NCBI RefSeq assembly: GCF_003259375.1
Contig: NZ_QLLN01000001.1
Coordinates: 163,360 to 227,359 of the forward strand
From: Arenibacter echinorum
GTDB taxonomy: Bacteria > Bacteroidota > Bacteroidia > Flavobacteriales > Flavobacteriaceae
Reading direction: 5' to 3'
Length of the DNA stretch: 64,000 bases
The notes under the pieces were generated by a model. It ran no database searches. It saw only the letters and a list, made by a program, of their open reading frames with translations, and had not been told where the DNA came from. Below, piece after piece: positions 1 through 64,000 of the stretch (its first letter is position 1; each line of letters starts with the position of its first letter). The translations under genes were made by a program, and so were the position numbers.

Positions 1-550
1 ATTCCTTTTGGTTTGAATTGCATTTTTAACTTTAGGAAAGTGGTTTGAGTCTGCAATGGTAGGGTTTGTTTTGGTTTTTCCCTAAAATACCTTTTTTAGG
101 GCTAATACTATATTAACAAAATCTTAATTATTAATGTTTTCTTAAGGAAATTGGTCTGAGAATTAGAGTTGGTAGGTCTATTATCTGTCGGTCAAATGGC
201 ACGAAAATCAGGTTCATCAATTAGGCGGTCATTATTTCCTGGACTAACTGTGGAGCCAAATACCTCCGTGCGTTTATAAAAGTAGACAGCACCTTTCTAA
301 ACCTTTCAAAACACTCAGACTGGCTAAGGAGCCAACTGCTGCACTGACCCGTTGGCCTTTTTTTGCTAAATAGGTTTCCTTTCCACAAGGCTCACATTTT
401 ATGATCGATTTGACTCCAAATCAAAGGCGGTAAAAGGGGTAATAAATAATATAAATCCTGTAATATATCAGCAGTTTATCGTTTTTCCTTCCTGTACCTT
501 TATATCCTTCTTTTCTTGCCTATGTAAGATTCGAGACCTAAACTATATTT
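1..550. other. Intergenic stretch upstream of the first gene
   Basis: I see no convincing gene in these 550 bases. The only clear structure is a terminator-like hairpin at 331-364, listed separately. It implies that some plus-strand RNA ends here, either from a gene left of the window or a short RNA from within it. The region is AT-rich near its start and moderately mixed around 180-360. Confidence 0.5.
331..364 (+). terminator. Terminator-like hairpin
   Basis: The arms GCCAAC (331-336) and GTTGGC (351-356) can pair, and a run of seven T follows directly (358-364). The 14-base loop is large, so this is a moderate rather than a strong terminator. It precedes the gene at 551 and faces plus-strand transcription from the left. 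Confidence 0.4.
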
Positions 551-2704
551 ATGAAAATGAGGATTTATTTATTGCTATGCCTGACTTTGGTCGTAACATA
601 TATGACAGCCCAAGTCATCGATGTGCCCTTTAAACAGGCCACCTCGGTCAAATATGTGTTATCCGAAGAGCTCAAGGACGCCCAATTTAAAAAGGTCGTC
701 GTGGACTATAACGATATTGTATATGTGTTGACGGACAAAGGGCTTTTTAGGGATTACAAAGAAGGCGAACTGTCCAAAGATCTTTTTTATCGACTCTTGG
801 CCGAAAAAAATCCCGTTGATATTTGCGTGCAGGAAGGAACAGGTTATCTATATTACTTATATGCCGATCAATTTCTAACCAATGCCCATGCAGGTACCGT
901 CTATGAGTACTTTCCACAGAATGAGTACCAGCGTATTTTGGTCAACGAGCAAGATCAAGTGCTCTTATTAGGCAATAAAAAAGGTGCGCTGTATCAACGA
1001 ACTAAAAAGTTAGCCAACCTCAAATTGCCTGAGGGGACATTGGTTGAGGCTTATGTTTATGATAAAAAATTCTATTACCTGACCACTGACGCCATCTATG
1101 TAATGGAAAATATGGATTGGAAAGTGTTACATAAGGGTGAGAACCTAAGGGCCCTTTCATTCAGACGCAATACTATTTCTGTGGGAACCACTGATGGATT
1201 TTATGCCGTTGACAGCTATGATGGAGAAATAATCTTAGAAATAAATAATAAACTACCGGTACCTAATATTACAAAGTTGCTTCAGGTGGGCAATCAGCTC
1301 TGGTTTGGATCTGATAATGGAGCCTTTTTACAGGAACCGGATCGATTCCGTTATTTTGCCGGTAGGCGTTGGCTGGATCAAAATAAAGTGATCGATATCT
1401 CAAGCGATAGTAAGGGCGACCTATACTTTCTTACACCTTCGGGATTGAACAAGGTAAAATACATCACGCAAACCCTGGCAGAGAAGACAAAAAAGATAGA
1501 GGACGATATCCGTAAATACCATATGCGTTTTGGCTGGGTAAACGAATTTCGTTATGGCAGTCCGGGAGATATGAAAACTGCCCATTCCATGGATAATGAC
1601 AATGATGGATTATGGACGTCACTTTATCTAGGCAGTCAGGCCTTTAGATATGCCGTCACGGGCGAAGAAATTGCCAAAAGATACGTGTGGGAATCATTTG
1701 AGTCCTATGAGAGATTATTGACCGTAAATCCTTTAAAAGGCTTTCCTGCCCGGACCTTTGAAAGAAGGGGTATTATAATCGACGATGACGCATGGCGGCC
1801 TTCTCAAGAAAAAGAATGGGATTGGAAGGGAACCACAAGCACGGATGAATATATTGCCTACCTCTTTGTGGTTGCGGTGATGGATAATTTTATTGTTAAC
1901 ACTGAGGAAGAAAAACAGCGGATTACCAATTTTATAGATGCGATAATGACCCACATTATAGAAAATGACTACTATTTTGTTGATGTAGACGGGAAGCCTA
2001 CACGCTGGGGCCGATGGAATCCTGAATACGTGAATTGGTATCCAGAATATGTGTCGGATAGAAAATTGAACAGTGCCCATTTAATAGCGGGACTTCAATT
2101 GGCATATCACTTGACGGGAAAGAAAATATACAAAACAGAGGCGTTTCGGTTGATGGAGGAGCATGGATATTTAGAAAATATCATGATTCCCATGAAGACT
2201 ATGCGCAAGACTTTGGATTATGTGCATATGGGGGATGTAATGGGGGATTATTGGAATCATTCTGATGATGAAATGTCATTTCTGACCTATTGGGTTTTGC
2301 ACAAATATCCCTTCAATAACGAGCTGAAACAAAAGTATGAAACCGTTGCGCGCGATCATTGGGAATTGGAACGACCTGAAAAGGATGGTCTGTGGGAGCT
2401 CTGTACCTATGGGGTTAGTGGGGATATAGATATGGCATCTACCTTATTCTTTTTAAGGGAATTCAATGTTGATCTGGATCGCTATTCCACTAAAAACTCC
2501 CATCGAAAGGATCTGGAATTCTTACCTGAGAATTTTAGGGGACAGACCACCAAAAATTTACTCTATCCTGGGGAGAGGGAAATGCACAGGCACAATACCA
2601 ATCCGTTTACCCTGGATCAAGGTGGAGGTCAAAATAGCCGTTTGGCAGGTGATGAATACCTTTTGCCTTACTGGATGGCCCGGTATTATAAGCTAATCGA
2701 ATGA
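551..2704 (+). CDS. Secreted protein: beta-propeller plus alpha/alpha-barrel-like domain, unknown function
   Basis: The 717-residue protein begins with a clear signal peptide (residues 1-21, ending MTAQ), so it is exported. Residues about 25-310 are beta-rich with repeated short strands of the type 'LWFGSDNGAF' and 'LYFLTPSGLNKV', as in the propeller repeats of hybrid two-component sensors, but no kinase follows. Residues about 315-717 are helical and rich in Trp, Tyr, His and acidic residues (NDGLWTSLYLG, WGRWNPEYVNWYP, GGGQNSRLAGDEYLLPYW), a look shared with alpha/alpha-barrel glycosidases and lyases. No catalytic pair can be assigned. It stands alone: a terminator-like hairpin lies upstream, and the next gene is convergent. 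A role in binding or cutting carbohydrate is an inference from fold appearance and neighbourhood only. Confidence 0.6.
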   Translation: MKMRIYLLLCLTLVVTYMTAQVIDVPFKQATSVKYVLSEELKDAQFKKVVVDYNDIVYVLTDKGLFRDYKEGELSKDLFYRLLAEKNPVDICVQEGTGYLYYLYADQFLTNAHAGTVYEYFPQNEYQRILVNEQDQVLLLGNKKGALYQRTKKLANLKLPEGTLVEAYVYDKKFYYLTTDAIYVMENMDWKVLHKGENLRALSFRRNTISVGTTDGFYAVDSYDGEIILEINNKLPVPNITKLLQVGNQLWFGSDNGAFLQEPDRFRYFAGRRWLDQNKVIDISSDSKGDLYFLTPSGLNKVKYITQTLAEKTKKIEDDIRKYHMRFGWVNEFRYGSPGDMKTAHSMDNDNDGLWTSLYLGSQAFRYAVTGEEIAKRYVWESFESYERLLTVNPLKGFPARTFERRGIIIDDDAWRPSQEKEWDWKGTTSTDEYIAYLFVVAVMDNFIVNTEEEKQRITNFIDAIMTHIIENDYYFVDVDGKPTRWGRWNPEYVNWYPEYVSDRKLNSAHLIAGLQLAYHLTGKKIYKTEAFRLMEEHGYLENIMIPMKTMRKTLDYVHMGDVMGDYWNHSDDEMSFLTYWVLHKYPFNNELKQKYETVARDHWELERPEKDGLWELCTYGVSGDIDMASTLFFLREFNVDLDRYSTKNSHRKDLEFLPENFRGQTTKNLLYPGEREMHRHNTNPFTLDQGGGQNSRLAGDEYLLPYWMARYYKLIE

Positions 2705-2950
2705 TAAGGAGCGCACTGTTTTAAGCGCAATCTCTAGGTAAGGGATAAGGCCACTATGTTCAACAGCAGATCCATATACGGGAATTAGCTGGGACCTGTA
2801 AATATAAATACTGCAAGCTGCTACAAGCGTTTTGCCGTTACTTATCCCATTACCCCAAAATTGGAGGCACTGGATGTTTTTATCGAAAGGGCGTTCAGTA
2901 AAATTGGGAAATACAACCTCACAGTCAGTCTTAAAATAAGTTGTCTACAA

Positions 2951-4510
2951 TTATTCCGTAGCATTTGAATCCGGAATGAATTGAGCTTTCAAATCCGGTT
3001 GTGCCATGGTACTGTCCAACGGAAACATAGGTCTTTTGATACGTTTATAGCCCAATCTGTTAAGATCTTGATCAACACCACCGGGGGTCAATGCCATAAC
3101 CCAATCCCCACGTAAGTCGTACAGTTCTGGGACCAAGTAACCTATCTTGACTACAATGATATCCGTTTCTTTGGGATGTAAGCCTAAACTGGTGAAGTCG
3201 CTTAAGTAATGGTACGGCTTTCTTTTTTTGGTAACGATTACCTGTATACTTCCAATTTTAACAACGACCTCCACTTCTGCGTTCATATCGCCTGCCTTTA
3301 TCGCTTCTATGGTTCCTTCTAACTCCAAAGGACCGGCAAAGCGGTTATCCACGGCAGCACCGGCTATGGCCTTGATTTTACCCCCGACCCCTATTTCAAG
3401 GGCCTTTTCAATAAATACCGGACCTGGTATCGAGGCATAGATCAAGGAAGGACCTTTGTCCGATTTAAATTCGGGTCTGGCCAATAACTGTTGCAGAGTC
3501 CAAGTAACGTCACCTGCACCGCCAGCGGTGGGGTTATCTCCCATATCACTGATCATATATGGATGCTTTTCACTGGCCAGGGCCATTTCTAAACTCTCTT
3601 CCAAAGTTTTCGTAGGCGCAACAAATTCAAATTGATTTCGAACATCCCAAAAGCTTTGTGCCAATGTTTCGGCCCCTTTTTTAACTTTTTCCTTATCATC
3701 GCCGGTAACCATAACTACGGCATGATTGCGCGGTTCATCCGCCCAAGCATATCCGATCCAAATAGCTGCATCGATAACACCTTCTTCATTGGCTACATCG
3801 GGAACTTTTGCATAAAGGCTTTTACCCGGTTCAATTCGGGTACTGGTTTTTTCACCTGGCAATAATATGGGTACTGGGATCCAGGCCTTGTACCGGGGTT
3901 TACCTTTGCCATTTTCAAGTCGATCCAGAAGATTGGTGACTGCTCTTTTCTTGGATTGTATGGCATCCTCGTGGGGTGCCATTCTATAACAGGTTATTAA
4001 ATCTGTATGTTTCGCCAATTTTTCGGACACATTTCCGTGAAGGTCCATAGAGGTGGATATAAGCACCTCGGTCCCAATAACGTCCCTAATACGTTCTATT
4101 AAGTCGCCCTCAGGGTCATCCAATCCAACCACGCTCATGGCACCGTGAATATCAAAGAAAAGTCCGTCATAGGGGCCATTTTCCTTTAATAATTTTAAGG
4201 TTTTGGTTACCAAGGATTCATAGGCCTCACGGGTAACCGTACCTCCTGGCAATGATTTCCCTACCAAGGTAGGCACCCACTGCGCCCTAGTTCTGTTTAG
4301 AGAATCACTTTGCAGAAATGGGTATTTTGCGAATATGGAATCTCCTTCTTTGGCATGAAAGGCTTCTTCATGGGTCAAGGCAGGTGAAAAGGTGCTGCTT
4401 TCTATTCCCAGACCAGCAATGGCAATTTTAGGTAGTTTTTGATTTTTACCTTGTTGGCATGAAATCATGAGGACCAGTAGAAGGATATAGCAAGTGTAAA
4501 GTGGTTTCAA
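2951..4510 (-). CDS. M81 family (MlrC-like) metallopeptidase-type lipoprotein
   Basis: The 519-residue product starts with a lipoprotein signal (hydrophobic core, then the lipobox region ending at Cys18, ISCQQ), so it is probably membrane-anchored outside the cytoplasm. The body resembles the MlrC/M81 family named after the microcystinase accessory enzyme: 'IAGLGIESSTFSP' near the N-terminus, 'GLFFDIHGAMSV', 'STSMDLHGNVS', 'CYRMAPHEDA' and 'SDMGDNPTAGGAGD' are the usual conserved blocks, with His and Asp residues proposed to bind metal. Family members are about 480-520 residues, so it looks complete. The true substrate is unknown; most family members do not act on microcystin. It is transcribed alone, convergent with the gene to its left. 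Confidence 0.8.
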   Translation of the reverse strand: MKPLYTCYILLLVLMISCQQGKNQKLPKIAIAGLGIESSTFSPALTHEEAFHAKEGDSIFAKYPFLQSDSLNRTRAQWVPTLVGKSLPGGTVTREAYESLVTKTLKLLKENGPYDGLFFDIHGAMSVVGLDDPEGDLIERIRDVIGTEVLISTSMDLHGNVSEKLAKHTDLITCYRMAPHEDAIQSKKRAVTNLLDRLENGKGKPRYKAWIPVPILLPGEKTSTRIEPGKSLYAKVPDVANEEGVIDAAIWIGYAWADEPRNHAVVMVTGDDKEKVKKGAETLAQSFWDVRNQFEFVAPTKTLEESLEMALASEKHPYMISDMGDNPTAGGAGDVTWTLQQLLARPEFKSDKGPSLIYASIPGPVFIEKALEIGVGGKIKAIAGAAVDNRFAGPLELEGTIEAIKAGDMNAEVEVVVKIGSIQVIVTKKRKPYHYLSDFTSLGLHPKETDIIVVKIGYLVPELYDLRGDWVMALTPGGVDQDLNRLGYKRIKRPMFPLDSTMAQPDLKAQFIPDSNATE

Positions 4511-4924
4511 TATTTTTTCGTTTTAGGTTCTTTATAAGGTTTGATATAAGGAAAGTAGTAATAAAAATTCCTTAAAAATCTAATTATAAGTATCGAATAT
4601 AAGAATTTAATGATGAGTTTATTGAATAAGAAGTGAACAAAATAGGATGTTCCGAAGACAATAGCGTGAGTTAAATTTAACTTCAATGCAAATTGGAACT
4701 CATGAAATATGGATATTCTATTTTAAACCATAGAATTTGAAAATCATATAAAATTTCAGGGACCTGGTTGATGATTTTATATAAATGACCAACCGACTTT
4801 TTGTAAACATTTTAATTTTTAAAATGTTAAATTTTCATAAGGGTATGTAAAAAATTCCTCTTATTTACAACCCTGATTGTCCTTCTTTGAAAATCCCAAT
4901 GGCTTCCTACATTGAATTTATTTC
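4511..4924. other. AT-rich intergenic region
   Basis: About 410 bases between two minus-strand genes. It is strongly AT-rich, with no open frame of note and no strong hairpin with a T-run. It presumably holds the promoter of the M81 gene, but I cannot place it with confidence. Confidence 0.4.
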
Positions 4925-5209
4925 TTAATCATCATAGCTTATCCGGTCTCTTATACCGCCACTCTCTCGATGAATAATAACATCGGCCTTGTATTTTTTG
5001 GCTAAACTTTTGGCCTTGCGTATGGCCGTGCTCTGTTTTCGATGTTTACTGGTTATACGTTGGTTGCCTTCGCGACGTACAGCCCAACCATCCTCATAGG
5101 GCACCACATGGTGGTGCCAAGTTCTGCCTCGTTTGCTTTGTTGCGAGCTGTTAAAAAAGACTTCCAAAAGGTCAATGAGAGTTCGTAACCAAGATTTGAC
5201 GTTCGACAT
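4925..5209 (-). CDS. DUF2188 domain protein
   Basis: This small 94-residue protein has the DUF2188 pattern in residues about 30-85: 'HVVPYEDGWAVRREGNQR', then a basic helix with repeated Ala/Lys (AIRKAKSLAKKYKAD), then 'VIIHRESGGIRDR'. DUF2188 proteins are small, basic and cytoplasmic, of unknown function. The N-terminal 28 residues look helical. It stands alone between AT-rich DNA and the ssrA-linked repeat array; nothing in its context suggests a job. Confidence 0.75.
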   Translation of the reverse strand: MSNVKSWLRTLIDLLEVFFNSSQQSKRGRTWHHHVVPYEDGWAVRREGNQRITSKHRKQSTAIRKAKSLAKKYKADVIIHRESGGIRDRISYDD

Positions 5210-5420
5210 ATTTGATTATTGTTGTTCCTAAGATACCATTATTTCTAGTTTTCCGATTGATGAAAATGAATTGGTGCAGCTCACGGAAAAGTTAAAGTGT
5301 ATATTTTGGTGAAGGATCGAGCCGGGGAGATTACCTTCGGTTTTCCCTAATGGTTCCCATCCTGCAAATACAACTGCTGGACTTTTCAACCCAGGCATCT
5401 AAAAACAACAAAACCCAATC

Positions 5421-5490
5421 AAGTAAACTTCTCGGATTTTCATGTTTTAATCCGCAACAAAGTTGCGCTTAATCGTGGAGCCGGAGGATT
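5421..5490 (+). repeat. 70-bp perfect direct repeat, copy 1
   Basis: Identical over 70 bases to 5579-5648. It contains the palindrome CGCAAC-AAA-GTTGCG and ends with a copy of the last bases of ssrA plus a few flanking bases. The flanking sequence then diverges from copy 2. Confidence 0.9.
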
Positions 5491-5578
5491 ACCTTCGGTT
5501 TTCCCTAATGGTTCCCGTACAGTAAATGCAACTTTTTGTCTTTGCAAGACAAGCGTCTTAAAACCCAAAAATCCGATG

Positions 5579-5648
5579 AAGTAAACTTCTCGGATTTTCA
5601 TGTTTTAATCCGCAACAAAGTTGCGCTTAATCGTGGAGCCGGAGGATT
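5579..5648 (+). repeat. 70-bp perfect direct repeat, copy 2
   Basis: Identical to 5421-5490. In this copy the left part also forms a long hairpin with upstream bases: AAAATCCGA (5568-5576) pairs with TCGGATTTT (5590-5598), extended by GAAG/CTTC inside. Copy 1 cannot form it, because its upstream sequence differs. Confidence 0.9.
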
Positions 5649-5686
5649 GCATATCCCTAATTCTCGCAATGTTGCAAATAAAAATA

Positions 5687-5706
5687 CCCATTGTTATCAC
5701 AATGGG
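5687..5706 (-). terminator. Second terminator-like hairpin downstream of tmRNA
   Basis: CCCATTGT (5687-5694) and ACAATGGG (5699-5706) form a perfect 8-bp stem with a 4-base loop. On the minus strand it is followed by a T-rich tail (complement of 5675-5685). It would stop any transcription past the first tmRNA hairpin. Confidence 0.65.
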
Positions 5707-5721
5707 CATCCTAAAGTCTTC

Positions 5722-5749
5722 AAAAATGCCCAAGCAAGCTTGGCATTTT
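5722..5749 (-). terminator. Terminator hairpin just downstream of tmRNA
   Basis: AAAATGCC and CAAGC pair with GCTTG and GGCATTTT around a short loop, with one extra C. On the minus strand the stem ends in a short T-run. It lies 38 bases past the tmRNA 3' end, as expected for its terminator. Confidence 0.65.
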
Positions 5750-5786
5750 CTCATGCCTTTAGTTTGCTGCGTATTTTTGAGTGTCG

Positions 5787-6182
5787 TGGAGCCGGAGGGA
5801 TTCGAACCCTCGTCCAAACAAGCAATTACAATGCCTTCTACATGCTTAGTTTCTAATTGATTTTCGATGTGCACCTGACTAGAAACGGCCTAATACACAC
5901 TTATCTTCTTAAGTTTTGGTGATAGTGCCGAAGTTTCACTACCCTTATATTGACTTTGATGGTGCTTCTGATAGGGACGCCGTCAACAAGGGCTTCCCAG
6001 AAACATCTCGCTTCCCTACCTTGTAGGGACGAGGCTAAATCCTACTATGATTCGGATTAAGCGGCAAGAGCGTAATTATTTTCGCCAATTAAAAAGTGTG
6101 GAAAATGAGATTAACGAGCTGTAGCCCAGCGCTCGGCATGCTTACATTCCAATTGGTCTCGCTGTCAAAACCAGTCGGCCCC
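5787..6182 (-). ncRNA. ssrA: Transfer-messenger RNA (tmRNA)
   Basis: This 396-base RNA rescues stalled ribosomes with SmpB. Its ends form the alanine-tRNA-like domain: 5' GGGGCCG pairs over 7 bp with CGGCTCC before an encoded CCA, next to a T-arm containing GGTTCGAATCC. The tag reading frame is at 6057-6086 and encodes GENNYALAA followed by TAA, the form typical of Bacteroidota. The rest is the usual pseudoknot-rich body. Two hairpin terminators follow at 5749-5722 and 5706-5687. Its 3' end has been copied several times in the repeat array to the left, which suggests use as an integration target. Confidence 0.97.
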
Positions 6183-6640
6183 TTCAATGAGATAGGTACG
6201 CCTGGGCGTACCGTAATCGAATTGAATCCCGCCAATGGCGGGATATTTTATCCAACCTGTCTAATCGTAGGATTAAGCCAGGTTTGATTCCGCTAGCAGC
6301 GGAATATTATTTCGTTGAATAAAATCCTGCCAACGGCAGAAATGTTCTCTCATCTTTTTTTTCAATGAACTATATAATCGTTTCTTGGGCGTTCCCTTTT
6401 TTTCTTGTCCTGCAAGGTTTTCAAAACCTTGTAGGTCTATAAAAAGGTCGGGCTATCGGCTATATTTTTTTAATTTTTTCCTGAACACGGTCCAGGGAAA
6501 ATCAAAAAAGATGCCGCCTCTATCCCTAACGCGGTCGCCAAAGGTACTCCAAAAAGTATTCCAAAAAAAGTTTTGCTTGTCATCTTGTCATGTGTTATAT
6601 TTATAACTTTATATGTGAATATAGTTATAAATTTATATTT
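6183..6640. repeat. Cluster of short palindromes and a recurrent intergenic motif
   Basis: This stretch holds no gene but is unusually rich in perfect hairpins: GGTACGCC/GGCGTACC at 6195-6212, ATCCCGCC/GGCGGGAT at 6226-6244, ATTCCGCT/AGCGGAAT at 6287-6305, CTGCC/GGCAG at 6327-6339, and CAAGGTTTT/AAAACCTTG at 6413-6431. Three of them have a 3-base loop and similar AT-rich flanks, so they look like copies of one repetitive palindrome. The segment about 6388-6540 (GGGCGTTCCC, then GGTCGGGCTATC, then TATCCCTAACGC) resembles, from memory, an intergenic repeat seen in many Flavobacteriia. The tmRNA promoter must also lie here, reading leftwards. Confidence 0.55.
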
Positions 6641-7864
6641 ATGAAGTTTGGGATTATTAGGGAACGTAAAAATCCACCCGATCGTCGAGTGGTCTTAACA
6701 CCGGATGCCTGCAAAAATATGCTGGCCAAATTCAGGGAAGCAGAAATTTTGGTAGAGCCTTCTCCAATTAGGATATTTACCGATGAAGAATATCGGGAGC
6801 AGGGGTTAAAAGTTGCACAGGAAATGGAAAATTGCGACGTTCTAATTGGGGTAAAGGAAGTTCCTATAGACTATTTGATCCCCAATAAAAAATACTTCTT
6901 TTTCTCTCACACCATTAAAAAGCAACCCTATAACAGAAAGTTGCTTAGGGCAGTCTTGGACAAGAATATTGAACTATATGATCATGAAGTCATTTCATCT
7001 TCCAAAGGACATCGCTTAGTGGCATTTGGGAGGTATGCCGGAATTGTTGGCGCCTATAATGGTTTAAGAGCGTACGGATTAAAATTCGGTCTGTTTCAAT
7101 TGCCTAAAGCGGAAACTTTGGCCGACCAACAAGCTTTGATTTTGGAACTTAGAAAGGTGAAATTGCCAAATACTAAAATTCTCCTTACGGGTAGGGGAAG
7201 GGTAGGCAATGGCGCCAAAGAAATGCTGGATGCCATGGAAATCAAAAAAGTTGGAGTGACCGATTATCTGAATAAAACCTTTCAGGAACCTGTATATTGC
7301 CAGATTGATGCTTCGGAATACAATAAGCGCAAGGATGGGGTTAGAGGTAATAAGGCCGACTTTTTTGCCCATCCAGAGGATTATAGATCCAATTTTTTTC
7401 GTTTTGCCAAAGTGACCGATTTTTATATCGCCGGTCATTTTTACGGTGATAAGGCACCTTATCTTTTTACACGGGAAGATGCAAAGCATCCCGATTTTGG
7501 AATAAAAGTAGTGGCCGATGTTAGCTGTGATATCGATGGCCCCGTTGCCACAACTATCAGACCGAGTACAATAGCGGATCCCATTTATGGCTATGACCCC
7601 CTCACCGAAACGGAAGTGGATTTTAAGGACCCCCATGCCATTGCCGTTATGGCCGTTGATAATTTACCTTGCGAGTTGCCTAGGGATGCCAGTATAGGTT
7701 TTGGCGGCGCTTTTGTAAAATATGTGATCCCTGCATTTTTTAACGGGGATGCGGACGGAGTTTTGGAACGTGCAAGAATGACGAAGAACGGAAAGCTTAC
7801 CAAAAGATTTGCCTATTTACAGGATTATGTAGACGGCCTAGGGGTGGTGAGCAGTGAACAGTAA
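6641..7864 (+). CDS. Alanine/saccharopine dehydrogenase-like NAD(P)-dependent oxidoreductase
   Basis: The protein starts at the ATG at 6641 (407 residues); an in-frame extension to 6590 has no support. The N-terminal domain (MKFGIIRERKNPPDRRVVLTP) is the classic AlaDH/PNT N-domain also found in lysine-forming saccharopine dehydrogenase. A Rossmann segment around residues 180-205 carries 'ILLTGRGRVGNGA', a slightly altered GxGxxG. Downstream blocks 'VADVSCDIDGPVATT' and 'DNLPCELPRDAS' match the saccharopine dehydrogenase branch more than alanine dehydrogenase. It probably oxidises or reduces an amino acid with NAD(H) in the cytoplasm. The last codons (SSEQ, stop) are encoded by the first units of a heptamer repeat array that starts inside the gene, so the C-terminus may be recently altered. 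Confidence 0.75.
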   Translation: MKFGIIRERKNPPDRRVVLTPDACKNMLAKFREAEILVEPSPIRIFTDEEYREQGLKVAQEMENCDVLIGVKEVPIDYLIPNKKYFFFSHTIKKQPYNRKLLRAVLDKNIELYDHEVISSSKGHRLVAFGRYAGIVGAYNGLRAYGLKFGLFQLPKAETLADQQALILELRKVKLPNTKILLTGRGRVGNGAKEMLDAMEIKKVGVTDYLNKTFQEPVYCQIDASEYNKRKDGVRGNKADFFAHPEDYRSNFFRFAKVTDFYIAGHFYGDKAPYLFTREDAKHPDFGIKVVADVSCDIDGPVATTIRPSTIADPIYGYDPLTETEVDFKDPHAIAVMAVDNLPCELPRDASIGFGGAFVKYVIPAFFNGDADGVLERARMTKNGKLTKRFAYLQDYVDGLGVVSSEQ

Positions 7865-7922
7865 TCAGTGAACAGTAGTCAGTGAACAGTAAACAGTGGC
7901 AGTATTCAGTGAATAGTGAACT
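7850..7922 (+). repeat. Heptamer tandem repeat (CAGTNNN), array 1
   Basis: About ten units of a 7-base repeat, mostly CAGTGAA alternating with CAGTAAT, CAGTAGT and CAGTAAA; one unit is one base short. The array begins within the last codons of the upstream gene and runs through its stop codon. It has no spacers and is not a CRISPR. A related array is at 9609-9662 in the opposite orientation. Confidence 0.9.
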
Positions 7923-7977
7923 ATAGGATACCAAAACCGGCAATTAAATCATTCACGGGTCATACGGGACCATTTTT

Positions 7978-9093
7978 TTATTCCATAATAACCTTCCATT
8001 CAATTGTAGGATGTACTTTGGGAGCGGTGTAAGCGCCCAAGGCCACTAATTTTATTGTCAAGGTTTTCAACTTTTCCAAAGTTTTTATTTTTAGAGTTTT
8101 TGATTCCCCGGCTGGAATTTCAAAAACCGGAGAACTATCATAAAAAGTATAGCCCATAGCATTTTCAAATAATAGATCACTGCTGGATATGTTTTTAAGC
8201 TCCACTTCCAAAACCTGGGTCTTCTCAATATACTCTGCTTTCCCAATTTCAATGCTTGCCTGTAACAAGGGCTTAAGGTATTCGGCCTTCCCAACCAACA
8301 GTTCGTTATAAACTGCCACGGTTCTACCGGCAAAAAGAGCTTCCTTTAGTCCTTCTATGCTCTTGTCTTTGGCAAACACTAAGGTAATTGGCCTATGGTT
8401 CCCTTTTTGGGTGTAGCTCCAATCTATTAACCCATGAATGTCACTGGTGCCCATTATAGTTAAATTGTTCTCCAAGGCCAGGGCAAGTGATTCTTCGGAA
8501 TAATCCACAGTATTAATGACTTCAATACCGTGCAATTCCCCTTTTTTAATGCGCTCCTTTTGGAAATCACTTAAAATGGGAGTTCCAGCCGGACTTTGGG
8601 CATACCAGGCAGGATGGTTCCAAAATACAAAGGCATTTTGTTTTTTGGCCGTGCTAAAGGCATCCTTGGCATCTTCATGCAATAATTCGTTGGCATCTTT
8701 AATAAAAACGGCATTGTTATGTCCAACAGGTGCGGAACGTGTTATTTCAGAACCTGGGATTATTAAAAGGTCATGTTCCTTGGCTTCCTCCATGGCCAAA
8801 TGGTAGGCACGGTTACGATCCGGATGGGGAATATCCTCCTTGTGGGGCTGGTACTCCAAATGTTCGGTAAGGGATATGGCATCCAAATTTTCTCTAAGTG
8901 CCTCCTCTACTCTAATTGTAGGCCAAACACTGCCATCGGAAAATACACTGTGCATATGCAGGTCGGTCTTTAAGGTAACATATCCTTGTATATCGGGATA
9001 GGATAGGGGCTGTGTCCCGGAATGTGAATGGGTTTGGGCGCTTAAACTTAGGATAGAGAAAAGCGATGTCACTGCTACTATGGTAGTTTTCAT
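7978..9093 (-). CDS. Secreted PHP-domain phosphoesterase
   Basis: Starting at the ATG at 9093 gives 371 residues with a good signal peptide (MKTTIVAVTSLFSILSLSAQ); the longer frame to 9126 would spoil it. The PHP metal-binding signatures are clear: 'DLHMHSVFSDG' (HxH), 'ISLTEHLEY', 'IIPGSEIT', 'FVFWNHPAW' and 'GTSDIHG'. PHP proteins hydrolyse phosphate esters with two or three metals. The C-terminal 100 residues form a beta-rich domain. Periplasmic PHP proteins of this kind are annotated as phosphodiesterases in Bacteroidota, but the substrate is not evident. It is divergent from the DUF1801 gene at 9186. Confidence 0.82.
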   Translation of the reverse strand: MKTTIVAVTSLFSILSLSAQTHSHSGTQPLSYPDIQGYVTLKTDLHMHSVFSDGSVWPTIRVEEALRENLDAISLTEHLEYQPHKEDIPHPDRNRAYHLAMEEAKEHDLLIIPGSEITRSAPVGHNNAVFIKDANELLHEDAKDAFSTAKKQNAFVFWNHPAWYAQSPAGTPILSDFQKERIKKGELHGIEVINTVDYSEESLALALENNLTIMGTSDIHGLIDWSYTQKGNHRPITLVFAKDKSIEGLKEALFAGRTVAVYNELLVGKAEYLKPLLQASIEIGKAEYIEKTQVLEVELKNISSSDLLFENAMGYTFYDSSPVFEIPAGESKTLKIKTLEKLKTLTIKLVALGAYTAPKVHPTIEWKVIME

Positions 9094-9185
9094 TTTGGTT
9101 GTTTTTTCAAAAATAATGGATTGCATATCTTGAAAATAAATAAAAATATGTTCATTTGGTTAAGAAAAGGTAAATTAAGTCCGTT

Positions 9186-9542
9186 ATGAATCCAGCTGAA
9201 GAATATATCCTTAACCGGCCAGAGCCATACAGGGGCATTCTATTGTACCTCCAAGCGGTCATTGAAGGTACCATTCCAGGTGTGGAGTTAAAATTTAAAT
9301 ATAAGATCCCTTTTTACTACATCAACGGCAAGCCTTACTGCTATTTAAACCAAAGCAAGGATTATGTGGATCTGGGGTTCTGGAACGCGGCCCATTTAAG
9401 TGTGCATTTGGAGCAAATGAACACAGAAGGGCGAAAAATGATGAAATCCCTTCGTTACAGATCCCTCGAAGACATTGATACTGCCGTTTTAAAGGAAGTC
9501 CTGGAGGATGCCTATAGCGTTAAGGATAAAAAATTTTGGTAA
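9186..9542 (+). CDS. DUF1801 (YdhG-like) small protein
   Basis: This 118-residue cytoplasmic protein has the DUF1801 layout: 'PYRGILLYLQAVIEGTIPGVELKFKYKIPFYYINGKPYCYLN', then 'VDLGFWNAAHLSV', then a basic C-terminal segment 'KMMKSLRYRSLEDID'. The family is widespread, small and functionally uncharacterised; one branch is linked to iron chaperone activity in Bacillus. It is divergently transcribed from the PHP gene and has no operon partner. Confidence 0.82.
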   Translation: MNPAEEYILNRPEPYRGILLYLQAVIEGTIPGVELKFKYKIPFYYINGKPYCYLNQSKDYVDLGFWNAAHLSVHLEQMNTEGRKMMKSLRYRSLEDIDTAVLKEVLEDAYSVKDKKFW

Positions 9543-9608
9543 TAGAAATCTGCTCTTAAAGTCAGTATTAATCGTAAATAAGCCTGAAATTATGACAATT
9601 TTTTTTTG

Positions 9609-9662
9609 CTACTGACTACTGACTACTGACTACTGACCACTGACTACTGACCACTGACCACA
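9609..9662 (-). repeat. Heptamer tandem repeat (CAGTRGT), array 2
   Basis: About seven units, read on the minus strand as CAGTGGT and CAGTAGT. It ends 2 bases from the stop codon of the minus-strand sulfatase gene (stop at 9665-9667). Read in the sense of its upstream gene it has the same CAGTNNN orientation as array 1. Confidence 0.9.
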
Positions 9663-9664
9663 GA

Positions 9665-11272
9665 TTAATCCTCAATCAACCCCTTGTCCTTATAAAGCTG
9701 AATATATTGGTTGCTCAGGGTATCAGAATCCTTGTATTTTTTCCTTAGCTCATTCAGTTTCTCCTTCAATTCAGATACCACTTGGGCATAATCTGGATCG
9801 TTATATACATTGTTGAGTTCCTGAGGGTCTTTTTCGCGGTCATAGAGTTCCCATACATCTACATCGTAATAGAAGTGTATTAATTTAAACTCCTTGGTGG
9901 CAATGCCATAGTGGCGTTTTACCGCATGTTCCGCTGGATATTCGTAATAGTGGTAATAAACGGCATCCCTATCCCATTTTTCCTTTTCCCCTTTCAGCAA
10001 AGGCACTAAACTTTTTCCTTGCATGTCTTCAGGAGCTATTACACCGGCAACTTCCAAAAAGGTCTGGGCAAAATCCAGATTCTGTACCATTTCATCCTCC
10101 GTGGTACCTGGAGTGATTACATTGGGCCATTTTATAAGTAGCGGGGTTTTAAAAGATTCATTGTACATAAAGCGCTTGTCGAACCAACCGTGCTCCCCCA
10201 GGTAAAAGCCTTGGTCGGAGGTATATACCACCAAAGTATTTTCGGTAAGTCCCTCATTCTCCAAATAGTCCAATACCCTCCCTACATTTTCATCAACCGC
10301 AGCAATGGTACCTAAATAATCCTGCATATACCGTTGGTATTTCCAAACCATTAGTGTAGAATCGTTCATATTGCCGTACTCCTTTTTAAATGCCTCGTTA
10401 ATAGGGCCGTATATTTTATCCCATTCCGCTCTTTGTTCAGGATTAAATTTGTTTAGGCCTCCAATGCCCAAATGTTCCTCAATATTTAATTCTTCCAGTA
10501 CAGCGTCAGTTATCTTTAGGTCATAGCGCAGCGTCATATGCTTAAGTATGTTCATTTCAGCAGGTCCTGCCGTAGTTTCACGTGTAGCGTAATCGTCGAA
10601 CAAAGTCGCCGGTAAAGGATAGGTTTTCTTAGTGAATTCTTTATAATGTCTTGGTGCTGGCATCCAGGACCTATGTGGAGCCTTGTGCAAATACATCAAC
10701 ATAAAAGGCTTTTTTGTATCCCTACGGTTTTGTAGCCAATCCAAGGTGAGGTCGGTGGTAATATCCGTAACATAACCCGTAACGGTGGTGTCCCCGGTAG
10801 CCGTAATAAAACGGGGGTTGTAATAATCTCCCTGTCCCGGTAGAATCTTAAATTCGTCGAAACCCTTGGGGTTGTTCCCAAAATGGAGCTTCCCGAACAT
10901 AGCGGTCTGGTAGCCGGCCTTTTGTAACAATTGCGGAAAGGTAACATTGGTGGTGTCAAATGGAGAGATGTTATCTATCTTCCCGTTGATGTGACTATGC
11001 TTTCCAGTCAGGATAACGGCGCGCGACGGTGCACAAATGGAATTGGTAACACTGGCATTGGTAAAGAGCATACCTTCCTTGGCGATTCTGTCTATATTGG
11101 GGGTGTTAATGAGCCTGTCATCATAGGCACTAATGGCCTGATAAGCATGGTCATCGGACATGATGAAAACTATATTCGGCTTTTTTGAAATTTGCTCTTT
11201 TGCTTCCTGCTTACAGGAGGTAAATAATAAAAAATATGCTCCAAAAATGAGATAAAAAAGAATGCGGTTCAT
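9665..11272 (-). CDS. S1-family sulfatase, lipoprotein
   Basis: The 535-residue enzyme has a lipoprotein signal ending at Cys20 (LFTSCKQ) and would sit in the cell envelope. The type I sulfatase signature is C80-A-P-S-R followed by AVILTGKHSH; Cys80 should be converted to formylglycine. Metal ligands are D40-D41 (IMSDDHA) and the later 'SDQGFYLGEHGWFDK' block. 'YQTAMFGKLHFG' and 'GQGDYYNPRFI' recall sulfatases acting on N-acetylglucosamine-6-sulfate or similar sugars, but the subfamily is an inference. It lies alone, outside the alginate locus; alginate carries no sulfate, so it serves another glycan. The gene ends at a heptamer array. Confidence 0.88.
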   Translation of the reverse strand: MNRILFYLIFGAYFLLFTSCKQEAKEQISKKPNIVFIMSDDHAYQAISAYDDRLINTPNIDRIAKEGMLFTNASVTNSICAPSRAVILTGKHSHINGKIDNISPFDTTNVTFPQLLQKAGYQTAMFGKLHFGNNPKGFDEFKILPGQGDYYNPRFITATGDTTVTGYVTDITTDLTLDWLQNRRDTKKPFMLMYLHKAPHRSWMPAPRHYKEFTKKTYPLPATLFDDYATRETTAGPAEMNILKHMTLRYDLKITDAVLEELNIEEHLGIGGLNKFNPEQRAEWDKIYGPINEAFKKEYGNMNDSTLMVWKYQRYMQDYLGTIAAVDENVGRVLDYLENEGLTENTLVVYTSDQGFYLGEHGWFDKRFMYNESFKTPLLIKWPNVITPGTTEDEMVQNLDFAQTFLEVAGVIAPEDMQGKSLVPLLKGEKEKWDRDAVYYHYYEYPAEHAVKRHYGIATKEFKLIHFYYDVDVWELYDREKDPQELNNVYNDPDYAQVVSELKEKLNELRKKYKDSDTLSNQYIQLYKDKGLIED

Positions 11273-11578
11273 TAGTAATGATTATGGTGATATTAGAAAA
11301 AACCTGTACCAACTTTTAATTGGATATATAAGTTGGGTTTACGGCAAATTTATGTTTTTACGGTACCAATGGCAACAAAATACTTTATAAGAAACTTAAA
11401 AAAATCTTGGCAGTTCGGGGTTGGGTCTATTGTAGATTTGGTGCTAGGGATAAATTTATATCTGAATTATTAGGCCGTCTTGCAGAATTTAAATCATTTG
11501 TTCAATAAAAATGCCGCACGGGAAAGTGAGGCATTTTAAAATAACTTCGTTTAAAGCTTTTACGTTTTGAAGTTGAAT
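11273..11578. other. Intergenic region between kdsA and the sulfatase
   Basis: About 306 bases. It contains the kdsA terminator at 11508-11537 and presumably the sulfatase promoter near 11280-11400. No further gene or repeat is visible. Confidence 0.4.
11508..11537 (-). terminator. kdsA terminator
   Basis: AAAATGCC (11508-11515) pairs with GGCATTTT (11530-11537). Read on the minus strand the stem is followed by a T-rich tail. It lies about 40 bases beyond the kdsA stop codon. Confidence 0.65.
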
Positions 11579-12397
11579 TTATAGGGAATTTACCGTTTTG
11601 CGTATGGCCACCAAATTGGTCAATAATTTTTCCAGATGATCCAAATGCAGCATATTGGCACCATCGCTTTTGGCATTGGCAGGGTCAAAATGGGTCTCCA
11701 TAAAAATTCCATCGACACCAGTAACAATACCGGCACGGGCAATGGTCTCTATCATATCCGGTCTTCCTCCGGTTACCCCTGAAGACTGATTGGGCTGTTG
11801 TAGGGAATGGGTAACATCCAAGACTACCGGTGCATACTGCTTCATAGTTGGGATGCCACGGAAATCCACAATCATATCCTGGTAGCCGAACATGGTACCC
11901 CTGTCCGTCACCATAACCTGTTCATTGTTGGAATCCAAGACTTTTTGTACCGCGTGCTTCATGCTCTCCGGGCTCATAAATTGCCCTTTTTTTAAATTCA
12001 CCACTTTTCCGGTTTCGGCCGCTGCCACCACCAAGTCGGTCTGACGCACCAAAAAGGCTGGTATCTGCAATACGTCTACGTATTCGGCGGCCATATGGGC
12101 ATCCGATATTTCATGAATGTCGGTTATAGTCGGAACCTTAAAGGTTTCGGATACTTTTTTCAAAATTTTCAAGGCCTTTTCATCCCCTATGCCCGTAAAG
12201 GAATCTACCCTACTGCGGTTGGCCTTTTTAAAACTTCCCTTAAAAACGTAGGGAATATTAAGTTTATCGGTAATGGAAACTACCTTTTCCGCGATGCGCA
12301 TCGCCATTTCTTCCCCCTCGATGGCGCAGGGGCCACAGAGTAGAAAAAAGTTGTTGCTTTTGGTATGTCTTAGTTGAGGTATGAGTTCTAGATTCAT
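11579..12397 (-). CDS. kdsA: 3-deoxy-8-phosphooctulonate synthase (KDO-8-P synthase)
   Basis: KdsA condenses phosphoenolpyruvate with arabinose-5-phosphate to make KDO-8-phosphate, the first committed step to the KDO of lipid A inner core. The 272 residues match the usual length. Conserved blocks are present in order: 'LCGPCAIEGEE' near residue 22, 'FKGSFKKANRS' around 54-64, 'KKGQFMSPE', 'VTDRGTMFGYQDMIVDFR' and 'DVTHSLQQPNQSSGVTGGRPDM'. It is cytoplasmic. A -7 promoter element TATCTTTG lies at 12422-12415 on the minus strand, about 20 bases before the start, divergent from typA. Confidence 0.96.
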   Translation of the reverse strand: MNLELIPQLRHTKSNNFFLLCGPCAIEGEEMAMRIAEKVVSITDKLNIPYVFKGSFKKANRSRVDSFTGIGDEKALKILKKVSETFKVPTITDIHEISDAHMAAEYVDVLQIPAFLVRQTDLVVAAAETGKVVNLKKGQFMSPESMKHAVQKVLDSNNEQVMVTDRGTMFGYQDMIVDFRGIPTMKQYAPVVLDVTHSLQQPNQSSGVTGGRPDMIETIARAGIVTGVDGIFMETHFDPANAKSDGANMLHLDHLEKLLTNLVAIRKTVNSL

Positions 12398-12491
12398 CGA
12401 TCTTAATTTTGATGCAAAGATAGTGGAATTTGAGTGTTATTGGTATTTAGTAAAACTGCTTCACTATCAATAAGATAAGAAAAATTGGGCT

Positions 12492-12525
12492 TTTGTAGTT
12501 GGCGTAAAAAAAATGAGTATCTTTG
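12492..12525 (+). promoter_or_regulatory. typA promoter
   Basis: A Bacteroidota-type promoter: -7 element TATCTTTG at 12518-12525 and TTTG at 12492-12495, 22 bases apart. The typA start codon follows 41 bases downstream. Confidence 0.6.
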
Positions 12526-12566
12526 CGCCCGCATTTAGGGTGCTTAGATGCGTTTAAAATCATATT

Positions 12567-14366
12567 ATGGGAGTTACAAAAAACATAGCTATTATAGCCC
12601 ACGTTGACCACGGTAAAACCACTTTGGTAGATAAAATAATGTATCACTGTCAATTATTTAGGGAGAACCAGAATACTGGGGACCTAATATTGGACAACAA
12701 CGACTTGGAACGTGAAAGGGGTATTACCATTACCTCCAAGAACGTTTCCGTAGTTTACAAGGATACCAAGATCAACATTATAGATACCCCTGGTCACGCC
12801 GATTTTGGAGGTGAAGTAGAGCGTGTACTAAACATGGCAGATGGCGTACTTTTGTTGGTGGATGCTTTTGAAGGTCCTATGCCGCAAACCCGATTTGTAC
12901 TCCAAAAGGCGATAGATCTTGGTCTAAAGCCTTGTGTTGTTATCAACAAGGTTGATAAAGAAAACTGTACACCAGAGGAAGTACATGAGAAAGTTTTTGA
13001 CCTTATGTTCGAGCTTGGTGCTGAAGAATGGCAATTGGATTTTCCAACAGTATATGGTTCTGCAAAGAACAATTGGATGAGCGATGATTGGAAAAACCAG
13101 ACCGAGAACATTGAGCCGTTGTTGGATATGGTTATTGAGCATGTCCCAACTTTTGAGCCTAAGGAAGGGAATACGCAAATGTTGATTACTTCTTTGGATT
13201 TCTCTTCTTTTACCGGTAGGATCGCTATTGGTAGATTGCAAAGAGGTACTTTGAAAGAAGGTCAACAAGTATCTTTGGTCAAAAGAAACGGAAACATTGT
13301 AAAGTCGAAAATTAAGGAACTTTATACCTTCGAAGGAATGGGCCGTTTAAAGGTTCAGGAAGTAGCCACCGGAGATATTTGTGCTTTGGTAGGTATCGAA
13401 GGTTTCGAAATTGGTGATACTGTTGCTGATATTGAAAATCCAGAAGGCTTAAAAACAATTGCTATTGATGAGCCAACTATGAGTATGTTGTTTACCATCA
13501 ACGACAGTCCGTTTTTTGGTAAGGATGGGAAATTTGTTACTTCTCGTCATATTAAAGACCGTTTAGCGCGAGAGTTGGAAAAAAACTTGGCATTGCGAGT
13601 TAATGAGACTGATAGTGCGGATAAATTTTTAGTATTTGGTAGAGGTGTATTGCATTTATCAGTATTAATAGAGACAATGCGTCGTGAAGGTTACGAAATG
13701 CAAATTGGTCAGCCACAGGTTATTATAAAAGAAATTGATGGGCAAAAATGTGAGCCAATTGAGCAATTAACTATTGATCTACCTGAAGAAGTTTCTGGAA
13801 GGGCAGTGGAAATGGTGTCTATCCGTAAAGGGGAGATGACCAGTATGGAAGCTAAAGGAAATCGTATGATTTGCGAATTCCTGATTCCATCAAGAGGTAT
13901 TATCGGTTTAAGAAATCAATTGTTGACGGCTACAGCTGGTGAAGCTATAATGTCACATAGATTTTTAGAGTACCAACCTATGAAAGGAGATATTCCTCAA
14001 CGTCAAAATGGTTCATTAGTTTCAATGGAATTGGGAAAATCCATTCCTTATTCTATAGATAAATTACAGGATAGAGGTAAGTTTTTTGTTGATCCTGGTG
14101 AGGATATTTACGAAGGACAGGTTATTGGTGAAAACTCTAGAGGGGATGACATGACCATTAATATTACCAAAACCAAAAAATTATCGAATGTTCGTTCTTC
14201 CGGTGCTGATGATAAAGCTAAAATTGTACCTGCCATTAAATTTTCATTGGAAGAGGCGTTGGAATATATTCAAAAAGATGAATATGTTGAGGTAACGCCA
14301 AAACATATCCGTTTAAGGAAAATATATTTAACGGAAAATGATCGCAAGCGTAATAAAATAGCATAA
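12567..14366 (+). CDS. typA: Translational GTPase TypA/BipA
   Basis: TypA is a ribosome-binding GTPase related to EF-G, needed for ribosome assembly and stress or low-temperature growth. The 599 residues match the family. GTPase motifs are AHVDHGKTT (residues 11-19), RGIT in switch I, DTPGHADF and NKVD. They are followed by the EF-Tu-like domain II, EF-G-like domains III and V, and the TypA-specific C-terminal domain ([27 protein letters not shown]). The ATG at 12567 leads straight into the conserved [11 protein letters not shown], so the start is secure. It has its own promoter at 12492-12525 and two hairpin terminators behind it. Confidence 0.96.
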
Positions 14367-14370
14367 GTAG

Positions 14371-14399
14371 AAAAGTCTCTTTTTAAAGGGGCTTTTTTT
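14371..14399 (+). terminator. typA terminator
   Basis: AAGTCTCTTT pairs with AAAGGGGCTT (with G-U pairs), and a run of T follows at 14392-14399. It starts 5 bases after the typA stop codon. Confidence 0.7.
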
Positions 14400-14420
14400 G
14401 CCAATTCATATATACTATGA

Positions 14421-14438
14421 GCCACCTTTTAAGGTGGC
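14421..14438 (+). terminator. Second terminator after typA
   Basis: GCCACCTT and AAGGTGGC form a perfect stem, followed by TTTTT. It backs up the first terminator. Confidence 0.7.
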
Positions 14439-14673
14439 TTTTTGGTTACCGGACGTTTGTTAATTCTATTTTATCTAATGGGCCATTGTAAAATCAGTCT
14501 AGGAAATTGTCATTTTGACCACTTGGATTAAGAAATCACTAAAATTTTGGGCTACATTTTCCTACTTTCTGAATAATTTGAACTAAGCCTATTTTTCTTC
14601 ACTTCGGATATGAATTTTAGTTAATTTAAAGTTGAATTTCACCTTAATTCGGCCTAAACAAAATTTACAAAAT

Positions 14674-15462
14674 ATGCAACTAGAAGGAAAAAATGTACTC
14701 ATCACAGGTGGTACTAGAGGGATTGGAAAATGTATGATACAGGAATTGGTAAAAGGTGGTGTACGCCATATTGCCGTAATAGCCCGTGATAAGCAAAATT
14801 TAAAACAGCTATCCGAAGAATTTGAGGATGTTAAGTTTATGCGCATTGCTGGCGATGTGGGAGATATTGAAGTTTTACGGGAGGCCGCGGCACGTATAGA
14901 AGACAAATGGGGGCATTTGGATATCTTGATAAACAATGCAGGAATAGTATCTGCAGGTCCTTTAGAGGATATACAGGATGAAGATCTGTATGATCAAGTA
15001 GCGGTAAATATTACAGCTGTGCTTTTGCTCACTAAATATTGCATACCGCTTTTAAAAACATCCAAAGAAGCTGCAATTTTAAACATATCTTCTGGTTTGG
15101 GTCTGATAGGCATGCCGTTTTATGCGGCCTATGGAAGCACTAAGGCTGCGGTACGTCAATTCTCGGATTCCATGCGAAGGGAACTTGCCCCGTTCAATAT
15201 AAGTGTTACCTGCTCTTTTCCGACCGCAACTGATACGGATATGATGAAGAAATTTAAAGGTAGAGTGATGGATTCTCCGGAATTTGTGGCCCAACGCTCA
15301 ATAGAAGGATTACTGAATAAAGAATTACATGTAATCTTTGGCGGTGAGGAACGACTGAAGGAAGATGTCATGAATTTTGAGGCGCCTGAAGAATTTGATA
15401 AAATGGTGGCACAGAATTATGAGGTTCGAAAACAAGCAAGTTTAGGACATAAAGCCGTTTAG
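14674..15462 (+). CDS. Short-chain dehydrogenase/reductase
   Basis: From the ATG at 14674 the product is 262 residues, the normal SDR size; the frame is open to 14632 but that part is not SDR-like. The Rossmann motif is TGGTRGIG (about residues 10-17), followed by 'NNAG' near 88, the catalytic Ser in 'NISSGLG' and the Y-x-x-x-K in 'YAAYGSTKAA'. It reduces or oxidises an alcohol with NAD(P)H in the cytoplasm. The C-terminal part (FPTATDTDMM, then an EGLLNKE segment) resembles DltE-type SDRs, a weak hint. It precedes the lipoprotein gene by 40 bases and may be co-transcribed. The substrate is unknown. Confidence 0.85.
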   Translation: MQLEGKNVLITGGTRGIGKCMIQELVKGGVRHIAVIARDKQNLKQLSEEFEDVKFMRIAGDVGDIEVLREAAARIEDKWGHLDILINNAGIVSAGPLEDIQDEDLYDQVAVNITAVLLLTKYCIPLLKTSKEAAILNISSGLGLIGMPFYAAYGSTKAAVRQFSDSMRRELAPFNISVTCSFPTATDTDMMKKFKGRVMDSPEFVAQRSIEGLLNKELHVIFGGEERLKEDVMNFEAPEEFDKMVAQNYEVRKQASLGHKAV

Positions 15463-15502
15463 TCCTAACGCTAAAACTAATAGTGAAAAAGAATAATTCA
15501 AT

Positions 15503-16411
15503 ATGAAGTATACGCTTATCTATGCAGTAATAATATGTAGTTCTTTGTTGTCCTGTAAGGAGGCCACCAAAACAAAACAGGATGTTGTTGAGACCAATTT
15601 GGTTAAAGAAGCCAATCCTAGTCTGATTCCAATTTCTTGGGTGAATAATAGGGTTGAAAAGGCAAAAAAGAGACTTGATAATTCTGAGGCCGGTAAAGTT
15701 GTTTGGGATGCCATGGAAGCGATGGGGGGCTTAAATAAATGGTATAGCAATGGCTATTTGTCCTTTAGATTCAACTATCAACCTTTGGACGGTTCCGAAC
15801 CTCGGGATACCTATCAAACTATAGATACATGGAGCAATAAAGCGAGACACCGTAGTGTTACGGACAGTACCGCTATATATGGATGGGATGGAAAAAATGC
15901 TTGGGTAACAGCCAAGGATAGTGCCACTTTTAAATATAATCTGCGTTTTTGGGCCTTGACCCCTTTATATCTTGCCGCACAGCCTCTAGTGTTGGACGGG
16001 GAGGGTGTTAATTTGGAATTGTTGCCACAGATTAATTATAAGGATAAACCACAAGATGTGGTAAAGGTAACCTTTGAGTCAGGGACAGGTGATGCGCCCG
16101 ACGATTATTATATTTTGTATTTTGATGCTAAAACCCACCTTTTATCAGCGCTACGTTATATAGTTTCCTATCCGGGATATTTTCCCAATGGCGGAAATAA
16201 TCCTGAAAAGTTTATGGAATTGGTAAGTAGTACTACCGTCGAAGGTATAAATTTTCCTTTAAAATTCAACACCTATTGGTCCACAGATGACGGCCAACCA
16301 AAGGGAGAAGCTATCACGACCATTGAATTGAGCGATATTGAATTCAAAAATACATTGGAAGAAGGTTTTTTTGAACGCCCAGATGGCGGGAAGGTCTTGG
16401 AGGGTCTATAA
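15503..16411 (+). CDS. Envelope lipoprotein, DUF6503-like
   Basis: The 302-residue protein has a lipoprotein signal (MKYTLIYAVIICSSLLSCKE; Cys18). The rest is beta-rich and resembles LolA/LppX-fold lipoproteins: 'VVWDAMEAMGGLNKWYSNGYLSF', 'VWVTAKDSATF', 'YYILYFDAKTHLLSALRY'. I place it with the DUF6503 group from memory, not from a search. No catalytic site is apparent. It lies 40 bases downstream of the SDR gene and is followed by a strong terminator, so the two probably form one transcript. Confidence 0.65.
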   Translation: MKYTLIYAVIICSSLLSCKEATKTKQDVVETNLVKEANPSLIPISWVNNRVEKAKKRLDNSEAGKVVWDAMEAMGGLNKWYSNGYLSFRFNYQPLDGSEPRDTYQTIDTWSNKARHRSVTDSTAIYGWDGKNAWVTAKDSATFKYNLRFWALTPLYLAAQPLVLDGEGVNLELLPQINYKDKPQDVVKVTFESGTGDAPDDYYILYFDAKTHLLSALRYIVSYPGYFPNGGNNPEKFMELVSSTTVEGINFPLKFNTYWSTDDGQPKGEAITTIELSDIEFKNTLEEGFFERPDGGKVLEGL

Positions 16412-16416
16412 TTCAT

Positions 16417-16460
16417 AAAAAAGAGGTGATTTTCTATCCTTGAAAATCACCTCTTTTTTA
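16417..16460 (+). terminator. Strong terminator, possibly bidirectional
   Basis: GAGGTGATTTTC (16423-16434) and GAAAATCACCTC (16442-16453) form a perfect 12-bp stem flanked by A-rich and T-rich runs. It can stop transcription from both sides, which suits the convergent genes here. Confidence 0.9.
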
Positions 16461-16536
16461 TTGCGTATGTTCTGAAATTGCATTGTATTTCGGGGGTTGC
16501 TTTTTATCATTATATGCTACATGCTAAAATCTTCCC

Positions 16537-17289
16537 TTATTGTAAAACTCCCTTTTTGTTGAAGGCAGCGGCCGCTGCGCCAATAATGCCAGCATGATTT
16601 TGCAATTCTGCAGGAATTACGGGGGTTTCAATGCTGATATAATCCTTGAACTCGTCCCAATCTTTGGAGGTGCCTCCTCCTAATATAATTAGATCCGGAG
16701 ATACGATCAATTCAACAAACTCCAAGAAGACATTAAACCGTTTGCCCCATTTCTTATAAGTAAGTTCTTCTCTTTCCTTAGCTGAAGCCGCCGCCCAAAG
16801 TTCAATTTTATCATATTTTTTATACGGAATCTGGCCCAATTCAAAATTTGGTATCAATTCACCATTGTAAAAGGCACCACTGCCCAAGCCCGTTCCTATA
16901 GTGATCATCAGCACAAGACCTTCCTTGCCCCGGCCTACGCCAAAATTCATAGAAGCGTATCCTGCGGCATCGGCATCGTTTACCACAGTAACCGGTAATC
17001 CCGTTGCCTCACTGAACAATGCATTAACGTTTACACCGGCCCACCTTTTATGAAGATTTCCTGGAGTCTTACAGATGCCATTTTTTATAACTGTTGGAAA
17101 TCCACAGCCTATGGGTCCGCTATAATCAAAATGTTTTACAATTTTGGCTACTACTTCGGCCATGGGTTTTGGTTTTCTCGATTTTGGAGTCGGTATCCTA
17201 AACCGCTCCGTTATCATTTCACCAGTTTCCATATTCACTAAAGCTCCTTTTATGCCCGAGCCACCGACATCTATTCCTAGGATTTCCAT
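16537..17289 (-). CDS. ppgK: Polyphosphate glucokinase (ROK family)
   Basis: The enzyme phosphorylates glucose using polyphosphate or ATP. The 250-residue length and N-terminal 'ILGIDVGGSGIKGALV' phosphate-binding segment fit PpgK. 'NDADAAGYASMNFG' carries the catalytic Asp, and 'LMITIGTGLGSGAFYNGELIPNFELGQ' is the adenosine/sugar-binding region. 'KWGKRFNVFLEFVELIVSPDLIILGGG' is typical of the PpgK branch of ROK kinases. The usual ROK zinc motif is absent, as in other PpgK proteins. It is cytoplasmic and transcribed alone, ending about 80 bases from a bidirectional terminator. Confidence 0.88.
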   Translation of the reverse strand: MEILGIDVGGSGIKGALVNMETGEMITERFRIPTPKSRKPKPMAEVVAKIVKHFDYSGPIGCGFPTVIKNGICKTPGNLHKRWAGVNVNALFSEATGLPVTVVNDADAAGYASMNFGVGRGKEGLVLMITIGTGLGSGAFYNGELIPNFELGQIPYKKYDKIELWAAASAKEREELTYKKWGKRFNVFLEFVELIVSPDLIILGGGTSKDWDEFKDYISIETPVIPAELQNHAGIIGAAAAAFNKKGVLQ

Positions 17290-17435
17290 GTATTATATTG
17301 ATGTATTTGTAAACAAAGTAACAAAAAACTTTTGGGAGTTGTAGTATGCATAGTTCTAGGACAGACTTTTGTAGTCCTGTGGTGCCTTACTTATATAAAA
17401 TTACTACAATAGCCCTTGTAGTTCTGCATAATTAT

Positions 17436-18923
17436 CTAGTTTTCTTTATAAAGGCCCGTATTTCCCTTTTCCAACAAAGGCATAAGCCCCTTGATAATGT
17501 TTGGATTTAATTGGGCAATATTCTTGGTTTCATAAGGATCCGAAATATGATCGTATAGTTCAATTGTTGGTTCCTCCTCTCTAAAGTATTTGGTTAATCT
17601 GTATTTATCGGTTCTTAATGATATGCCATTTCTGTAGTAACTATAGGCTACTTGGTCGGTATTGGGCTTTGAGCCAATAAAACTGTCCCTAAAGCTTTCC
17701 CCGTCTATTTCATGACTAATTGCTGTATTGCACATTTCCATTATTGTTGGATAAATGTCCACTGTCTCCACAATGGTTTCTACTTTTTTATTTTGATGTT
17801 CTTCAAAAGGTGATCTTATGATCAATGTGCTGTTCAAGGCATTTTCAAACAAGGTGTGTTTTCCCCAGACCCGCTGATCTCCCAAGTGCCAACCGTGGTC
17901 CCCCCATATCACTATAATGGTATTTTTGTCCAATCCCAACACTTTTAGCTCATCCCAAATTAACCCAATTTGTGCATCGATATAACTTATGGAAGCTAAA
18001 TAGGCATGTCCCAACTTTTTTGCATAATCAATGGAAACCGGCTCGGATAGGTTGGGATGTTCATCACCCAGGGCATATCCATTAAATTCGCCGCTTTCAT
18101 GTAGGCTTTTCAAGCTTATATTTTCAGGAATATTGGGATATGGAGAAACAGGTATCTGGTCCCGCTCATAAAGGTCCCAGTACTTTTTGGGTGCATTAAA
18201 CGGAAGATGTGGCTTAAAAAAACCGACACCCATAAAGAAAGGGCCTTCCTTATCCTTTAGTTCCCTAAGTTTTGCAATGGCAAGCTCGGTAGTAAGTCCA
18301 TCGGGATAACCCTGGTCGTTTACTTCCCCTGCTTCATATGGTTTTACCTGTTTTTTTAGGCTTTGTCGATTTTCCCCGTTCGCATAAGCAAAGAAGGCGT
18401 TCCATCCCGTAGCCCATTTGCCTGCATTGAACAAGAGTTCGTCCCAGCTATGGGGCAGCTCTTTTTTGGTAGATACCGGCTCTTCATAGCCGTAGACCAA
18501 GCCGTCCGCGGAGTGGCTAATTTTACCTATACCAACAGTGTGGTAACCGTTTCGTTTAAGATGATGGATAAAACTCTCGGGTACATCTGTTTCCTCCTTG
18601 TCGGATATTTCGTTTTCAATGGCACTGTTCTTTAAATGATCAGGTTTAGAGGGGCGCATCCCGGTCAATAGTGCATAGCGGGAAGCCCCACAGGTGGGAA
18701 CCTGTACAAAATGATTGGTGAAAACAGATCCTTCGGAAGCTATAGCGTCCATATTTGGTGACTTTACAACAGGGTGGCCATATACGCCCAATTCCGTTCT
18801 TAGGTCGTCAACGGAAATGAACAGAACATTGGGCTGTTTTTGCACCCCCTGGCATTGCAAATTGCTGGTCAAAAAGAATAGGGTAATAAGGGTGTATAAT
18901 AGTTTTTTAAAAACGGTCGGCAT
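17436..18923 (-). CDS. Iduronate-2-sulfatase-like secreted sulfatase
   Basis: The 495-residue sulfatase has an N-terminal signal peptide (residues about 1-25). The formylglycine site is C78-G-A-S-R, with Ala where most type I sulfatases have Pro; this C-x-A-x-R form still fits the maturation enzyme. Metal ligands are in 'LFISVDDLR' (D39-D40) and 'IIWGDHGWHLGDQ'. 'GVYGHPVVKSPNMDA' and 'LPFNAPKKYWDLY' are typical of the iduronate-2-sulfatase group. It should remove sulfate from a marine glycan in the periplasm or outside. It is a single gene between ppgK and a membrane protein gene. Confidence 0.88.
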   Translation of the reverse strand: MPTVFKKLLYTLITLFFLTSNLQCQGVQKQPNVLFISVDDLRTELGVYGHPVVKSPNMDAIASEGSVFTNHFVQVPTCGASRYALLTGMRPSKPDHLKNSAIENEISDKEETDVPESFIHHLKRNGYHTVGIGKISHSADGLVYGYEEPVSTKKELPHSWDELLFNAGKWATGWNAFFAYANGENRQSLKKQVKPYEAGEVNDQGYPDGLTTELAIAKLRELKDKEGPFFMGVGFFKPHLPFNAPKKYWDLYERDQIPVSPYPNIPENISLKSLHESGEFNGYALGDEHPNLSEPVSIDYAKKLGHAYLASISYIDAQIGLIWDELKVLGLDKNTIIVIWGDHGWHLGDQRVWGKHTLFENALNSTLIIRSPFEEHQNKKVETIVETVDIYPTIMEMCNTAISHEIDGESFRDSFIGSKPNTDQVAYSYYRNGISLRTDKYRLTKYFREEEPTIELYDHISDPYETKNIAQLNPNIIKGLMPLLEKGNTGLYKEN

Positions 18924-18978
18924 AGCTGAACTTGGTTAATGGTTTAAAATTACTTCAAATATAGCGGCTATTCATCTA

Positions 18979-19794
18979 TCATATCAATTGGTCCGAATCT
19001 TTAAGGAAATCGAAAATTAATTTATCAACTTCGGATGCGTTTTTCCTGTCCTGGTATTGCAGCCAAACAATTTCTCCTAGTTCCGGGTCAACAGAAATTT
19101 CTCCTGTATATTCGGAAAAGTAACAGGTTTTTCGAACTAGAATTCCAGGCCCTTTACCATCAGCCTGTGCTTCAAAAACTCCAATGTATTCAAAAGTGGA
19201 GATATCGAGGGATATATTCCAATCCTCTTTTATTTTCTTGGCCAGCACCATTACGTCAGATATTTTTGGTTCTTTTTGTGCTCCCGGAAGTATATACTGG
19301 GTCTTTCCTATAGGCCTAATGGCCAATAATTTTTGGTTCACGATATGGATCCAAGCCAATTGGTCCAAAATTTCTTTTGAAGGTTCTATATAGTAGTCAA
19401 TTGAGTTTAAGGAGTGATTTTTGTCCAAGAAATCAAGGAGCTTATCAATTGCAGAGCCAAATTTGGTGAGCGTTCCCAGTTTGTTGTTTCTGCCAAGGGC
19501 ACTGGAAATGGTCTCGTCCCGATTTCCAAATTTATAGCCTCCTTTTTTGATCCATAATACATTTAAAAGATGTTGCATCCCAACATTTCCCAATTGATCT
19601 ATAGAGATGGCTATTTCTAGAAAATACTCTCCCAGTCCTACAATGCCCTTTTTGAATAGTCCATGAAAAATACCATATACAAAGCCCAATGGAATGGTAA
19701 ATATGAGCAAAAAGATGGAGATGAAGAAAAGGAGGATCCCGATCAAGGGATTCACCTTTTTATCCACCTTATAGATCTGTTTTTTTAGAATCAT
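18979..19794 (-). CDS. Membrane protein with a degenerate Nudix-like domain
   Basis: The 271 residues fall into two parts. Residues about 15-45 form a long hydrophobic membrane segment. They are followed by 'DQLGNVGMQHLLNVLWIKKGGYKFGNRDETISSALGRNNKLGT'-type sequence (about 66-110) that recalls small membrane proteins seen in phages and their hosts. Residues about 145-265 follow a Nudix fold ('LAWIHIVNQKLLAIR', 'YILPGA', 'FEAQADGKGPGILVRKTCYFSEYTGEI', 'EIVWLQYQD'). The Nudix box, however, lacks the REUxEE core: the helix reads AKKIKEDW. Catalysis is therefore unlikely; a binding or sensing role is possible. It is transcribed alone. Confidence 0.6.
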   Translation of the reverse strand: MILKKQIYKVDKKVNPLIGILLFFISIFLLIFTIPLGFVYGIFHGLFKKGIVGLGEYFLEIAISIDQLGNVGMQHLLNVLWIKKGGYKFGNRDETISSALGRNNKLGTLTKFGSAIDKLLDFLDKNHSLNSIDYYIEPSKEILDQLAWIHIVNQKLLAIRPIGKTQYILPGAQKEPKISDVMVLAKKIKEDWNISLDISTFEYIGVFEAQADGKGPGILVRKTCYFSEYTGEISVDPELGEIVWLQYQDRKNASEVDKLIFDFLKDSDQLI

Positions 19795-20068
19795 TGACTT
19801 TGATTGGTTCTTTAAAGATATAAATTAATTCTTGCCGGTGGGAAGGGTTTTGTATGCGATGTTGGAAATTGTAGAAAATGAAATATACTCAATAATTAAA
19901 TATCCACCTGCTATACAATCAAATAAATGCTATATTTGAGAAATTCAAAATTTAGGGATGGCTTAATAAAAAGAGTTGTGTCCCAATGTTGTTTTTACTT
20001 CCAATCATATTATGTTTAATTTAAGCTTCTCCGTTAAATCTAAATAATCTCTTTAATATCCTATTTTG

Positions 20069-23000
20069 ATGAAAAATTACATTGTGCTTGTTCTTGTTGT
20101 GTTTGTTATTTTCTTCTCTTCCTGTACTAGTAATATTAGGGAAGGCGAGCCGCGAATTTTGGTTTTTTCCAAGACTATGGGCTTTAAGCATGCTTCCATA
20201 CCCACGGGCCTTGAAGCCATCCAAAAATTGGGGGTAGAAAATAACTTTCTTGTAGATACGACTAAAAATGCCGAAGTCTTTAACGATGGGGACTTGAAAA
20301 AGTATTCTGCTATAATTTTTTTAAGTACCACGGGCAATATTTTGGATGCCAAACAGGAAGCTGCATTTGAAAGATATATTCAGGCCGGCGGAGGCTTTGT
20401 GGGTGTACATGCAGCAACCGATACCGAATATGACTGGGGCTGGTATGGAAAATTGGTCGGGGCTTATTTTGCTGGTCACCCAGCAGGCACACCGGAAGCC
20501 GATTTTATTATTAAGGACAACGCTTTTGGCGCTACTAAGATGTTTACCGATTCTATCTGGCATCGTGCAGACGAACTCTATAATTTTAAGAAAATAAATC
20601 CCGAGGTTCACGTAGTAATGACCGTTGATGAAAAGTCCTACGAAGGGGGTGAAAATGGAGAATATCATCCTATGAGTTGGTATCACGAGTACGATGGTGG
20701 TCGCGCCTTTTATACTGCTTTGGGCCACACTGATGAAAGTTTTTCCGAAGAGTTATATTTAAAACATCTTCTAGGGGGTATTAAATATGCCATAGCGAAG
20801 AATGAAATCTTAGATTATACAAAGGTTACCACTCAGATTCCCCCAGATTCCGATCGCTTTACCAAAGTTCCCTTAAAGTATGGGGAATTTTTTGAGCCTA
20901 CGGAAATGGCTATTTTGACGAATAATGATGTTTTGATTTCCCAAAGAAGGGGTGAAATAATGCTATACAAAGCGGCGACCCAAGAGTTGTCGCAAGTTGG
21001 TTATTTGGATGTTTATAACAAAACATTAAGTGCAAATGCTAATGCGGAGGAAGGACTAATGGGTTTACAGAAAGATCCCGATTTTGAAACTAACCATTGG
21101 ATTTATTTGTATTACAGTCCTACTGGTGATAAGTGGGTGAATCGTTTGTCCAGATTTAAATTTGAGAACGATGTTTTGGATATGTCCACGGAACAAATTA
21201 TTCTAGAAGTGGATAGTCAGCGTGAGATATGTTGTCATACCGGCGGATCAATAGCTTTTGGTCCTGATAATATGTTGTATTTGTCCACTGGGGACAATTC
21301 AACTCCCTTTAGTGAAAAAGGAGTGAAATATGTAAATAGTGGCTTTGCTCCCTTAAATGATATTCCTGGAAAAGAACAGTACGATGCCCGAAGGTCATCT
21401 GGAAACACCAATGATTTAAGGGGTAAGATATTGCGTATTAAGGTAAATGAAGACGGTAGTTATAGTATTCCCCAAGGTAATTTATTCCCGGAAGGAACGG
21501 CTAAAACCAGGCCTGAAATTTTTACTATGGGCCATCGTAATCCGTATAGGATTTCCGTAGATCCCAAAAAGGGATATGTATATTGGGGAGATGTTGGGCC
21601 AGACGCAAGGGTCGACAGTTTGGATACAAGAGGGCCAAGGGGTTATGATGAAATGAATCAGGCCAGGGAAGCCGGTAATTTTGGTTGGCCGCTATTTGTT
21701 GCGGATAACAAGCCGTACCGCAGCTATGATTACGCTTCGGGAGAAAGTGGAGATTTTTTTGATCCTAAAAAGCCTATTAACGATTCCAGAAACAATACTG
21801 GTCTTAGGGAACTTCCAAAAGCAATGCCGGCCTATGGATTTTATCCCTACGTAGCATCCCAGGAATTTCCGCAGACTAGTACTGGTGGCAGAAATGCCAT
21901 GGCGGGACCCGTTTATTATTCAGATCTTTATAATGGTCCCAATGCTTTGCCCGAGTATTACGATGGTAAAGTATTGGTCTATGATTGGATTCGGGGCTGG
22001 ATGATGGCCGTAACCCTATTTCCCAATGGGGAATTCAACAAGATGGAACCTTTTGCCGATCAAATCAAGGTAAATAACCTGATAGATATGGAGGTAGGTC
22101 CTGATGGTAGGGTATACCTTTTGGAATACGGTAGCGGTTGGTTCTCAAAGAATGATAATTCGGCCTTAAGTTATATTGAATATAATGGAGGCAATAGGCC
22201 TCCTGTCGTAGGGAATTTCACGGTAGATAAAACCTCTGGAAAACTACCGTTGACCATTATAGCCAAAGTTGAGGCCAGTGATAGGGAAGAGGATACTATG
22301 ACCTATGTCTGGGATTTTGGAAATGGGGAAACCAAGGAAACTACTGATCCGGAAATTACCTATACCTATGAGGATGAGGGGGACTATTTTATATCGACTA
22401 CTGTAGTGGATAACAAGGAAGCATCGGTTAAGAGCGAGGCCATTAATATAGTAGTAGGAAATTCGAGACCTGAGGTTTCCATAGATATTAGCGGAGGCAA
22501 TATTGCCTCTTTTAAACCGGGAGTAGCTTTAGATTATAAGGTTTCAGTTAAAGATCCGGATGGTTCGGCCATTGATGAAAATAACATATTTGTTTCCGTA
22601 GATTATTTGGAAGGTATGGATGAGGCCTCTCTTTCGTTAGGGCATCAAGAGGTTTCGGCGGCAGTTACCGGTAAGGCATTAACATTGGCTCTCGATTGTA
22701 AAACCTGCCATAAGGAAAAGGAAAAATCCGTTGGTCCAATGTACCGCGATATTGCCGAAAAGTATAAGAATGATAAAAAAGGACTTAGTTATCTACAAGG
22801 AAAGATAATTTCCGGAGGTAGTGGAGTTTGGGGAGAAGTAACCATGCCGGCGCATCCCAACTTGACCAAGGATGAATCCAGACAGATAGGGTTGTATATT
22901 CAATCAATGGCAAGTAATGCGGTTAAGAAGAAATCCCTACCGGCAGTTGGAACTATAAAGCCAAACCCTGCAAAAGGAGCAACGGTAATGGTAATAACGG

Positions 23001-23104
23001 CCAGCTACACGGATCAAGGAGGAAACAATGTGAAACCTTTGACTGGGTCTAAATCCTTAGTATTGCAAATGGAAGGCGATACGGATAATGCCGGAGCCAA
23101 GTAA
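20069..23104 (+). CDS. ThuA / PQQ-type sugar dehydrogenase / PKD / cytochrome c fusion lipoprotein
   Basis: The first ATG is at 20069, giving 1011 residues and a lipoprotein signal (IFFSSCTSN). Domains in order: ThuA-like (about 28-245; 'FSKTMGFKHASIPTG', 'GGGFVGVHAATDTEYDW', 'YHEYDGGRAFYTALGH'); glucose/sorbosone dehydrogenase beta-propeller (about 265-670; 'GLMGLQKDPDFETNHWIYLYY', 'GHRNPYRI'); PKD (about 695-790; 'YVWDFGNGE'); and a C-terminal cytochrome c with one C-K-T-C-H heme site (about 870-965) and a distal Met in the 'VTMPAHP' segment. This arrangement recurs in Bacteroidota and Planctomycetes. It probably oxidises a sugar in the envelope and passes electrons to heme. It is a single gene, divergent from the Nudix-like gene. 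Confidence 0.88.
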   Translation: MKNYIVLVLVVFVIFFSSCTSNIREGEPRILVFSKTMGFKHASIPTGLEAIQKLGVENNFLVDTTKNAEVFNDGDLKKYSAIIFLSTTGNILDAKQEAAFERYIQAGGGFVGVHAATDTEYDWGWYGKLVGAYFAGHPAGTPEADFIIKDNAFGATKMFTDSIWHRADELYNFKKINPEVHVVMTVDEKSYEGGENGEYHPMSWYHEYDGGRAFYTALGHTDESFSEELYLKHLLGGIKYAIAKNEILDYTKVTTQIPPDSDRFTKVPLKYGEFFEPTEMAILTNNDVLISQRRGEIMLYKAATQELSQVGYLDVYNKTLSANANAEEGLMGLQKDPDFETNHWIYLYYSPTGDKWVNRLSRFKFENDVLDMSTEQIILEVDSQREICCHTGGSIAFGPDNMLYLSTGDNSTPFSEKGVKYVNSGFAPLNDIPGKEQYDARRSSGNTNDLRGKILRIKVNEDGSYSIPQGNLFPEGTAKTRPEIFTMGHRNPYRISVDPKKGYVYWGDVGPDARVDSLDTRGPRGYDEMNQAREAGNFGWPLFVADNKPYRSYDYASGESGDFFDPKKPINDSRNNTGLRELPKAMPAYGFYPYVASQEFPQTSTGGRNAMAGPVYYSDLYNGPNALPEYYDGKVLVYDWIRGWMMAVTLFPNGEFNKMEPFADQIKVNNLIDMEVGPDGRVYLLEYGSGWFSKNDNSALSYIEYNGGNRPPVVGNFTVDKTSGKLPLTIIAKVEASDREEDTMTYVWDFGNGETKETTDPEITYTYEDEGDYFISTTVVDNKEASVKSEAINIVVGNSRPEVSIDISGGNIASFKPGVALDYKVSVKDPDGSAIDENNIFVSVDYLEGMDEASLSLGHQEVSAAVTGKALTLALDCKTCHKEKEKSVGPMYRDIAEKYKNDKKGLSYLQGKIISGGSGVWGEVTMPAHPNLTKDESRQIGLYIQSMASNAVKKKSLPAVGTIKPNPAKGATVMVITASYTDQGGNNVKPLTGSKSLVLQMEGDTDNAGAK

Positions 23105-23174
23105 TGATGTTTATGGATTGAAGGCACTAGGAGTGTAATTGACCTGGGGTTATTAATTATGAATGACTTTCAGG

Positions 23175-23936
23175 TCAATGATTCATCCAATTTTTAAATT
23201 CGGAGGCTTTTGCCTTACTTACAATCACTTTTTCTTCATGGGGCGGCATAACGCTAATGATTAGCTTCCCATTAAAATATTGTTTTATTCCCGCAATGGA
23301 ATCCCTTTGGACAATGAACTGTCGATTGACCCTGTGAAAGTTGGAAGGGTCCAGGTCGTTTTCAACATCCTCTAATTTCTGTTCGATTATATGGGTTTGG
23401 CTGTCTTTTGTTACCGCCTTAACTATTCCGTTTTCAATATATAAATAGGCGATTTTTTCTGTTTTCAATGGTATAAGTTCGTCGCGATGATGCACCAAAT
23501 ACATGGATTTATAGGTCTTTTTCTGGTCCTTTAATAGGCTTAGTAGACCTTCAACTTGATTATTGATAAGCCCCTTGCCCTTTACTTGTCCTTTGAATTG
23601 AGCAAGGCTTACTTCTAATTCATCTTCGTCTATCGGTTTTAATAAATAATCAATGCTATTTAGTTTAAATGCTTTTAAGGCATATTGGTCATAAGCAGTG
23701 GTAAATATAATTGGAGCATCTATTTTAACGGCATCAAAAATTTCAAAAGAAAGTCCATCGGCTAGATGAATGTCCATAAAAACAAGGTCCGCATCCTGAT
23801 TTTTTGAAAAATAATCAATGGCAGTTTTTACTGAATCCAAAACAGCCAATACCTCAAGCTTATCCTGTAGGTTTTTAAGCATATAGGCTAGATTTTCACT
23901 AGCCGCCAGTTCATCTTCTACAATTACTACTTTCAT
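23175..23936 (-). CDS. LytTR-family response regulator
   Basis: Residues 1-120 are a receiver domain: acidic pocket 'VEDELAASENL', phospho-acceptor Asp in 'LVFMDIHLADGLSF', 'FTTAYDQYALKAF' and the conserved Lys in 'LLKPIDED'. Residues about 150-250 are a LytTR DNA-binding domain ('IAYLYIENGIVKAVT', 'FHRVNRQFIVQRDSIAGIKQYFNGKLII'). Length (253) is normal. Its start overlaps the stop of the upstream kinase gene (ATGA-type, 4 bases), so the two are translated together. It is a cytoplasmic transcription factor whose targets are not shown by the sequence; the adjacent repeat-protein gene is a candidate. Confidence 0.93.
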   Translation of the reverse strand: MKVVIVEDELAASENLAYMLKNLQDKLEVLAVLDSVKTAIDYFSKNQDADLVFMDIHLADGLSFEIFDAVKIDAPIIFTTAYDQYALKAFKLNSIDYLLKPIDEDELEVSLAQFKGQVKGKGLINNQVEGLLSLLKDQKKTYKSMYLVHHRDELIPLKTEKIAYLYIENGIVKAVTKDSQTHIIEQKLEDVENDLDPSNFHRVNRQFIVQRDSIAGIKQYFNGKLIISVMPPHEEKVIVSKAKASEFKNWMNH

Positions 23937-24970
23937 GTCATTTTATTCAAGGGTAGTTTTACTCTAAAAATATCACTCTGGTTGTCAATAATAATTTGTT
24001 GTTTGCGTATCATATAGTAACGTTTGTACAGGTTTAGAAGTCCTGTCCCGGTACCTTCGGCCAGGGTGGTACGGGTTCGTACTTTATTTTCCACATAAAT
24101 ACAATCATCTTGGGAATAGATATTGACTTTTAAAGGGTGTGTTTCCGAAATTTCATTGTGCTTTACCGCGTTTTCTACCAATAATTGTAATGCCAATGGA
24201 GGGATTTTTCTGTTCAGATAACTTTCGTCTATGGCTATTTCAATTTGAAAACGGTTCCTGTATCTTGTCTTTATTAAATAAGTATAGCTGTCCAGGAATT
24301 TAAGTTCTTCCTTAAGTGCAACCAAATCCCTGTCTCCACTCTGCAATATATAGCGGTACATAAAGGAAAGCTTTTTAACAAACATGGTAGCCTCTTTATT
24401 GTCTCGGATAAGAGAGTTTAGGGAGTTAAGGGAATTAAAGAGAAAATGAGGGTTTATTTGATTTTTAAGGGCTGAAAGTTCATTTTGAAGGTTCTGCTGT
24501 TTCAAATGTTCGTTTTCTAATATGCTTTGGCGCTGAATAATTTGAAGCCTTAAAATTCTGGAAATAAAAATAATGATGATGAGAACAACGATGAATATAA
24601 AAACTTGAAAGTCCTCCTCTCTATTGGAAACATCTTTGTCCACCAAATAGGGATATATGAAATCTAAAAGTAAAATTGTGGAGACTAGGATTCCAATATT
24701 ACCTGAGAGTCTCAGTACCCAAACAAATAAGCTTTTCCTTTTGGGAATGCGATAAATCCAATTGGTGTTGAATTGCAGTGTTGCCCAAGAAAAAAGGAAG
24801 AAAAACCAGAATTTTAAATCAAGATCTACAAACAGTTCGCTGGAAAAAATCTCTTTATTAAAACCGGTTGTCCTGAAAAGGGATATAGTTAGTGGTAATG
24901 TCACCAAAACTGCAATGAGCAGGGCAATTTTTATAATTTCGAGCTGTTTTACCGGTTTTGTAGTGTCCAT
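23933..24970 (-). CDS. LytS-type membrane sensor histidine kinase
   Basis: The 345-residue kinase has about four transmembrane segments (residues about 12-150) and no large extracellular domain. It continues with a coiled linker (QIIQRQSILENEHLKQQNLQNELSALKNQ) and a His_kinase domain in which 'INPHFLFNSLNSL' carries the phosphorylated His. The ATPase end has 'PPLALQLLVENAVKHNE' (N-box) and 'GTGTGLLNLYKRY'. It should phosphorylate the response regulator encoded immediately downstream. The signal it senses is unknown. Confidence 0.92.
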   Translation of the reverse strand: MDTTKPVKQLEIIKIALLIAVLVTLPLTISLFRTTGFNKEIFSSELFVDLDLKFWFFFLFSWATLQFNTNWIYRIPKRKSLFVWVLRLSGNIGILVSTILLLDFIYPYLVDKDVSNREEDFQVFIFIVVLIIIIFISRILRLQIIQRQSILENEHLKQQNLQNELSALKNQINPHFLFNSLNSLNSLIRDNKEATMFVKKLSFMYRYILQSGDRDLVALKEELKFLDSYTYLIKTRYRNRFQIEIAIDESYLNRKIPPLALQLLVENAVKHNEISETHPLKVNIYSQDDCIYVENKVRTRTTLAEGTGTGLLNLYKRYYMIRKQQIIIDNQSDIFRVKLPLNKMT

Positions 24971-25057
24971 ATGAACTAAATAGTTTTAAATATACTTCAT
25001 TACACCTCCCTATCATAGTTCTCTGAATGGATTTTGTATGTCTCCAGTTTTGGAATC

Positions 25058-25086
25058 AAAAAAAGCCCTTGAAAAGAGTCAAGGGC
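25058..25086 (-). terminator. Terminator of the repeat-protein gene
   Basis: GCCCTTGA (25065-25072) pairs with TCAAGGGC (25079-25086). On the minus strand seven T follow. It lies 30 bases after the stop codon of the minus-strand gene ending at 25116. Confidence 0.85.
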
Positions 25087-25115
25087 CTGTAGGTAGTTAA
25101 CTCAGATATCTGTTG

Positions 25116-25598
25116 TTATTTTGCATACGCGTCAAATCCCTTGGGCAGATAGTTCATTACTTCGAAGCCAAGGTTGATCTCTTCCTCTATTTCTTCTACA
25201 ACTATATCTTTTAGGTCCAGTTCCATGCCTTCATATGCGTTGAAGCCAATTGGAAGGTATTGAGCCGGATCAAAGCCAAGGACAATTTCTTCTTCTATGT
25301 CTTCAACTACAATTTCGTCAAGATTCAATCCATTTACCTTATAAGCGTTGAAGTCTAATGGTAAGTAAGTGGTCGGATCAAAATTTAGTACAATTTCTTC
25401 TTCCACTTCAATAAGGTTAATTTCATTTAAGCTTAAATTTCTTACTTCTTCATCCAAAAGCAATCCTTCTGCAAAGGGGTTATGTGATTCTAAATAACAC
25501 TCAATATCATCTGAATTTAAACATTTGTCCTTTCCTGAAAATGAGAACAGTGAAAGGGATATTAGTATGGTACTTAATAATAAGGCTACGTTTTTCAT
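25116..25598 (-). CDS. Small secreted acidic protein with three 36-residue repeats
   Basis: The 160-residue protein begins with a signal peptide (about residues 1-21). Residues about 57-160 consist of three copies of an acidic unit with an exact 36-residue period: EEEIVL or EEEINL at 66, 102 and 138, and YLP followed by FNAY or FDAY at 78, 114 and 150. There are two Cys (26 and 34) before the repeats. I recognise no family with a known role. A -7 element TATCTTTG lies on the minus strand at 25652-25645 and a strong terminator follows, so it is a compact monocistronic gene. It sits just upstream of the LytS/LytTR pair on the same strand. Confidence 0.65.
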   Translation of the reverse strand: MKNVALLLSTILISLSLFSFSGKDKCLNSDDIECYLESHNPFAEGLLLDEEVRNLSLNEINLIEVEEEIVLNFDPTTYLPLDFNAYKVNGLNLDEIVVEDIEEEIVLGFDPAQYLPIGFNAYEGMELDLKDIVVEEIEEEINLGFEVMNYLPKGFDAYAK

Positions 25599-25879
25599 AT
25601 TATTTATTTGTATGAATATGTTGATTTACATTTTATTTCTGGTGCAAAGATAATGGGCACCATGGTGTCCAGTAGATAGTTATTGAGTGAAGTGGATAAA
25701 ATTGAGGGTGAACCGACTTTGGGTTCAACTGAACCGGACCAGCTAGGTAAAATAATGTAGTAAAACTAGTGTCTGCGGACTAATAACAGCCAATTAAGCC
25801 CATGAAGAAATAATCAGATTATGGTTGCAAAGCTGCAAAATTTTATATGTATAATCTAGAAGTTTGTCTTTTTTAATAT

Positions 25880-26563
25880 TTATATCGCCCGCTGTATAAC
25901 TTCAAATACCTTATTGCCATCGCACTTAAGGGTTTTGGAAGGGTATTTTAGTAAAAGGGCATAGTCGTGGGTGGCCATAAGGATAGTCCTTCCCGTTTTG
26001 TTGATATCCTGAAGTACCTTCATCACTTCCACGCTGGTCTGTGGGTCGAGATTCCCCGTTGGTTCATCCGCTAGGATAAGATCCGGGTCATTGAGCAGGG
26101 CCCGGGCAATTGCAATACGCTGCTGTTCTCCTCCGGAAAGTTCATGCGGAAATTTGAAGCCTTTAGTTTTCATTCCCACTTTATCCAGGACATCTTCAAT
26201 CTTGGCATTCATCTCGCTTTGGTCTTTCCAGCCGGTAGCCTTCAGCACAAATAGGAGGTTGTTGTTGACGTTACGATCGGGTAAAAGTTTAAAATCTTGA
26301 AAAACCACCCCCAATTTTCTTCTCAAATACGGAATTTCTTTTTCCTTCAAGGTGGTAAGATCGAAATCTACAATATGGCCGCTCCCTTGTTTTAATGGAA
26401 GATCTCCATACAAAGTTTTCATAAAGCTGCTCTTTCCACTGCCCGTCTTTCCGATAAGGTATACAAATTCCCCTTTTTTAATTTCAAGGCTAATATCGTT
26501 CAATACTAAATTTTCACCCTGAAATACGGCTACGTCCTTCAACTGCAATATGCTTTCGCCCAT
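25880..26563 (-). CDS. ftsE: Cell division ATP-binding protein FtsE
   Basis: FtsE is the ATPase of the FtsEX complex, which controls cell-wall hydrolases at the division site. The 227 residues show Walker A GKTGSGKS (about 38-45), Q-loop '[14 protein letters not shown]', signature LSGGEQQR, Walker [10 protein letters not shown] and the switch His in ATHD. '[12 protein letters not shown]' and the overall length are characteristic of FtsE rather than LolD. The membrane partner ftsX is not next to it in this window, so it must be encoded elsewhere, as is common in Bacteroidota. Single gene, divergent from the TPR gene. Confidence 0.88.
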
Positions 26564-26710
26564 AGTTTTTAATGTTGATATAAAAGTAATAAGTTCCTGT
26601 GGAATTAAATCGAATCTTCTTTAAAAATCTTTTTCTTTATCATATACTTAGGGACAATATTTATCGTTATATAATTTAATTACGGTAATTCTTAACTTCT
26701 AGAGAACACT

Positions 26711-29700
26711 ATGCTAAGAAAAAAAACCGCTGTAATACTGTGTTTTGTTGGGTCTTTATTTTACGTGAATGCCCAAGAATCCGAAATCTATACTTTTGAC
26801 CAAAAGGACTACCAGGAAGCTTTGGCCTTGTATAACAATAAACAGTATCAAGCAGCTCAGACTATCTTTGAAAAGGTAAAAAACAATACCAGGGATGAAG
26901 AGACCCAGGCCAATAGTGCGTATTATGCAGCTACTGCGGCAATTCGCCTAAATCAGTTGGGGGCCGATAGGTTAATGGAAGACTTTGTTGAAAAGTACCC
27001 AACTTCTACCAAACGCAATTCTGCCTATATCGATGTTGCCGATTATTATTTTGCAACCGGAAAATATCCATATGCCTTAAAATGGTATTCCAAGGTAGAC
27101 CAAAGTTCCATGTCGAGGAAAGACAAGGAACGCTTCAATTTTAACAATGGTTATGCCTTGTTTTCCTCCAACAAACCAAAAGAGGCCGAGCGTTATCTAA
27201 ACCAGGTGACCACTTCTCCGACCTATGGTTCCCAAGCCAAGTATTACTTGGGGTATATTTCGTATCAGCAGGACGATTATGCACAGGCCAATCAGCGTTT
27301 TGATCAGATCACCGACCAAGAATTGTTGGAGGAAAAGCTGTCCTATTATCAGGCGGATATGAACTTTAAATTGGGCAAGTTCGAAGAGGCTATAGCCTTG
27401 GCAAAAAAACAATTGCCAAAATCTGATAGAAATGAAGTTTCGGAACTCAATAAAATTATTGGGGAGAGTTATTTCAACCTAAAACAATACGCCAATGCAA
27501 TTCCTTATTTAACCGAATATAAGGGAAAAAGAGGAAAGTGGAGCAACACGGATTATTATCTATTGGGCTATTCCTATTATATGCAGGGCGATTATGCCAA
27601 TGGTATACAGCAATTCAACAAAATAATTGATGGCAACAACGATGTTTCCCAGAATGCCTATTATCATTTGGCGGAATGTTATCTGAAGTTGGATAAAAAA
27701 CAAGAGGCCTTAAACGCCTTTAGAAATGCTTCCCAAATGGATTTCATTCCTGAAATTCAAAAGGATGCCTATTTAAATTATGCCCGACTGAGCTATGAAA
27801 TAGGGAATGCGTATGAGCCCGTACCTAAGGTATTGACCAATTATTTGGAGAAATATCCCAATGACCCCAATAAAGGGGAGATGCAGGAACTTTTGGTGGA
27901 TTCTTATATCACTTCCAAAAATTTTGCCGGTGCCATGGAGCTTTTGGAGAAAAACAAAAACTTTGCCAGTAAGGCAACTTATCAAAAAGTGGCCTTTTAC
28001 AGGGGAGTGGAATTGTTCTTGGAAATGAATTATGAGGAAGCATCGGCCGTGTTTAAAAAATCCCTGGACAATGCCGAAGACCAATACTTTAAGGCCAGGT
28101 CCAGCTACTGGAAGGCGGAATCCGACTATAACATGAATCACTTTGATGAGGCATTGGCTGGATATCTTCAATTCAAATCAAATCCCAGTGCCAAAGCAAC
28201 TCCTGAATTAAAGGATTTGAATTACAATCTGGCTTATACCTATTTCAAACTAAGAAATTATAATAATGCCATAGCTGCGTTTTCTGGTTACGTGGAGTCC
28301 AATAACGGGGATAGCGAAAAACTAAATGATGCCTATCTGCGCTTAGGGGATAGTTATTTTGTGAGCAGCAAATATTGGCCTGCCATAGAGACCTATAATA
28401 AGGCAATAGCTCGGAATAGTCCTTCGAGCGACTATGCGGCCTACCAGAAGGCAATGAGCTATGGGTTTGTTGACAGGAGTGCTACCAAAATAGAGGAGCT
28501 TTCCAACTTTGTGTCCAGATATCCAAACTCAACCCTTAAGGACGACGCCTTGTTTGAACTGGCCAATTCCTATGTCAGGGCCAATAATACGGAAAGAGGG
28601 TTACAGCTGTACGATCAACTTATCATGGATTACAAGGGCAGCACTTTGGTGCCACAGGCCATGCTGCGTCAGGGATTGGTGTATTATAATGCCAATAGAA
28701 ATGAACAGGCTTTGGCCAAATTCAAAACAGTGGTAAGGGATCACCCAAACACTCAGGAAGCGCTTCAAGCCGTAACTACGGCCAAGCTTATTTATGTAGA
28801 TCTGGGTAGGGTGAATGAATATGCCCAATGGGTTAAAGGTCTCGATTTTGTTGAGGTAACCGATACAGAACTGGACAATGCTACTTTTGAATCTGCGGAC
28901 AAACAATATATTGAAGGCAATCAGGATGCGGCCATAAAGGGATATGAGGCCTATATTAAACAATTTCCAAACGGACTGAATTCCTTAAAAGCCAATTTTA
29001 ATTTGGCACAATTGTATTTTGGCAAAGGTCAGAAGGACAAAGCACTGCCCTACTTTAAGAATGTGGCCGGAAAGGGCGCCAATGAATATGCCGAGCAGGC
29101 ACTTACCAGGGTATGCGAGATCTATGTAGGCAAGAATGATTATGTTACGGCCATTCCCTACTTGGAAGAACTGGAAGCCAAGGCGGAAATTCAACAGAAT
29201 ATCACCTTTGCCCAGTCCAATTTAATGAAGGGTTATTATCAGCGGTCAGACTACGCCAAGACCATTCAATATGCCACTAAGGTGTTGTCCAATTCCAACA
29301 TAGATAACCGAATTAAAAGTGATGCACAAATAATGATCGCAAGATCGGCTATTAAGACCAAGGATGAGAACAGGGCGGAAAAGGCCTATTCGGAAGTGGT
29401 TAAAATTGCAACTGGGGAGTTAGCGGCCGAGGCACTTTATTACGACGCTTATTTTAAGAATAAGGCCCAAAATCACGAGGCTTCCAATGCTTCGGTTCAA
29501 AAATTGGCCAAGGATTATGCGGGGTATAAGGAATGGAGTGCCAAAGGTTTGATCATTATGGCCAAGAATTTCTATGCCTTGGGAGATGCTTTCCAAGCTA
29601 CCTACATTTTGGATAGTGTTATCGCCAATTTCGGAGATTTTCCTGAAATAGTGGCTCAGGCCAAACAGGAATCGTCCATTATTAAGGCAAAAGAAGCTCA

Positions 29701-29734
29701 AAGTAATTCCTCTATTAATCCAGAGGGAAATTAA
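26711..29734 (+). CDS. Secreted tetratricopeptide-repeat protein
   Basis: This 1007-residue exported protein (signal peptide to about residue 21, VNAQ) is made almost wholly of TPR and Sel1-like helical hairpins. Many units have the form 'A-x-x-x-Y-x-x-G-x-Y-x-x-A' (for example 'YLGYISYQQDDYAQANQRFDQI', 'LGYSYYMQGDYANGIQQFNKI'). TPR arrays bind proteins. Its stop codon is 25 bases before the start of the outer-membrane barrel gene, so the pair is an operon and the two proteins likely work together at the outer membrane. There is no catalytic domain. The specific role is unknown; similar pairs are frequent in Flavobacteriia. Confidence 0.8.
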   Translation: MLRKKTAVILCFVGSLFYVNAQESEIYTFDQKDYQEALALYNNKQYQAAQTIFEKVKNNTRDEETQANSAYYAATAAIRLNQLGADRLMEDFVEKYPTSTKRNSAYIDVADYYFATGKYPYALKWYSKVDQSSMSRKDKERFNFNNGYALFSSNKPKEAERYLNQVTTSPTYGSQAKYYLGYISYQQDDYAQANQRFDQITDQELLEEKLSYYQADMNFKLGKFEEAIALAKKQLPKSDRNEVSELNKIIGESYFNLKQYANAIPYLTEYKGKRGKWSNTDYYLLGYSYYMQGDYANGIQQFNKIIDGNNDVSQNAYYHLAECYLKLDKKQEALNAFRNASQMDFIPEIQKDAYLNYARLSYEIGNAYEPVPKVLTNYLEKYPNDPNKGEMQELLVDSYITSKNFAGAMELLEKNKNFASKATYQKVAFYRGVELFLEMNYEEASAVFKKSLDNAEDQYFKARSSYWKAESDYNMNHFDEALAGYLQFKSNPSAKATPELKDLNYNLAYTYFKLRNYNNAIAAFSGYVESNNGDSEKLNDAYLRLGDSYFVSSKYWPAIETYNKAIARNSPSSDYAAYQKAMSYGFVDRSATKIEELSNFVSRYPNSTLKDDALFELANSYVRANNTERGLQLYDQLIMDYKGSTLVPQAMLRQGLVYYNANRNEQALAKFKTVVRDHPNTQEALQAVTTAKLIYVDLGRVNEYAQWVKGLDFVEVTDTELDNATFESADKQYIEGNQDAAIKGYEAYIKQFPNGLNSLKANFNLAQLYFGKGQKDKALPYFKNVAGKGANEYAEQALTRVCEIYVGKNDYVTAIPYLEELEAKAEIQQNITFAQSNLMKGYYQRSDYAKTIQYATKVLSNSNIDNRIKSDAQIMIARSAIKTKDENRAEKAYSEVVKIATGELAAEALYYDAYFKNKAQNHEASNASVQKLAKDYAGYKEWSAKGLIIMAKNFYALGDAFQATYILDSVIANFGDFPEIVAQAKQESSIIKAKEAQSNSSINPEGN

Positions 29735-29759
29735 AATTTCCTTGCAAAAAGAACACAAT

Positions 29760-31511
29760 ATGCACAAGCACATTAAAATATCCATATTTGCTATTTTAGG
29801 TTTTCTACAGATCGGATTGGCACAGGATGATAAAAAAGATTTAGGTACGGAAACGGTGACAGTGGTAAAGGCATATGCACCTACCATTTCGGATGCGTTT
29901 AAGGTGAAGTCAATACCTACTTTGAACGATTCCATTGTTTTGCAAAAAAAGCCTATCAATTACAGTATATTTTCCGTGCCCGTGGCCTCTACATTTACAC
30001 CTTCTAAGGGTAAGGCTTCCGGGGTGAAAAAACTACCCCCGGAAAAAATATATAACTCCTATGCATCCTTAGGTCTGGGCAACTTTAATAACGCTTTGGC
30101 GGATTTCTATACCAGTAGCGCCCTGAACAGGGATGAAAGATTGGATGTAAGTCTTAACCACCATTCCTCTAGGGGGGAAATAGACGGAACCGCTTTGGAT
30201 AATATATTTTATAATACCAAATTGGATGCCAATTATACCAAAAGGGACAGGGATATAAGTTGGGGAGCCAATATAGGGGCACAACATCAATTATATAATT
30301 GGTACGGAATCCCCAATGGATATTATACAGAGGAACTAGTGAACGATATAGATGAAAAACAGAACTATTTCAATGCATTTGCAGGTGGTTTTGTGGAAAT
30401 GGAGGATTCCTTCTTTAAAAGTGTCAATTTGTTCTATAGAAGGTTTTGGGATTCCACCAAATCAGGTGAAAATAGGGCAGTGCTAAAGCCTGCCTTCGAA
30501 TTTCCCTTAGGCGATGAGTTATTGACACTTAAGGCCAAGGTAGATTATTTGGGCGGTAAGTTTAAAAATGGCCAAGTGGCCAATGATTCCAATGTGCCTG
30601 GAATAGATTATTCGCATTTGCAAGTTGGTATAAATCCCAATATTAATATTTTAGGAGACGATCTTTCGCTTAACCTCGGCGTTAATTTAGTGTATGGTAT
30701 GGATTTGGAAAACAGCGAGGGCAATTTCTATATTTATCCCACAATTACGGCATCGTATCGTTTGTTGGATGAGGTGGCCATAGCTTACGGTGGGGTAGAA
30801 GGTGAGTTAAAGCAAAACTCGTTCTATGGATTTGTAGAGGAGAACCCCTACGTTTCCCCAACCTTGGACATGCAACCAACAGATCAGCAATACGACGCCT
30901 ACATTGGTTTAAAAGGGCAATTATTACCTAATCTTAGTTACAATCTTAAGGGCTCTTATATGGCGGAAAATAGAAAACCACTATTTTTGCTGAATCCTGA
31001 AAATACTTCCAGGACAGATGAAAAAGGGTATTTCTATGGAAATAGTTTCCAGGTGTTTTATGATGACGTAAAGACCTTAGGCATTTTTGGTGAATTAAAT
31101 GTAGATATAAACCGTAATTTTAGTCTAGGAATAAATGCCCAAGTGTATGACTATGATACGGAAACGGATAATCCGGCTTGGAACCTGCCAGGTCTTACCG
31201 CATCTATGTTTATGGATTATCAAATAGGAGAGAAGTGGTTCATGGGTGCCAATTTATTTTATGTGGGAGAACGCGATGATCTTTATACGGTGGCCTCGCC
31301 AGGTACATTACCGGAAGATTTTGATATGACTCCCATTACCTTGGATAGCTATTTTGATGCCAATGCGCATATTGGCTATCGAATAAATGAGCAATTGTCC
31401 GTTTTTGCAAAAGCTAATAATATAGCCAACCAGAATTATATGCGTTGGAACAATTATCAAGTACAGGGATTCCAGGTCTTGGCCGGAGCCACGTACAAAT
31501 TTGATTTATAG
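29760..31511 (+). CDS. TonB-receptor-like outer-membrane beta-barrel protein without plug
   Basis: From the ATG at 29760 (583 residues) the protein has a signal peptide (ILGFLQIGLAQ). Short polar strands alternate with aromatic residues to the end, finishing 'QVLAGATYKFDL' in the way of outer-membrane barrels. It is too short for, and lacks, the plug domain of TonB-dependent receptors, although the C-terminal strands ('ANNIANQNYMRWNNYQVQGFQVLAGATYKF') are receptor-like. The first 60 residues (ETVTVVKAYAPTISDAFKVKSIP) form a short leader instead. It follows the TPR gene closely and probably acts with it. A long hairpin terminator follows. Confidence 0.75.
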   Translation: MHKHIKISIFAILGFLQIGLAQDDKKDLGTETVTVVKAYAPTISDAFKVKSIPTLNDSIVLQKKPINYSIFSVPVASTFTPSKGKASGVKKLPPEKIYNSYASLGLGNFNNALADFYTSSALNRDERLDVSLNHHSSRGEIDGTALDNIFYNTKLDANYTKRDRDISWGANIGAQHQLYNWYGIPNGYYTEELVNDIDEKQNYFNAFAGGFVEMEDSFFKSVNLFYRRFWDSTKSGENRAVLKPAFEFPLGDELLTLKAKVDYLGGKFKNGQVANDSNVPGIDYSHLQVGINPNINILGDDLSLNLGVNLVYGMDLENSEGNFYIYPTITASYRLLDEVAIAYGGVEGELKQNSFYGFVEENPYVSPTLDMQPTDQQYDAYIGLKGQLLPNLSYNLKGSYMAENRKPLFLLNPENTSRTDEKGYFYGNSFQVFYDDVKTLGIFGELNVDINRNFSLGINAQVYDYDTETDNPAWNLPGLTASMFMDYQIGEKWFMGANLFYVGERDDLYTVASPGTLPEDFDMTPITLDSYFDANAHIGYRINEQLSVFAKANNIANQNYMRWNNYQVQGFQVLAGATYKFDL

Positions 31512-31931
31512 ATAAGAATTAATTATTAAAATTAGCGGTTGGTCATGATCTGCCAAAAACCCCGTGGTATTTTATGATCTCCGTAAATGTACCTTCTGCC
31601 TTTAGCCTTCTATCTTGGGAGGCAAAAAGGCAGTAAGGTATTTTTGTTTTTAAGAGTAATTGCATTATTGGGAGTTAAATAACGATGTGACCTCTTGTCC
31701 CATTTTTAACTAGACACCCCGCGATGAGGTTACCAAGGATAAGATTTTTTTTAAAGCGGTGATGGCAAATCTTGAACAAAGTTATATTTGGGAAATTGTA
31801 TTTTTTAAAACTGTCCCATTCGTCACGCTTACGGGACATTTAGTCACAGAATAGGAAAAAAGATTACTTTTTGTTAATGGATAACTTTCTTTTGTTGTCT
31901 CGATAAATATTAATATTAAAACTTTATAAGA
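31512..31931. other. Intergenic region after the barrel gene
   Basis: About 420 bases. It holds the terminator at 31590-31650. Beyond that I see an AT-rich stretch with a possible -7 element TATATTTG at 31784-31791 but no well-placed -33 element. No gene is visible. Confidence 0.45.
31590..31650 (+). terminator. Terminator of the TPR/barrel operon
   Basis: TACCTTCTGCCTTT pairs, with small bulges, with AAAGGCAGTAAGGTA across a 22-base loop, followed by TTTTTGTTTTT (31640-31651). Confidence 0.7.
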
Positions 31932-32357
31932 ATGAGAAATTTTGGAAAATTGTTTTACGCCAGTATTTTTTTTGTTTGCGGCAGTATGTCCCTTTTGGCA
32001 GAGAACCCAAGTAATAGTACTTTTTGTTCCATTGATCCTACCGAAGTACTTGAAAAAGTGTATAAATCCCCAATCGGAATATGGGAATATACAGTGGAGG
32101 ATGTTCCTTACGAATACAGTGCAGGAGTGTTGGTCATTACCAAGGAAAAAGAGGAGTATAAGGTGTTAGTAAAAGTCAATTACAATACCCTGACGGCTTC
32201 AGATGTAAAGGTCAATGAAGATGAAGTAAACTTTTCGGTTTATATTGAGGGGGGTAAAGTACAAGTTTCCTTGCAAGTAAAGGATGATCTTATAAATGGT
32301 AACGCCAATTCTACAGAAGGTTCATTTTCATTGAAAGGAAAAAGAAATAAATCCTAA
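31932..32357 (+). CDS. Small secreted protein of unknown function
   Basis: The 141-residue product has a signal peptide (to about residue 23, SLLAEN). The mature part is beta-rich with alternating charges ('VLVITKEKEEYKVLVKVNY', 'NEDEVNFSVYIEGGKVQVSLQVKDDLINGN'), suggesting a small beta-sandwich or lipocalin-like fold. I recognise no family. A good terminator lies 45 bases downstream, so it is its own transcription unit. Confidence 0.6.
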   Translation: MRNFGKLFYASIFFVCGSMSLLAENPSNSTFCSIDPTEVLEKVYKSPIGIWEYTVEDVPYEYSAGVLVITKEKEEYKVLVKVNYNTLTASDVKVNEDEVNFSVYIEGGKVQVSLQVKDDLINGNANSTEGSFSLKGKRNKS

Positions 32358-32402
32358 AAATTTTATAGAACAGACAGTTGTATTTGACTGTAGGTATTAC
32401 AA

Positions 32403-32430
32403 ACATCCTTGAATATGAGGATGTTTTTTT
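32403..32430 (+). terminator. Terminator
   Basis: ACATCCT (32403-32409) pairs with AGGATGT (32418-32424), followed by TTTTTTT. It closes the small secreted protein gene. Confidence 0.85.
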
Positions 32431-32448
32431 ATTTTTGATAAAATGTAC

Positions 32449-32493
32449 CTAAACTTTTTGTCCGTGAGGGATTCTTTCTGCCAAAAAGTTTAG
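32449..32493 (+). promoter_or_regulatory. 12-bp inverted repeat in front of the OmpA-like gene
   Basis: CTAAACTTTTTG (32449-32460) and CAAAAAGTTTAG (32482-32493) are perfect inverted repeats 21 bases apart. The right arm ends 17 bases before the ATG at 32511. In RNA this gives a stable leader hairpin; in DNA it could be a two-half operator. No T-run follows, so it is not an ordinary terminator. Confidence 0.6.
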
Positions 32494-32510
32494 CATACAA
32501 TTTATTCGGT

Positions 32511-33596
32511 ATGAGGCTAATCACTGTAAGTTGTAGAAATTGGATAGGGATTTTGTCTGTATTATGCCTCGGAAGGGCTATGTCCCAAAACCTAGTGGAA
32601 AATCCCAGTTTTGAAGCTTTTTTGGAATGTCCGGATCGTTTAGGGAACTTTGGGGAAGACCTTGAATATTGGTCCGTACCCACTCAGGGAACCACGGATT
32701 ATTTTAATACCTGTAGTCTTAGCATGGGGGTGCCCACTAATTTTATGGGTGAGCAAACGGCAAAATTTGGGGATGGCTATCTAGGATTTTATATGTTCGC
32801 CCCTGAGGATTACAGGGAATATATTCAAGGTGAGTTCAAGGAGCCTTTAAAGAAAGGGATTACCTATACACTGTCCTTTTATATAAGCCTGGCGGAGAAT
32901 TCGGATCATGTTGTTCGTGATTTTGACGTTCTATTCTCGACAAAACCAATAGATGTCAAAATAAAAAAGGGAATTACCAAATGGCAGCTTTCCAAAATTG
33001 AAGGGAATAATTTCACCATCATCGAAATTTTGGGTGACGAATTTATAACGGATGACAATGCATGGACCAACATCTCCACTTCCTTTCTTGCCGCGGGCGG
33101 CGAGCAGTTTATTACTATTGGTAATTTTAAGAATAATGCTTCTACAAGGCGACAAAAATTGGTAAAGGAAAAAAATGTGAATGGGGCTTATTATTTCTTG
33201 GATATGGTATATGTTGGGGAGGGAATGCACACCTATGCCTTGGACGAGGCCCATATTTTTGAGAATGTCAATTTTAATTTCGATGAGTTTAATCTAGGGG
33301 AAAAGGGCGCACATGAGATAATGCGCGTTTACAAATATTTGCAATCTGATAGTACTTTGAATATTGTAATCAACGGTTATACGGACAATTTGGGAACTAT
33401 TTCCTACAATAAAGAGCTTTCTGTTAAACGTGCAATGACGGTGGCAAATAGGCTGATTAAATTGGGTTTGGCCAGACAAAGAATTACCTATAATGGCATT
33501 GGAACAGCGCAACCCCTAGCAAATAATGAGGATGAAGAGGGTAGGGCACGGAATAGAAGGGTGGAGTTTATAATTTCCAAAACCCCTGAAAAGTAA
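32511..33596 (+). CDS. OmpA-family outer-membrane protein
   Basis: The 361-residue protein has a signal peptide (to about residue 26, GRAMSQ). Residues about 28-240 form a beta-sandwich-like region ('NLVENPSFEAFLECPDRLGNFGEDLEYWSVP', then 'GITYTLSFYISLAENSD') resembling carbohydrate-binding or gliding-associated adhesin domains. Residues about 250-358 are a peptidoglycan-binding OmpA domain: 'FNFDEFNLGEKGAHEI', 'IVINGYTDNLGTISYNKELSVKRA', 'ITYNGIGTAQPLANNEDEEGRARNRRVEF', with the Asp and Arg that hold diaminopimelate. It probably anchors a surface domain to the cell wall. A conspicuous inverted repeat precedes the start codon. Confidence 0.85.
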   Translation: MRLITVSCRNWIGILSVLCLGRAMSQNLVENPSFEAFLECPDRLGNFGEDLEYWSVPTQGTTDYFNTCSLSMGVPTNFMGEQTAKFGDGYLGFYMFAPEDYREYIQGEFKEPLKKGITYTLSFYISLAENSDHVVRDFDVLFSTKPIDVKIKKGITKWQLSKIEGNNFTIIEILGDEFITDDNAWTNISTSFLAAGGEQFITIGNFKNNASTRRQKLVKEKNVNGAYYFLDMVYVGEGMHTYALDEAHIFENVNFNFDEFNLGEKGAHEIMRVYKYLQSDSTLNIVINGYTDNLGTISYNKELSVKRAMTVANRLIKLGLARQRITYNGIGTAQPLANNEDEEGRARNRRVEFIISKTPEK

Positions 33597-33657
33597 GGTT
33601 TTAAAGGGTTAAGCGAATTTTTTTTTGGTACTTGTTAAAATTGTTGGCTATAAATGA

Positions 33658-33687
33658 TTGTGGTTCAAACTTTTGGAACTATATTTG
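33658..33687 (+). promoter_or_regulatory. Cold-shock gene promoter
   Basis: TTG at 33658-33660 and -7 element TATATTTG at 33680-33687, 19 bases apart, match the Bacteroidota promoter consensus. The start codon is 33 bases downstream of the -7 element. Confidence 0.75.
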
Positions 33688-33720
33688 ATCCACAATAAGT
33701 AATTAATTTAAATTTTAGTA

Positions 33721-33912
33721 ATGAGTAGAGGAACAGTAAAATTTTTCAACGATGCCAAAGGATTTGGGTTCATCACAGAAGAAGGTTCTAACAAAGAACA
33801 TTTTGTACACATCTCTGGTTTAATCGACGAAATTCGCGAAGGCGATGAAGTTGAGTTTGAACTGAAAGAAGGAAAAAAAGGATTAAACGCAGTAAACGTT
33901 AAAGTTATTTAA
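33721..33912 (+). CDS. Cold-shock domain protein
   Basis: The 63-residue protein is a single cold-shock domain: 'GTVKFFNDAKGFGFI' carries RNP1 (KGFGFI) and 'HFVHISGL' carries RNP2. Such proteins bind single-stranded RNA and DNA and melt RNA structure in the cytoplasm. The length is at the short end of the CspA family. A textbook promoter is at 33658-33687 and a strong terminator follows, so it is monocistronic and likely highly expressed. Confidence 0.95.
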   Translation: MSRGTVKFFNDAKGFGFITEEGSNKEHFVHISGLIDEIREGDEVEFELKEGKKGLNAVNVKVI

Positions 33913-33943
33913 TATATACTTTTTTAATTTCCTAAGACCTAAG

Positions 33944-33970
33944 GCCTATCGTTTGATAGGCTTTTTTTTT
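33944..33970 (+). terminator. Cold-shock gene terminator
   Basis: GCCTATC (33944-33950) and GATAGGC (33955-33961) form a perfect stem with loop GTTT, followed by nine T. Confidence 0.92.
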
Positions 33971-34306
33971 GTTCGTGAGACCCGTATTTCAAAAGCCGCA
34001 GGCGCATTGAAATACGATAGTCGAACGAACCCCGCCTTTTGGCGGAGTTTGCGGTTCAATACCCCGACCTTGGGGTACCTCCCTTATAGGAGTCCCGTAT
34101 TTGGTTTAGGGTTTAAGTTATGAAGTTGGAAATTATTGCACCTGAATGTGCTGATCTGGCTTTATATTTATAGACCTTAGTTGGGCCTAGTTTTATTCTT
34201 TATATTGGTCTATGGAAACATTTATGGGCAATATTGGTACACAGTCACGCTAATCCCCATATTACTATTGTTGGTTTCCTTACCTAACTAAAATGCTATT
34301 GTCCCT
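33971..34306. repeat. Second palindrome cluster in an intergenic region
   Basis: No gene is visible. Several hairpins follow one another: CGTATTTCAA (33983-33992) with TTGAAATACG (34007-34016), then a CCCGCC-TTTT-GGCGG palindrome near 34030-34046, then TACCCCGACCTTGGGGTA near 34061-34078. The style is like the cluster at 6195-6431. The part from about 34100 to 34306 is plain AT-rich DNA and presumably holds the promoter of the SIS gene. Confidence 0.55.
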
Positions 34307-35023
34307 ATGTTCGAATATTTGGAGAAAATAAAATTACTGATCAATAAAATGTCTACTGATCAGAAAGATCAATTGGTTAGTGCCGCTAAAATTGTGGCGG
34401 ACGTTATAAAGAACGATGGCATAATCCACACCATAGGTACTGGTCATTCCCAGATGATCGGTATGGAAATGTTTGGCAGGGCCTCCAATTTGGCCAATGT
34501 AAATGCCATTATGGACGATATGGTGCTTATGGCAGGCGGGGCAAGAAGATCGGCAGAAATGGAGCAGATTAGTGGTCTTGCCGAAATACTTTGGAACAAC
34601 TATACATTTAATAAAGGGGATGTATTGATAGTTGTTTCCAATTCCGGAAGAAATGCCTTGCCCTTGGAGATGGCTATGAAGGCCAAGCAGGAAGGATTAA
34701 GTACAATAGCGATCACCTCCTTGGAGCAGTCCAAAAGGTATGCTTCCAGACACGTGAGTGGAAAGAAATTATATCAGATTGCGGATTTGGTCATTGATAA
34801 TTGTGTTCCTTCCGGGGATGGGGTTATCTCCATAAACGATCTTCTCATAGGTCCAGCTTCCTCGGTGTTGGGAATGATCATTGTAAATATAATCTCCACC
34901 GAAGCCATCAAAATTAATCTGGACAGAGGTGTGTATGTCTCCGTTTTTCAAAGTCAGAACATAGATGAGGCGGACAATGAGGCGCTCTATCAAAAATATG
35001 AGTCCCGGATTAAACACCTATAG
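34307..35023 (+). CDS. SIS-domain sugar isomerase-like protein
   Basis: The 238 residues form a single SIS domain of the type found in phosphosugar isomerases and their regulators: '[22 protein letters not shown]' near the N-terminus, '[36 protein letters not shown]' as the phosphosugar loop, and '[12 protein letters not shown]'. The sequence is closest in look to the UPF0309-type sugar isomerase domain group. It is cytoplasmic. It ends 16 bases from the convergent Nramp-like gene, at the edge of the uronate genes, but nothing shows that it belongs to the alginate pathway; an amino-sugar substrate is equally possible. Confidence 0.8.
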
Positions 35024-35039
35024 CATCTATATGGGCTCT

Positions 35040-36314
35040 CTAAAAGTAGTCCAAGAGTGCCACAATCCCATTATAAGAAATAATAATTGAAAAAAGAAAA
35101 GCAGCATATAATCCTATATTTAGGAAAATACTTGCTTTGTAATTGCCCATAAGCTTTTTATTATTGATCAGTAGAATAATCCCGAATATTACCAAGGGCA
35201 GTACAAATACATTAAATACTTGGGATAAAATCTGCATTTCTATAGGGTTGGCGCCAAAAACAGGTACAATTAGCGCAAACAGACATGCAACCGCCGTAAT
35301 TATCTTAAACTGCTTGGAAGTGGTGTCCAATTCCCCTGATTGGTAATCGGCCAATAGAATAGGAGCAATCAATAGGCATGGAAATATAGAGGACAGACCG
35401 GCACTTAAAGTTCCAAAGAAAAACAGGGTCAAAGCGAATTTTCCTGCTACCGGTTCCAAGGTGTTTACCATATCTAAAACTTTGGTAACTGGCTGACCTT
35501 GATGAAACAGGGCGCCACTGGCTACGGCCATAACCGATGCACTAATAACAAAGACCAGACAAGCGGCTATTATGGAATCCTTTTTTTGTTGCTTGAGGTT
35601 GTTGATATTCCATCCCTTACCCTTAACGAATAATGGACGCGATAAAAAAGTGGCGGCTGCCATAGTAGTCCCTACAAAGGCGGCCACCATCATTTTACCT
35701 CCTTCCACCTGGGGTATGGATGGAATTAGACCTTTTGCCACTTCAATAGGCAAGGGGTAGACCATAAAAAGAGATATAAAAAAGGAAAGCCCCATTATAG
35801 TGACGAAAATCACCAATATTTTTTCAAAGAAGGCATATTTTCCTACCATGAGGAATCCATACATAATTATAATCACCACAATAGCAATTATTAAAACAGA
35901 TTCATATTGATGGCCCTGTAAATTGGGAAAATAGATAAGGAATATCTCGAAGATAATGTTGGCGGAAATCCCTAAAATTCCCATCAAGGAATTCCATTGC
36001 CCAAATGAAATGCCAATGATTATCATTATGGCAATAAGCTTACCCCATTTTAGGTGTTTTTTAAAAGCAAATAGCGCTGTTTCTCCGGTAACTAGGGCGT
36101 AATTGCCATAGGAGAACATTAAGATTCCAGAAAATATGCAACTCAACAATAAAACCCATAGCAATTGCATGCCATAGGTGCTTCCCGCAACGATCATAGA
36201 CGTTACGCTCCCTGTACCTATAGTATAACCAATTGCAAAAATCCCTGGGCCAAAAGCCAGTATTAGGGCCAATATTTTTTTTAGAAATGAATTGTTTTTG
36301 GTCGGGTTTTCCAT
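35040..36314 (-). CDS. Nramp-like permease lacking metal-binding motifs
   Basis: The 424-residue protein has about 11 transmembrane segments and begins 'ILALILAFGPGIFAIGYTIGTGSV', which aligns with the first helix of Nramp transporters. The hallmark DPGN motif is replaced by G33-T-G-S36. In the sixth helix the MPH motif is replaced by M218-A-A220 ('VGTTMAAATFLSRP'). The residues that ligate Mn2+ or Fe2+ are therefore missing. It starts 4 bases after the eda stop codon, so it is co-transcribed with the KDPG aldolase gene. A sugar-acid or other organic substrate is a reasonable inference; routine annotation would call it a metal transporter. Confidence 0.7.
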   Translation of the reverse strand: MENPTKNNSFLKKILALILAFGPGIFAIGYTIGTGSVTSMIVAGSTYGMQLLWVLLLSCIFSGILMFSYGNYALVTGETALFAFKKHLKWGKLIAIMIIIGISFGQWNSLMGILGISANIIFEIFLIYFPNLQGHQYESVLIIAIVVIIIMYGFLMVGKYAFFEKILVIFVTIMGLSFFISLFMVYPLPIEVAKGLIPSIPQVEGGKMMVAAFVGTTMAAATFLSRPLFVKGKGWNINNLKQQKKDSIIAACLVFVISASVMAVASGALFHQGQPVTKVLDMVNTLEPVAGKFALTLFFFGTLSAGLSSIFPCLLIAPILLADYQSGELDTTSKQFKIITAVACLFALIVPVFGANPIEMQILSQVFNVFVLPLVIFGIILLINNKKLMGNYKASIFLNIGLYAAFLFSIIISYNGIVALLDYF

Positions 36315-36318
36315 CTAA

Positions 36319-36987
36319 TTAGTTTCTTAGTTTTATAATAGATCCTAATGTTTCGCGAACGGTATTTTCAAGTCCAACAAAATCCCCATTGGTTAATATT
36401 TCTTTACTGATAAGTTGGGAACCCAGTCCTACGCAGGTTACACCGGCATCAAACCATGCTTTTAAGTTGGAAACTTCAGTAGTGACCCCTCCAGTGGGCA
36501 TAATACTTGTCCAAGGTTGTGGGCCCTTAATGGCCTTTACAAAGGAAGGGCCGTAGGTAGCTCCGGGAAATAATTTTACAATTTCGCAACCCAATTCCTC
36601 GGCATTGTTAATTTCGGTGAGGGAACCACAGCCTGGAGACCAAAGGACTTTTCTTCTGTTACAGGCGATGGCAATATCTTCCCTTAGGGACGGGGTTACT
36701 ATAAAATTGGCCCCCATCTGCATATATAAAGATGCTGCGGCTGCGTCGGTAATGGAACCTACCCCGAGTATCATGCCCTGAAGTTCCTTGATGGCGAATT
36801 TGTTGAGTGCAGAAAATACTTCGAAGGCGAAGTCGCCCCTTGCGGTAAATTCCATCAATCTGGCACCCCCGTCATAGCAGGCCTTTAATACCTTCTTGCC
36901 CAATGCAATGTCCGAATGGTAGAATAAAGGTACCATTCCGGTTTCCTTCATTACTGTTGCTACTTCTATTCTTGTGTATTTTGCCAT
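36319..36987 (-). CDS. eda: KDPG / 4-hydroxy-2-oxoglutarate aldolase
   Basis: Eda splits 2-keto-3-deoxy-6-phosphogluconate to pyruvate and glyceraldehyde-3-phosphate, the last step of uronate breakdown. The 222-residue TIM barrel has the catalytic Glu46 in 'ARLMEFTARGD', the Schiff-base Lys138 in 'EIVKLFPG', the substrate loops 'GVGSITD' and 'VTPSL', and the phosphate-binding 'MPTGGVT'. Length and motifs fit class I KDPG aldolases. It is the first gene of a two-gene operon with the Nramp-like permease and lies downstream of the SDR/MFS genes, from which a hairpin separates it. Confidence 0.92.
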   Translation of the reverse strand: MAKYTRIEVATVMKETGMVPLFYHSDIALGKKVLKACYDGGARLMEFTARGDFAFEVFSALNKFAIKELQGMILGVGSITDAAAASLYMQMGANFIVTPSLREDIAIACNRRKVLWSPGCGSLTEINNAEELGCEIVKLFPGATYGPSFVKAIKGPQPWTSIMPTGGVTTEVSNLKAWFDAGVTCVGLGSQLISKEILTNGDFVGLENTVRETLGSIIKLRN

Positions 36988-37116
36988 ATAATTATATCAG
37001 TGTTTGGTAGTAATCCAAGTATTGTAATGAACTGTATTCTTTGGCATAGAAAACCAAGTGTTTACACTTCTGGTCGCACGGACCTTGGCTACATATGTAA
37101 TTTGCAAATACTAATA

Positions 37117-37155
37117 AATCCGGGAAGAGCTTATTAGTGCATGAATTCCCGGATT
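37117..37155 (-). terminator. Hairpin after the SDR/MFS genes
   Basis: AATCCGGGAA (37117-37126) pairs with TTCCCGGATT (37146-37155). It lies 35 bases past the SDR stop codon (minus strand). The T-run is weak, so read-through into eda is possible. Confidence 0.55.
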
Positions 37156-37189
37156 TTAATTACTTTTTTACCTATTGTTTTGTATTTTC

Positions 37190-37954
37190 TTAAATTCCTA
37201 AACCTTGTCCACCACCTATTTGGATAGTTTCGGCTGTAAGGAAAGCGGCATCTTTGCCAGCTAAAAATGAAATTACAGATGCTACTTCCTCAGGTTGCCC
37301 TAATCTTCCTAACAAAATATTGTTTTTCCAAGAAGCGAATACTTCTGGCTTAGTGGATTTAATTTCGGTATGGAAAGGGGTGTCAATGGTACCGGGAGAT
37401 ACCGCATTTACTCTAATCCCATATTCGGCAAGGTCTTTGGCCAATGCCCTGGTTATTGCATGGACACCCGCTTTGGATGTTCCATAAATTCCTGCTCCAG
37501 GTCCTCCGGCATTCCAACCGGCAATAGATGTATAATTAATTATAGTAGGAAGATCTCCTTTTTTTAGATAAGGTATGGCAGCTCTTGAAGCGAAAAACAC
37601 TGAATCAAGGTTTAACGCCATTACAAATCGGTAAAATTCAGTTGTCATTTCTTCAAATCTGGATCTTCCGCCAAGTCCACCTGCGTTGTTTACTAGAACA
37701 TCAATTTTCCCATATTTTTTCCCGATCTTATTAATGTTTGCCGTTACTTCGTCTTCCTTGGTAACATCAAATCCGTAATATTCAGCAGTGATGCCTTCCG
37801 CACTAAGCTCTTTAATTCTTTTAGCTCCAGCTTCATTATCGATACCGTTTAGGACAACAGTGTATCCGTCCTTGCCCAATCTTTGTGCCACTGCGAAACC
37901 AATACCCCCTGTTGCTCCTGTTATTACTGCTACTTTTCCTTTTGAATTGCTCAT
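37190..37954 (-). CDS. SDR oxidoreductase, candidate DEH reductase
   Basis: The 254-residue classical SDR has TGATGGIG (about residues 13-20), 'NNAGG' near 90, catalytic Ser in 'YTSIAGW' and Y-x-x-x-K in 'YGTSKAG'. 'IQIGGGQGLGI' ends the protein. In alginate-degrading bacteria an SDR reduces 4-deoxy-L-erythro-5-hexoseulose uronate (DEH) to KDG with NAD(P)H, and such genes lie beside kdgF, the MFS transporter and eda, as here. A second SDR in the same locus (45560-46312) is an alternative for that step, so the exact substrate cannot be fixed. It starts 31 bases after the MFS stop codon and is probably co-transcribed with it. Confidence 0.82.
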   Translation of the reverse strand: MSNSKGKVAVITGATGGIGFAVAQRLGKDGYTVVLNGIDNEAGAKRIKELSAEGITAEYYGFDVTKEDEVTANINKIGKKYGKIDVLVNNAGGLGGRSRFEEMTTEFYRFVMALNLDSVFFASRAAIPYLKKGDLPTIINYTSIAGWNAGGPGAGIYGTSKAGVHAITRALAKDLAEYGIRVNAVSPGTIDTPFHTEIKSTKPEVFASWKNNILLGRLGQPEEVASVISFLAGKDAAFLTAETIQIGGGQGLGI

Positions 37955-37984
37955 GTTATTAATTTTAATCTGTTTTTGTTTAAT

Positions 37985-39286
37985 TTAATTTTTGCTTTTA
38001 AGCGGTTCAATTTTTGGGCATAATATCCATACACTCGCCATAGTTATTATAGCTAATGCTGCACCAATCACAAAGGCTGGTGTATAATTACCACCCGATG
38101 TAAGCCACGGGACTAGTGCTGTTAATCCAAATGCTCCTAGCTTAGCAGCCATTCCTGAAAACCCGGAAAGTGTACCTACTGTTTTTCCGCCAAATAAATC
38201 ACTAGGTAAGGTCTGAACATTTCCAATTGCTGTTTGGAAACCAAATAAAATAATTGCCATTAGTAACACCGCGATTTCAGGGCCTCCCGGATTGGCCATC
38301 GCAAGTAAGGCAGGTAACATAATGACACATCCAAGTGTGATTACGAACTTACGTGTTTTGTTCACTGTCCAACCTACTTTAATACGGTTTTGGGCTAGTA
38401 GTCCTCCAAACCAAGCTCCGATCATAGCCCCTACATAAGGTACCCAAGCATAAAAACCGATTGATTTTACATCCATTCCATAAACTTCGTTTAAGTAAAT
38501 GGGTATCCAAAAAACGAACAACCACCAAATCGGGTCGAGAGCAGCAGATGCAAGGATAACTCCCCAACTTTCTCTATGCTTTAGCATCTTACTAGTAGTA
38601 GGATTGTAACCTTCATCAAAATCCCCATCCTCATCTAAATCTTGGTTCTTCTGTCCAGTTAAGATGTATTCGCGTTCTTCATCTGTTATCCATGGGTGCT
38701 TTTTTGGTGGGGATTTCACTAAGATCCACCATGGAATAAGCCATAATAGCCCTACTACACCTACCAATATGAAAATATATTGCCAGTTGAAATAGACAGA
38801 TAATATTCCGATCGTGGGGAAGGCAATAATTCCTCCGATAGCTGCCCCTGAATTGAATAACCCCTGTGCAAATGCCCGTTCCTTTGTTGGAAACCATTCT
38901 GCATTTCCTTTTGCTGCTCCCGGCCAGTTTCCAGCTTCTGATATCCCTAACAAAGAGCGGAAAATACTAAGACTTACCACTCCCTTTGCAAAAGCATGCA
39001 TTGCGGTTGCAATTGACCAAAAACCAATAGATAGTGTAAACCCTATCCTTGTGCCCAGTTTGTCGAAAATTTTGCCGAATATAGCTTGCCCAAAAGCATA
39101 GGAAAATATGAATATGGTAGAGATTATTGCATAAATTCCTTTTCGTTCATCAGGCGTCTTTTCAGGATATAGATCCGCAGCAATATCAGGCCAAAGAACA
39201 GGTAGGGCTTGGCGATCTATATAATTGATAACTGTGGCTAAGGCGATGAGCCCAATAATCCACCATCTTAATCCTTTAATTTTCAT
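37985..39286 (-). CDS. MFS transporter, hexuronate (ExuT) type
   Basis: The 433-residue protein has 12 predicted membrane segments and belongs to the anion:cation symporter branch of the major facilitator family: 'IIGLIALATVINYIDRQALPVLWPDI' (helix 1), 'FGKIFDKLGTRIGF' (loop 2-3 motif) and 'GISEAGNWPGAAKGNAEWFPTKERAFAQGLFNSGAAIG'. This branch contains the hexuronate importer ExuT and the DEH transporters of alginate degraders. It should carry unsaturated uronate monomers or DEH across the inner membrane. It is followed by an SDR gene; the GntR regulator gene lies 235 bases upstream on the same strand. I see no copy of the TGGTNNACCA operator in that gap. Confidence 0.88.
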   Translation of the reverse strand: MKIKGLRWWIIGLIALATVINYIDRQALPVLWPDIAADLYPEKTPDERKGIYAIISTIFIFSYAFGQAIFGKIFDKLGTRIGFTLSIGFWSIATAMHAFAKGVVSLSIFRSLLGISEAGNWPGAAKGNAEWFPTKERAFAQGLFNSGAAIGGIIAFPTIGILSVYFNWQYIFILVGVVGLLWLIPWWILVKSPPKKHPWITDEEREYILTGQKNQDLDEDGDFDEGYNPTTSKMLKHRESWGVILASAALDPIWWLFVFWIPIYLNEVYGMDVKSIGFYAWVPYVGAMIGAWFGGLLAQNRIKVGWTVNKTRKFVITLGCVIMLPALLAMANPGGPEIAVLLMAIILFGFQTAIGNVQTLPSDLFGGKTVGTLSGFSGMAAKLGAFGLTALVPWLTSGGNYTPAFVIGAALAIITMASVWILCPKIEPLKSKN

Positions 39287-39521
39287 AGTATTTTGCTTTG
39301 GTTTGTATTATTGTTGCTATGTAATTTATAGGCGATAGAAGGTATGCGGACCAATTGTCCGTGCTCTTTTAATACTTGAATTAGGGCTGAAAATTTTGGG
39401 AGTATTTAAATTGTAATTTAAATATTACGCAATTTCATGGTATTATTCTAAGTATTAATTCCCTTCAGATTATTTTTTTAAAAGCGATAAAAATGTGCGT
39501 TTTTATAACTTTTAATTTTTC

Positions 39522-40229
39522 TCAATCCGGAATGTTGTAACAATATTGATATAGCATTTTAAAATGTACCTTCATTTTTTCCTTTGCCAATTGGGGGTCC
39601 TGTTTCTTTATCGCTTCATAAATATCCCTGTGCTCTTGAATTCCTATAAATGCTATATTCTTGTCGCAAACGTGATATTTGGTAAAGTTGGTAATGATCT
39701 CCGGTGTTATGGTCAGCATGAATGTATTAATGGTACTATTCCCACTTGCCTTGGCTATTGCCAAATGGAACAAGAGATCTTCCTGCACCGCATCTTCCCC
39801 GTTCATTACTTTTGTAGCATAAGCCTCCAAAGCCTCCTCTATTTCTTTCAATTCTTCCTTGGATCTTCTCAAGGCCGCCAATCTAACGGTTTTTAGCTCC
39901 AAAAGTATCCTTGTCTCCACCAAGGATTTGAAATCTGGTTTTTCCAATCTAAGAATATCAGTGATCATTCCATTCAATGCCACGGAGCCAATATCGGCAA
40001 CAAAGGTACCGCTCTGCGGCTTTGACTTTAACAGGCCATAGAACTCCAAGGTCTGTATGGCTTCCCTTACACTGCTTCTGCTCACTCCAAAATTTTCGGA
40101 AAGCTTTCTTTCCGAGGGTAATTTGTCCCCTGGCTCCAGGTTCTTGTAATTTATATAATCCCTGATCTTGGATATAATTTCTTTCTGAATTGCGTCGTTT
40201 TCGTTTTTCGGGAGAATTTCTATTTTCAT
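39522..40229 (-). CDS. GntR/FadR-family transcriptional regulator of the alginate locus
   Basis: The likely start is the ATG at 40229 (235 residues); a longer frame reaches 40295 but runs through the operator and promoter. Residues about 10-80 form a winged-helix domain ('GDKLPSERKLSENFGVSRSSVREAIQTLEFYGLLKSK'), and residues about 95-230 an FCD effector domain ('DLLFHLAIAKASGN', 'HRDIYEAI', a closing 'KVHF'), as in FadR, UxuR and ExuR. FCD domains bind small acids through a metal. Two operator copies precede it (40253-40275), and identical ones occur at three other promoters of the locus, so it probably represses all of them until a uronate intermediate such as KDG binds. Confidence 0.9.
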   Translation of the reverse strand: MKIEILPKNENDAIQKEIISKIRDYINYKNLEPGDKLPSERKLSENFGVSRSSVREAIQTLEFYGLLKSKPQSGTFVADIGSVALNGMITDILRLEKPDFKSLVETRILLELKTVRLAALRRSKEELKEIEEALEAYATKVMNGEDAVQEDLLFHLAIAKASGNSTINTFMLTITPEIITNFTKYHVCDKNIAFIGIQEHRDIYEAIKKQDPQLAKEKMKVHFKMLYQYCYNIPD

Positions 40230-40252
40230 GCTAATCTTGCTATTTCTTAAAT

Positions 40253-40281
40253 TGGTTAACCAGATTGGTTTGTCAAATTTA
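40253..40281 (-). promoter_or_regulatory. Operator and -7 element of the GntR gene
   Basis: TGGTTAACCA at 40253-40262 and the decayed copy TGGTTTGTCA at 40266-40275 are 13 bp apart. On the minus strand the -7 element TAAATTTG (40281-40274) overlaps the decayed copy by 2 bases. The weaker second site would suit mild autoregulation. No good -33 element is seen. Confidence 0.75.
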
Positions 40282-40356
40282 GGTATAAAAGGCAATCGAG
40301 AAAAATATTACCTAATTATAATTCCAGCTTTGTTGCATTAACGTTACGATAATAAA

Positions 40357-40388
40357 AATTTACTGGCCTGACATCAAGCCAGTAAATT
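40357..40388 (-). terminator. susCD terminator
   Basis: AATTTACTGGC (40357-40367) and GCCAGTAAATT (40378-40388) form a perfect 11-bp stem with a T-rich tail on the minus strand. It lies about 180 bases after the SusD stop codon. Confidence 0.8.
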
Positions 40389-40565
40389 CTAAAACAAAAC
40401 TAACTAAACTACTAATCCTTGATGGGGTGTTCCAAAGCGATTAAGTGCATTTAAACCATTCTTTATTTATTCTTTACCTCCAACTTTTAAAACCGGACTT
40501 TAGCAAATGTTCTTTCATCCTTAATTTGAAGGTAATAAACGACCCTGTAATAATTTTATCTATTG

Positions 40566-41900
40566 TTAATATCCATCATTTTGGGTAATAACTCCATCGC
40601 TAGCAAGAATTTCTGAGTTTGGTATTGGAAACACATAGTAGTTACTACTAATCGTTGCTCCCATTTCTGCATCTACTGTGCCCGTTCTCACCAAATCAAA
40701 CCATCTATGTCCTTCAAGGGCCAACTCCAATCTTCTTTCGTCGGCAATGGCCTGTCTAACGTCGGCTTGTGAGCTTACTGTTCCAGTTAAACTATTTAAA
40801 CCTGCCCTAGTTCGTATAGGATCTAATAATGGAAGTACAGTTGCTGCAGCGGAGCCAGTTTCATTCAGTGCTTCCGCGTGCATTAGAATAACATCGGATA
40901 ACCTCATTTCTATAAAGTCCTGATCAAGAGCTCCAGTATATTTCTTACTACCATTCTGATTATCGGTATCAATAGTAAGCGTCTTTCTTAAATCCGTACC
41001 TCCTCCAGCAGCACTACTGGCGTCAAAAGCGGCCGTTAAGCGCGGATCTAAAGGTGTAAGAGATTTTGTATCTGCCCCGCTAACCCATCCTACAAAGGTG
41101 GTGGCTGATCCATATGCGTTTGGAACTGAAGTTGATAACTGGGTTGCAAAAATAATTTCTGAATTACCGTCTACTACAACGTTGGCATAGTCGCTTTCCA
41201 AACTAATCCCTGCAGCAGCAGCGCCGCTTACAACAGTTCCAAGCGTTGTTGCAGCTTCGGGAAAATTGCCTCTGAACAGATAAACTTTTCCTAGAAAAGC
41301 CTGAGCAGCGATTTTGGTTGCGCGTCCACTACTTAATCCGGAATTGCTCAAACCTGCTATTGCAGCTTGAAAGTCTGGGATTATTACATTATTGTATACG
41401 TCTGCGGCCGGTTGTCTTGCTAAAATGGACAAATCGGATGGACTGGGTGAAGGAGATAAATTCACGGTGACATCACCAAAAACAATCACCAATTTAAAGT
41501 AGGACAAAGCCCTTAAAAATTTGGCCTCCGCTATCTCAGTGGGCTTCGTTGAATTTTCAATGACGTTATTCGCACTTAAGATTGCCTTGTACAAATTGCT
41601 ATAGAAGGGGCGAAAGAATTGCTCCACCAAATCCAAACCTCCTAAATCTGCATTGTAGGTGTCAAAAGCCGTATATGGGCTTTCTAACATCAACATATTG
41701 TCGGCCCTAAAGTCGCCCATCACACCCATTGGTGTTGAACCACCGGTCTGATAGTAATATGCTGCGTTCAAAACAGGTCCATATTCCTCCAAACCACTGG
41801 ATTCAAGTAATAATGGTGGTGTTTGATCCAAATCGTTATCACATGCTGTTGTCAACAACAAGGAAACTAATACTATATAAATAGATTTCATTTTTTTCAT
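40566..41900 (-). CDS. susD-like: SusD/RagB-family glycan-binding lipoprotein
   Basis: The 444-residue protein has a lipoprotein signal (MKKMKSIYIVLVSLLLTTAC; Cys20) and is therefore on the outer-membrane surface after transport. The SusD fold is shown by the helical TPR-like part ('LYKAILSANNVIENS', 'EAKFLRALSYFKLVIVFGDV', 'AQAFLGKVYLFRGNFPEA') and the C-terminal 'LSDVILMHAEALNETG', 'ADERRLELALEGHRWFDLVRTG' and 'VFPIPNSEI'. SusD forms the lid over SusC and hands it oligosaccharides. It begins 10 bases after the susC stop codon, same operon. Given the lyases around it, alginate oligomers are the expected ligand. Confidence 0.95.
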   Translation of the reverse strand: MKKMKSIYIVLVSLLLTTACDNDLDQTPPLLLESSGLEEYGPVLNAAYYYQTGGSTPMGVMGDFRADNMLMLESPYTAFDTYNADLGGLDLVEQFFRPFYSNLYKAILSANNVIENSTKPTEIAEAKFLRALSYFKLVIVFGDVTVNLSPSPSPSDLSILARQPAADVYNNVIIPDFQAAIAGLSNSGLSSGRATKIAAQAFLGKVYLFRGNFPEAATTLGTVVSGAAAAGISLESDYANVVVDGNSEIIFATQLSTSVPNAYGSATTFVGWVSGADTKSLTPLDPRLTAAFDASSAAGGGTDLRKTLTIDTDNQNGSKKYTGALDQDFIEMRLSDVILMHAEALNETGSAAATVLPLLDPIRTRAGLNSLTGTVSSQADVRQAIADERRLELALEGHRWFDLVRTGTVDAEMGATISSNYYVFPIPNSEILASDGVITQNDGY

Positions 41901-41910
41901 GATTTCTTAA

Positions 41911-44900
41911 TTAAAAATTAACATTTATACCCAAAGTGAAACTTTTTACTAGAGGGCTCGCTCCTTCTTGGTATCCGTAAGTGGTTGGACCCGCATAACC
42001 ATCATTTTCAATCTCCACACCTTCGGGGTTAAATGAGGTATAATTGTCTGCCATTATGTACAACAAATTGGTAGCCGCAAGATATATTCTCATAGAACTT
42101 AAGCCAATTTTGTCTGTTAAATCAGAATCAAGTGTATATCCTAAAGTTATATTTCTTAAAGCAGTAAAGGAAGCATCCTGAATACCTGAACCATGAGCAT
42201 TTCTGGTCTCCTGATAAAACTTGCCACTTGCATCGGCAATACCGTCGTCATTGGCATCAAAACTGGACTTTAATCTACCGCCAAATTGTGATTTCCAGTA
42301 AATTGGGTCGATATTGTAAAGTTCTGCTCCTTGGGATCCTTGGAACTGGAACGAGAAATCAAAATTCTTTATGTTCATTGAACTTGAAAGTCCCCAATAG
42401 AAATCCGGTGTTGCGGATCCCAACTTTACATAATCTTCTTCATAGGTAATTTCACCGTCACCGTTTTGGTCCACAACATAATATTCTCCGCTTCCAAATC
42501 CAACGCCTCTTGATGGATCTGACATATGTATCGTTTCAACCTCACCAGTTACTTCGTATCCCCACATTTCACCAATTTCACCTCCTACATAGTTTCTAAA
42601 CTCTGGACCTCTACCACTGGGTCCACCGTAAATTTGCCTAGGCAGTTCGGTCAAATCGCCAAGATTGGTAATTTCTGATTCAGCAGTTGATAAATTGGCG
42701 TTGACATTCCAAGAGAAGTTTTGATTGGTAATTATTTTTGTACTAAGTTCAAACTCCAAACCGGAACTGGTAACATCACCTCGATTAAGTTTTATAGCAG
42801 GTGTCCCAAGAACCTCAGAAACACTTTGATTGATCAACATATCCTGGACATCAGACGTATAGTAATCAACACTAAATCTAATACGGTTACTTACAAAACC
42901 TAAATCAACACCATAGTTGGTCTCTTTATTGGTCTGCCATGTTAAATCTGGGTTTGCTATATCCTCAGGAATTAAAAATCCTGTCCCGAAAGCGGTCGGT
43001 GAGGTACCCAAAATACTTAATGAGTTGTATGAACCTAAGAAAGAAGCAGTTCCTAAAGATCCGGTACTAAACCTAAGTTTAAATAGGCTAAAAGCATCAG
43101 CATCTCCGAAAAAAGATTCATTATGAATATTCCAGCCTAAGGATAATGCTGGGAATACTGCGTATTTTTCATTGGCTCCAAATCGTGAGTCCCCATCCCT
43201 TCTAATGGATGCCGATAGTAGATAACGATCATCAAACGCATAGGCAATTCTTCCAAAAAAACCATTTCTTGACTGAGTCTCATCTATCTCGTTGGTAATC
43301 ACGTCTGCAGGATCAAAAAAATCATAATTTAAAGGCAGACCATATGGTACGTTCGATCCATTGTTTACAATTCCCTTATAATAGGTATTTACAAATTCCA
43401 TTCCCGCCACCGCAGAGATGTCATGTTTCTCAGCAAGTACTTTTGCATAACTCAATGTAGTTGTACTTAAGACGGTAGATTTTTTTATATTGGATATGTC
43501 CAATTCAGTTTGATTGGAACGTTGTTGACCATCTGTCAATATTCCGTGATATTCGTAGGTCTGGGTATCTTCCAAATCTGCTCCGAAAACAGTTTTTAAA
43601 TTTAAACCCTCTATGATTTCATATTGTAAATAAGAACTCACATTCCCAAAATACGTTTTTTTCCATCTTTGTGAATTATCAAATTTAGCCGCAACACCTG
43701 CATCTCCTGTTCCTCCAATACCATTTTGATTTCTACCGTATTGCCAATCGTGAGCTACATCACCAGGTTGCAAATCATAGATGCTTGTAGGATCTAGACC
43801 GATACCTCTATAATCTTGGTCAAATGATCTACCTATGTTATTTCCTGTAAATCCAGAATCGAATAATGCTTGTCTGTTACGATCCAATTGCTGAACGAAA
43901 TCTATTGAGGCTTGCGTATGGTAAATAGGACTAATGCTATATGATCTCAAAAGGTCTCTCATTTCCCAAGGAACAATATCTTGTTTACCATAATAACCAT
44001 TCATACTCAATCCGGCCTTTAACTTTTTACCCAAGTTGGCATCTAGGTTCATACGTCCGTTATATCTTTCATAACCTTGCCCTTTTACTATACCATCAGT
44101 TTTCAAATATCCGAGTGAAGCAAAGGCTTTTAAGTTTTCTGACCCTCCGCTCACACTAAAATCATGATTAGTGGTACTACCATTTTTGAAAAGCCAATCT
44201 TCTATGCTTACAACATCGGGTGCATTAGCGAATGCATCTAGTCTGTAAGCCAATAAACCTGGGTCGGTTTCGGAAAGATCATAAGCACTAGTTTGTAATT
44301 CTTCGGCCCATTCTCCTGCTGTCTTAAGCATTTCTATGTCCTTCACATACTTGCTCGAGGTACTTGCATATGAATTATAATTAAAACTAACTTTTCCTGC
44401 TTTTCCTTTTTTGGTGGTTACCAAAATAACACCATTGGCACCTAAAGAACCATAAATAGCAGCTGAAGCAGCATCTTTTAGCACCTCTAAACTTTCAATA
44501 TCGTTGGGATTAACGGTTGCCAAATTACCTGAAATTGGATAACCATCCACAACAATTAACGGCCCAGAGTCACCCGAAACAGATGAAGCTGCCCTAATTT
44601 GGATCTTAGGATCCGCACCAGGTTCTCCACTTTGATTTTGAATCCGTACCCCGGATAACTTACCTGCAAGAGCATCATCAACACGGGCTACTTGAACAGC
44701 AGCAACTTCATCTCCGCCTACTTTCGCGACCGCTCCGGTAAGATGCGATTTTTTTATAGTACCATATCCAACTACTACTACCTCATCAAGTTGACTTGCA
44801 TCTTCTTGTAGGGTGATATTCAATTGTTCTTGATTTGTAATGGGGATTGATTGGGAAACAAATCCCAAGGACGAAAACTGCAGTACGTCCCCGTTTTTTA

Positions 44901-45093
44901 CCGTAATTTGATAATTTCCATCAAAGTCGGTTGCTGTACCGGTAGTAGTATTGGCAATAATTACATTCACTCCAGGTACTGGGACCTTGGCAGCATCCGT
45001 TACCGTTCCAGACAGCATACGTCCATCCTGGGCAAACAGTGCAATGTTGAATAACAATACTACTGTTAGAATTAAATTAGTTTTGAATTTCAT
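41911..45093 (-). CDS. susC-like: SusC/RagA-family TonB-dependent transporter
   Basis: The 1060-residue outer-membrane transporter has a signal peptide (to about residue 21), a carboxypeptidase-regulatory-like domain (about 25-100; 'LSGTVTDAAKVPVPGVNVIIANTTTGTATDFDGNY'), a TonB box/linker ('LDEVVVVGYGTIKKS'), a plug domain (about 115-225; 'VDDALAGKLSGVRIQNQSG', 'ESLEVLKDAASAAIYGSLGANGVILVTTK') and a 22-strand barrel ending 'FTLGINVNF'. It should import alginate oligosaccharides with TonB energy, together with the SusD protein. The gene has an unusually long leader: the operator-promoter is at 45411-45452, about 340 bases upstream, and a candidate antisense RNA lies in between. Confidence 0.95.
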   Translation of the reverse strand: MKFKTNLILTVVLLFNIALFAQDGRMLSGTVTDAAKVPVPGVNVIIANTTTGTATDFDGNYQITVKNGDVLQFSSLGFVSQSIPITNQEQLNITLQEDASQLDEVVVVGYGTIKKSHLTGAVAKVGGDEVAAVQVARVDDALAGKLSGVRIQNQSGEPGADPKIQIRAASSVSGDSGPLIVVDGYPISGNLATVNPNDIESLEVLKDAASAAIYGSLGANGVILVTTKKGKAGKVSFNYNSYASTSSKYVKDIEMLKTAGEWAEELQTSAYDLSETDPGLLAYRLDAFANAPDVVSIEDWLFKNGSTTNHDFSVSGGSENLKAFASLGYLKTDGIVKGQGYERYNGRMNLDANLGKKLKAGLSMNGYYGKQDIVPWEMRDLLRSYSISPIYHTQASIDFVQQLDRNRQALFDSGFTGNNIGRSFDQDYRGIGLDPTSIYDLQPGDVAHDWQYGRNQNGIGGTGDAGVAAKFDNSQRWKKTYFGNVSSYLQYEIIEGLNLKTVFGADLEDTQTYEYHGILTDGQQRSNQTELDISNIKKSTVLSTTTLSYAKVLAEKHDISAVAGMEFVNTYYKGIVNNGSNVPYGLPLNYDFFDPADVITNEIDETQSRNGFFGRIAYAFDDRYLLSASIRRDGDSRFGANEKYAVFPALSLGWNIHNESFFGDADAFSLFKLRFSTGSLGTASFLGSYNSLSILGTSPTAFGTGFLIPEDIANPDLTWQTNKETNYGVDLGFVSNRIRFSVDYYTSDVQDMLINQSVSEVLGTPAIKLNRGDVTSSGLEFELSTKIITNQNFSWNVNANLSTAESEITNLGDLTELPRQIYGGPSGRGPEFRNYVGGEIGEMWGYEVTGEVETIHMSDPSRGVGFGSGEYYVVDQNGDGEITYEEDYVKLGSATPDFYWGLSSSMNIKNFDFSFQFQGSQGAELYNIDPIYWKSQFGGRLKSSFDANDDGIADASGKFYQETRNAHGSGIQDASFTALRNITLGYTLDSDLTDKIGLSSMRIYLAATNLLYIMADNYTSFNPEGVEIENDGYAGPTTYGYQEGASPLVKSFTLGINVNF

Positions 45094-45255
45094 TAGTGAT
45101 TTAATTAAGTTAGTAACAATTGATTAATAATGGCTTATATGCCATTGGTTCCTATAATGTGATATTGTTCACATTTAATCCTTCAACTTACTTAAACATT
45201 TAGCTGCACTAATATTTAATGAAATTGCTTATTTTTGCAGTAAATATGTTTATAG

Positions 45256-45341
45256 TAATATTTGCATGTTTGGTATTACTTCCCTTCAGAATGAAGTAAT
45301 CTTTTTACAAAAGGATGGGTGTGCGCCCGTCCTTTTTTTTT
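45256..45341 (+). ncRNA. Candidate antisense small RNA opposite the susC leader
   Basis: On the plus strand there is a promoter-like pair: TTG at 45235-45237 and TAATATTTG at 45256-45264 (one base longer than the consensus TAnnTTTG). It is followed by a hairpin ATTACTTC/GAAGTAAT (45275-45300) and a GC-rich terminator hairpin AAGGATGGG/CCCGTCCTT (45311-45334) with nine T (45333-45341). A transcript of about 70-75 bases is implied. No plus-strand gene lies upstream, so the terminator needs this RNA to make sense. It would be fully complementary to the susC mRNA leader. In Bacteroides, antisense RNAs at susC starts (DonS type) repress the operon. The alternative is a structured element of the susC leader itself. 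Confidence 0.5.
45311..45341 (+). terminator. Plus-strand terminator in the susC leader region
   Basis: A 9-bp stem (one G-T pair), loop of six bases, and nine consecutive T on the plus strand. On the minus strand the tail is poor, so it is oriented plus. Confidence 0.75.
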
Positions 45342-45410
45342 GGTCAAATCCTATGGTTTATTTTCGAGTATTTTTCTGTTAACATGGTTCTTAAAGTTTT
45401 TAGTTTCTTT

Positions 45411-45452
45411 TGGTAAACCAAAGTGGTTAACCAGTTTGGTTTACCAAATATA
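45411..45452 (-). promoter_or_regulatory. Triple operator and promoter of susCD
   Basis: Three palindromes occur at an exact 13-bp period: TGGTAAACCA (45411-45420), TGGTTAACCA (45424-45433) and TGGTTTACCA (45437-45446). On the minus strand the -7 element TATATTTG (45452-45445) runs into the last one. The sites therefore cover the start of transcription, as repressor sites do. The -33 element is weak (TTA, 18 bases away). Confidence 0.82.
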
Positions 45453-45559
45453 TGTTATTTAATTGTTAATTAAAAATTTAATTGCAATTTTTGTTTGTTA
45501 AAATTTTGGAGGTGATAATTTAGGGGTATAGAAATTATCAATTTCGCATTAAAGCTATT

Positions 45560-46312
45560 TTACGAAAAGGCAAGTCCACCATTAATATCGATGTTTGCAC
45601 CTGTAATAAATGATGTTTCGGATGAAGCCAGACAGGCTACTGCATTTGCAATTTCCTCTGCCGAGCCTTCCCTGCGAAGTGGGGTCATTCCCGCTACTTT
45701 CTCCCGTACCTCATCTGTAGTGAAGGTATCGTGAAAGGTGGTGGCGATCATTCCGGGACAAAGGGCATTTACCCGAATATTTTTTGGGCCTACCTCCTTG
45801 GCCAGACCTCGTGTAAAGGTCATTATAGCTCCTTTTGAAGTTGCATAGGCTATAGATCCTCCGCCCCCACCGTCCCGACCGGCTTGGGAGGCTATATTTA
45901 CTATAGAGGCCCCAGATTTCATATGGGGCAGTACTGCTTGTGTTACAAGAAAGGTAGAATTAAGATTCAATTTTATCACCTTGTCAAAAAAGGCTTCGTC
46001 CATCTCGGCTATTGTCTTCCTGGCCACTAGGCCACCGGCGTTGTTTACCAAGACGTCTATTGTTTCTCCATAGTTGCTAATGGTTTCCTTTATAAGTTTG
46101 TCTACTTCAGATTTCTTGGTCACATCCGCCTTGACAATTATTGCTTCGCCACCGGCCGATTCAATTGCGTTAAGAGTTTCTTGGGCATTTGCCTCGTTGC
46201 TATAGTAATTTACTACAACCTTGGCGCCTTCCTTGGCCAATTTTATGGAAATGGCCTTTCCAATATCCCTAGTGCCACCAGTAACAATGGCTATTTTTCC
46301 TTTTAAATTCAT
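45560..46312 (-). CDS. SDR oxidoreductase of the lyase/kdgF operon
   Basis: The 250-residue SDR reads TGGTRDIG at the nucleotide-binding turn (Asp in place of the usual middle Gly, a variant seen in other FabG-like proteins), 'NNAGG' near 92, Ser in 'NIASQAG' and Y-x-x-x-K in 'YATSKGA'. It ends 'TGANIDINGG', typical of FabG-like SDRs. It is the third gene of an operon after the PL7 lyase and kdgF (48 bases after kdgF), which makes it the better candidate for the DEH reductase that turns the KdgF product into KDG. It shares only general SDR features with the other SDR at 37190, so the two may act on different intermediates. Confidence 0.85.
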   Translation of the reverse strand: MNLKGKIAIVTGGTRDIGKAISIKLAKEGAKVVVNYYSNEANAQETLNAIESAGGEAIIVKADVTKKSEVDKLIKETISNYGETIDVLVNNAGGLVARKTIAEMDEAFFDKVIKLNLNSTFLVTQAVLPHMKSGASIVNIASQAGRDGGGGGSIAYATSKGAIMTFTRGLAKEVGPKNIRVNALCPGMIATTFHDTFTTDEVREKVAGMTPLRREGSAEEIANAVACLASSETSFITGANIDINGGLAFS

Positions 46313-46360
46313 ATGTGTTGTTTATGACATAAAGTCTTCCCGAATGGGGCGGTTTTTTAA

Positions 46361-46738
46361 TTATGACTTCTTATCTCCAAAATAAGAAACCGCTCCACCG
46401 CTTAAGAAATCTTCCCTTACAGGACTAAATGTGTCAATTAGTATCCCTTCTTCCAAACAAACTGCACTGTGCAATAGATTAGGTTCAATATAAACTCCAT
46501 CTCCTGCTTCTACAATTTTCTTTTCTCCATTAATTTCAAATTCAAATTTGCCTGAAGCACAATAGGTAGCTTGGGTATGAAAATGTTTATGTGGGGAACC
46601 TAATGCTCCTTTTTCAAACTTCACTTTTACCATCATGATTTGGTTATCGTACCCCAAAAACTGTCTTGATACTCCTCCTCCAAGTTCTTCCCATTCCATT
46701 TCTTTTGTGGTGATGTACTTTTCACTAAATCGTTTCAT
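46361..46738 (-). CDS. kdgF: Cupin KdgF, unsaturated uronate linearisation
   Basis: KdgF converts the 4,5-unsaturated uronate released by lyases to its open keto form (DEH). The 125-residue single cupin has the metal-binding row 'GSPHKHFHTQATYCASGKFEF' (H50, H52, H54, Q56) and the second motif 'AGDGVYIEPNLLHSAVC' (H90), as in known KdgF proteins. Length matches. It is cytoplasmic. It lies between the tandem PL7 lyase and an SDR gene in one operon under the operator at 49031-49053, which strongly supports a role in alginate use. Confidence 0.92.
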   Translation of the reverse strand: MKRFSEKYITTKEMEWEELGGGVSRQFLGYDNQIMMVKVKFEKGALGSPHKHFHTQATYCASGKFEFEINGEKKIVEAGDGVYIEPNLLHSAVCLEEGILIDTFSPVREDFLSGGAVSYFGDKKS

Positions 46739-46809
46739 TTTTTTTTGATTTTAATTAGTCTTTACTCTTTTTTAATTACGATCAACTCTTTTATACGGAT
46801 CAAGTCGAT

Positions 46810-48864
46810 TTACTTTGGGGGTGTACCCTGACCTACGGTTGCTTCCCTAAACCATACTTCCGTATAACATCCGTTTTCGTATTGTTTGGCGATATCACCT
46901 CCGTAGGTTTCCGCACCTGAAAACCAAACCATGTTGGTTTCTGGACTTTTTCCATTGGTCTGGTTATAAGCGCCTTGTTTAAAATAATTCAATTCTCCAC
47001 TATAGGCAGTGGCACGTTCAATGGCGTCTTGCCCTATGGGGGCGAATAATTGCTTCATCTGTTCAGGGAAGTCCGACTTTTTAACATATTCTGATGATAT
47101 CAGATTTTTGGTAAATGTTTTGGTTTCGTGATTTTCACTTTTGAAGGTTAGATACATGATTCCCTTATAAACATTTACTTCATAACTAAATTCTTCACCT
47201 AATTCAATGCCATTTTTAGGTTCAGCAGGAAAGTCGTTTATACCTTTCCCAATGACGGACATATCGTTCCCCCATACGGCATAGGAATGTTCCCACCGGC
47301 CTGAATTATCATCCCCTACTGGATTGATTTCATAATTCCAAAAAACGGAACCCTTGGTGTGACCAGGAAATTTCTTGTAGAATATTTTAAGAGGTTCATT
47401 TTCATGTCCTTCACCACTGTGAATTTGCCCCACAACAGTGGAATAGGATGCAGCTACTCTGGCATCGCCAGAAATGGAGACCTGCATTACCTTGCAGGTG
47501 CCTGTTAGTTTGCCACCTTCTTCAGGGAGCCATTCTCTTTTTTCGTGTAGTTCGGTTCTTGTATTACTGGAGTTTTTTGAAGTGACACCAGAATTTGGAG
47601 TTTTGTAGACTACCCAACGCCTTGTACCGTCTATTACACTGTAGAAGAAATCTTTGTGTTCGAACTGCGTGATATCTTCCACCTCCTTACCGTCACCCAG
47701 CAATATTTTAAATTTATCCATAAATGGAATCACCTCATTGGGATAGACCGTTTTAGTACTTAGGCCATCATTTGCTTCGAAATAACCTGTATTAGAAATG
47801 GCGTCATCGCTGATTGTGATATCTGCGGATTTAAACCAAACCTCGGCGTAATTGCCATCTGCATATTGTTTTTGTATATCACCACCATGGGTTTCGGCCC
47901 CAGAACACCAGACTTTATTAACCTTAGGGTCTTTTCCGTTCGTTTGGTTGTATGTGCCCAATTTAAAAAAGAGACCCTCACCGGTATACGCTTCTTTGCG
48001 CTCGAGGCCATCCTGCCCAATGGGTACAAATAATTTCTTGGTTTGCTCTGGCATGTCCGAAAGATTTGCATATTCAGAGGAAATAAGATTTTTAGTAAAT
48101 TTTTTGGTCTCATGGCCTTCACTCGTGAATGTTAGATGCATCATACCTTCCTTAATAACTACTTCATAAGTGAATTCTTCACCTAAGGCAATTCCGTCAA
48201 CTGGTTCAGGTGGATAGGTGTTTTCATCAGTACCGACAACAGAAAAGTCATAGCCCCATATAGGATAGGAATAATCCCATCTTTTGGAATTATCATCACC
48301 TGCAGTATTTATTTCGTAATGCCAAAAGACAGAGCCTTTTTCATGCCCAGGAAATTTTTTATAGAAGATTTTAAGTGGTTCGTTTTCATGCCCATCTGCA
48401 CTGTGAATCTGACCAACTACTACTGAATACGTTGAAGCAACGCGGGCATCGCCGGTAGTTGACACGTTCATTACCTTTAGGGTCGCTTTCATAGTAGCTT
48501 CTGTCATTGGTGTCCACTTCTTTAATTGGGCCAATTCGGTTCTTGTATTGTTCGAGGTACCATGGGTATTTCCTGCATTTGGAGTTTTGAATACTACCCA
48601 ATCGCCATGATCATCACTCGCAGTATAAAAGTAATTCTTGTTCTCATAGTCAAGAGCTTGGCCTACATTAGAGCCATCACCTAGGATCAAATTCCAATGT
48701 TGAAAAAATGGTATAATGTCGTTTGGACTACGACCTATAGCTGCGTTTTCAGAATTGTCTGTAGATTCTTGTTTTTTGTTTTCTTTACAGCCAATAAATA
48801 GCAAAATGGTACTCATCATGAATAAATAATGTACCGAAACCGAATTGAATATTTTAAAGTTCAT
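46810..48864 (-). CDS. Alginate lyase with two tandem PL7 domains, lipoprotein
   Basis: From the ATG at 48864 the protein has 684 residues and a lipoprotein signal (FIGCKEN; Cys26). It contains two full PL7 beta-jelly-roll domains, about 48-345 and 376-680. The catalytic motifs recur exactly 328 residues apart: RTEL at 108 and 436, QIH at 152 and 480, and YNQ at 305 and 633. The Arg, Gln, His and Tyr of the PL7 site are therefore kept in both. The usual RTELR is RTELAQ and RTELHE here. It should cut alginate by beta-elimination at the cell surface. It leads an operon with kdgF and an SDR, behind the operator-promoter at 49031-49081. Confidence 0.93.
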   Translation of the reverse strand: MNFKIFNSVSVHYLFMMSTILLFIGCKENKKQESTDNSENAAIGRSPNDIIPFFQHWNLILGDGSNVGQALDYENKNYFYTASDDHGDWVVFKTPNAGNTHGTSNNTRTELAQLKKWTPMTEATMKATLKVMNVSTTGDARVASTYSVVVGQIHSADGHENEPLKIFYKKFPGHEKGSVFWHYEINTAGDDNSKRWDYSYPIWGYDFSVVGTDENTYPPEPVDGIALGEEFTYEVVIKEGMMHLTFTSEGHETKKFTKNLISSEYANLSDMPEQTKKLFVPIGQDGLERKEAYTGEGLFFKLGTYNQTNGKDPKVNKVWCSGAETHGGDIQKQYADGNYAEVWFKSADITISDDAISNTGYFEANDGLSTKTVYPNEVIPFMDKFKILLGDGKEVEDITQFEHKDFFYSVIDGTRRWVVYKTPNSGVTSKNSSNTRTELHEKREWLPEEGGKLTGTCKVMQVSISGDARVAASYSTVVGQIHSGEGHENEPLKIFYKKFPGHTKGSVFWNYEINPVGDDNSGRWEHSYAVWGNDMSVIGKGINDFPAEPKNGIELGEEFSYEVNVYKGIMYLTFKSENHETKTFTKNLISSEYVKKSDFPEQMKQLFAPIGQDAIERATAYSGELNYFKQGAYNQTNGKSPETNMVWFSGAETYGGDIAKQYENGCYTEVWFREATVGQGTPPK

Positions 48865-49030
48865 ATGATATGGATTATGTTTTCTATAAAAACCGTAAAA
48901 AGTCATTTTTTTAACGGCTAGGATAATTTCTTCAACAATCTAAAAGAAACCTTCTATCAGATGGTTTTACCTGCACTTCTACGATAATGAAAGCCATTAA
49001 AAAACAGAGCGAAAGTGATTTTGTAAAAAT

Positions 49031-49081
49031 TGGTTTACCAGATTGGTTTACCAAAAATACGCAAATTTGTGGAACCACCAA
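49031..49081 (-). promoter_or_regulatory. Operator and promoter of the PL7-kdgF-SDR operon
   Basis: TGGTTTACCA occurs at 49031-49040 and 49044-49053, 13 bp apart. On the minus strand TTG (49081-49079), 19 bases, and TATTTTTG (49059-49052) make a consensus promoter. Its -7 element runs into the first operator copy. Confidence 0.85.
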
Positions 49082-49265
49082 ATATTTAACATTAAATCGA
49101 TCTGTTTTATCTTTAATTAATAATATTCTATCTGTGAAATTGCTAATTCAGTAAATGTGAATTTTGCTCAAATAGAGTATTGTATAGGGGGTAGTCAAAA
49201 AAGAATTTGGGATTAAGGTTCTTTATTCCAAAAGACCGCTAAATAATAGACCTTATAAGAGCTAA

Positions 49266-49409
49266 TCAAATTAGAAGCAATGGTATTACATCGCTTGGAT
49301 AAATTGTGACTTTTATGTCTTCATTATTTGACTTCTTAGCGGTATTAAGACAGCTATTTAATGCTGCTATATGAGCTGGTACGAATAATTTTGCAATTAT
49401 GGCGGCCAT
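49266..49409 (-). CDS. Possible 47-residue small protein between the lyase genes
   Basis: An ATG at 49409 opens a 47-codon frame (starts MAAIIAKLFVPAHIAALNSC, ends PLLLI) that closes at 49266. The composition is protein-like and it lies on the same strand as the lyases, 90 bases after the PL6 stop codon. There is no recognisable family, no ribosome-binding evidence and no homology that I can cite. It may be chance or a gene remnant. Confidence 0.2.
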   Translation of the reverse strand: MAAIIAKLFVPAHIAALNSCLNTAKKSNNEDIKVTIYPSDVIPLLLI

Positions 49410-49499
49410 TTTAATAGGTTTTAATTTTTGTTTATTTCTTTTTAATTAGAAACATTAGATGTAGTCCTTGCAAAGTGGCTTAATGACAGGGGGATTGGT

Positions 49500-51809
49500 T
49501 TAGTACAGTAATTTCATTTCTAAATTCTCTTCAACACGGATTTCCCCTGAATTGCTTATCTCATTGTCCGAATGGGTATTGTTTTTCGCTCCCCAAAGTA
49601 AGGCTACCAGTTTTACCGGATTGTTTTTAAAGGTGTTTTTGGAAATATCGACATTTACAATGCCATGGGAGTTGATCAGAATACCGTTTTTTTCTTGAGC
49701 ACCACAATTGGTAAAGGTGCTGTTGGTGACCAACAGATTCCCACCAATGGTAGATTCGTCATAACCTCCGCGATAGTAATCTATGACATTGTTTTTTACA
49801 TTGGAGAACCGGCAATTATCTACAGTTAGGTATTCAGTGTTATAATCTCCTAGATCATTAGTTTCTTCAGATAGTTCCAAACCATTTTCGCAATTTGATA
49901 TTGAAGTATTTTCAAAGGTGATACGTTCTGCAAAGGACTCCTTATAGACCTTTAAGACATAATTAAAATCACTGATATCACAATCGGCAACCGTTAAACC
50001 AAAATGTGTAAACATATTTTCTTTTAAACTGGCGAATACATATTGGTAATTATTTCCTTTTAGGGTTACATTTTTTAGGTTTAAAAATCCTTTAGGTTGA
50101 AGTTGGAATAGTGGTGAATTTTCTGCTCCCGAATAATTTAGGATCACTTTCGACTTATCCAAAGATTTAATGGTCAACTCTTTATTGATAACCAAGGATT
50201 GTGGGATGTCATAATTTCCTGCTTCCAATGAAATGATGTCCCCATTTTCGGCCTCATTGATTTTAGTTTGTAGATTTTCTGCTTTGCCTACAGCTACAGT
50301 TTTAGGCTCTGGAGCTTCATCTTCAACTGAATACCAGCTTGGGCCATATTTGGATCTTTCCAAAATTTTTGGGTCTTTAAAATCCGTAGAGACAAAGGCT
50401 CCAATGGAGTTGTTTTTAGCTCTGGAACTGCCGACCAAATCTTTGGATATTTTTTCAAATTCGAACCCTTTGTAAGGTTCGATAGCTATTTTGGAAGAAG
50501 GGATAGCAATATTTTCCGCAATTTCTTTAATGTCAAAAATTACAGCCTCCAAGCCGTCATAGGGTTTAAAATCCACCCCTTGATTATGGATTGCGTTGCT
50601 TTTAAAGGTCACTCCATCGGCCTTATCGTGTTCCACAATCGGTGACGTATCACCTTTTTCATTATAAATTACATTGTTTGCTATAATGGTCCTTATGGGT
50701 CTGGCAGAGCGAATCTCAGAGGAAGGCAGAACATCTTCCTGACTTAAATTTTGACCAACTCCGAATTGCCAAGGGGAATCGCAATTGATGTAGGTATTAT
50801 AAGCGACCACTACATCGGTAACCTGATTGTATCTATTTTGGGGGGATTTTGGAATTCCGTTCATTACGGCCAGGGCACTTCTAAAATTCTTTCCTTTTAT
50901 ATTATAGAAGTAATTGTTGGTTACCCAATGCCCTGTGTTGATGATTCTGATACCTCCTATGTTTTCGTTTTTACCATCGCCAATAAAGTAATTGCCATCA
51001 ATAGTGCAGTAATTGCCATGTCTTGTTACCAAAGAACCTTCGCTTTTATAAAAGACATTATTTCTGAACTCATTGAAGTTGGTTTTGCTGGAAATAATTT
51101 CTACTTCACCGTTGCACTCTTCAAATAAGTTATTGGCAACCATTGTATAACTTGGGGACATAGAAGAAAAACTGTTGCCAATTTGAATGGTCTCGCCACT
51201 GGCACCACCTTTGGGAGGTCTTGGTCCAAAATGGTTGTATACGATTTGATGGTAATTGTTTATACTCTCATTGCCTTCCAAGTCCACCCTAATGGTGGGT
51301 CCGCGATTAGTTTTTCCCGCAATGTAATTATTGCTTAAGGTATTGTGTCTTCCCCAGAATTGAACCCAGAGATCCGTATCATCACGATGCATCTTATTAA
51401 AATCCTCAATAACACAATTGGTAAGGGTGCAGTGATTTGCTATCGTATTCGCATCTATTCTAAATTCCAATACTGCTTCACTTGGCGAATAACCATTTCT
51501 AAAGTGCAGGCCATCCACCACTAAGTACTTCCCTCCAAATTTTAAATCGGATACGCCTTCAATAAAAACTTTTCCAGGTGTTTCAGCTTTAATGGTGATT
51601 GGCTTGTCTTCTGTGCCTTCGCCTATAAATTTAATGCGGACATCTTTCCATATACCATTGGCCAACACAATGTTATCGCCAGCCTGCACATTTTTTATGG
51701 CTTCTTCCAATTCTTCAGGAGTGCTAACCGTTTTAGTGTTAAGATTGGTCTTATCCCCACAAGCGCCGATAATAAACAAAAAGCACAGCAACGTTACTAG
51801 TCTAGTCAT
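49500..51809 (-). CDS. Alginate lyase family PL6 (chondroitinase-B fold), two-domain lipoprotein
   Basis: The 769-residue lyase has a lipoprotein signal (IIGACGDK; Cys17). The N-terminal parallel beta-helix (about 25-400) carries the PL6 site: E235 and E237 (NGEVEIIS), K242 and R263 (TRHGN), corresponding to the calcium-binding acids and the Brønsted base and acid of known PL6 enzymes. A second beta-helix (about 500-760; 'GDIISLEAGNYDIPQSLVINKELTIKS', then repeated 'N-x-F' turns) makes it the large, two-domain form of the family. It probably removes units from alginate or polyMG at the surface. It is alone behind its own operator-promoter at 51847-51897, divergent from a sugar isomerase-like gene. 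Confidence 0.93.
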   Translation of the reverse strand: MTRLVTLLCFLFIIGACGDKTNLNTKTVSTPEELEEAIKNVQAGDNIVLANGIWKDVRIKFIGEGTEDKPITIKAETPGKVFIEGVSDLKFGGKYLVVDGLHFRNGYSPSEAVLEFRIDANTIANHCTLTNCVIEDFNKMHRDDTDLWVQFWGRHNTLSNNYIAGKTNRGPTIRVDLEGNESINNYHQIVYNHFGPRPPKGGASGETIQIGNSFSSMSPSYTMVANNLFEECNGEVEIISSKTNFNEFRNNVFYKSEGSLVTRHGNYCTIDGNYFIGDGKNENIGGIRIINTGHWVTNNYFYNIKGKNFRSALAVMNGIPKSPQNRYNQVTDVVVAYNTYINCDSPWQFGVGQNLSQEDVLPSSEIRSARPIRTIIANNVIYNEKGDTSPIVEHDKADGVTFKSNAIHNQGVDFKPYDGLEAVIFDIKEIAENIAIPSSKIAIEPYKGFEFEKISKDLVGSSRAKNNSIGAFVSTDFKDPKILERSKYGPSWYSVEDEAPEPKTVAVGKAENLQTKINEAENGDIISLEAGNYDIPQSLVINKELTIKSLDKSKVILNYSGAENSPLFQLQPKGFLNLKNVTLKGNNYQYVFASLKENMFTHFGLTVADCDISDFNYVLKVYKESFAERITFENTSISNCENGLELSEETNDLGDYNTEYLTVDNCRFSNVKNNVIDYYRGGYDESTIGGNLLVTNSTFTNCGAQEKNGILINSHGIVNVDISKNTFKNNPVKLVALLWGAKNNTHSDNEISNSGEIRVEENLEMKLLY

Positions 51810-51846
51810 AGTTAATGAATTTAAGGTAGCACTTATAAATAATAAT

Positions 51847-51897
51847 TGGTTAACCAGATTGGTTAACCAAAAATACGTATATTTGTTGAACTAACAA
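51847..51897 (-). promoter_or_regulatory. Operator and promoter of the PL6 gene, shared with the divergent gene
   Basis: TGGTTAACCA at 51847-51856 and 51860-51869 are perfect and 13 bp apart. On the minus strand TTG (51897-51895), 19 bases, and TATTTTTG (51875-51868) form a consensus promoter that merges with the operator. The same DNA is also the upstream region of the plus-strand gene at 51945. Confidence 0.87.
51859..51885 (+). promoter_or_regulatory. Possible plus-strand promoter of the isomerase-like gene
   Basis: TATATTTG at 51878-51885 is a perfect -7 element on the plus strand; a TTG at 51859-51861 lies 16 bases upstream, one less than the usual range. The TTG falls within the second operator copy, so a bound repressor would block this promoter too. 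Confidence 0.5.
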
Positions 51898-51944
51898 ATT
51901 TTTAACATAAAAACTATCATTGCTTAATAAATCATAGCTATAAA

Positions 51945-52913
51945 ATGAAAAATAATAATTTACATTGTTCAAGAAGGGAATTTGCCCTGTTGTCTGCAAT
52001 GGGTCTGGCGGCAACACCACTCCTTGGGTTCGATCATATATTAATGGAACAAGCTGCTCCGGTAAAGGCTGATTTATCCGTAAACCTATTTTCCAAACAC
52101 TTGCAGTTCCTGAATTATAATGATATGTCGGAAGCAGCAGCAGAAATAGGTTTTGACGGATTGGATTTAACGGTAAGGCCGGAGGGGCACGTATTTCCAG
52201 ATCGCGTATCCGAGGATTTACCTAAGGCGGTCGAGGCCATGAAAAAATATGGTCTAAACCCTAGACTGATGACCACCAACGTTATTGATGTCAATAACAA
52301 GGAACATAGATCCGTGTTGGAAACAGCCAGCAAAAGTGGGTTTTCCCATTATCGTACTGCTTGGCTAAGCTATCCTGAGAACAGGGAGATTTCTGAAAGT
52401 CAGACTATCTATGGTCAACAATTGAAGAATTTGGAAGTTCTAAATAAACAGCTGGGTCTTATCGGCTGTTATCAAAATCATGCAGGCAATCACGTAGGGG
52501 CGCCCATTTGGGATTTACCGCCTATTCTTCAGGCTACCAAAAATGCAAATATTGGTTGCCAATATGATATAAGACACGCCGTTGTGGAAGGGGGCAGCTG
52601 TTGGGAACTCGGGTTGCGACTTATTAGACCTTTTATTAAAACCATAGTCATTAAAGATTTTAAATGGGGAACCGTCAATGGACAATGGAAGCCCATCAAT
52701 ACTCCGTTGGGGGAGGGGATGGTAGATTTTGAGCGCTACTTTTCATTGCTCAAAAAATATAAAATAAACGTGCCCGTATCCCTGCACCTGGAGTACGGGC
52801 TGGGTGGTGCTGAACACGGCGCGACTGAAATCACCATAGATAAAAAAGAAGTCTTTGCACAAATGAAAAAGGATTTGACCTTCCTTCAGGAAGCTTGGCA
52901 AAGAGCGGAATAA
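51945..52913 (+). CDS. Tat-exported sugar isomerase/epimerase-like TIM-barrel protein
   Basis: The 322-residue protein begins with a twin-arginine signal: C-S-R-R-E-F-A-L-L followed by a hydrophobic run ending near residue 33. Residues about 45-315 resemble the xylose-isomerase-like TIM barrel ('AAAEIGFDGLDLTVRPEGHVFPD', 'NHAGNHVGAPIWDL', 'CQYDIRHAVVEGG', 'TIVIKDFKW', 'VPVSLHLEYGLGG'), with Asp, Glu and His placed to bind a metal. Such proteins isomerise or epimerise sugars, or act as 3-keto-glycoside enzymes in the periplasm. It starts an apparent operon with the RraA-like gene (25 bases apart) and shares its upstream region with the PL6 lyase, so co-regulation by the uronate repressor is possible. 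Confidence 0.82.
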   Translation: MKNNNLHCSRREFALLSAMGLAATPLLGFDHILMEQAAPVKADLSVNLFSKHLQFLNYNDMSEAAAEIGFDGLDLTVRPEGHVFPDRVSEDLPKAVEAMKKYGLNPRLMTTNVIDVNNKEHRSVLETASKSGFSHYRTAWLSYPENREISESQTIYGQQLKNLEVLNKQLGLIGCYQNHAGNHVGAPIWDLPPILQATKNANIGCQYDIRHAVVEGGSCWELGLRLIRPFIKTIVIKDFKWGTVNGQWKPINTPLGEGMVDFERYFSLLKKYKINVPVSLHLEYGLGGAEHGATEITIDKKEVFAQMKKDLTFLQEAWQRAE

Positions 52914-52938
52914 ATAGGGATAACCAGAGCATAACAAT

Positions 52939-53655
52939 ATGGAATACACAAAAAATTCTACAAAAGAGAAATTAAGAAAAGTCAGTACCGCCACCATTGC
53001 TACCTGTCTTTTTAAAAAAGGATTGAAAAAACAATTTATTCAGGACATTAAACCCTTAAAACTGGGCAAGCCCACTATGGTAGGGGAGGCCTATACCTTG
53101 CGTTATATACCGGCTCGTGAAGATTTGAATAGTATAGAAGTGTTCAAGGATCCTAAACATTTACAAAGGGTAGCGGTCGAGGAGTGTCCAAAAGGCGCTA
53201 TTTTGGTTATTGATAGTAGAAAGGATGCCCGAGCTGCTTCGGCAGGTTCCATATTGGTCACGCGATTAATGGTAAGAGGGGTGTCGGGAATTGTAACCGA
53301 TGGAGGTTTTCGGGATTCTGCTGAAATTGCCGAGTTGAATATTCCTTCATATCACAATAGACCCTCGGCACCTACCAATCTGACCCTGCACCAGGCCATT
53401 GCCATTAACGAACCAATTGGATGTGGTGATGTGGCTGTTTTTCCAGGAGATATTTTGGTAGGGGACGATGATGGGGTTATGGTAATCCCGGCCGGAATTG
53501 CCGATGAGGTGGCCGACGAATGTTTGCAAATGACCTTATTCGAGGAATTTGTCATGGAAAATGTACAAAATGGGCGATCAATTATTGGGTTATATCCACT
53601 GGTTGATGAAAAAATCAAGAAGGAATATGAGGGTTGGAGGGCTAATAAAAATTAG
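52939..53655 (+). CDS. RraA-family aldolase-like protein
   Basis: The 238 residues belong to the RraA / HMG-CHA aldolase fold: 'VSTATIATCLFKKG' at the start, 'GAILVIDSRKDARAASAGSILVTRLMVRGVSGIVTDGGFRDS' in the middle (the Arg and Asp of the metal- and pyruvate-binding site), and 'PGDILVGDDDGVMVIPAGIADEV' at the end. Members either cleave hydroxy-acid substrates to pyruvate or bind RNase E. There is no RNase E gene evidence here, and the metabolic context favours a lyase or aldolase role. It lies 25 bases downstream of the isomerase-like gene and is likely co-transcribed with it. Confidence 0.85.
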   Translation: MEYTKNSTKEKLRKVSTATIATCLFKKGLKKQFIQDIKPLKLGKPTMVGEAYTLRYIPAREDLNSIEVFKDPKHLQRVAVEECPKGAILVIDSRKDARAASAGSILVTRLMVRGVSGIVTDGGFRDSAEIAELNIPSYHNRPSAPTNLTLHQAIAINEPIGCGDVAVFPGDILVGDDDGVMVIPAGIADEVADECLQMTLFEEFVMENVQNGRSIIGLYPLVDEKIKKEYEGWRANKN

Positions 53656-53881
53656 AATAGCTTTCAAAGTTTTTATGTTTAGCACAGGAAGGCAGGGGTT
53701 GGACTTTTCTTTTTTTTTATAACACATATTTTTTTAATTTAGGAAGTTCACTTGGCAGAAGATTTATTACAGGCAATTTACCGTAGATAATTTCTGATTT
53801 AAGTGGCAAAGTGTGGGGCATCGATTTTGACAAACCAACATTTAATACATGGCGATATTCATCAAATTCAAACCCTTAAGA

Positions 53882-54898
53882 ATGAAGAAAGTCCTATCAC
53901 TTTTAATCTTTTTTGTCACTTTTAATGGCATTTCGCAGACCCTGCCAAAAAGTATCAAAGTATCCAAGATATACTCCGATGATAATTACAATGCCTTTAC
54001 ATCTTTAATTAGATTTAATGGAGACTTTTATTGTGCATTTCGCTCAGGGGAAAGGCATGTTTATGGAAAGGATGGCGTAATAAAAATTATTACCTCCGAG
54101 GATGGAAAAGAATGGAAGAAAGTGGATGAAATTTCTTTAAAAGGGTTTGATTTGCGCGACCCCAAGCTGTCCATTACTCCAAAAGGGCAAATAATGCTTA
54201 CCATGGGAGGGTCTATTTATGATGGCAAGACCTTGTTGGGTGGAATACCTCATGTAGCATTCTCCAACCCTGAAGGGACCAAGTTCAACCCGCCACAACC
54301 TATTAAATATGATGCCGATATAAAATCGAAATTCGATTGGCTCTGGAGCTTAACTTGGCATGAGGGTACGGGCTATGGAGGCATGTATTCCAGAAAAGAA
54401 AATGAAGAAGGTGAAAATGAGACGACCATAAAATTGGTAAAAACCACCAATGGAGTGGATTATCAAAGGGTTGCCGATTTGGGAATTGAAGGAAATCCCA
54501 ATGAATCCACAATTCGCTTTTTGCCCAATGGTGACATGTTAATGCTTATAAGACGTGAAAAGGGAAACAAAAGGGCTTATTTGGGACAAAGTAGTCCTCC
54601 TTTTACCGACTGGAATTTTATCGAGTCGCCCTACTTTATAGGAGGTCCAGACTTTGTGCCGATAGGCGATAATCATTTTATTGGTGGGGGAAGGATTAAT
54701 AGTGAGTATACTGGACTGGTTTCCTTTGGTGAAAATGGAGATTTTAAAGAGGTATTGAAATTGCCATCTAATTCCGATAGCAGCTATCCAGGTTTTGTTT
54801 TTGAAAATAATACCCTATACATGAGCTACTATTCTTCCCACGAGACTGAAAAAACCTCCATTTATTTTGCCGAAATACCCTTGGTTGAACTTAAATGA
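53882..54898 (+). CDS. Secreted sialidase-fold (BNR) protein
   Basis: The ATG at 53882 gives 338 residues with a signal peptide (VLSLLIFFVTFNGISQ); a longer frame to 53849 adds only a basic head. The rest is a six-bladed propeller in the manner of sialidases, with one clear Asp-box (S-E-D-G-K-E-W) and repeated 'F-x-x-G-D-x-Y-C-A-F-R-S-G-E' and 'STIRFLPNGDMLMLIRRE' blade edges. These Arg residues resemble the arginine cluster of exo-sialidases, but no full catalytic set can be named. It could be a glycosidase or lyase of another specificity. It leads a run of three secreted catabolic genes. Confidence 0.72.
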   Translation: MKKVLSLLIFFVTFNGISQTLPKSIKVSKIYSDDNYNAFTSLIRFNGDFYCAFRSGERHVYGKDGVIKIITSEDGKEWKKVDEISLKGFDLRDPKLSITPKGQIMLTMGGSIYDGKTLLGGIPHVAFSNPEGTKFNPPQPIKYDADIKSKFDWLWSLTWHEGTGYGGMYSRKENEEGENETTIKLVKTTNGVDYQRVADLGIEGNPNESTIRFLPNGDMLMLIRREKGNKRAYLGQSSPPFTDWNFIESPYFIGGPDFVPIGDNHFIGGGRINSEYTGLVSFGENGDFKEVLKLPSNSDSSYPGFVFENNTLYMSYYSSHETEKTSIYFAEIPLVELK

Positions 54899-54934
54899 AT
54901 ACCAATGCGTAAGTTTACCCTCTAAAATCCAATA

Positions 54935-56092
54935 ATGAGTATAAAATTTATTTTTAGTCCAATACTTCTCTGGGTGTTGCTGGGAATCGCCTTCTCTTGT
55001 AAGAGCATTAAAACAACCAACAAAATATTGGTTTCCAAAGAACCTGAAACCGTTTTGAGCCTACAGCCTTCGGTAAGCAACCCCCGTAACAGTGAGGGGG
55101 ATTTTATAAGGTTGAAAAATGGAAATCTGTTATTTGTATATACCCATTATACCGAAGGCTCTGGGTCCGACCATGACCCAGCACATTTGGCAAGCAGATA
55201 TTCCGATGACAATGGAATTACATGGAGTAAACAGGATAAGGTGTTGCTGCCTAATGAAGGAGGAATGAATGTGATGTCCATTTCCCTATTGCGACTTCAA
55301 AATGGTTCCATAGCCTTATTTTACTTGAGGAAGAATAGTACAGAGGATTGTATTCCCATGATGAGAATATCCACGGATGAGACACAGAGTTGGAGTTCGC
55401 CAATTCCCTGTATCACTGACAAGAAAGGGTATTTTGTTTTGAATAACGATAGGGTTATTCAGCTGGAAGATGGGCGATTGCTGTTTGCAGTGGCAGAACA
55501 CCCCACTACCGAAAAAGGTTTCAGTGCCCAAGGCAATTTATTTTCTTATTACTCCGATGATAATGGCAAAACCTGGACTTCCAGCGAAATGGTGCCCAAT
55601 AATACAGAAACTATCACCCAGGAACCAGGTCTTATAGAAATGAATGATGGCCGGATCATGATGTATATTCGGGCCAGCGGTGGGGTACAGCAGCTGTCAT
55701 TTTCAAAAGATCGCGGGGCTACATGGAGTGCTATTGAGCCTAGTTCTATTTATTCCCCCCTTTCGCCGGCTACTATAGAAAAAGTCCCTGGAACCAAGGA
55801 TTGGGTTATGGTGTGGAACAATAACGATGGTTCCGATCCAGTAATTAAAGGTAAAAGAACCCCTTTTACGATTGCAATTTCCAAGGACGAGGGAAAAACA
55901 TGGGGCAATATTAAAAATATTGCAACAGACCCTGAAGGCTGGTATTGTTATACCGCCTTGTATTTTATAGATTCGCAAAATCTTATTTTAGGGCATTGCG
56001 CCGGCAACAGTATCCAAAGAACAGGGTTGGCGGTAACCAATTTAACCACCCTGAATTGGGATTGGATAATTAAATCTGAGGATAAAGAATAA
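54935..56092 (+). CDS. Exo-alpha-sialidase-like lipoprotein with Asp-boxes
   Basis: The 385-residue lipoprotein (signal to Cys22, AFSCKS) is a sialidase-type propeller with five Asp-boxes of the form S-x-D-x-G-x-T-W: 'SDDNGITW', 'STDETQSW', 'SDDNGKTW', 'SKDRGATW' and 'SKDEGKTW'. 'NPRNSEGDFIRLKNGNLLFVYTHY' supplies the N-terminal Arg region. The family includes sialidases and other hydrolases of acidic glycans; the substrate here is not proven. It starts 36 bases after the previous sialidase-fold gene, so both are likely in one transcript and act on the same glycan. Confidence 0.8.
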   Translation: MSIKFIFSPILLWVLLGIAFSCKSIKTTNKILVSKEPETVLSLQPSVSNPRNSEGDFIRLKNGNLLFVYTHYTEGSGSDHDPAHLASRYSDDNGITWSKQDKVLLPNEGGMNVMSISLLRLQNGSIALFYLRKNSTEDCIPMMRISTDETQSWSSPIPCITDKKGYFVLNNDRVIQLEDGRLLFAVAEHPTTEKGFSAQGNLFSYYSDDNGKTWTSSEMVPNNTETITQEPGLIEMNDGRIMMYIRASGGVQQLSFSKDRGATWSAIEPSSIYSPLSPATIEKVPGTKDWVMVWNNNDGSDPVIKGKRTPFTIAISKDEGKTWGNIKNIATDPEGWYCYTALYFIDSQNLILGHCAGNSIQRTGLAVTNLTTLNWDWIIKSEDKE

Positions 56093-56204
56093 CATTTTTC
56101 GTCTTTAGGCAGGTATTTAATATGGATTTATTGGAAATTGGGTAATTTGTATTCCAATTTCGTCTGTTTTATAAAATAATCAACAAAATCTGAAACTAAC
56201 ACTT

Positions 56205-57965
56205 ATGAACTTAAAGTATAGGTATTGTATTTTTCTCATAATGATTTTGGGGCTAACTTCTAGTGGCTATACCCAGAAGAATCAACGTCCCAATGTAATC
56301 TTGGTGATTACGGATGATCAAGGGTACGGGGATTTGGGGTTTACTGGAAACCCCCATGTACAAACACCGGTCATTGATGCCTTGGCACGTGAAAGTGTTA
56401 GGTTCAACAATTTTTACGTTTCCCCAGTTTGTGCTCCTACCAGATCCAGTTTAATGACAGGTCGATATTCCTTGCGTACAGGTATGCGTGATACATACAA
56501 TGGGGGAGCCATTATGGCTTCCAATGAGGTTACCATAGCCGAGATGTTGAAGCAGGCCGATTATACGACCGGGGCTTTTGGGAAATGGCATTTAGGGGAT
56601 AATTATCCAAGTAGGCCCAGCGACCAGGGTTTTGACGAATCAGTTATTCACCTTTCTGGAGGCATGGGGCAGGTAGGTGATATTACTACTTATTTTAAGG
56701 GGGATAGAAGTTATTTTGACCCTGTACTTTGGCACAATAATCAACAGGAATCTTTTGATGGCTATTGCTCCGATATTTTTACCGACCAGGCCATCAATTT
56801 TATTGATAAAAATAAAGAATCCCCTTTTTTCTGCTATTTGGCTTTTAATGCTCCACATACCCCCTTGCAGGTGCCTGATTCCTATTATCAAAAGTACAAG
56901 GATATAGATCCTTCTACCGGGTTTGGTAAGGAGGGAAAGCCTTTTTCAAAAATGAGCGAAAAGGATAAGGAAGATGCCAGAAAGGTTTATGCCATGGTAA
57001 ACAATATTGATGACAACCTCGGCAAACTCTTCAAAAAATTGGATGCCTTGGGACTATCGGAAAACACCCTAATAATTTTTATGACCGATAATGGTCCCCA
57101 GCAGACCAGATATGTGAGTGGTATGAGGGGGCTAAAGGGAGATGTATACAATGGGGGTGTCCGAGTGCCATTTTATTTGAAGTATCCAGCACTTTCCAAG
57201 GGTAACAAAGATGTAGAAACCATGACGGCACATTTGGATGTACTGCCTACACTATCGGCAATTTGCGATGTGGAAATGCCCAAGGATAGGATAATAGATG
57301 GTAAAAGTCTTGTTCCATTAATACATGGCCAGCCAGTGGAGTGGGCGGATCGGTCCTTGTTTTTTTATTGGTCGCGTCGCTACCCTGAGCTATACAACAA
57401 TATGGCCATTCAAAAAGCGGGATATAAATTGGTGGGAAAAACTGACTATAATGCCGCTATTGAAGATTTCGAATTGTTCCAGCTTACCAAGGATCCCTAT
57501 GAGCAGTACAATGTGATAAAGGAAAACAAGGCATTGGCCATGGACCTTAAATATGAATTGGATAAAATATACGGGGAGTTGATCTTTTCTGAAAATCTTG
57601 TAAACCCTCCAAAAATTTTGGTGGGTACCCCGTATGAGAATCCGGTAATTTTGAATAGGAATGATGCTGGAGGGGAACGTGGTATATGGAATCAAGAGGA
57701 AATTTATGGTCATTGGGATACTGATATTGAAGAAGGTTATTATGATATTACCTTTAAGTTTGTTAAGCCGGTAGTCGCCAATGGGAAAATGGTTTTGGAG
57801 GCCAATACCCTGGTAAGGCAAATGGAAAATAAAAAGGGGAATACCGATATTATAAAAATGGAGAAAGTTTATTTTCCAAAAATGACGGGCAAACTTTTGC
57901 CATTTTATGCCGTAGGCAACAAAAATATCTTTCCTTTTTGGATGGAAATGGAAAGAGTGGATTAG
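56205..57965 (+). CDS. S1-family arylsulfatase-type sulfatase, secreted
   Basis: The 586-residue protein has a signal peptide (to about residue 24). The formylglycine site is C76-A-P-T-R followed by SSLMTGRYSLRTG. Metal ligands are in 'LVITDDQGYGDLG' (D37-D38) and 'IFMTDNGPQ'. 'FGKWHLGDNYPSRPSDQGFDE' is the usual second block. The C-terminal 110 residues form an extra beta-domain after the catalytic part. It follows the two sialidase-fold genes at 112 bases and probably desulfates the same glycan. It has no place in the alginate pathway itself. Confidence 0.88.
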   Translation: MNLKYRYCIFLIMILGLTSSGYTQKNQRPNVILVITDDQGYGDLGFTGNPHVQTPVIDALARESVRFNNFYVSPVCAPTRSSLMTGRYSLRTGMRDTYNGGAIMASNEVTIAEMLKQADYTTGAFGKWHLGDNYPSRPSDQGFDESVIHLSGGMGQVGDITTYFKGDRSYFDPVLWHNNQQESFDGYCSDIFTDQAINFIDKNKESPFFCYLAFNAPHTPLQVPDSYYQKYKDIDPSTGFGKEGKPFSKMSEKDKEDARKVYAMVNNIDDNLGKLFKKLDALGLSENTLIIFMTDNGPQQTRYVSGMRGLKGDVYNGGVRVPFYLKYPALSKGNKDVETMTAHLDVLPTLSAICDVEMPKDRIIDGKSLVPLIHGQPVEWADRSLFFYWSRRYPELYNNMAIQKAGYKLVGKTDYNAAIEDFELFQLTKDPYEQYNVIKENKALAMDLKYELDKIYGELIFSENLVNPPKILVGTPYENPVILNRNDAGGERGIWNQEEIYGHWDTDIEEGYYDITFKFVKPVVANGKMVLEANTLVRQMENKKGNTDIIKMEKVYFPKMTGKLLPFYAVGNKNIFPFWMEMERVD

Positions 57966-58098
57966 GTTCTAATGTATTTGTTTCTTGTTCATTTTCAAGG
58001 AAATGGATGAATTTTTTAGATTCATATTTTTTCCAAAGTGGTACATTAATTAATTGTTGTACGAGACCTTTATTGGCGTACATTCGCGCAAAATATTT

Positions 58099-58707
58099 AT
58101 GTCCATGGAAAGTAGGGTAAAAGCAGTTGAGGCATTATTCGCCGGTTTGGATCTTGAAATTGCTACTTTTCAATCCCAAACGGGTCTGGGCTGTAAAGCA
58201 GGATGCGGTAAATGTTGCACCCATCCGGATATAGACGCTTCCCCTTTGGAATTTCTGCCATGGGCTTTCCATCTCTTTTTGAATGGGAAGGCAGAAACAA
58301 CTTTGGAGGAATTAAAAATAAGTGAAAGTTCTATTTGCCCTTTATACCGACCATTGTCCGTTTTGGATAGTAATAGCGGGAGATGTGGTGATTATAAGTA
58401 TCGTGGACTAATATGTCGCTTGTTTGGCTATGGCGCCAGTAGGGACAAGATGGGAGAACTCCGTTTGGCTACCTGCAAGATTATAAAGGAAAGCCAAGCC
58501 GATCTATATGAGAATTCCAAGGTAGCGATGAAAAACGGACTTTATGTGCCCATTTTTACTGACTATTATATGAACCTTAATCAGATAGATTTTAGGATGG
58601 GTAATATTATACTTCCTATCAACAAGGCCATGAAGGCTGCGATAGAAGAAGTGCTTCAATATTATGCATACCGTCCCTTTCCTGAAGGGCACAAGGTTAC
58701 AGCTTAA
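58099..58707 (+). CDS. YkgJ-family cysteine-cluster protein
   Basis: Starting at the ATG at 58099 gives 202 residues; the frame extends upstream without a good start. The YkgJ (CxxCxxxxC) cluster is clear: 'GLGCKAGCGKCCTHPDI' with four Cys, then 'ICPLY', 'GRCGDYKYRGLICRLFGYGA' with more Cys. The family is thought to bind a zinc or iron-sulfur cluster and its function is unknown. It is cytoplasmic (no signal peptide) and stands alone. Confidence 0.82.
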   Translation: MSMESRVKAVEALFAGLDLEIATFQSQTGLGCKAGCGKCCTHPDIDASPLEFLPWAFHLFLNGKAETTLEELKISESSICPLYRPLSVLDSNSGRCGDYKYRGLICRLFGYGASRDKMGELRLATCKIIKESQADLYENSKVAMKNGLYVPIFTDYYMNLNQIDFRMGNIILPINKAMKAAIEEVLQYYAYRPFPEGHKVTA

Positions 58708-59056
58708 TATCCTCCAAAAATTTACCCCAAAACTTGGTTTTTACTTGTTTTGATCAGATTTCTTTTACTGATTAAGTTCATTTTGAATGCTCTGGCGGAC
58801 GTCGAAATGTTATCATTATTCCTTCCTTTGCTTTATGGGATTGTCCGTTCCGTTCAGGCCGGCTTGCCCTGAGGTAATTGACTCTAAAATCTTGTAAAAC
58901 CACTTTAATTCATTTTGGGTATGGTGTTTTTTGACTAGTTTTGAAATGAGGTCTGTCGAGATATTTATTTGGTGGGAGGTAAATTTTATTTTGTCTTAAA
59001 AATAACATGACATCTTCAGGCTAAAAAGTAGATCGGACTTAAAGGATAATTATAAA
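58708..59056. other. Intergenic region before the esterase gene
   Basis: About 350 bases with no visible gene, repeat or clear terminator. The last 120 bases are AT-rich and presumably contain the promoter of the esterase gene. Confidence 0.4.
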
Positions 59057-59872
59057 ATGATGAGACAATTATTGACTACACTGTTTGTTATTTGTGCCGC
59101 ACTGAGTGCTTTTGCATCGCGGCTAGATACCTTAAAGGTGCCAAGTAAGTCAATGGGTAAATCCATTGCTAATCTGGTAATTTTGCCGGATAGTTATACC
59201 GCACAGAAGCAAGGATACCCGGTGCTTTATCTGTTGCATGGGGCTGGAGGCGACCATACGGATTGGGTTACCAAGGTAGATGCCATAAAAAAGTATGCCG
59301 ATGCCTATAACATGATTATAGTTTGTCCGGATGGAAGTAAGACCAGTTGGTATTTTGATAGTCCAGTAGATCCGGTCATGCGTTATGAGACCTATGTTGC
59401 CAAGGAGTTGGTTCAGGCGGTGGATAAGAAATACAATACTCTGGCCAATAGTAAATCTAGGGCCATTACCGGCTTGAGTATGGGCGGTCATGGGGCATTT
59501 TACCTAGCCTTTAAACATCAGGAGGTTTGGGGTGCTGCCGGAAGTATGAGCGGGGGACTGGATATCCGTCCTTTTCCTGAGAATTGGGACCTTTCACAGC
59601 GCTTGGGCGATTATGCTGTAAATCCTGACAATTGGGAAGATAACACGGTAATCAATATGGTGCATTTGTTGAAAAAGGACAATCTAAAGCTCATTTTTGA
59701 TTGTGGGGTGAATGATTTCTTTTATGATGCGAACATGAGAATGCACCAAATATTAATGGAAAGAAATATTCCCCATGATTATATTGAACGCCCAGGAAGC
59801 CATAATTGGGATTATTGGGCCAATGCAATTCAGTTCCAACTATTGTTTTTTGATAGTTTTTTTAAATCCTAA
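59057..59872 (+). CDS. Secreted esterase D / CE1-like alpha/beta-hydrolase
   Basis: The 271-residue enzyme has a signal peptide (to about residue 20, LSAFAS). The esterase fold is shown by 'YPVLYLLHGAGGDHTDW', the nucleophile elbow G-L-S-M-G-G-H (Ser about 139), an acid Asp in 'IFDCGVNDFFYD' and the catalytic His in 'RPGSHNWDYW'. This matches the esterase D / feruloyl esterase (CE1) group, which removes acyl groups from sugars or phenolics. It is exported and stands alone. Alginate in bacteria and brown algae can be acylated, but the link is only positional. Confidence 0.85.
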   Translation: MMRQLLTTLFVICAALSAFASRLDTLKVPSKSMGKSIANLVILPDSYTAQKQGYPVLYLLHGAGGDHTDWVTKVDAIKKYADAYNMIIVCPDGSKTSWYFDSPVDPVMRYETYVAKELVQAVDKKYNTLANSKSRAITGLSMGGHGAFYLAFKHQEVWGAAGSMSGGLDIRPFPENWDLSQRLGDYAVNPDNWEDNTVINMVHLLKKDNLKLIFDCGVNDFFYDANMRMHQILMERNIPHDYIERPGSHNWDYWANAIQFQLLFFDSFFKS

Positions 59873-59935
59873 GGTTGGGTTGTATTTCTTGTTGACCTAA
59901 CCCCGGAGTTCTAATTGCATAGAACATTTTGGGAG

Positions 59936-61573
59936 CTAAACCTTTAAATCTATTTCTTTAAGGTTCTCTATTCTGTTGCGTACCAAGAAGGCATCTATGG
60001 TCTCAAAATGTTCTATGACGCGTTTGTCCTTAAATTCGAACACTTTTTGAGACAGGCCTTGTAGAAAATCCCGGTCGTGGGAGACCAATATAAGAGTGCC
60101 ATCAAAGGCAAGCAGGGCTTCTTTAAGTACATCCTTGGATTTTAGATCCAAATGGTTGGTGGGTTCATCCAGTATCAAAAGATTCACCGGTTCTAAAAGT
60201 AATTTCACCATTGCAAGACGGGTTTTCTCCCCTCCCGAAAGTACACTTACCTTTTTTTCCAAGTCATCTCCGCTAAACATGAACCTGCCGAGAATATTTT
60301 TGATCTGGGTCCGTACGTCCCCTTCAGCTACTTCATCCACTGTCTGGAAGATGGTGAGTTCAGGGTCTAGCAAGGAGGCTTGGTTTTGTGCAAAATAACC
60401 CACTTTTACATTATGCCCCAAGCTGCATTTGCCATCTACTTCAATTTCGCCCAAAATGGCCTTGATCATAGTAGATTTCCCTTCGCCGTTCCTCCCTACA
60501 AAAGAAACCTTTTCGCCTCGTGAAATCGAGAGATTGGCATCTTTGAAAACCACATGGTCCCCATAACTTTTGGATAGCCCTTCGGCAGTAACCGGATAGT
60601 CCCCAGAGCGAATGGAGGGAGGAAACCTCAGTTTTAGGGCTGAGGTATCTATTTCGTCAATTTCAATAATCTGCAGTTTTTCCAACATCCGTTCTCTCGA
60701 AGTTACCTGGTTGGTTTTGGAATAGGTGCCCTTAAATCGGTCAATAAAGGCCTGGTTGTCCGCAATAAACTTTTGTTGTTCCTGATAAGCTTTTATTTGG
60801 TGACTTCGTCTGTCTTCCCTCAATTGAAGGTAATGGGTGTAGTTGGCCTTGTAGTCATAGATCCTGCCCATGGTCACTTCTATGGTTCTGTTGGTAATAT
60901 TATCTATAAAGGTTTTGTCGTGGGAGATTACCACAACCGCCTTGGCCTTGTTCAACAGGAAATCCTCCAGCCAAATTACGGATTCGATATCTACGTGGTT
61001 GGTGGGCTCATCCAAAAGGATCAGGTCCGGCTTTTGCAATAATATCTTGGCAAGTTCTATTCTCATTCTCCATCCCCCGCTGAATTCACTGGTAAGGCGA
61101 TGAAAATCTTCGCGTTTAAACCCTAATCCCCTCAATGCCTTTTCTACCTCTGCCTCGTAATTTATTTCTTCAAGAGCATAGAACTTTTCGCCTAGGTCCG
61201 ATACTTTTTCAATGATATTCATATAAGCGTCCGATTCATAATCGGTACGGGTTTCCAATTCTTTATTAAGGCGTTCAATTTCATCGCGCATACTAAAGAT
61301 TTCCTTAAAGGCTTTGGAAGCTTCCTCGAAAACGGTACAACTGTCATCGGTCAGTAAATGCTGGGGCAAATAGGCAATTACAGCGTCCTTGGGATAACGA
61401 ATATGACCACGGGTTGCTTTTTGCTCTCCCGCAATTATCTTCATCATAGTAGATTTACCGGCCCCGTTTTTACCCATTAGGGCAATTTTATCATTTTCGT
61501 TGATAACGAAGGAAACGTCACTAAACAAGGTATCTCCACTAAACTCAACTGCTATTGCATCTACAGAAATCAT
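59936..61573 (-). CDS. ABC-F family ATPase
   Basis: The 545-residue protein contains two ABC domains without membrane segments: Walker A 'GKNGAGKST' (about residue 34) and 'GRNGEGKST' (about 350); signatures 'FSGGWRMR' and 'LSGGEKTR'; Walker B 'LILLDEPTNHVD' and 'LLILDEPTNHLD'. Between them is the charged ABC-F linker (about 240-310). ABC-F proteins bind the ribosomal E-site and relieve stalling or antibiotic block. The overall look is of the YbiT/Uup group rather than an antibiotic-resistance member. Single gene. Confidence 0.9.
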   Translation of the reverse strand: MISVDAIAVEFSGDTLFSDVSFVINENDKIALMGKNGAGKSTMMKIIAGEQKATRGHIRYPKDAVIAYLPQHLLTDDSCTVFEEASKAFKEIFSMRDEIERLNKELETRTDYESDAYMNIIEKVSDLGEKFYALEEINYEAEVEKALRGLGFKREDFHRLTSEFSGGWRMRIELAKILLQKPDLILLDEPTNHVDIESVIWLEDFLLNKAKAVVVISHDKTFIDNITNRTIEVTMGRIYDYKANYTHYLQLREDRRSHQIKAYQEQQKFIADNQAFIDRFKGTYSKTNQVTSRERMLEKLQIIEIDEIDTSALKLRFPPSIRSGDYPVTAEGLSKSYGDHVVFKDANLSISRGEKVSFVGRNGEGKSTMIKAILGEIEVDGKCSLGHNVKVGYFAQNQASLLDPELTIFQTVDEVAEGDVRTQIKNILGRFMFSGDDLEKKVSVLSGGEKTRLAMVKLLLEPVNLLILDEPTNHLDLKSKDVLKEALLAFDGTLILVSHDRDFLQGLSQKVFEFKDKRVIEHFETIDAFLVRNRIENLKEIDLKV

Positions 61574-61852
61574 ATTTCAATTTTAAGTTTGCAAAACTAT
61601 AAAAAAGCATGATACACTAACTATTTAATTGCTAGGTTGTGAATTTTAGTCTCGCCCCAAAATATAAGATAGTTTCTTAAATTTAAATTTAGTGCGGGTA
61701 AACGAGCTATATCTTAATCATGATTAGGAATGATTCATATACTTGTTGTTGCCCGGTTGAACGGAGATAAAAGGAGTAAGGTCGAATAAAATTAGCTTTT
61801 ATACTATGTTAAAATTCAATTGTTTACATTTATTTTCATTAAAACAAATAAG

Positions 61853-62722
61853 ATGGATGATAAATTAGTAATAAATTTTACGCCTACTGGAATGATACCG
61901 ACCAAAAGTATGACTCCATATGTTCCGGTGAGCGTTTCTGAAATCGTTGAGGATGTACATAAGGCTTGCGAATTGGGAATAACCATGGTGCATTTACACG
62001 CTAGGGACCCTATTTCAGGAGAGCCGACTCATGAAAAGGAGATTTATGGTGAAATTATCGAGGGCATTAGAAAGCATGCCCCTTACCTTGTTATCTGTGT
62101 ATCCCTTAGTGGAAGAAATGTAAAAAAACTAGAATTAAGGGCAGATCCGTTGATGTTGGAAGGGCCATTAAAACCCGATTTTGGTAGCTTAACCCTAAGC
62201 TCTTTAAATTTTAACCAAACGGCAAGTATAAATTCCCCCTCAATGGTACAAGATTTGGCTGCACTTATGAAAGAAAAAGGCATTGTTCCGGAATTGGAAG
62301 TATTTGATATTGGAATGATCAACTATTCCAAGTATTTAGAAAGGAAGGGGCTTATTAAATCACCATACTACTTTAATCTGCTATTGGGAAATATTGCTTG
62401 CGCTCAAGCCGATATTCTACATACAGGTGTTATGATTCGTGATATTCCTGAAGATTCAATTTATAGCTTGGCAGGAATTGGAAATCAACAGTTGAAGATG
62501 AACTCATTGGCTATTGCTATTGGTGCTGGGGTAAGGGTAGGATTGGAGGATAATATTTGGTTTGATACCTCAAGGACGAAACTAGCTACCAATATAGGTT
62601 TACTAGAAAGAATTCATACTATAGCTAAGGCTAATGATCGAGAAATTATGACGCCGCAAGAATTTAGGTTGAAAATGAAACTGGAGCCTGGAAATGGAAA
62701 ATATGGAAGAAAAGCATCCTAA
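61853..62722 (+). CDS. BKACE-family beta-keto acid cleavage enzyme
   Basis: From the ATG at 61853 (289 residues) the protein matches the family named after 3-keto-5-aminohexanoate cleavage enzyme. These enzymes condense a beta-keto acid with acetyl-CoA to give acetoacetate and a new acyl-CoA. The zinc ligands H47-L-H49 lie in 'MVHLHARDPISGEPTHE'; further blocks are 'PDFGSLTLSSLNF', 'PELEVFDIGM', 'SLAGIGNQQLKMNSLAIAIGAGVRVGLEDN', the last carrying the catalytic Glu region. Its 3' end overlaps the next gene by 29 bases, so both are expressed together. The substrate acid is not indicated. Confidence 0.85.
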   Translation: MDDKLVINFTPTGMIPTKSMTPYVPVSVSEIVEDVHKACELGITMVHLHARDPISGEPTHEKEIYGEIIEGIRKHAPYLVICVSLSGRNVKKLELRADPLMLEGPLKPDFGSLTLSSLNFNQTASINSPSMVQDLAALMKEKGIVPELEVFDIGMINYSKYLERKGLIKSPYYFNLLLGNIACAQADILHTGVMIRDIPEDSIYSLAGIGNQQLKMNSLAIAIGAGVRVGLEDNIWFDTSRTKLATNIGLLERIHTIAKANDREIMTPQEFRLKMKLEPGNGKYGRKAS

Positions 62723-63383
62723 TTCAATAGAGATATCTTTAAAGGAGAGTAAAAAGATATCAACAGTCAAAAGATTTTTGAACATTATTAAAAATGGAAT
62801 GTTCCTATTTGGCTTGAAAAATCGTTTGGCAAAAATTGGGATTAACATTAAACCCTATTACTGGGTAAAAGAAGAGGTGGAAAAAAGTGAGGAACCAAAA
62901 ATTAAAGGTAATGTTTCAGAATTCACTTTTAGGGAGTTAAGTCTGGATGAAATGAAATTGATTAGTAAAGGCATAGACAATCTTAGTATTGAAAATTTGA
63001 TGGAAGATTATGAGAATTGTCAGCTATGTATGGGGTTGGAACATAAGGGTGAAATTGCAGCTTATATGTTTATCGGCCTGAACGACTTAAATTTTAAAGG
63101 CAAAATATTCCACATAAATGGGAATGAGGCATATCTTTATAACATGTGGACCTTTCATTCTTTTAGGGGTAGAAACCTTGCTCCCTATTTGCGTTATAAA
63201 TGTTATGAACTTTTGAAGGACCAAGGGAGAGATACCAAATATAGCGTCACCGACTATTTTAACAAGTCCTCTATAAAGTTTAAAAATAAACTCAATTCCA
63301 AGAACTTGCAACTTTATATATATATTGACTTGTTTGGTAAATGGAAAAGACACTACTTGCTAAAATCTTATACAGATAAATGA
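62694..63383 (+). CDS. GNAT-like protein overlapping the BKACE gene
   Basis: The 229-residue product begins inside the BKACE gene (29-base overlap; an alternative ATG is at 62703). Residues about 75-215 resemble a GNAT acyltransferase: 'AYLYNMWTFHSFRGRNLAPYLRYKCYELLKDQG' contains the acyl-CoA pyrophosphate loop (R-G-R-N-L-A), and 'YSVTDYFNKSSIKFKNKLN' the conserved Asn of the last helix. The first 70 residues are basic and helical. It is AT-richer than its neighbours. Coupling to a beta-keto acid enzyme suggests that both act in one acyl-CoA-using pathway, possibly modifying a surface glycan; that is inference. Confidence 0.62.
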   Translation: MENMEEKHPNSIEISLKESKKISTVKRFLNIIKNGMFLFGLKNRLAKIGINIKPYYWVKEEVEKSEEPKIKGNVSEFTFRELSLDEMKLISKGIDNLSIENLMEDYENCQLCMGLEHKGEIAAYMFIGLNDLNFKGKIFHINGNEAYLYNMWTFHSFRGRNLAPYLRYKCYELLKDQGRDTKYSVTDYFNKSSIKFKNKLNSKNLQLYIYIDLFGKWKRHYLLKSYTDK

Positions 63384-63510
63384 AACGTGCTTGTGAAATT
63401 CACGGCAGTGGTGCAATTTGCTCATTCGCTTTTAATTTAGAGACATAGATAAGGAACAATAAACGGTTAATCCACTGTTTTGTGGATGTATTCTTTTGTA
63501 CAGTACATGC

Positions 63511-64000
63511 TTATAGTGATCTTGTCCGCTTGCGGAGTTTCATGAGTCGATCCTTATAGTAGGCCTTCAATTCGTCCAAAAAGCTTATCGGGTTTTCGTA
63601 TTCCGTCAATACTTTGTATGTATGCCTGTTTTTGGCCGCTGCCAGTTCCTCCTGCAGTTTTTTTAGCTCCATTTTTAAATACGTAAGTTCGGGACCTTTT
63701 GCGGGATTTTGTTTTTCGGGAGTCTTTATCAAGGTGTTGCCACTAAAAATATGTGCATGATAAGCCTTTAGGGCAGCCAAATCCCCAGATCGATATATTT
63801 CTATGAGCTGGGTCGTGATCTCCGTGGCCAAGTCCAATTTATCGGTTTGCATAGAAAATTTATCGGGATGTACGTATAGCATGGCCTCTCGGTACAATTG
63901 CTTCCTTTGTTGTTGTTCCCTTGAATTCTTTTCTGGAACCGGTTTCGATTGGCCTGTGATTAGGATTCCGGCTTGATCATAGTTCTTTCCGCGCTTTTTT
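63511..64000 (-). CDS. J-domain-like protein, 5' end outside the window
   Basis: The frame stays open from its stop codon at 63511 to the window edge at 64000, so the gene is partial at its start. The visible 163 residues include a J-domain-like core, 'LYREAMLYVHPDKFSM' (with the H-P-D of co-chaperones), preceded by a polar Gln-rich stretch and followed by a helix and a coiled coil ('LKMELKKLQEELAAAKN'). Only part of a canonical J-domain is seen, so an adaptor to DnaK is plausible but unproven. Confidence 0.6.
   Translation of the reverse strand, partial: KKRGKNYDQAGILITGQSKPVPEKNSREQQQRKQLYREAMLYVHPDKFSMQTDKLDLATEITTQLIEIYRSGDLAALKAYHAHIFSGNTLIKTPEKQNPAKGPELTYLKMELKKLQEELAAAKNRHTYKVLTEYENPISFLDELKAYYKDRLMKLRKRTRSL

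Follow-up and report, generated by a model that had tools for sequence, protein, structure and literature searches.

A probable AusR-type operator array and a predicted antisense RNA at the alginate locus of Arenibacter echinorum

The Flavobacteriaceae rank among the main users of alginate, a major brown-algal polysaccharide. How are the genes for its use controlled together within a single locus of such a bacterium? In this study, we analyzed a stretch of 64,000 nt from Arenibacter echinorum (GCF_003259375.1, NZ_QLLN01000001.1, 163,360-227,359, forward strand), called the window here, in which an initial annotation had proposed a self-contained regulon of one GntR regulator acting through one operator on four promoters. 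The genes concerned lie on the minus strand. The regulator gene gntR (39522..40229; ATG taken at 40229) encodes an AusR-like GntR repressor of the FCD type with 235 aa (PF00392 and PF07729), and an MFS transporter gene (37985..39286; PF07690) is located downstream of it. Also present are genes for an SDR (37190..37954; PF13561) and a KDPG aldolase (36319..36987; PF01081). By analogy with the FlRed cluster (PMC4306948), this SDR is perhaps the DEH reductase. Uptake is represented by genes for a susC-like TonB-dependent transporter (41911..45093; PF13715, PF07715) and a susD-like protein (40566..41900; PF07980). The PL7-kdgF-SDR operon comprises an alginate lyase of family PL7 with two lyase stretches (46810..48906; PF08787 in both), a KdgF-like cupin (46361..46738; PF07883) and another SDR (45560..46312; PF13561), and a PL6 lyase is encoded at 49500..51809 (PF14592).

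The regulator carries a GntR helix-turn-helix and an FCD domain and is associated with a TKGT/ACMA palindrome, which places it in the FadR subfamily. Its predicted structure (pLDDT 86.5, pTM 0.75) matched GntR/FCD entries in a Foldseek search, with a best E of 1.6e-9 and TM-scores of about 0.4-0.6. Residues D151, H155, H200 and H222, which we take to be the Asp-His-His-His metal site of FCD, were invariant in 59 aligned GntR sequences. An AusR repressor regulon was reportedly described in Zobellia galactanivorans by Dudek et al. in 2020. In the published accounts, AusR is a GntR repressor whose binding is inhibited by alginate breakdown products (PMC7874173, PMC8286568, PMC8073546), and its operator is present as one, two or three copies (PMC7874173). 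As in that description, the Arenibacter GntR/FCD protein is encoded within the alginate locus, and its operator stands in multiple copies at alginate promoters; the protein is 66-68% identical to the GntR of the Zobellia-type loci L187 and L188, where the same operator sites were found. We therefore regard it as highly probable that the locus is an AusR-type repressor regulon controlling the alginate operons, with binding predicted. The core of this regulon is already known from Zobellia.

The operator word TGGTNNACCA occurs in eight exact copies in the window against 1.14 expected (maximum of 4 in 100 shuffles), and all eight lie within the four promoter sites, so that the claim of no further copies in the window was borne out. 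Its half-site had been assigned to the UxuR type, which agrees with the TKGT/ACMA boxes and the 2 nt between GT and AC described for UxuR of the FadR subfamily (PMC4494728); unlike UxuR, the Arenibacter operator forms tandem 13-bp arrays and stands at alginate genes. Such arrays had been proposed for all four promoters. The proposal holds for the triple at susCD (45411..45446) and the doubles at the PL7-kdgF-SDR operon (49031..49053) and the PL6 gene (51847..51869), all on the minus strand with exact copies at 13-bp spacing and pairs with 0 mismatches beginning at 45411, 45424, 49031 and 51847. It does not fully hold for gntR (40253..40275, minus strand), where a perfect copy (40253-40262) is accompanied by a degenerate one (40266-40275), giving a pair with 2 mismatches; this degenerate copy, second on the plus strand and first on the gene strand, reads TGGTTTGTCA.

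At each of the four promoters, the predicted TG shared by the -7 element and the first gene-strand operator copy was present. The minus-strand -7 elements are TAAATTTG at gntR (40274..40281), TATATTTG at susCD (45445..45452) and TATTTTTG at both PL7 (49052-49059) and PL6 (51868-51875). The PL7 (49052..49091) and PL6 (51868..51907) promoters further contain a TTG 19 bp before the -7 element (49079-49081 and 51895-51897, respectively) and an upstream box TGTTAAA.

This arrangement recurs in the family. In 80 related loci, exact copies follow one another within 60 bp in 94 cases: 82 of these spacings are 13 bp, 11 are 26 bp and one is 45 bp. Twelve control palindromes gave no pair at 13 bp. Perfect pairs were found in 69 of 299 family genomes (reversed pattern, 0/299) and an AusR-type GntR in 74, both together in 68; the exceptions are one pair genome (G154) without AusR and six AusR genomes without a perfect pair, and owing to common ancestry these counts over related loci and genomes are not independent. 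Such family-wide footprinting, with the GntR in 68 of 69 pair genomes, supports one GntR and one operator at four promoters, covering the -7 element and the presumed start. Of the 106 promoter rows assigned to a named target, 70 had a TAnnTTTG sharing its TG with the first copy, and no other offset reached more than two. Only 28 of 46 susC promoters had TAnnTTTG as the octamer at their first exact copy; where it is missing, this is often because a degenerate copy precedes the exact one. The TTG 19 bp before the -7 element was present in 14/14 PL7, 5/5 PL6 and 12/28 susC promoters. Within 330 bp, an exact copy was absent from 28/74 susC, 4/18 PL7 and 3/9 PL6 genes. The 13-bp register and the TG overlap with the -7 element, recurring in 80 related loci, are an addition to the known AusR core. 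One promoter-operator design is thus kept across many genera, which allows prediction of promoter strength.

The scan for the two-copy site, named as a check by the initial annotation, detected perfect pairs only at the locus in the 5.19-Mb genome. Pairs with up to 3 mismatches occurred at 27 places (5 at the locus) against 28 for the reversed control, and single copies were at control level (101 vs 101), so the signal is carried by the tandem arrangement only. The composite TANNTTTGGTNNACCA has five exact occurrences, three at the locus and two elsewhere; with up to one mismatch there were 71 matches vs 61 for the control. Both outside sites are single, one within a reading frame (C13) and one between genes named by eye as regulator-like and sensor-like (C2:768641), and are likely due to chance. 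A wider regulon in this genome was rejected on these grounds. The epithet self-contained fits the four promoters at the locus but not the likely KDG kinase gene, which lies on a different contig, with a second KDPG aldolase gene after it. Its product is 60% identical to the kinase in a Zobellia-type cluster, and the surrounding 4 kb hold no exact operator copy, so this gene was dropped as an operator-controlled one. Besides this kinase outside the locus, the Arenibacter genome differs from the Zobellia AusR regulon in that a domain search found no PF05426 (PL17-type) lyase in it.

At the lyase promoters, AusR might be only part of the switch, with a second regulator acting there as well. A box TGTTAAANATTTGNNNGTNNNNCAAAT stands at a fixed distance before the perfect pair in 9/9 exact and 6/16 one-mismatch sites of the 299 genomes and is missing from the susC and gntR consensus. 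However, no operator accompanies 9 of the 16 one-mismatch sites, the reversed control turned up 5 sites, the -33 TTG is part of the box, common descent of the promoters would explain it too, and a candidate protein is absent; we consider this reading rather doubtful.

In front of susC a further element became apparent. On the plus strand, opposite the susC leader, a small RNA about 97 nt long is predicted (about 45241..45340, start predicted), with a -7 element TATTTTTG at 45230..45237, a first hairpin (45241-45272), a second with a C-rich loop (45275-45300) and a terminator (45309-45336) followed by a U run. A TAnnTTTG preceded the terminator by 60-95 nt in 58 of the 65 loci with the hairpin, where chance would give about 0.02 per locus, and a TTG stood at 19 bp from this -7 element in only 1 of 49 sequences. 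The region gave a fold z of -5.73 on the plus and -2.72 on the minus strand, the first hairpin -3.04 on the antisense and -0.96 on the sense strand. The covariation score was 0.301 vs 0.04-0.09 when slid, and 8 of 500 shuffles yielded at least as many doubly changed pairs; in the same covariation count, pairing held in only 64.3% of the cells of the outermost helix. With a plain alignment, RNAalifold recovered the terminator stem only, because the first hairpin was misaligned; the covariance-model alignment, which by design leans towards the model's own structure, recovered it. In this stretch no Rfam family reached its gathering score, the best sub-threshold hit being the S15-Flavobacteria leader (28.5 bits vs 46.5).

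The small-RNA model has one match in the Arenibacter genome and matches 58 of the 80 loci (E below 1e-4); 31 of these 58 had served in building it. In 58/58 of these loci, the RNA lies between an operator copy (up to one mismatch) and the susC start. By genome, matches occurred in 58/299, that is in 58/74 AusR genomes and in 0/225 others, and 58 of 61 matches were within 12 kb of gntR. No match was obtained in 16/74 AusR genomes under strict filters, nor in 22/80 loci; of these 22 loci, nine are from Maribacter and several are short. From anatomy and structure we infer that the antisense RNA is probably real and transcribed.

The RNA might instead find its main targets in other messages, reached in trans by the C-rich loop (CCCTYC), and its lying opposite susC would then be of secondary importance. 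Loop positions C55 and T56 are nearly invariant in 49 sequences, and helices kept by double changes are not required for plain antisense pairing. Against this, the window contains few loop complements (four short patterns), none placed at the start codon of an alginate gene, and the position opposite the susC leader is held in 58/58 loci, which makes a mainly trans-acting role unlikely. It is still less probable that the hairpin works in the sense transcript as a susCD attenuator with no antisense RNA. The hairpin forms part of the susC leader, whose sense strand folds too, being the more stable in 5/49 sequences; the antisense fold is more stable in 44/49, however, and stem pair 4 is U-G or U-A in antisense (35 and 19 of 54 distinct) but C.A or U-A in sense. 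Moreover, the U run is longer in antisense (A run before the sense stem, mean 7.2; T run after it, 3.9), and the antisense strand has a -7 element at a suitable distance in 58/65. That the tandem palindromes themselves form an RNA hairpin at the message 5′ end (attenuator or stabiliser) was rejected as scarcely credible: a pair can fold as an inverted repeat and the PL6 site was flagged as terminator-like in a scan for terminators, but the central dinucleotides behave as repeats and not as hairpin arms. Over 82 exact pairs, they are complementary in only 5, against 16.2 expected, and identical in 41, against 29.7.

We return to protein operators and an antisense RNA. GntR dimers would bind the 10-bp palindrome, and on arrays of two or three copies at 13-bp spacing, which extend from the -7 element through the start site, they would be stacked side by side, leaving RNA polymerase unable to open the promoter until an alginate breakdown product, for which the initial annotation proposed KDG or DEH, releases the repressor. 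Side-by-side dimers on a repeated operator are described for the GntR/FCD repressor NanR of E. coli (PMC8012715); unlike its direct GGTATA repeats, each Arenibacter copy is a palindrome with a period of 13 bp. At susCD, the opposite-strand leader RNA, which has its own -7 element and terminator and lacks an operator, would add a second layer. By pairing with the leader it might lower susCD output when little susCD is made, and susC transcription across its gene might in turn disturb it, a role for which we see about even chances. Equally balanced is the broader proposal that flavobacterial alginate loci combine AusR with a dedicated, structurally conserved antisense RNA in a two-layer switch, in which AusR would close the susCD start, the RNA made from the facing promoter would clear leader transcripts that leak through, and strong susC transcription would silence the RNA promoter by passing over it. 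In Bacteroides, the DonS family is described as cis-antisense RNAs of PULs, 78-128 nt long and antisense to a susC homologue (PMC7366714). The Arenibacter RNA resembles them in arrangement, by its predicted length and by its position, held in the 58 model-match loci; unlike DonS it is a prediction, from a different bacterial family and for a different substrate. If expressed, it would show that an antisense RNA with conserved structure can belong to a carbohydrate-uptake locus in bacteria other than Bacteroides, and would offer a simple setting in which to study how a susCD pair is jointly controlled by repressor and RNA.

At gntR itself, the damaged first copy may weaken self-repression and thereby maintain the repressor pool. 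Counting 13 bp back from the last exact copy, the neighbouring copy was perfect in 25/46 susC, 14/14 PL7 and 5/6 PL6 promoters and in 0/59 gntR promoters, the latter being those with an exact copy (22/81 gntR genes have none within 130 bp). The octamer 13 bp up was TAnnTTTG in 29/59 and TAnnTTTN in 46/59 gntR promoters. The degenerate gntR copy is the one nearer the -7 element.

The palindrome TGGTNNACCA was detected in eight exact copies in the window (1.14 expected), all located at the promoters of gntR, susCD, the PL7-kdgF-SDR operon and PL6, in agreement with the initial annotation, which had seen no further copies. It had also described tandem copies at a 13-bp period at all four promoters (a triple at susCD, pairs at the others); four perfect pairs were found, and the exception is gntR, whose pair has two mismatches. 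The genome scan for the two-copy site suggested there revealed no perfect 13-bp pair outside the alginate locus. Since single copies of TGGTNNACCA numbered 101 genome-wide and likewise 101 in the control, a single copy by itself is uninformative. One single exact composite -7/operator site lies intergenically outside the alginate locus (L126 at 6642; C2:768641 on a contig of the own genome). The regulon had been called self-contained, which is only partly apt: a KDPG aldolase, SDRs, lyases, KdgF, susCD and a transporter are encoded in the locus, but the gene of the likely KDG kinase belongs to a different contig. There, a second KDPG aldolase gene comes after it (77% identity to the aldolase of the window), and the 4-kb stretch at the kinase contained no exact operator copy.

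The protein encoded by gntR has both a GntR and an FCD domain. It was analyzed together with the operator in the best 80 of 83 relatives found among named genomes (80 loci, not genomes, with two loci from some strains), which are 69-100% identical (100% in A. palladensis) and mostly Flavobacteriaceae. These loci hold 294 exact operator copies, and of the 94 cases in which one copy follows another within 60 bp, 82 have a spacing of 13 bp, 11 of 26 bp and one of 45 bp; 12 control palindromes gave zero pairs at 13 bp in the same loci. Among 299 family genomes, perfect operator pairs were present in 69 (reversed pattern 0) and GntR at E 1e-50 in 74, both together in 68, although such counts over relatives are not independent due to shared kinship. 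The exceptions are one genome (G154) with a pair and without GntR, and six in which GntR occurs but no perfect pair does; in the surroundings of gntR (about 1.5 kb per side) in four of these six, we found a degenerate pair in G225 and none in the other three.

Loci of the AusR type were found in two genomes of one genus, with a GntR 66-68% identical to that of the window and the same kind of sites. The PL17 lyase of one of them aligned over 751 residues (1663 bits) with PDB 7bjt, that is AlyA3, which we take to be a Zobellia enzyme, and the second carries GntR twice, at a distance of 5.4 kb. Residues that we assume to form the FCD metal site are invariant in 59 sequences. According to excerpts of the respective publications, PDB 7bjt is AlyA3 (PMC12336832), the alginate genes of Zobellia are under repression by AusR, a GntR protein (PMC8286568, PMC8073546, PMC7874173) that binds to its operator as single, double or triple copies (PMC7874173), and a duplicated AusR occurs in Zobellia (PMC8073546). 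From the GntR identity and the shared kind of sites in these Zobellia-type loci, we assign the system of the window, on sequence grounds, to the AusR kind. A second AusR-like gene was also observed in another locus of four Maribacter strains (L087, L088, L091, L093).

The -7 elements sharing TG with the first operator copy, described in the initial annotation and confirmed in the sequence, recur in relatives. In 70 of the 106 promoter rows that have a named target and an operator array no more than 250 bp from a start, TAnnTTTG had its TG in common with the first copy (PL7 14/14, PL6 7/7, susC 21/23, susD 1/1, gntR 27/61); any other offset occurred at most twice. Counted per gene within 330 bp, TAnnTTTG was located at the first exact copy in 28 of 46 susC, 14 of 14 PL7 and 5 of 6 PL6 promoters; 28/74 susC, 4/18 PL7 and 3/9 PL6 genes had no exact copy in this range. 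A TTG 19 bp upstream of the -7 element was present in all 14 PL7, all five PL6 and 12 of 28 susC promoters, and the consensus -33 TTG/-7 TAnnTTTG is that cited in an excerpt of PMC4306948.

At gntR itself, an exact copy within 130 bp was found in 59 of 81 genes (80 loci plus the window), and the copy 13 bp upstream of it was perfect in none of the 59. All 59 of these upstream copies are damaged in the 5′ half, and 39 have an intact 3′ half; the octamer at this position read TAnnTTTG in 29 and TAnnTTTN in 46. By comparison, a perfect copy stood 13 bp upstream of the last exact one in 25/46 susC (one mismatch in 14 more), 14/14 PL7 and 5/6 PL6 promoters. We infer weaker self-repression from the damaged copy. 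In 17 of the 59 promoters, the upstream copy has at least four mismatches, and these may be true single sites.

A second conserved promoter box, TGTTAAANATTTGNNNGTNNNNCAAAT, is located on the minus strand at 49065-49091 (PL7) and 51881-51907 (PL6) and occurs in the own genome only at these two promoters. With at most one mismatch, 25 sites (loci L201-L225) were detected in 21 of the 299 genomes (reversed control 5). The box lies 38 bp upstream of a perfect operator pair at 9/9 exact and 6/16 one-mismatch sites; the genes following these 15 sites encode PL6, PL7 or PL17 in 11 cases, and otherwise an Nramp-like protein, two small kinase-like proteins and one unclassified frame. In three loci (L206, L207, L216), a like promoter precedes a small kinase-like gene (161-166 aa), a possible extra regulon member; the operator is degenerate in L206, and the gene of L207, the sole one tested, matches PF01202 (shikimate kinase). 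The PL6 operator (region 51847-51945) lies between divergent genes and might serve both; the plus-strand gene at 51945 matches PF01261 (TIM barrel), and TATATTTG is found on its strand at 51878-51885.

The susC leader contains a terminator-like hairpin whose sequence occurs only once in the genome; it recurs in 43/299 family genomes (reversed control 0). On the opposite strand, TAnnTTTG precedes it by 60-95 nt in 58 of 65 hairpin loci (about 0.02 expected per locus), and TTG lies 19 bp upstream of this -7 element in just 1 of 49 sequences. An antisense RNA of about 97 nt is predicted here (plus strand, about 45241-45340). A covariance model matched 58 of the 80 loci at E <1e-4, 31 of which had contributed to building it. 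The 22 loci without a match, some of which are short stretches and may lack the leader, include nine from Maribacter, among them the four second AusR loci; the first AusR loci of those strains (L043, L040, L037, L039) do match. A second model, which includes many of these sequences and derives partly from the 43-genome hairpin search blind to AusR, matched 58 of the 299 genomes, all AusR-positive, and 0/225 others; five of the 58 are among the six AusR genomes without a perfect pair. All 61 matches share a contig with gntR, 58 within 12 kb. E-values of both models are rough. A weak second match of the first model was observed in a Zobellia-type locus (L188:2229-2342, minus strand, 35 bits, E 0.002).

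All 49 distinct sequences are predicted to fold into three hairpins on the antisense strand, which is the more stable one in 44. For the window, z was -5.73 (0/200 shuffles as stable) versus -2.72 for the opposite strand. The first, sequence-variable hairpin had a mean z of -3.04 on the antisense strand (48/49 below -1) versus -0.96 on the sense strand (22/49). Matches with an E-value of at most 1e-7, drawn from 75 sources, gave 68 distinct rows. In these, standard pairs occupied 89.9% of pair cells (43-54% when slid), and only 64.3% in the outermost helix; the covariation score was 0.301 versus 0.04-0.09 when slid, with the alignment fitted to the model, and 8/500 shuffles had at least as many doubly changed pairs. 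In 58/58 loci, the small RNA lies between an operator copy (at most one mismatch) and susC, which starts 64-152 nt beyond its -7 element. Conservation in nine Arenibacter leaders was 0.907 for the small RNA, 0.824 and 0.748 for the flanking leader and 0.883 for the susC start. The arrangement of the predicted RNA resembles that of DonS, described in an excerpt of PMC7366714 as antisense RNAs of 78-128 nt lowering expression of susC homologues.

The place and register of the operators, their -7 overlap, the damage at gntR and the anatomy and structure of the small RNA can be read from the DNA. In the proposed mechanism, GntR dimers stacked on tandem operators would sterically block the promoters until a ligand releases the repressor, with gntR presumably under weaker autoregulation. 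The small RNA would be transcribed opposite the susC leader and could dampen susCD, and the two facing promoters may disturb each other. Elsewhere in the window, tmRNA (5784-6182) and Flavo-1 RNA (Rfam RF01705; 6442-6543) lie close together on the minus strand.
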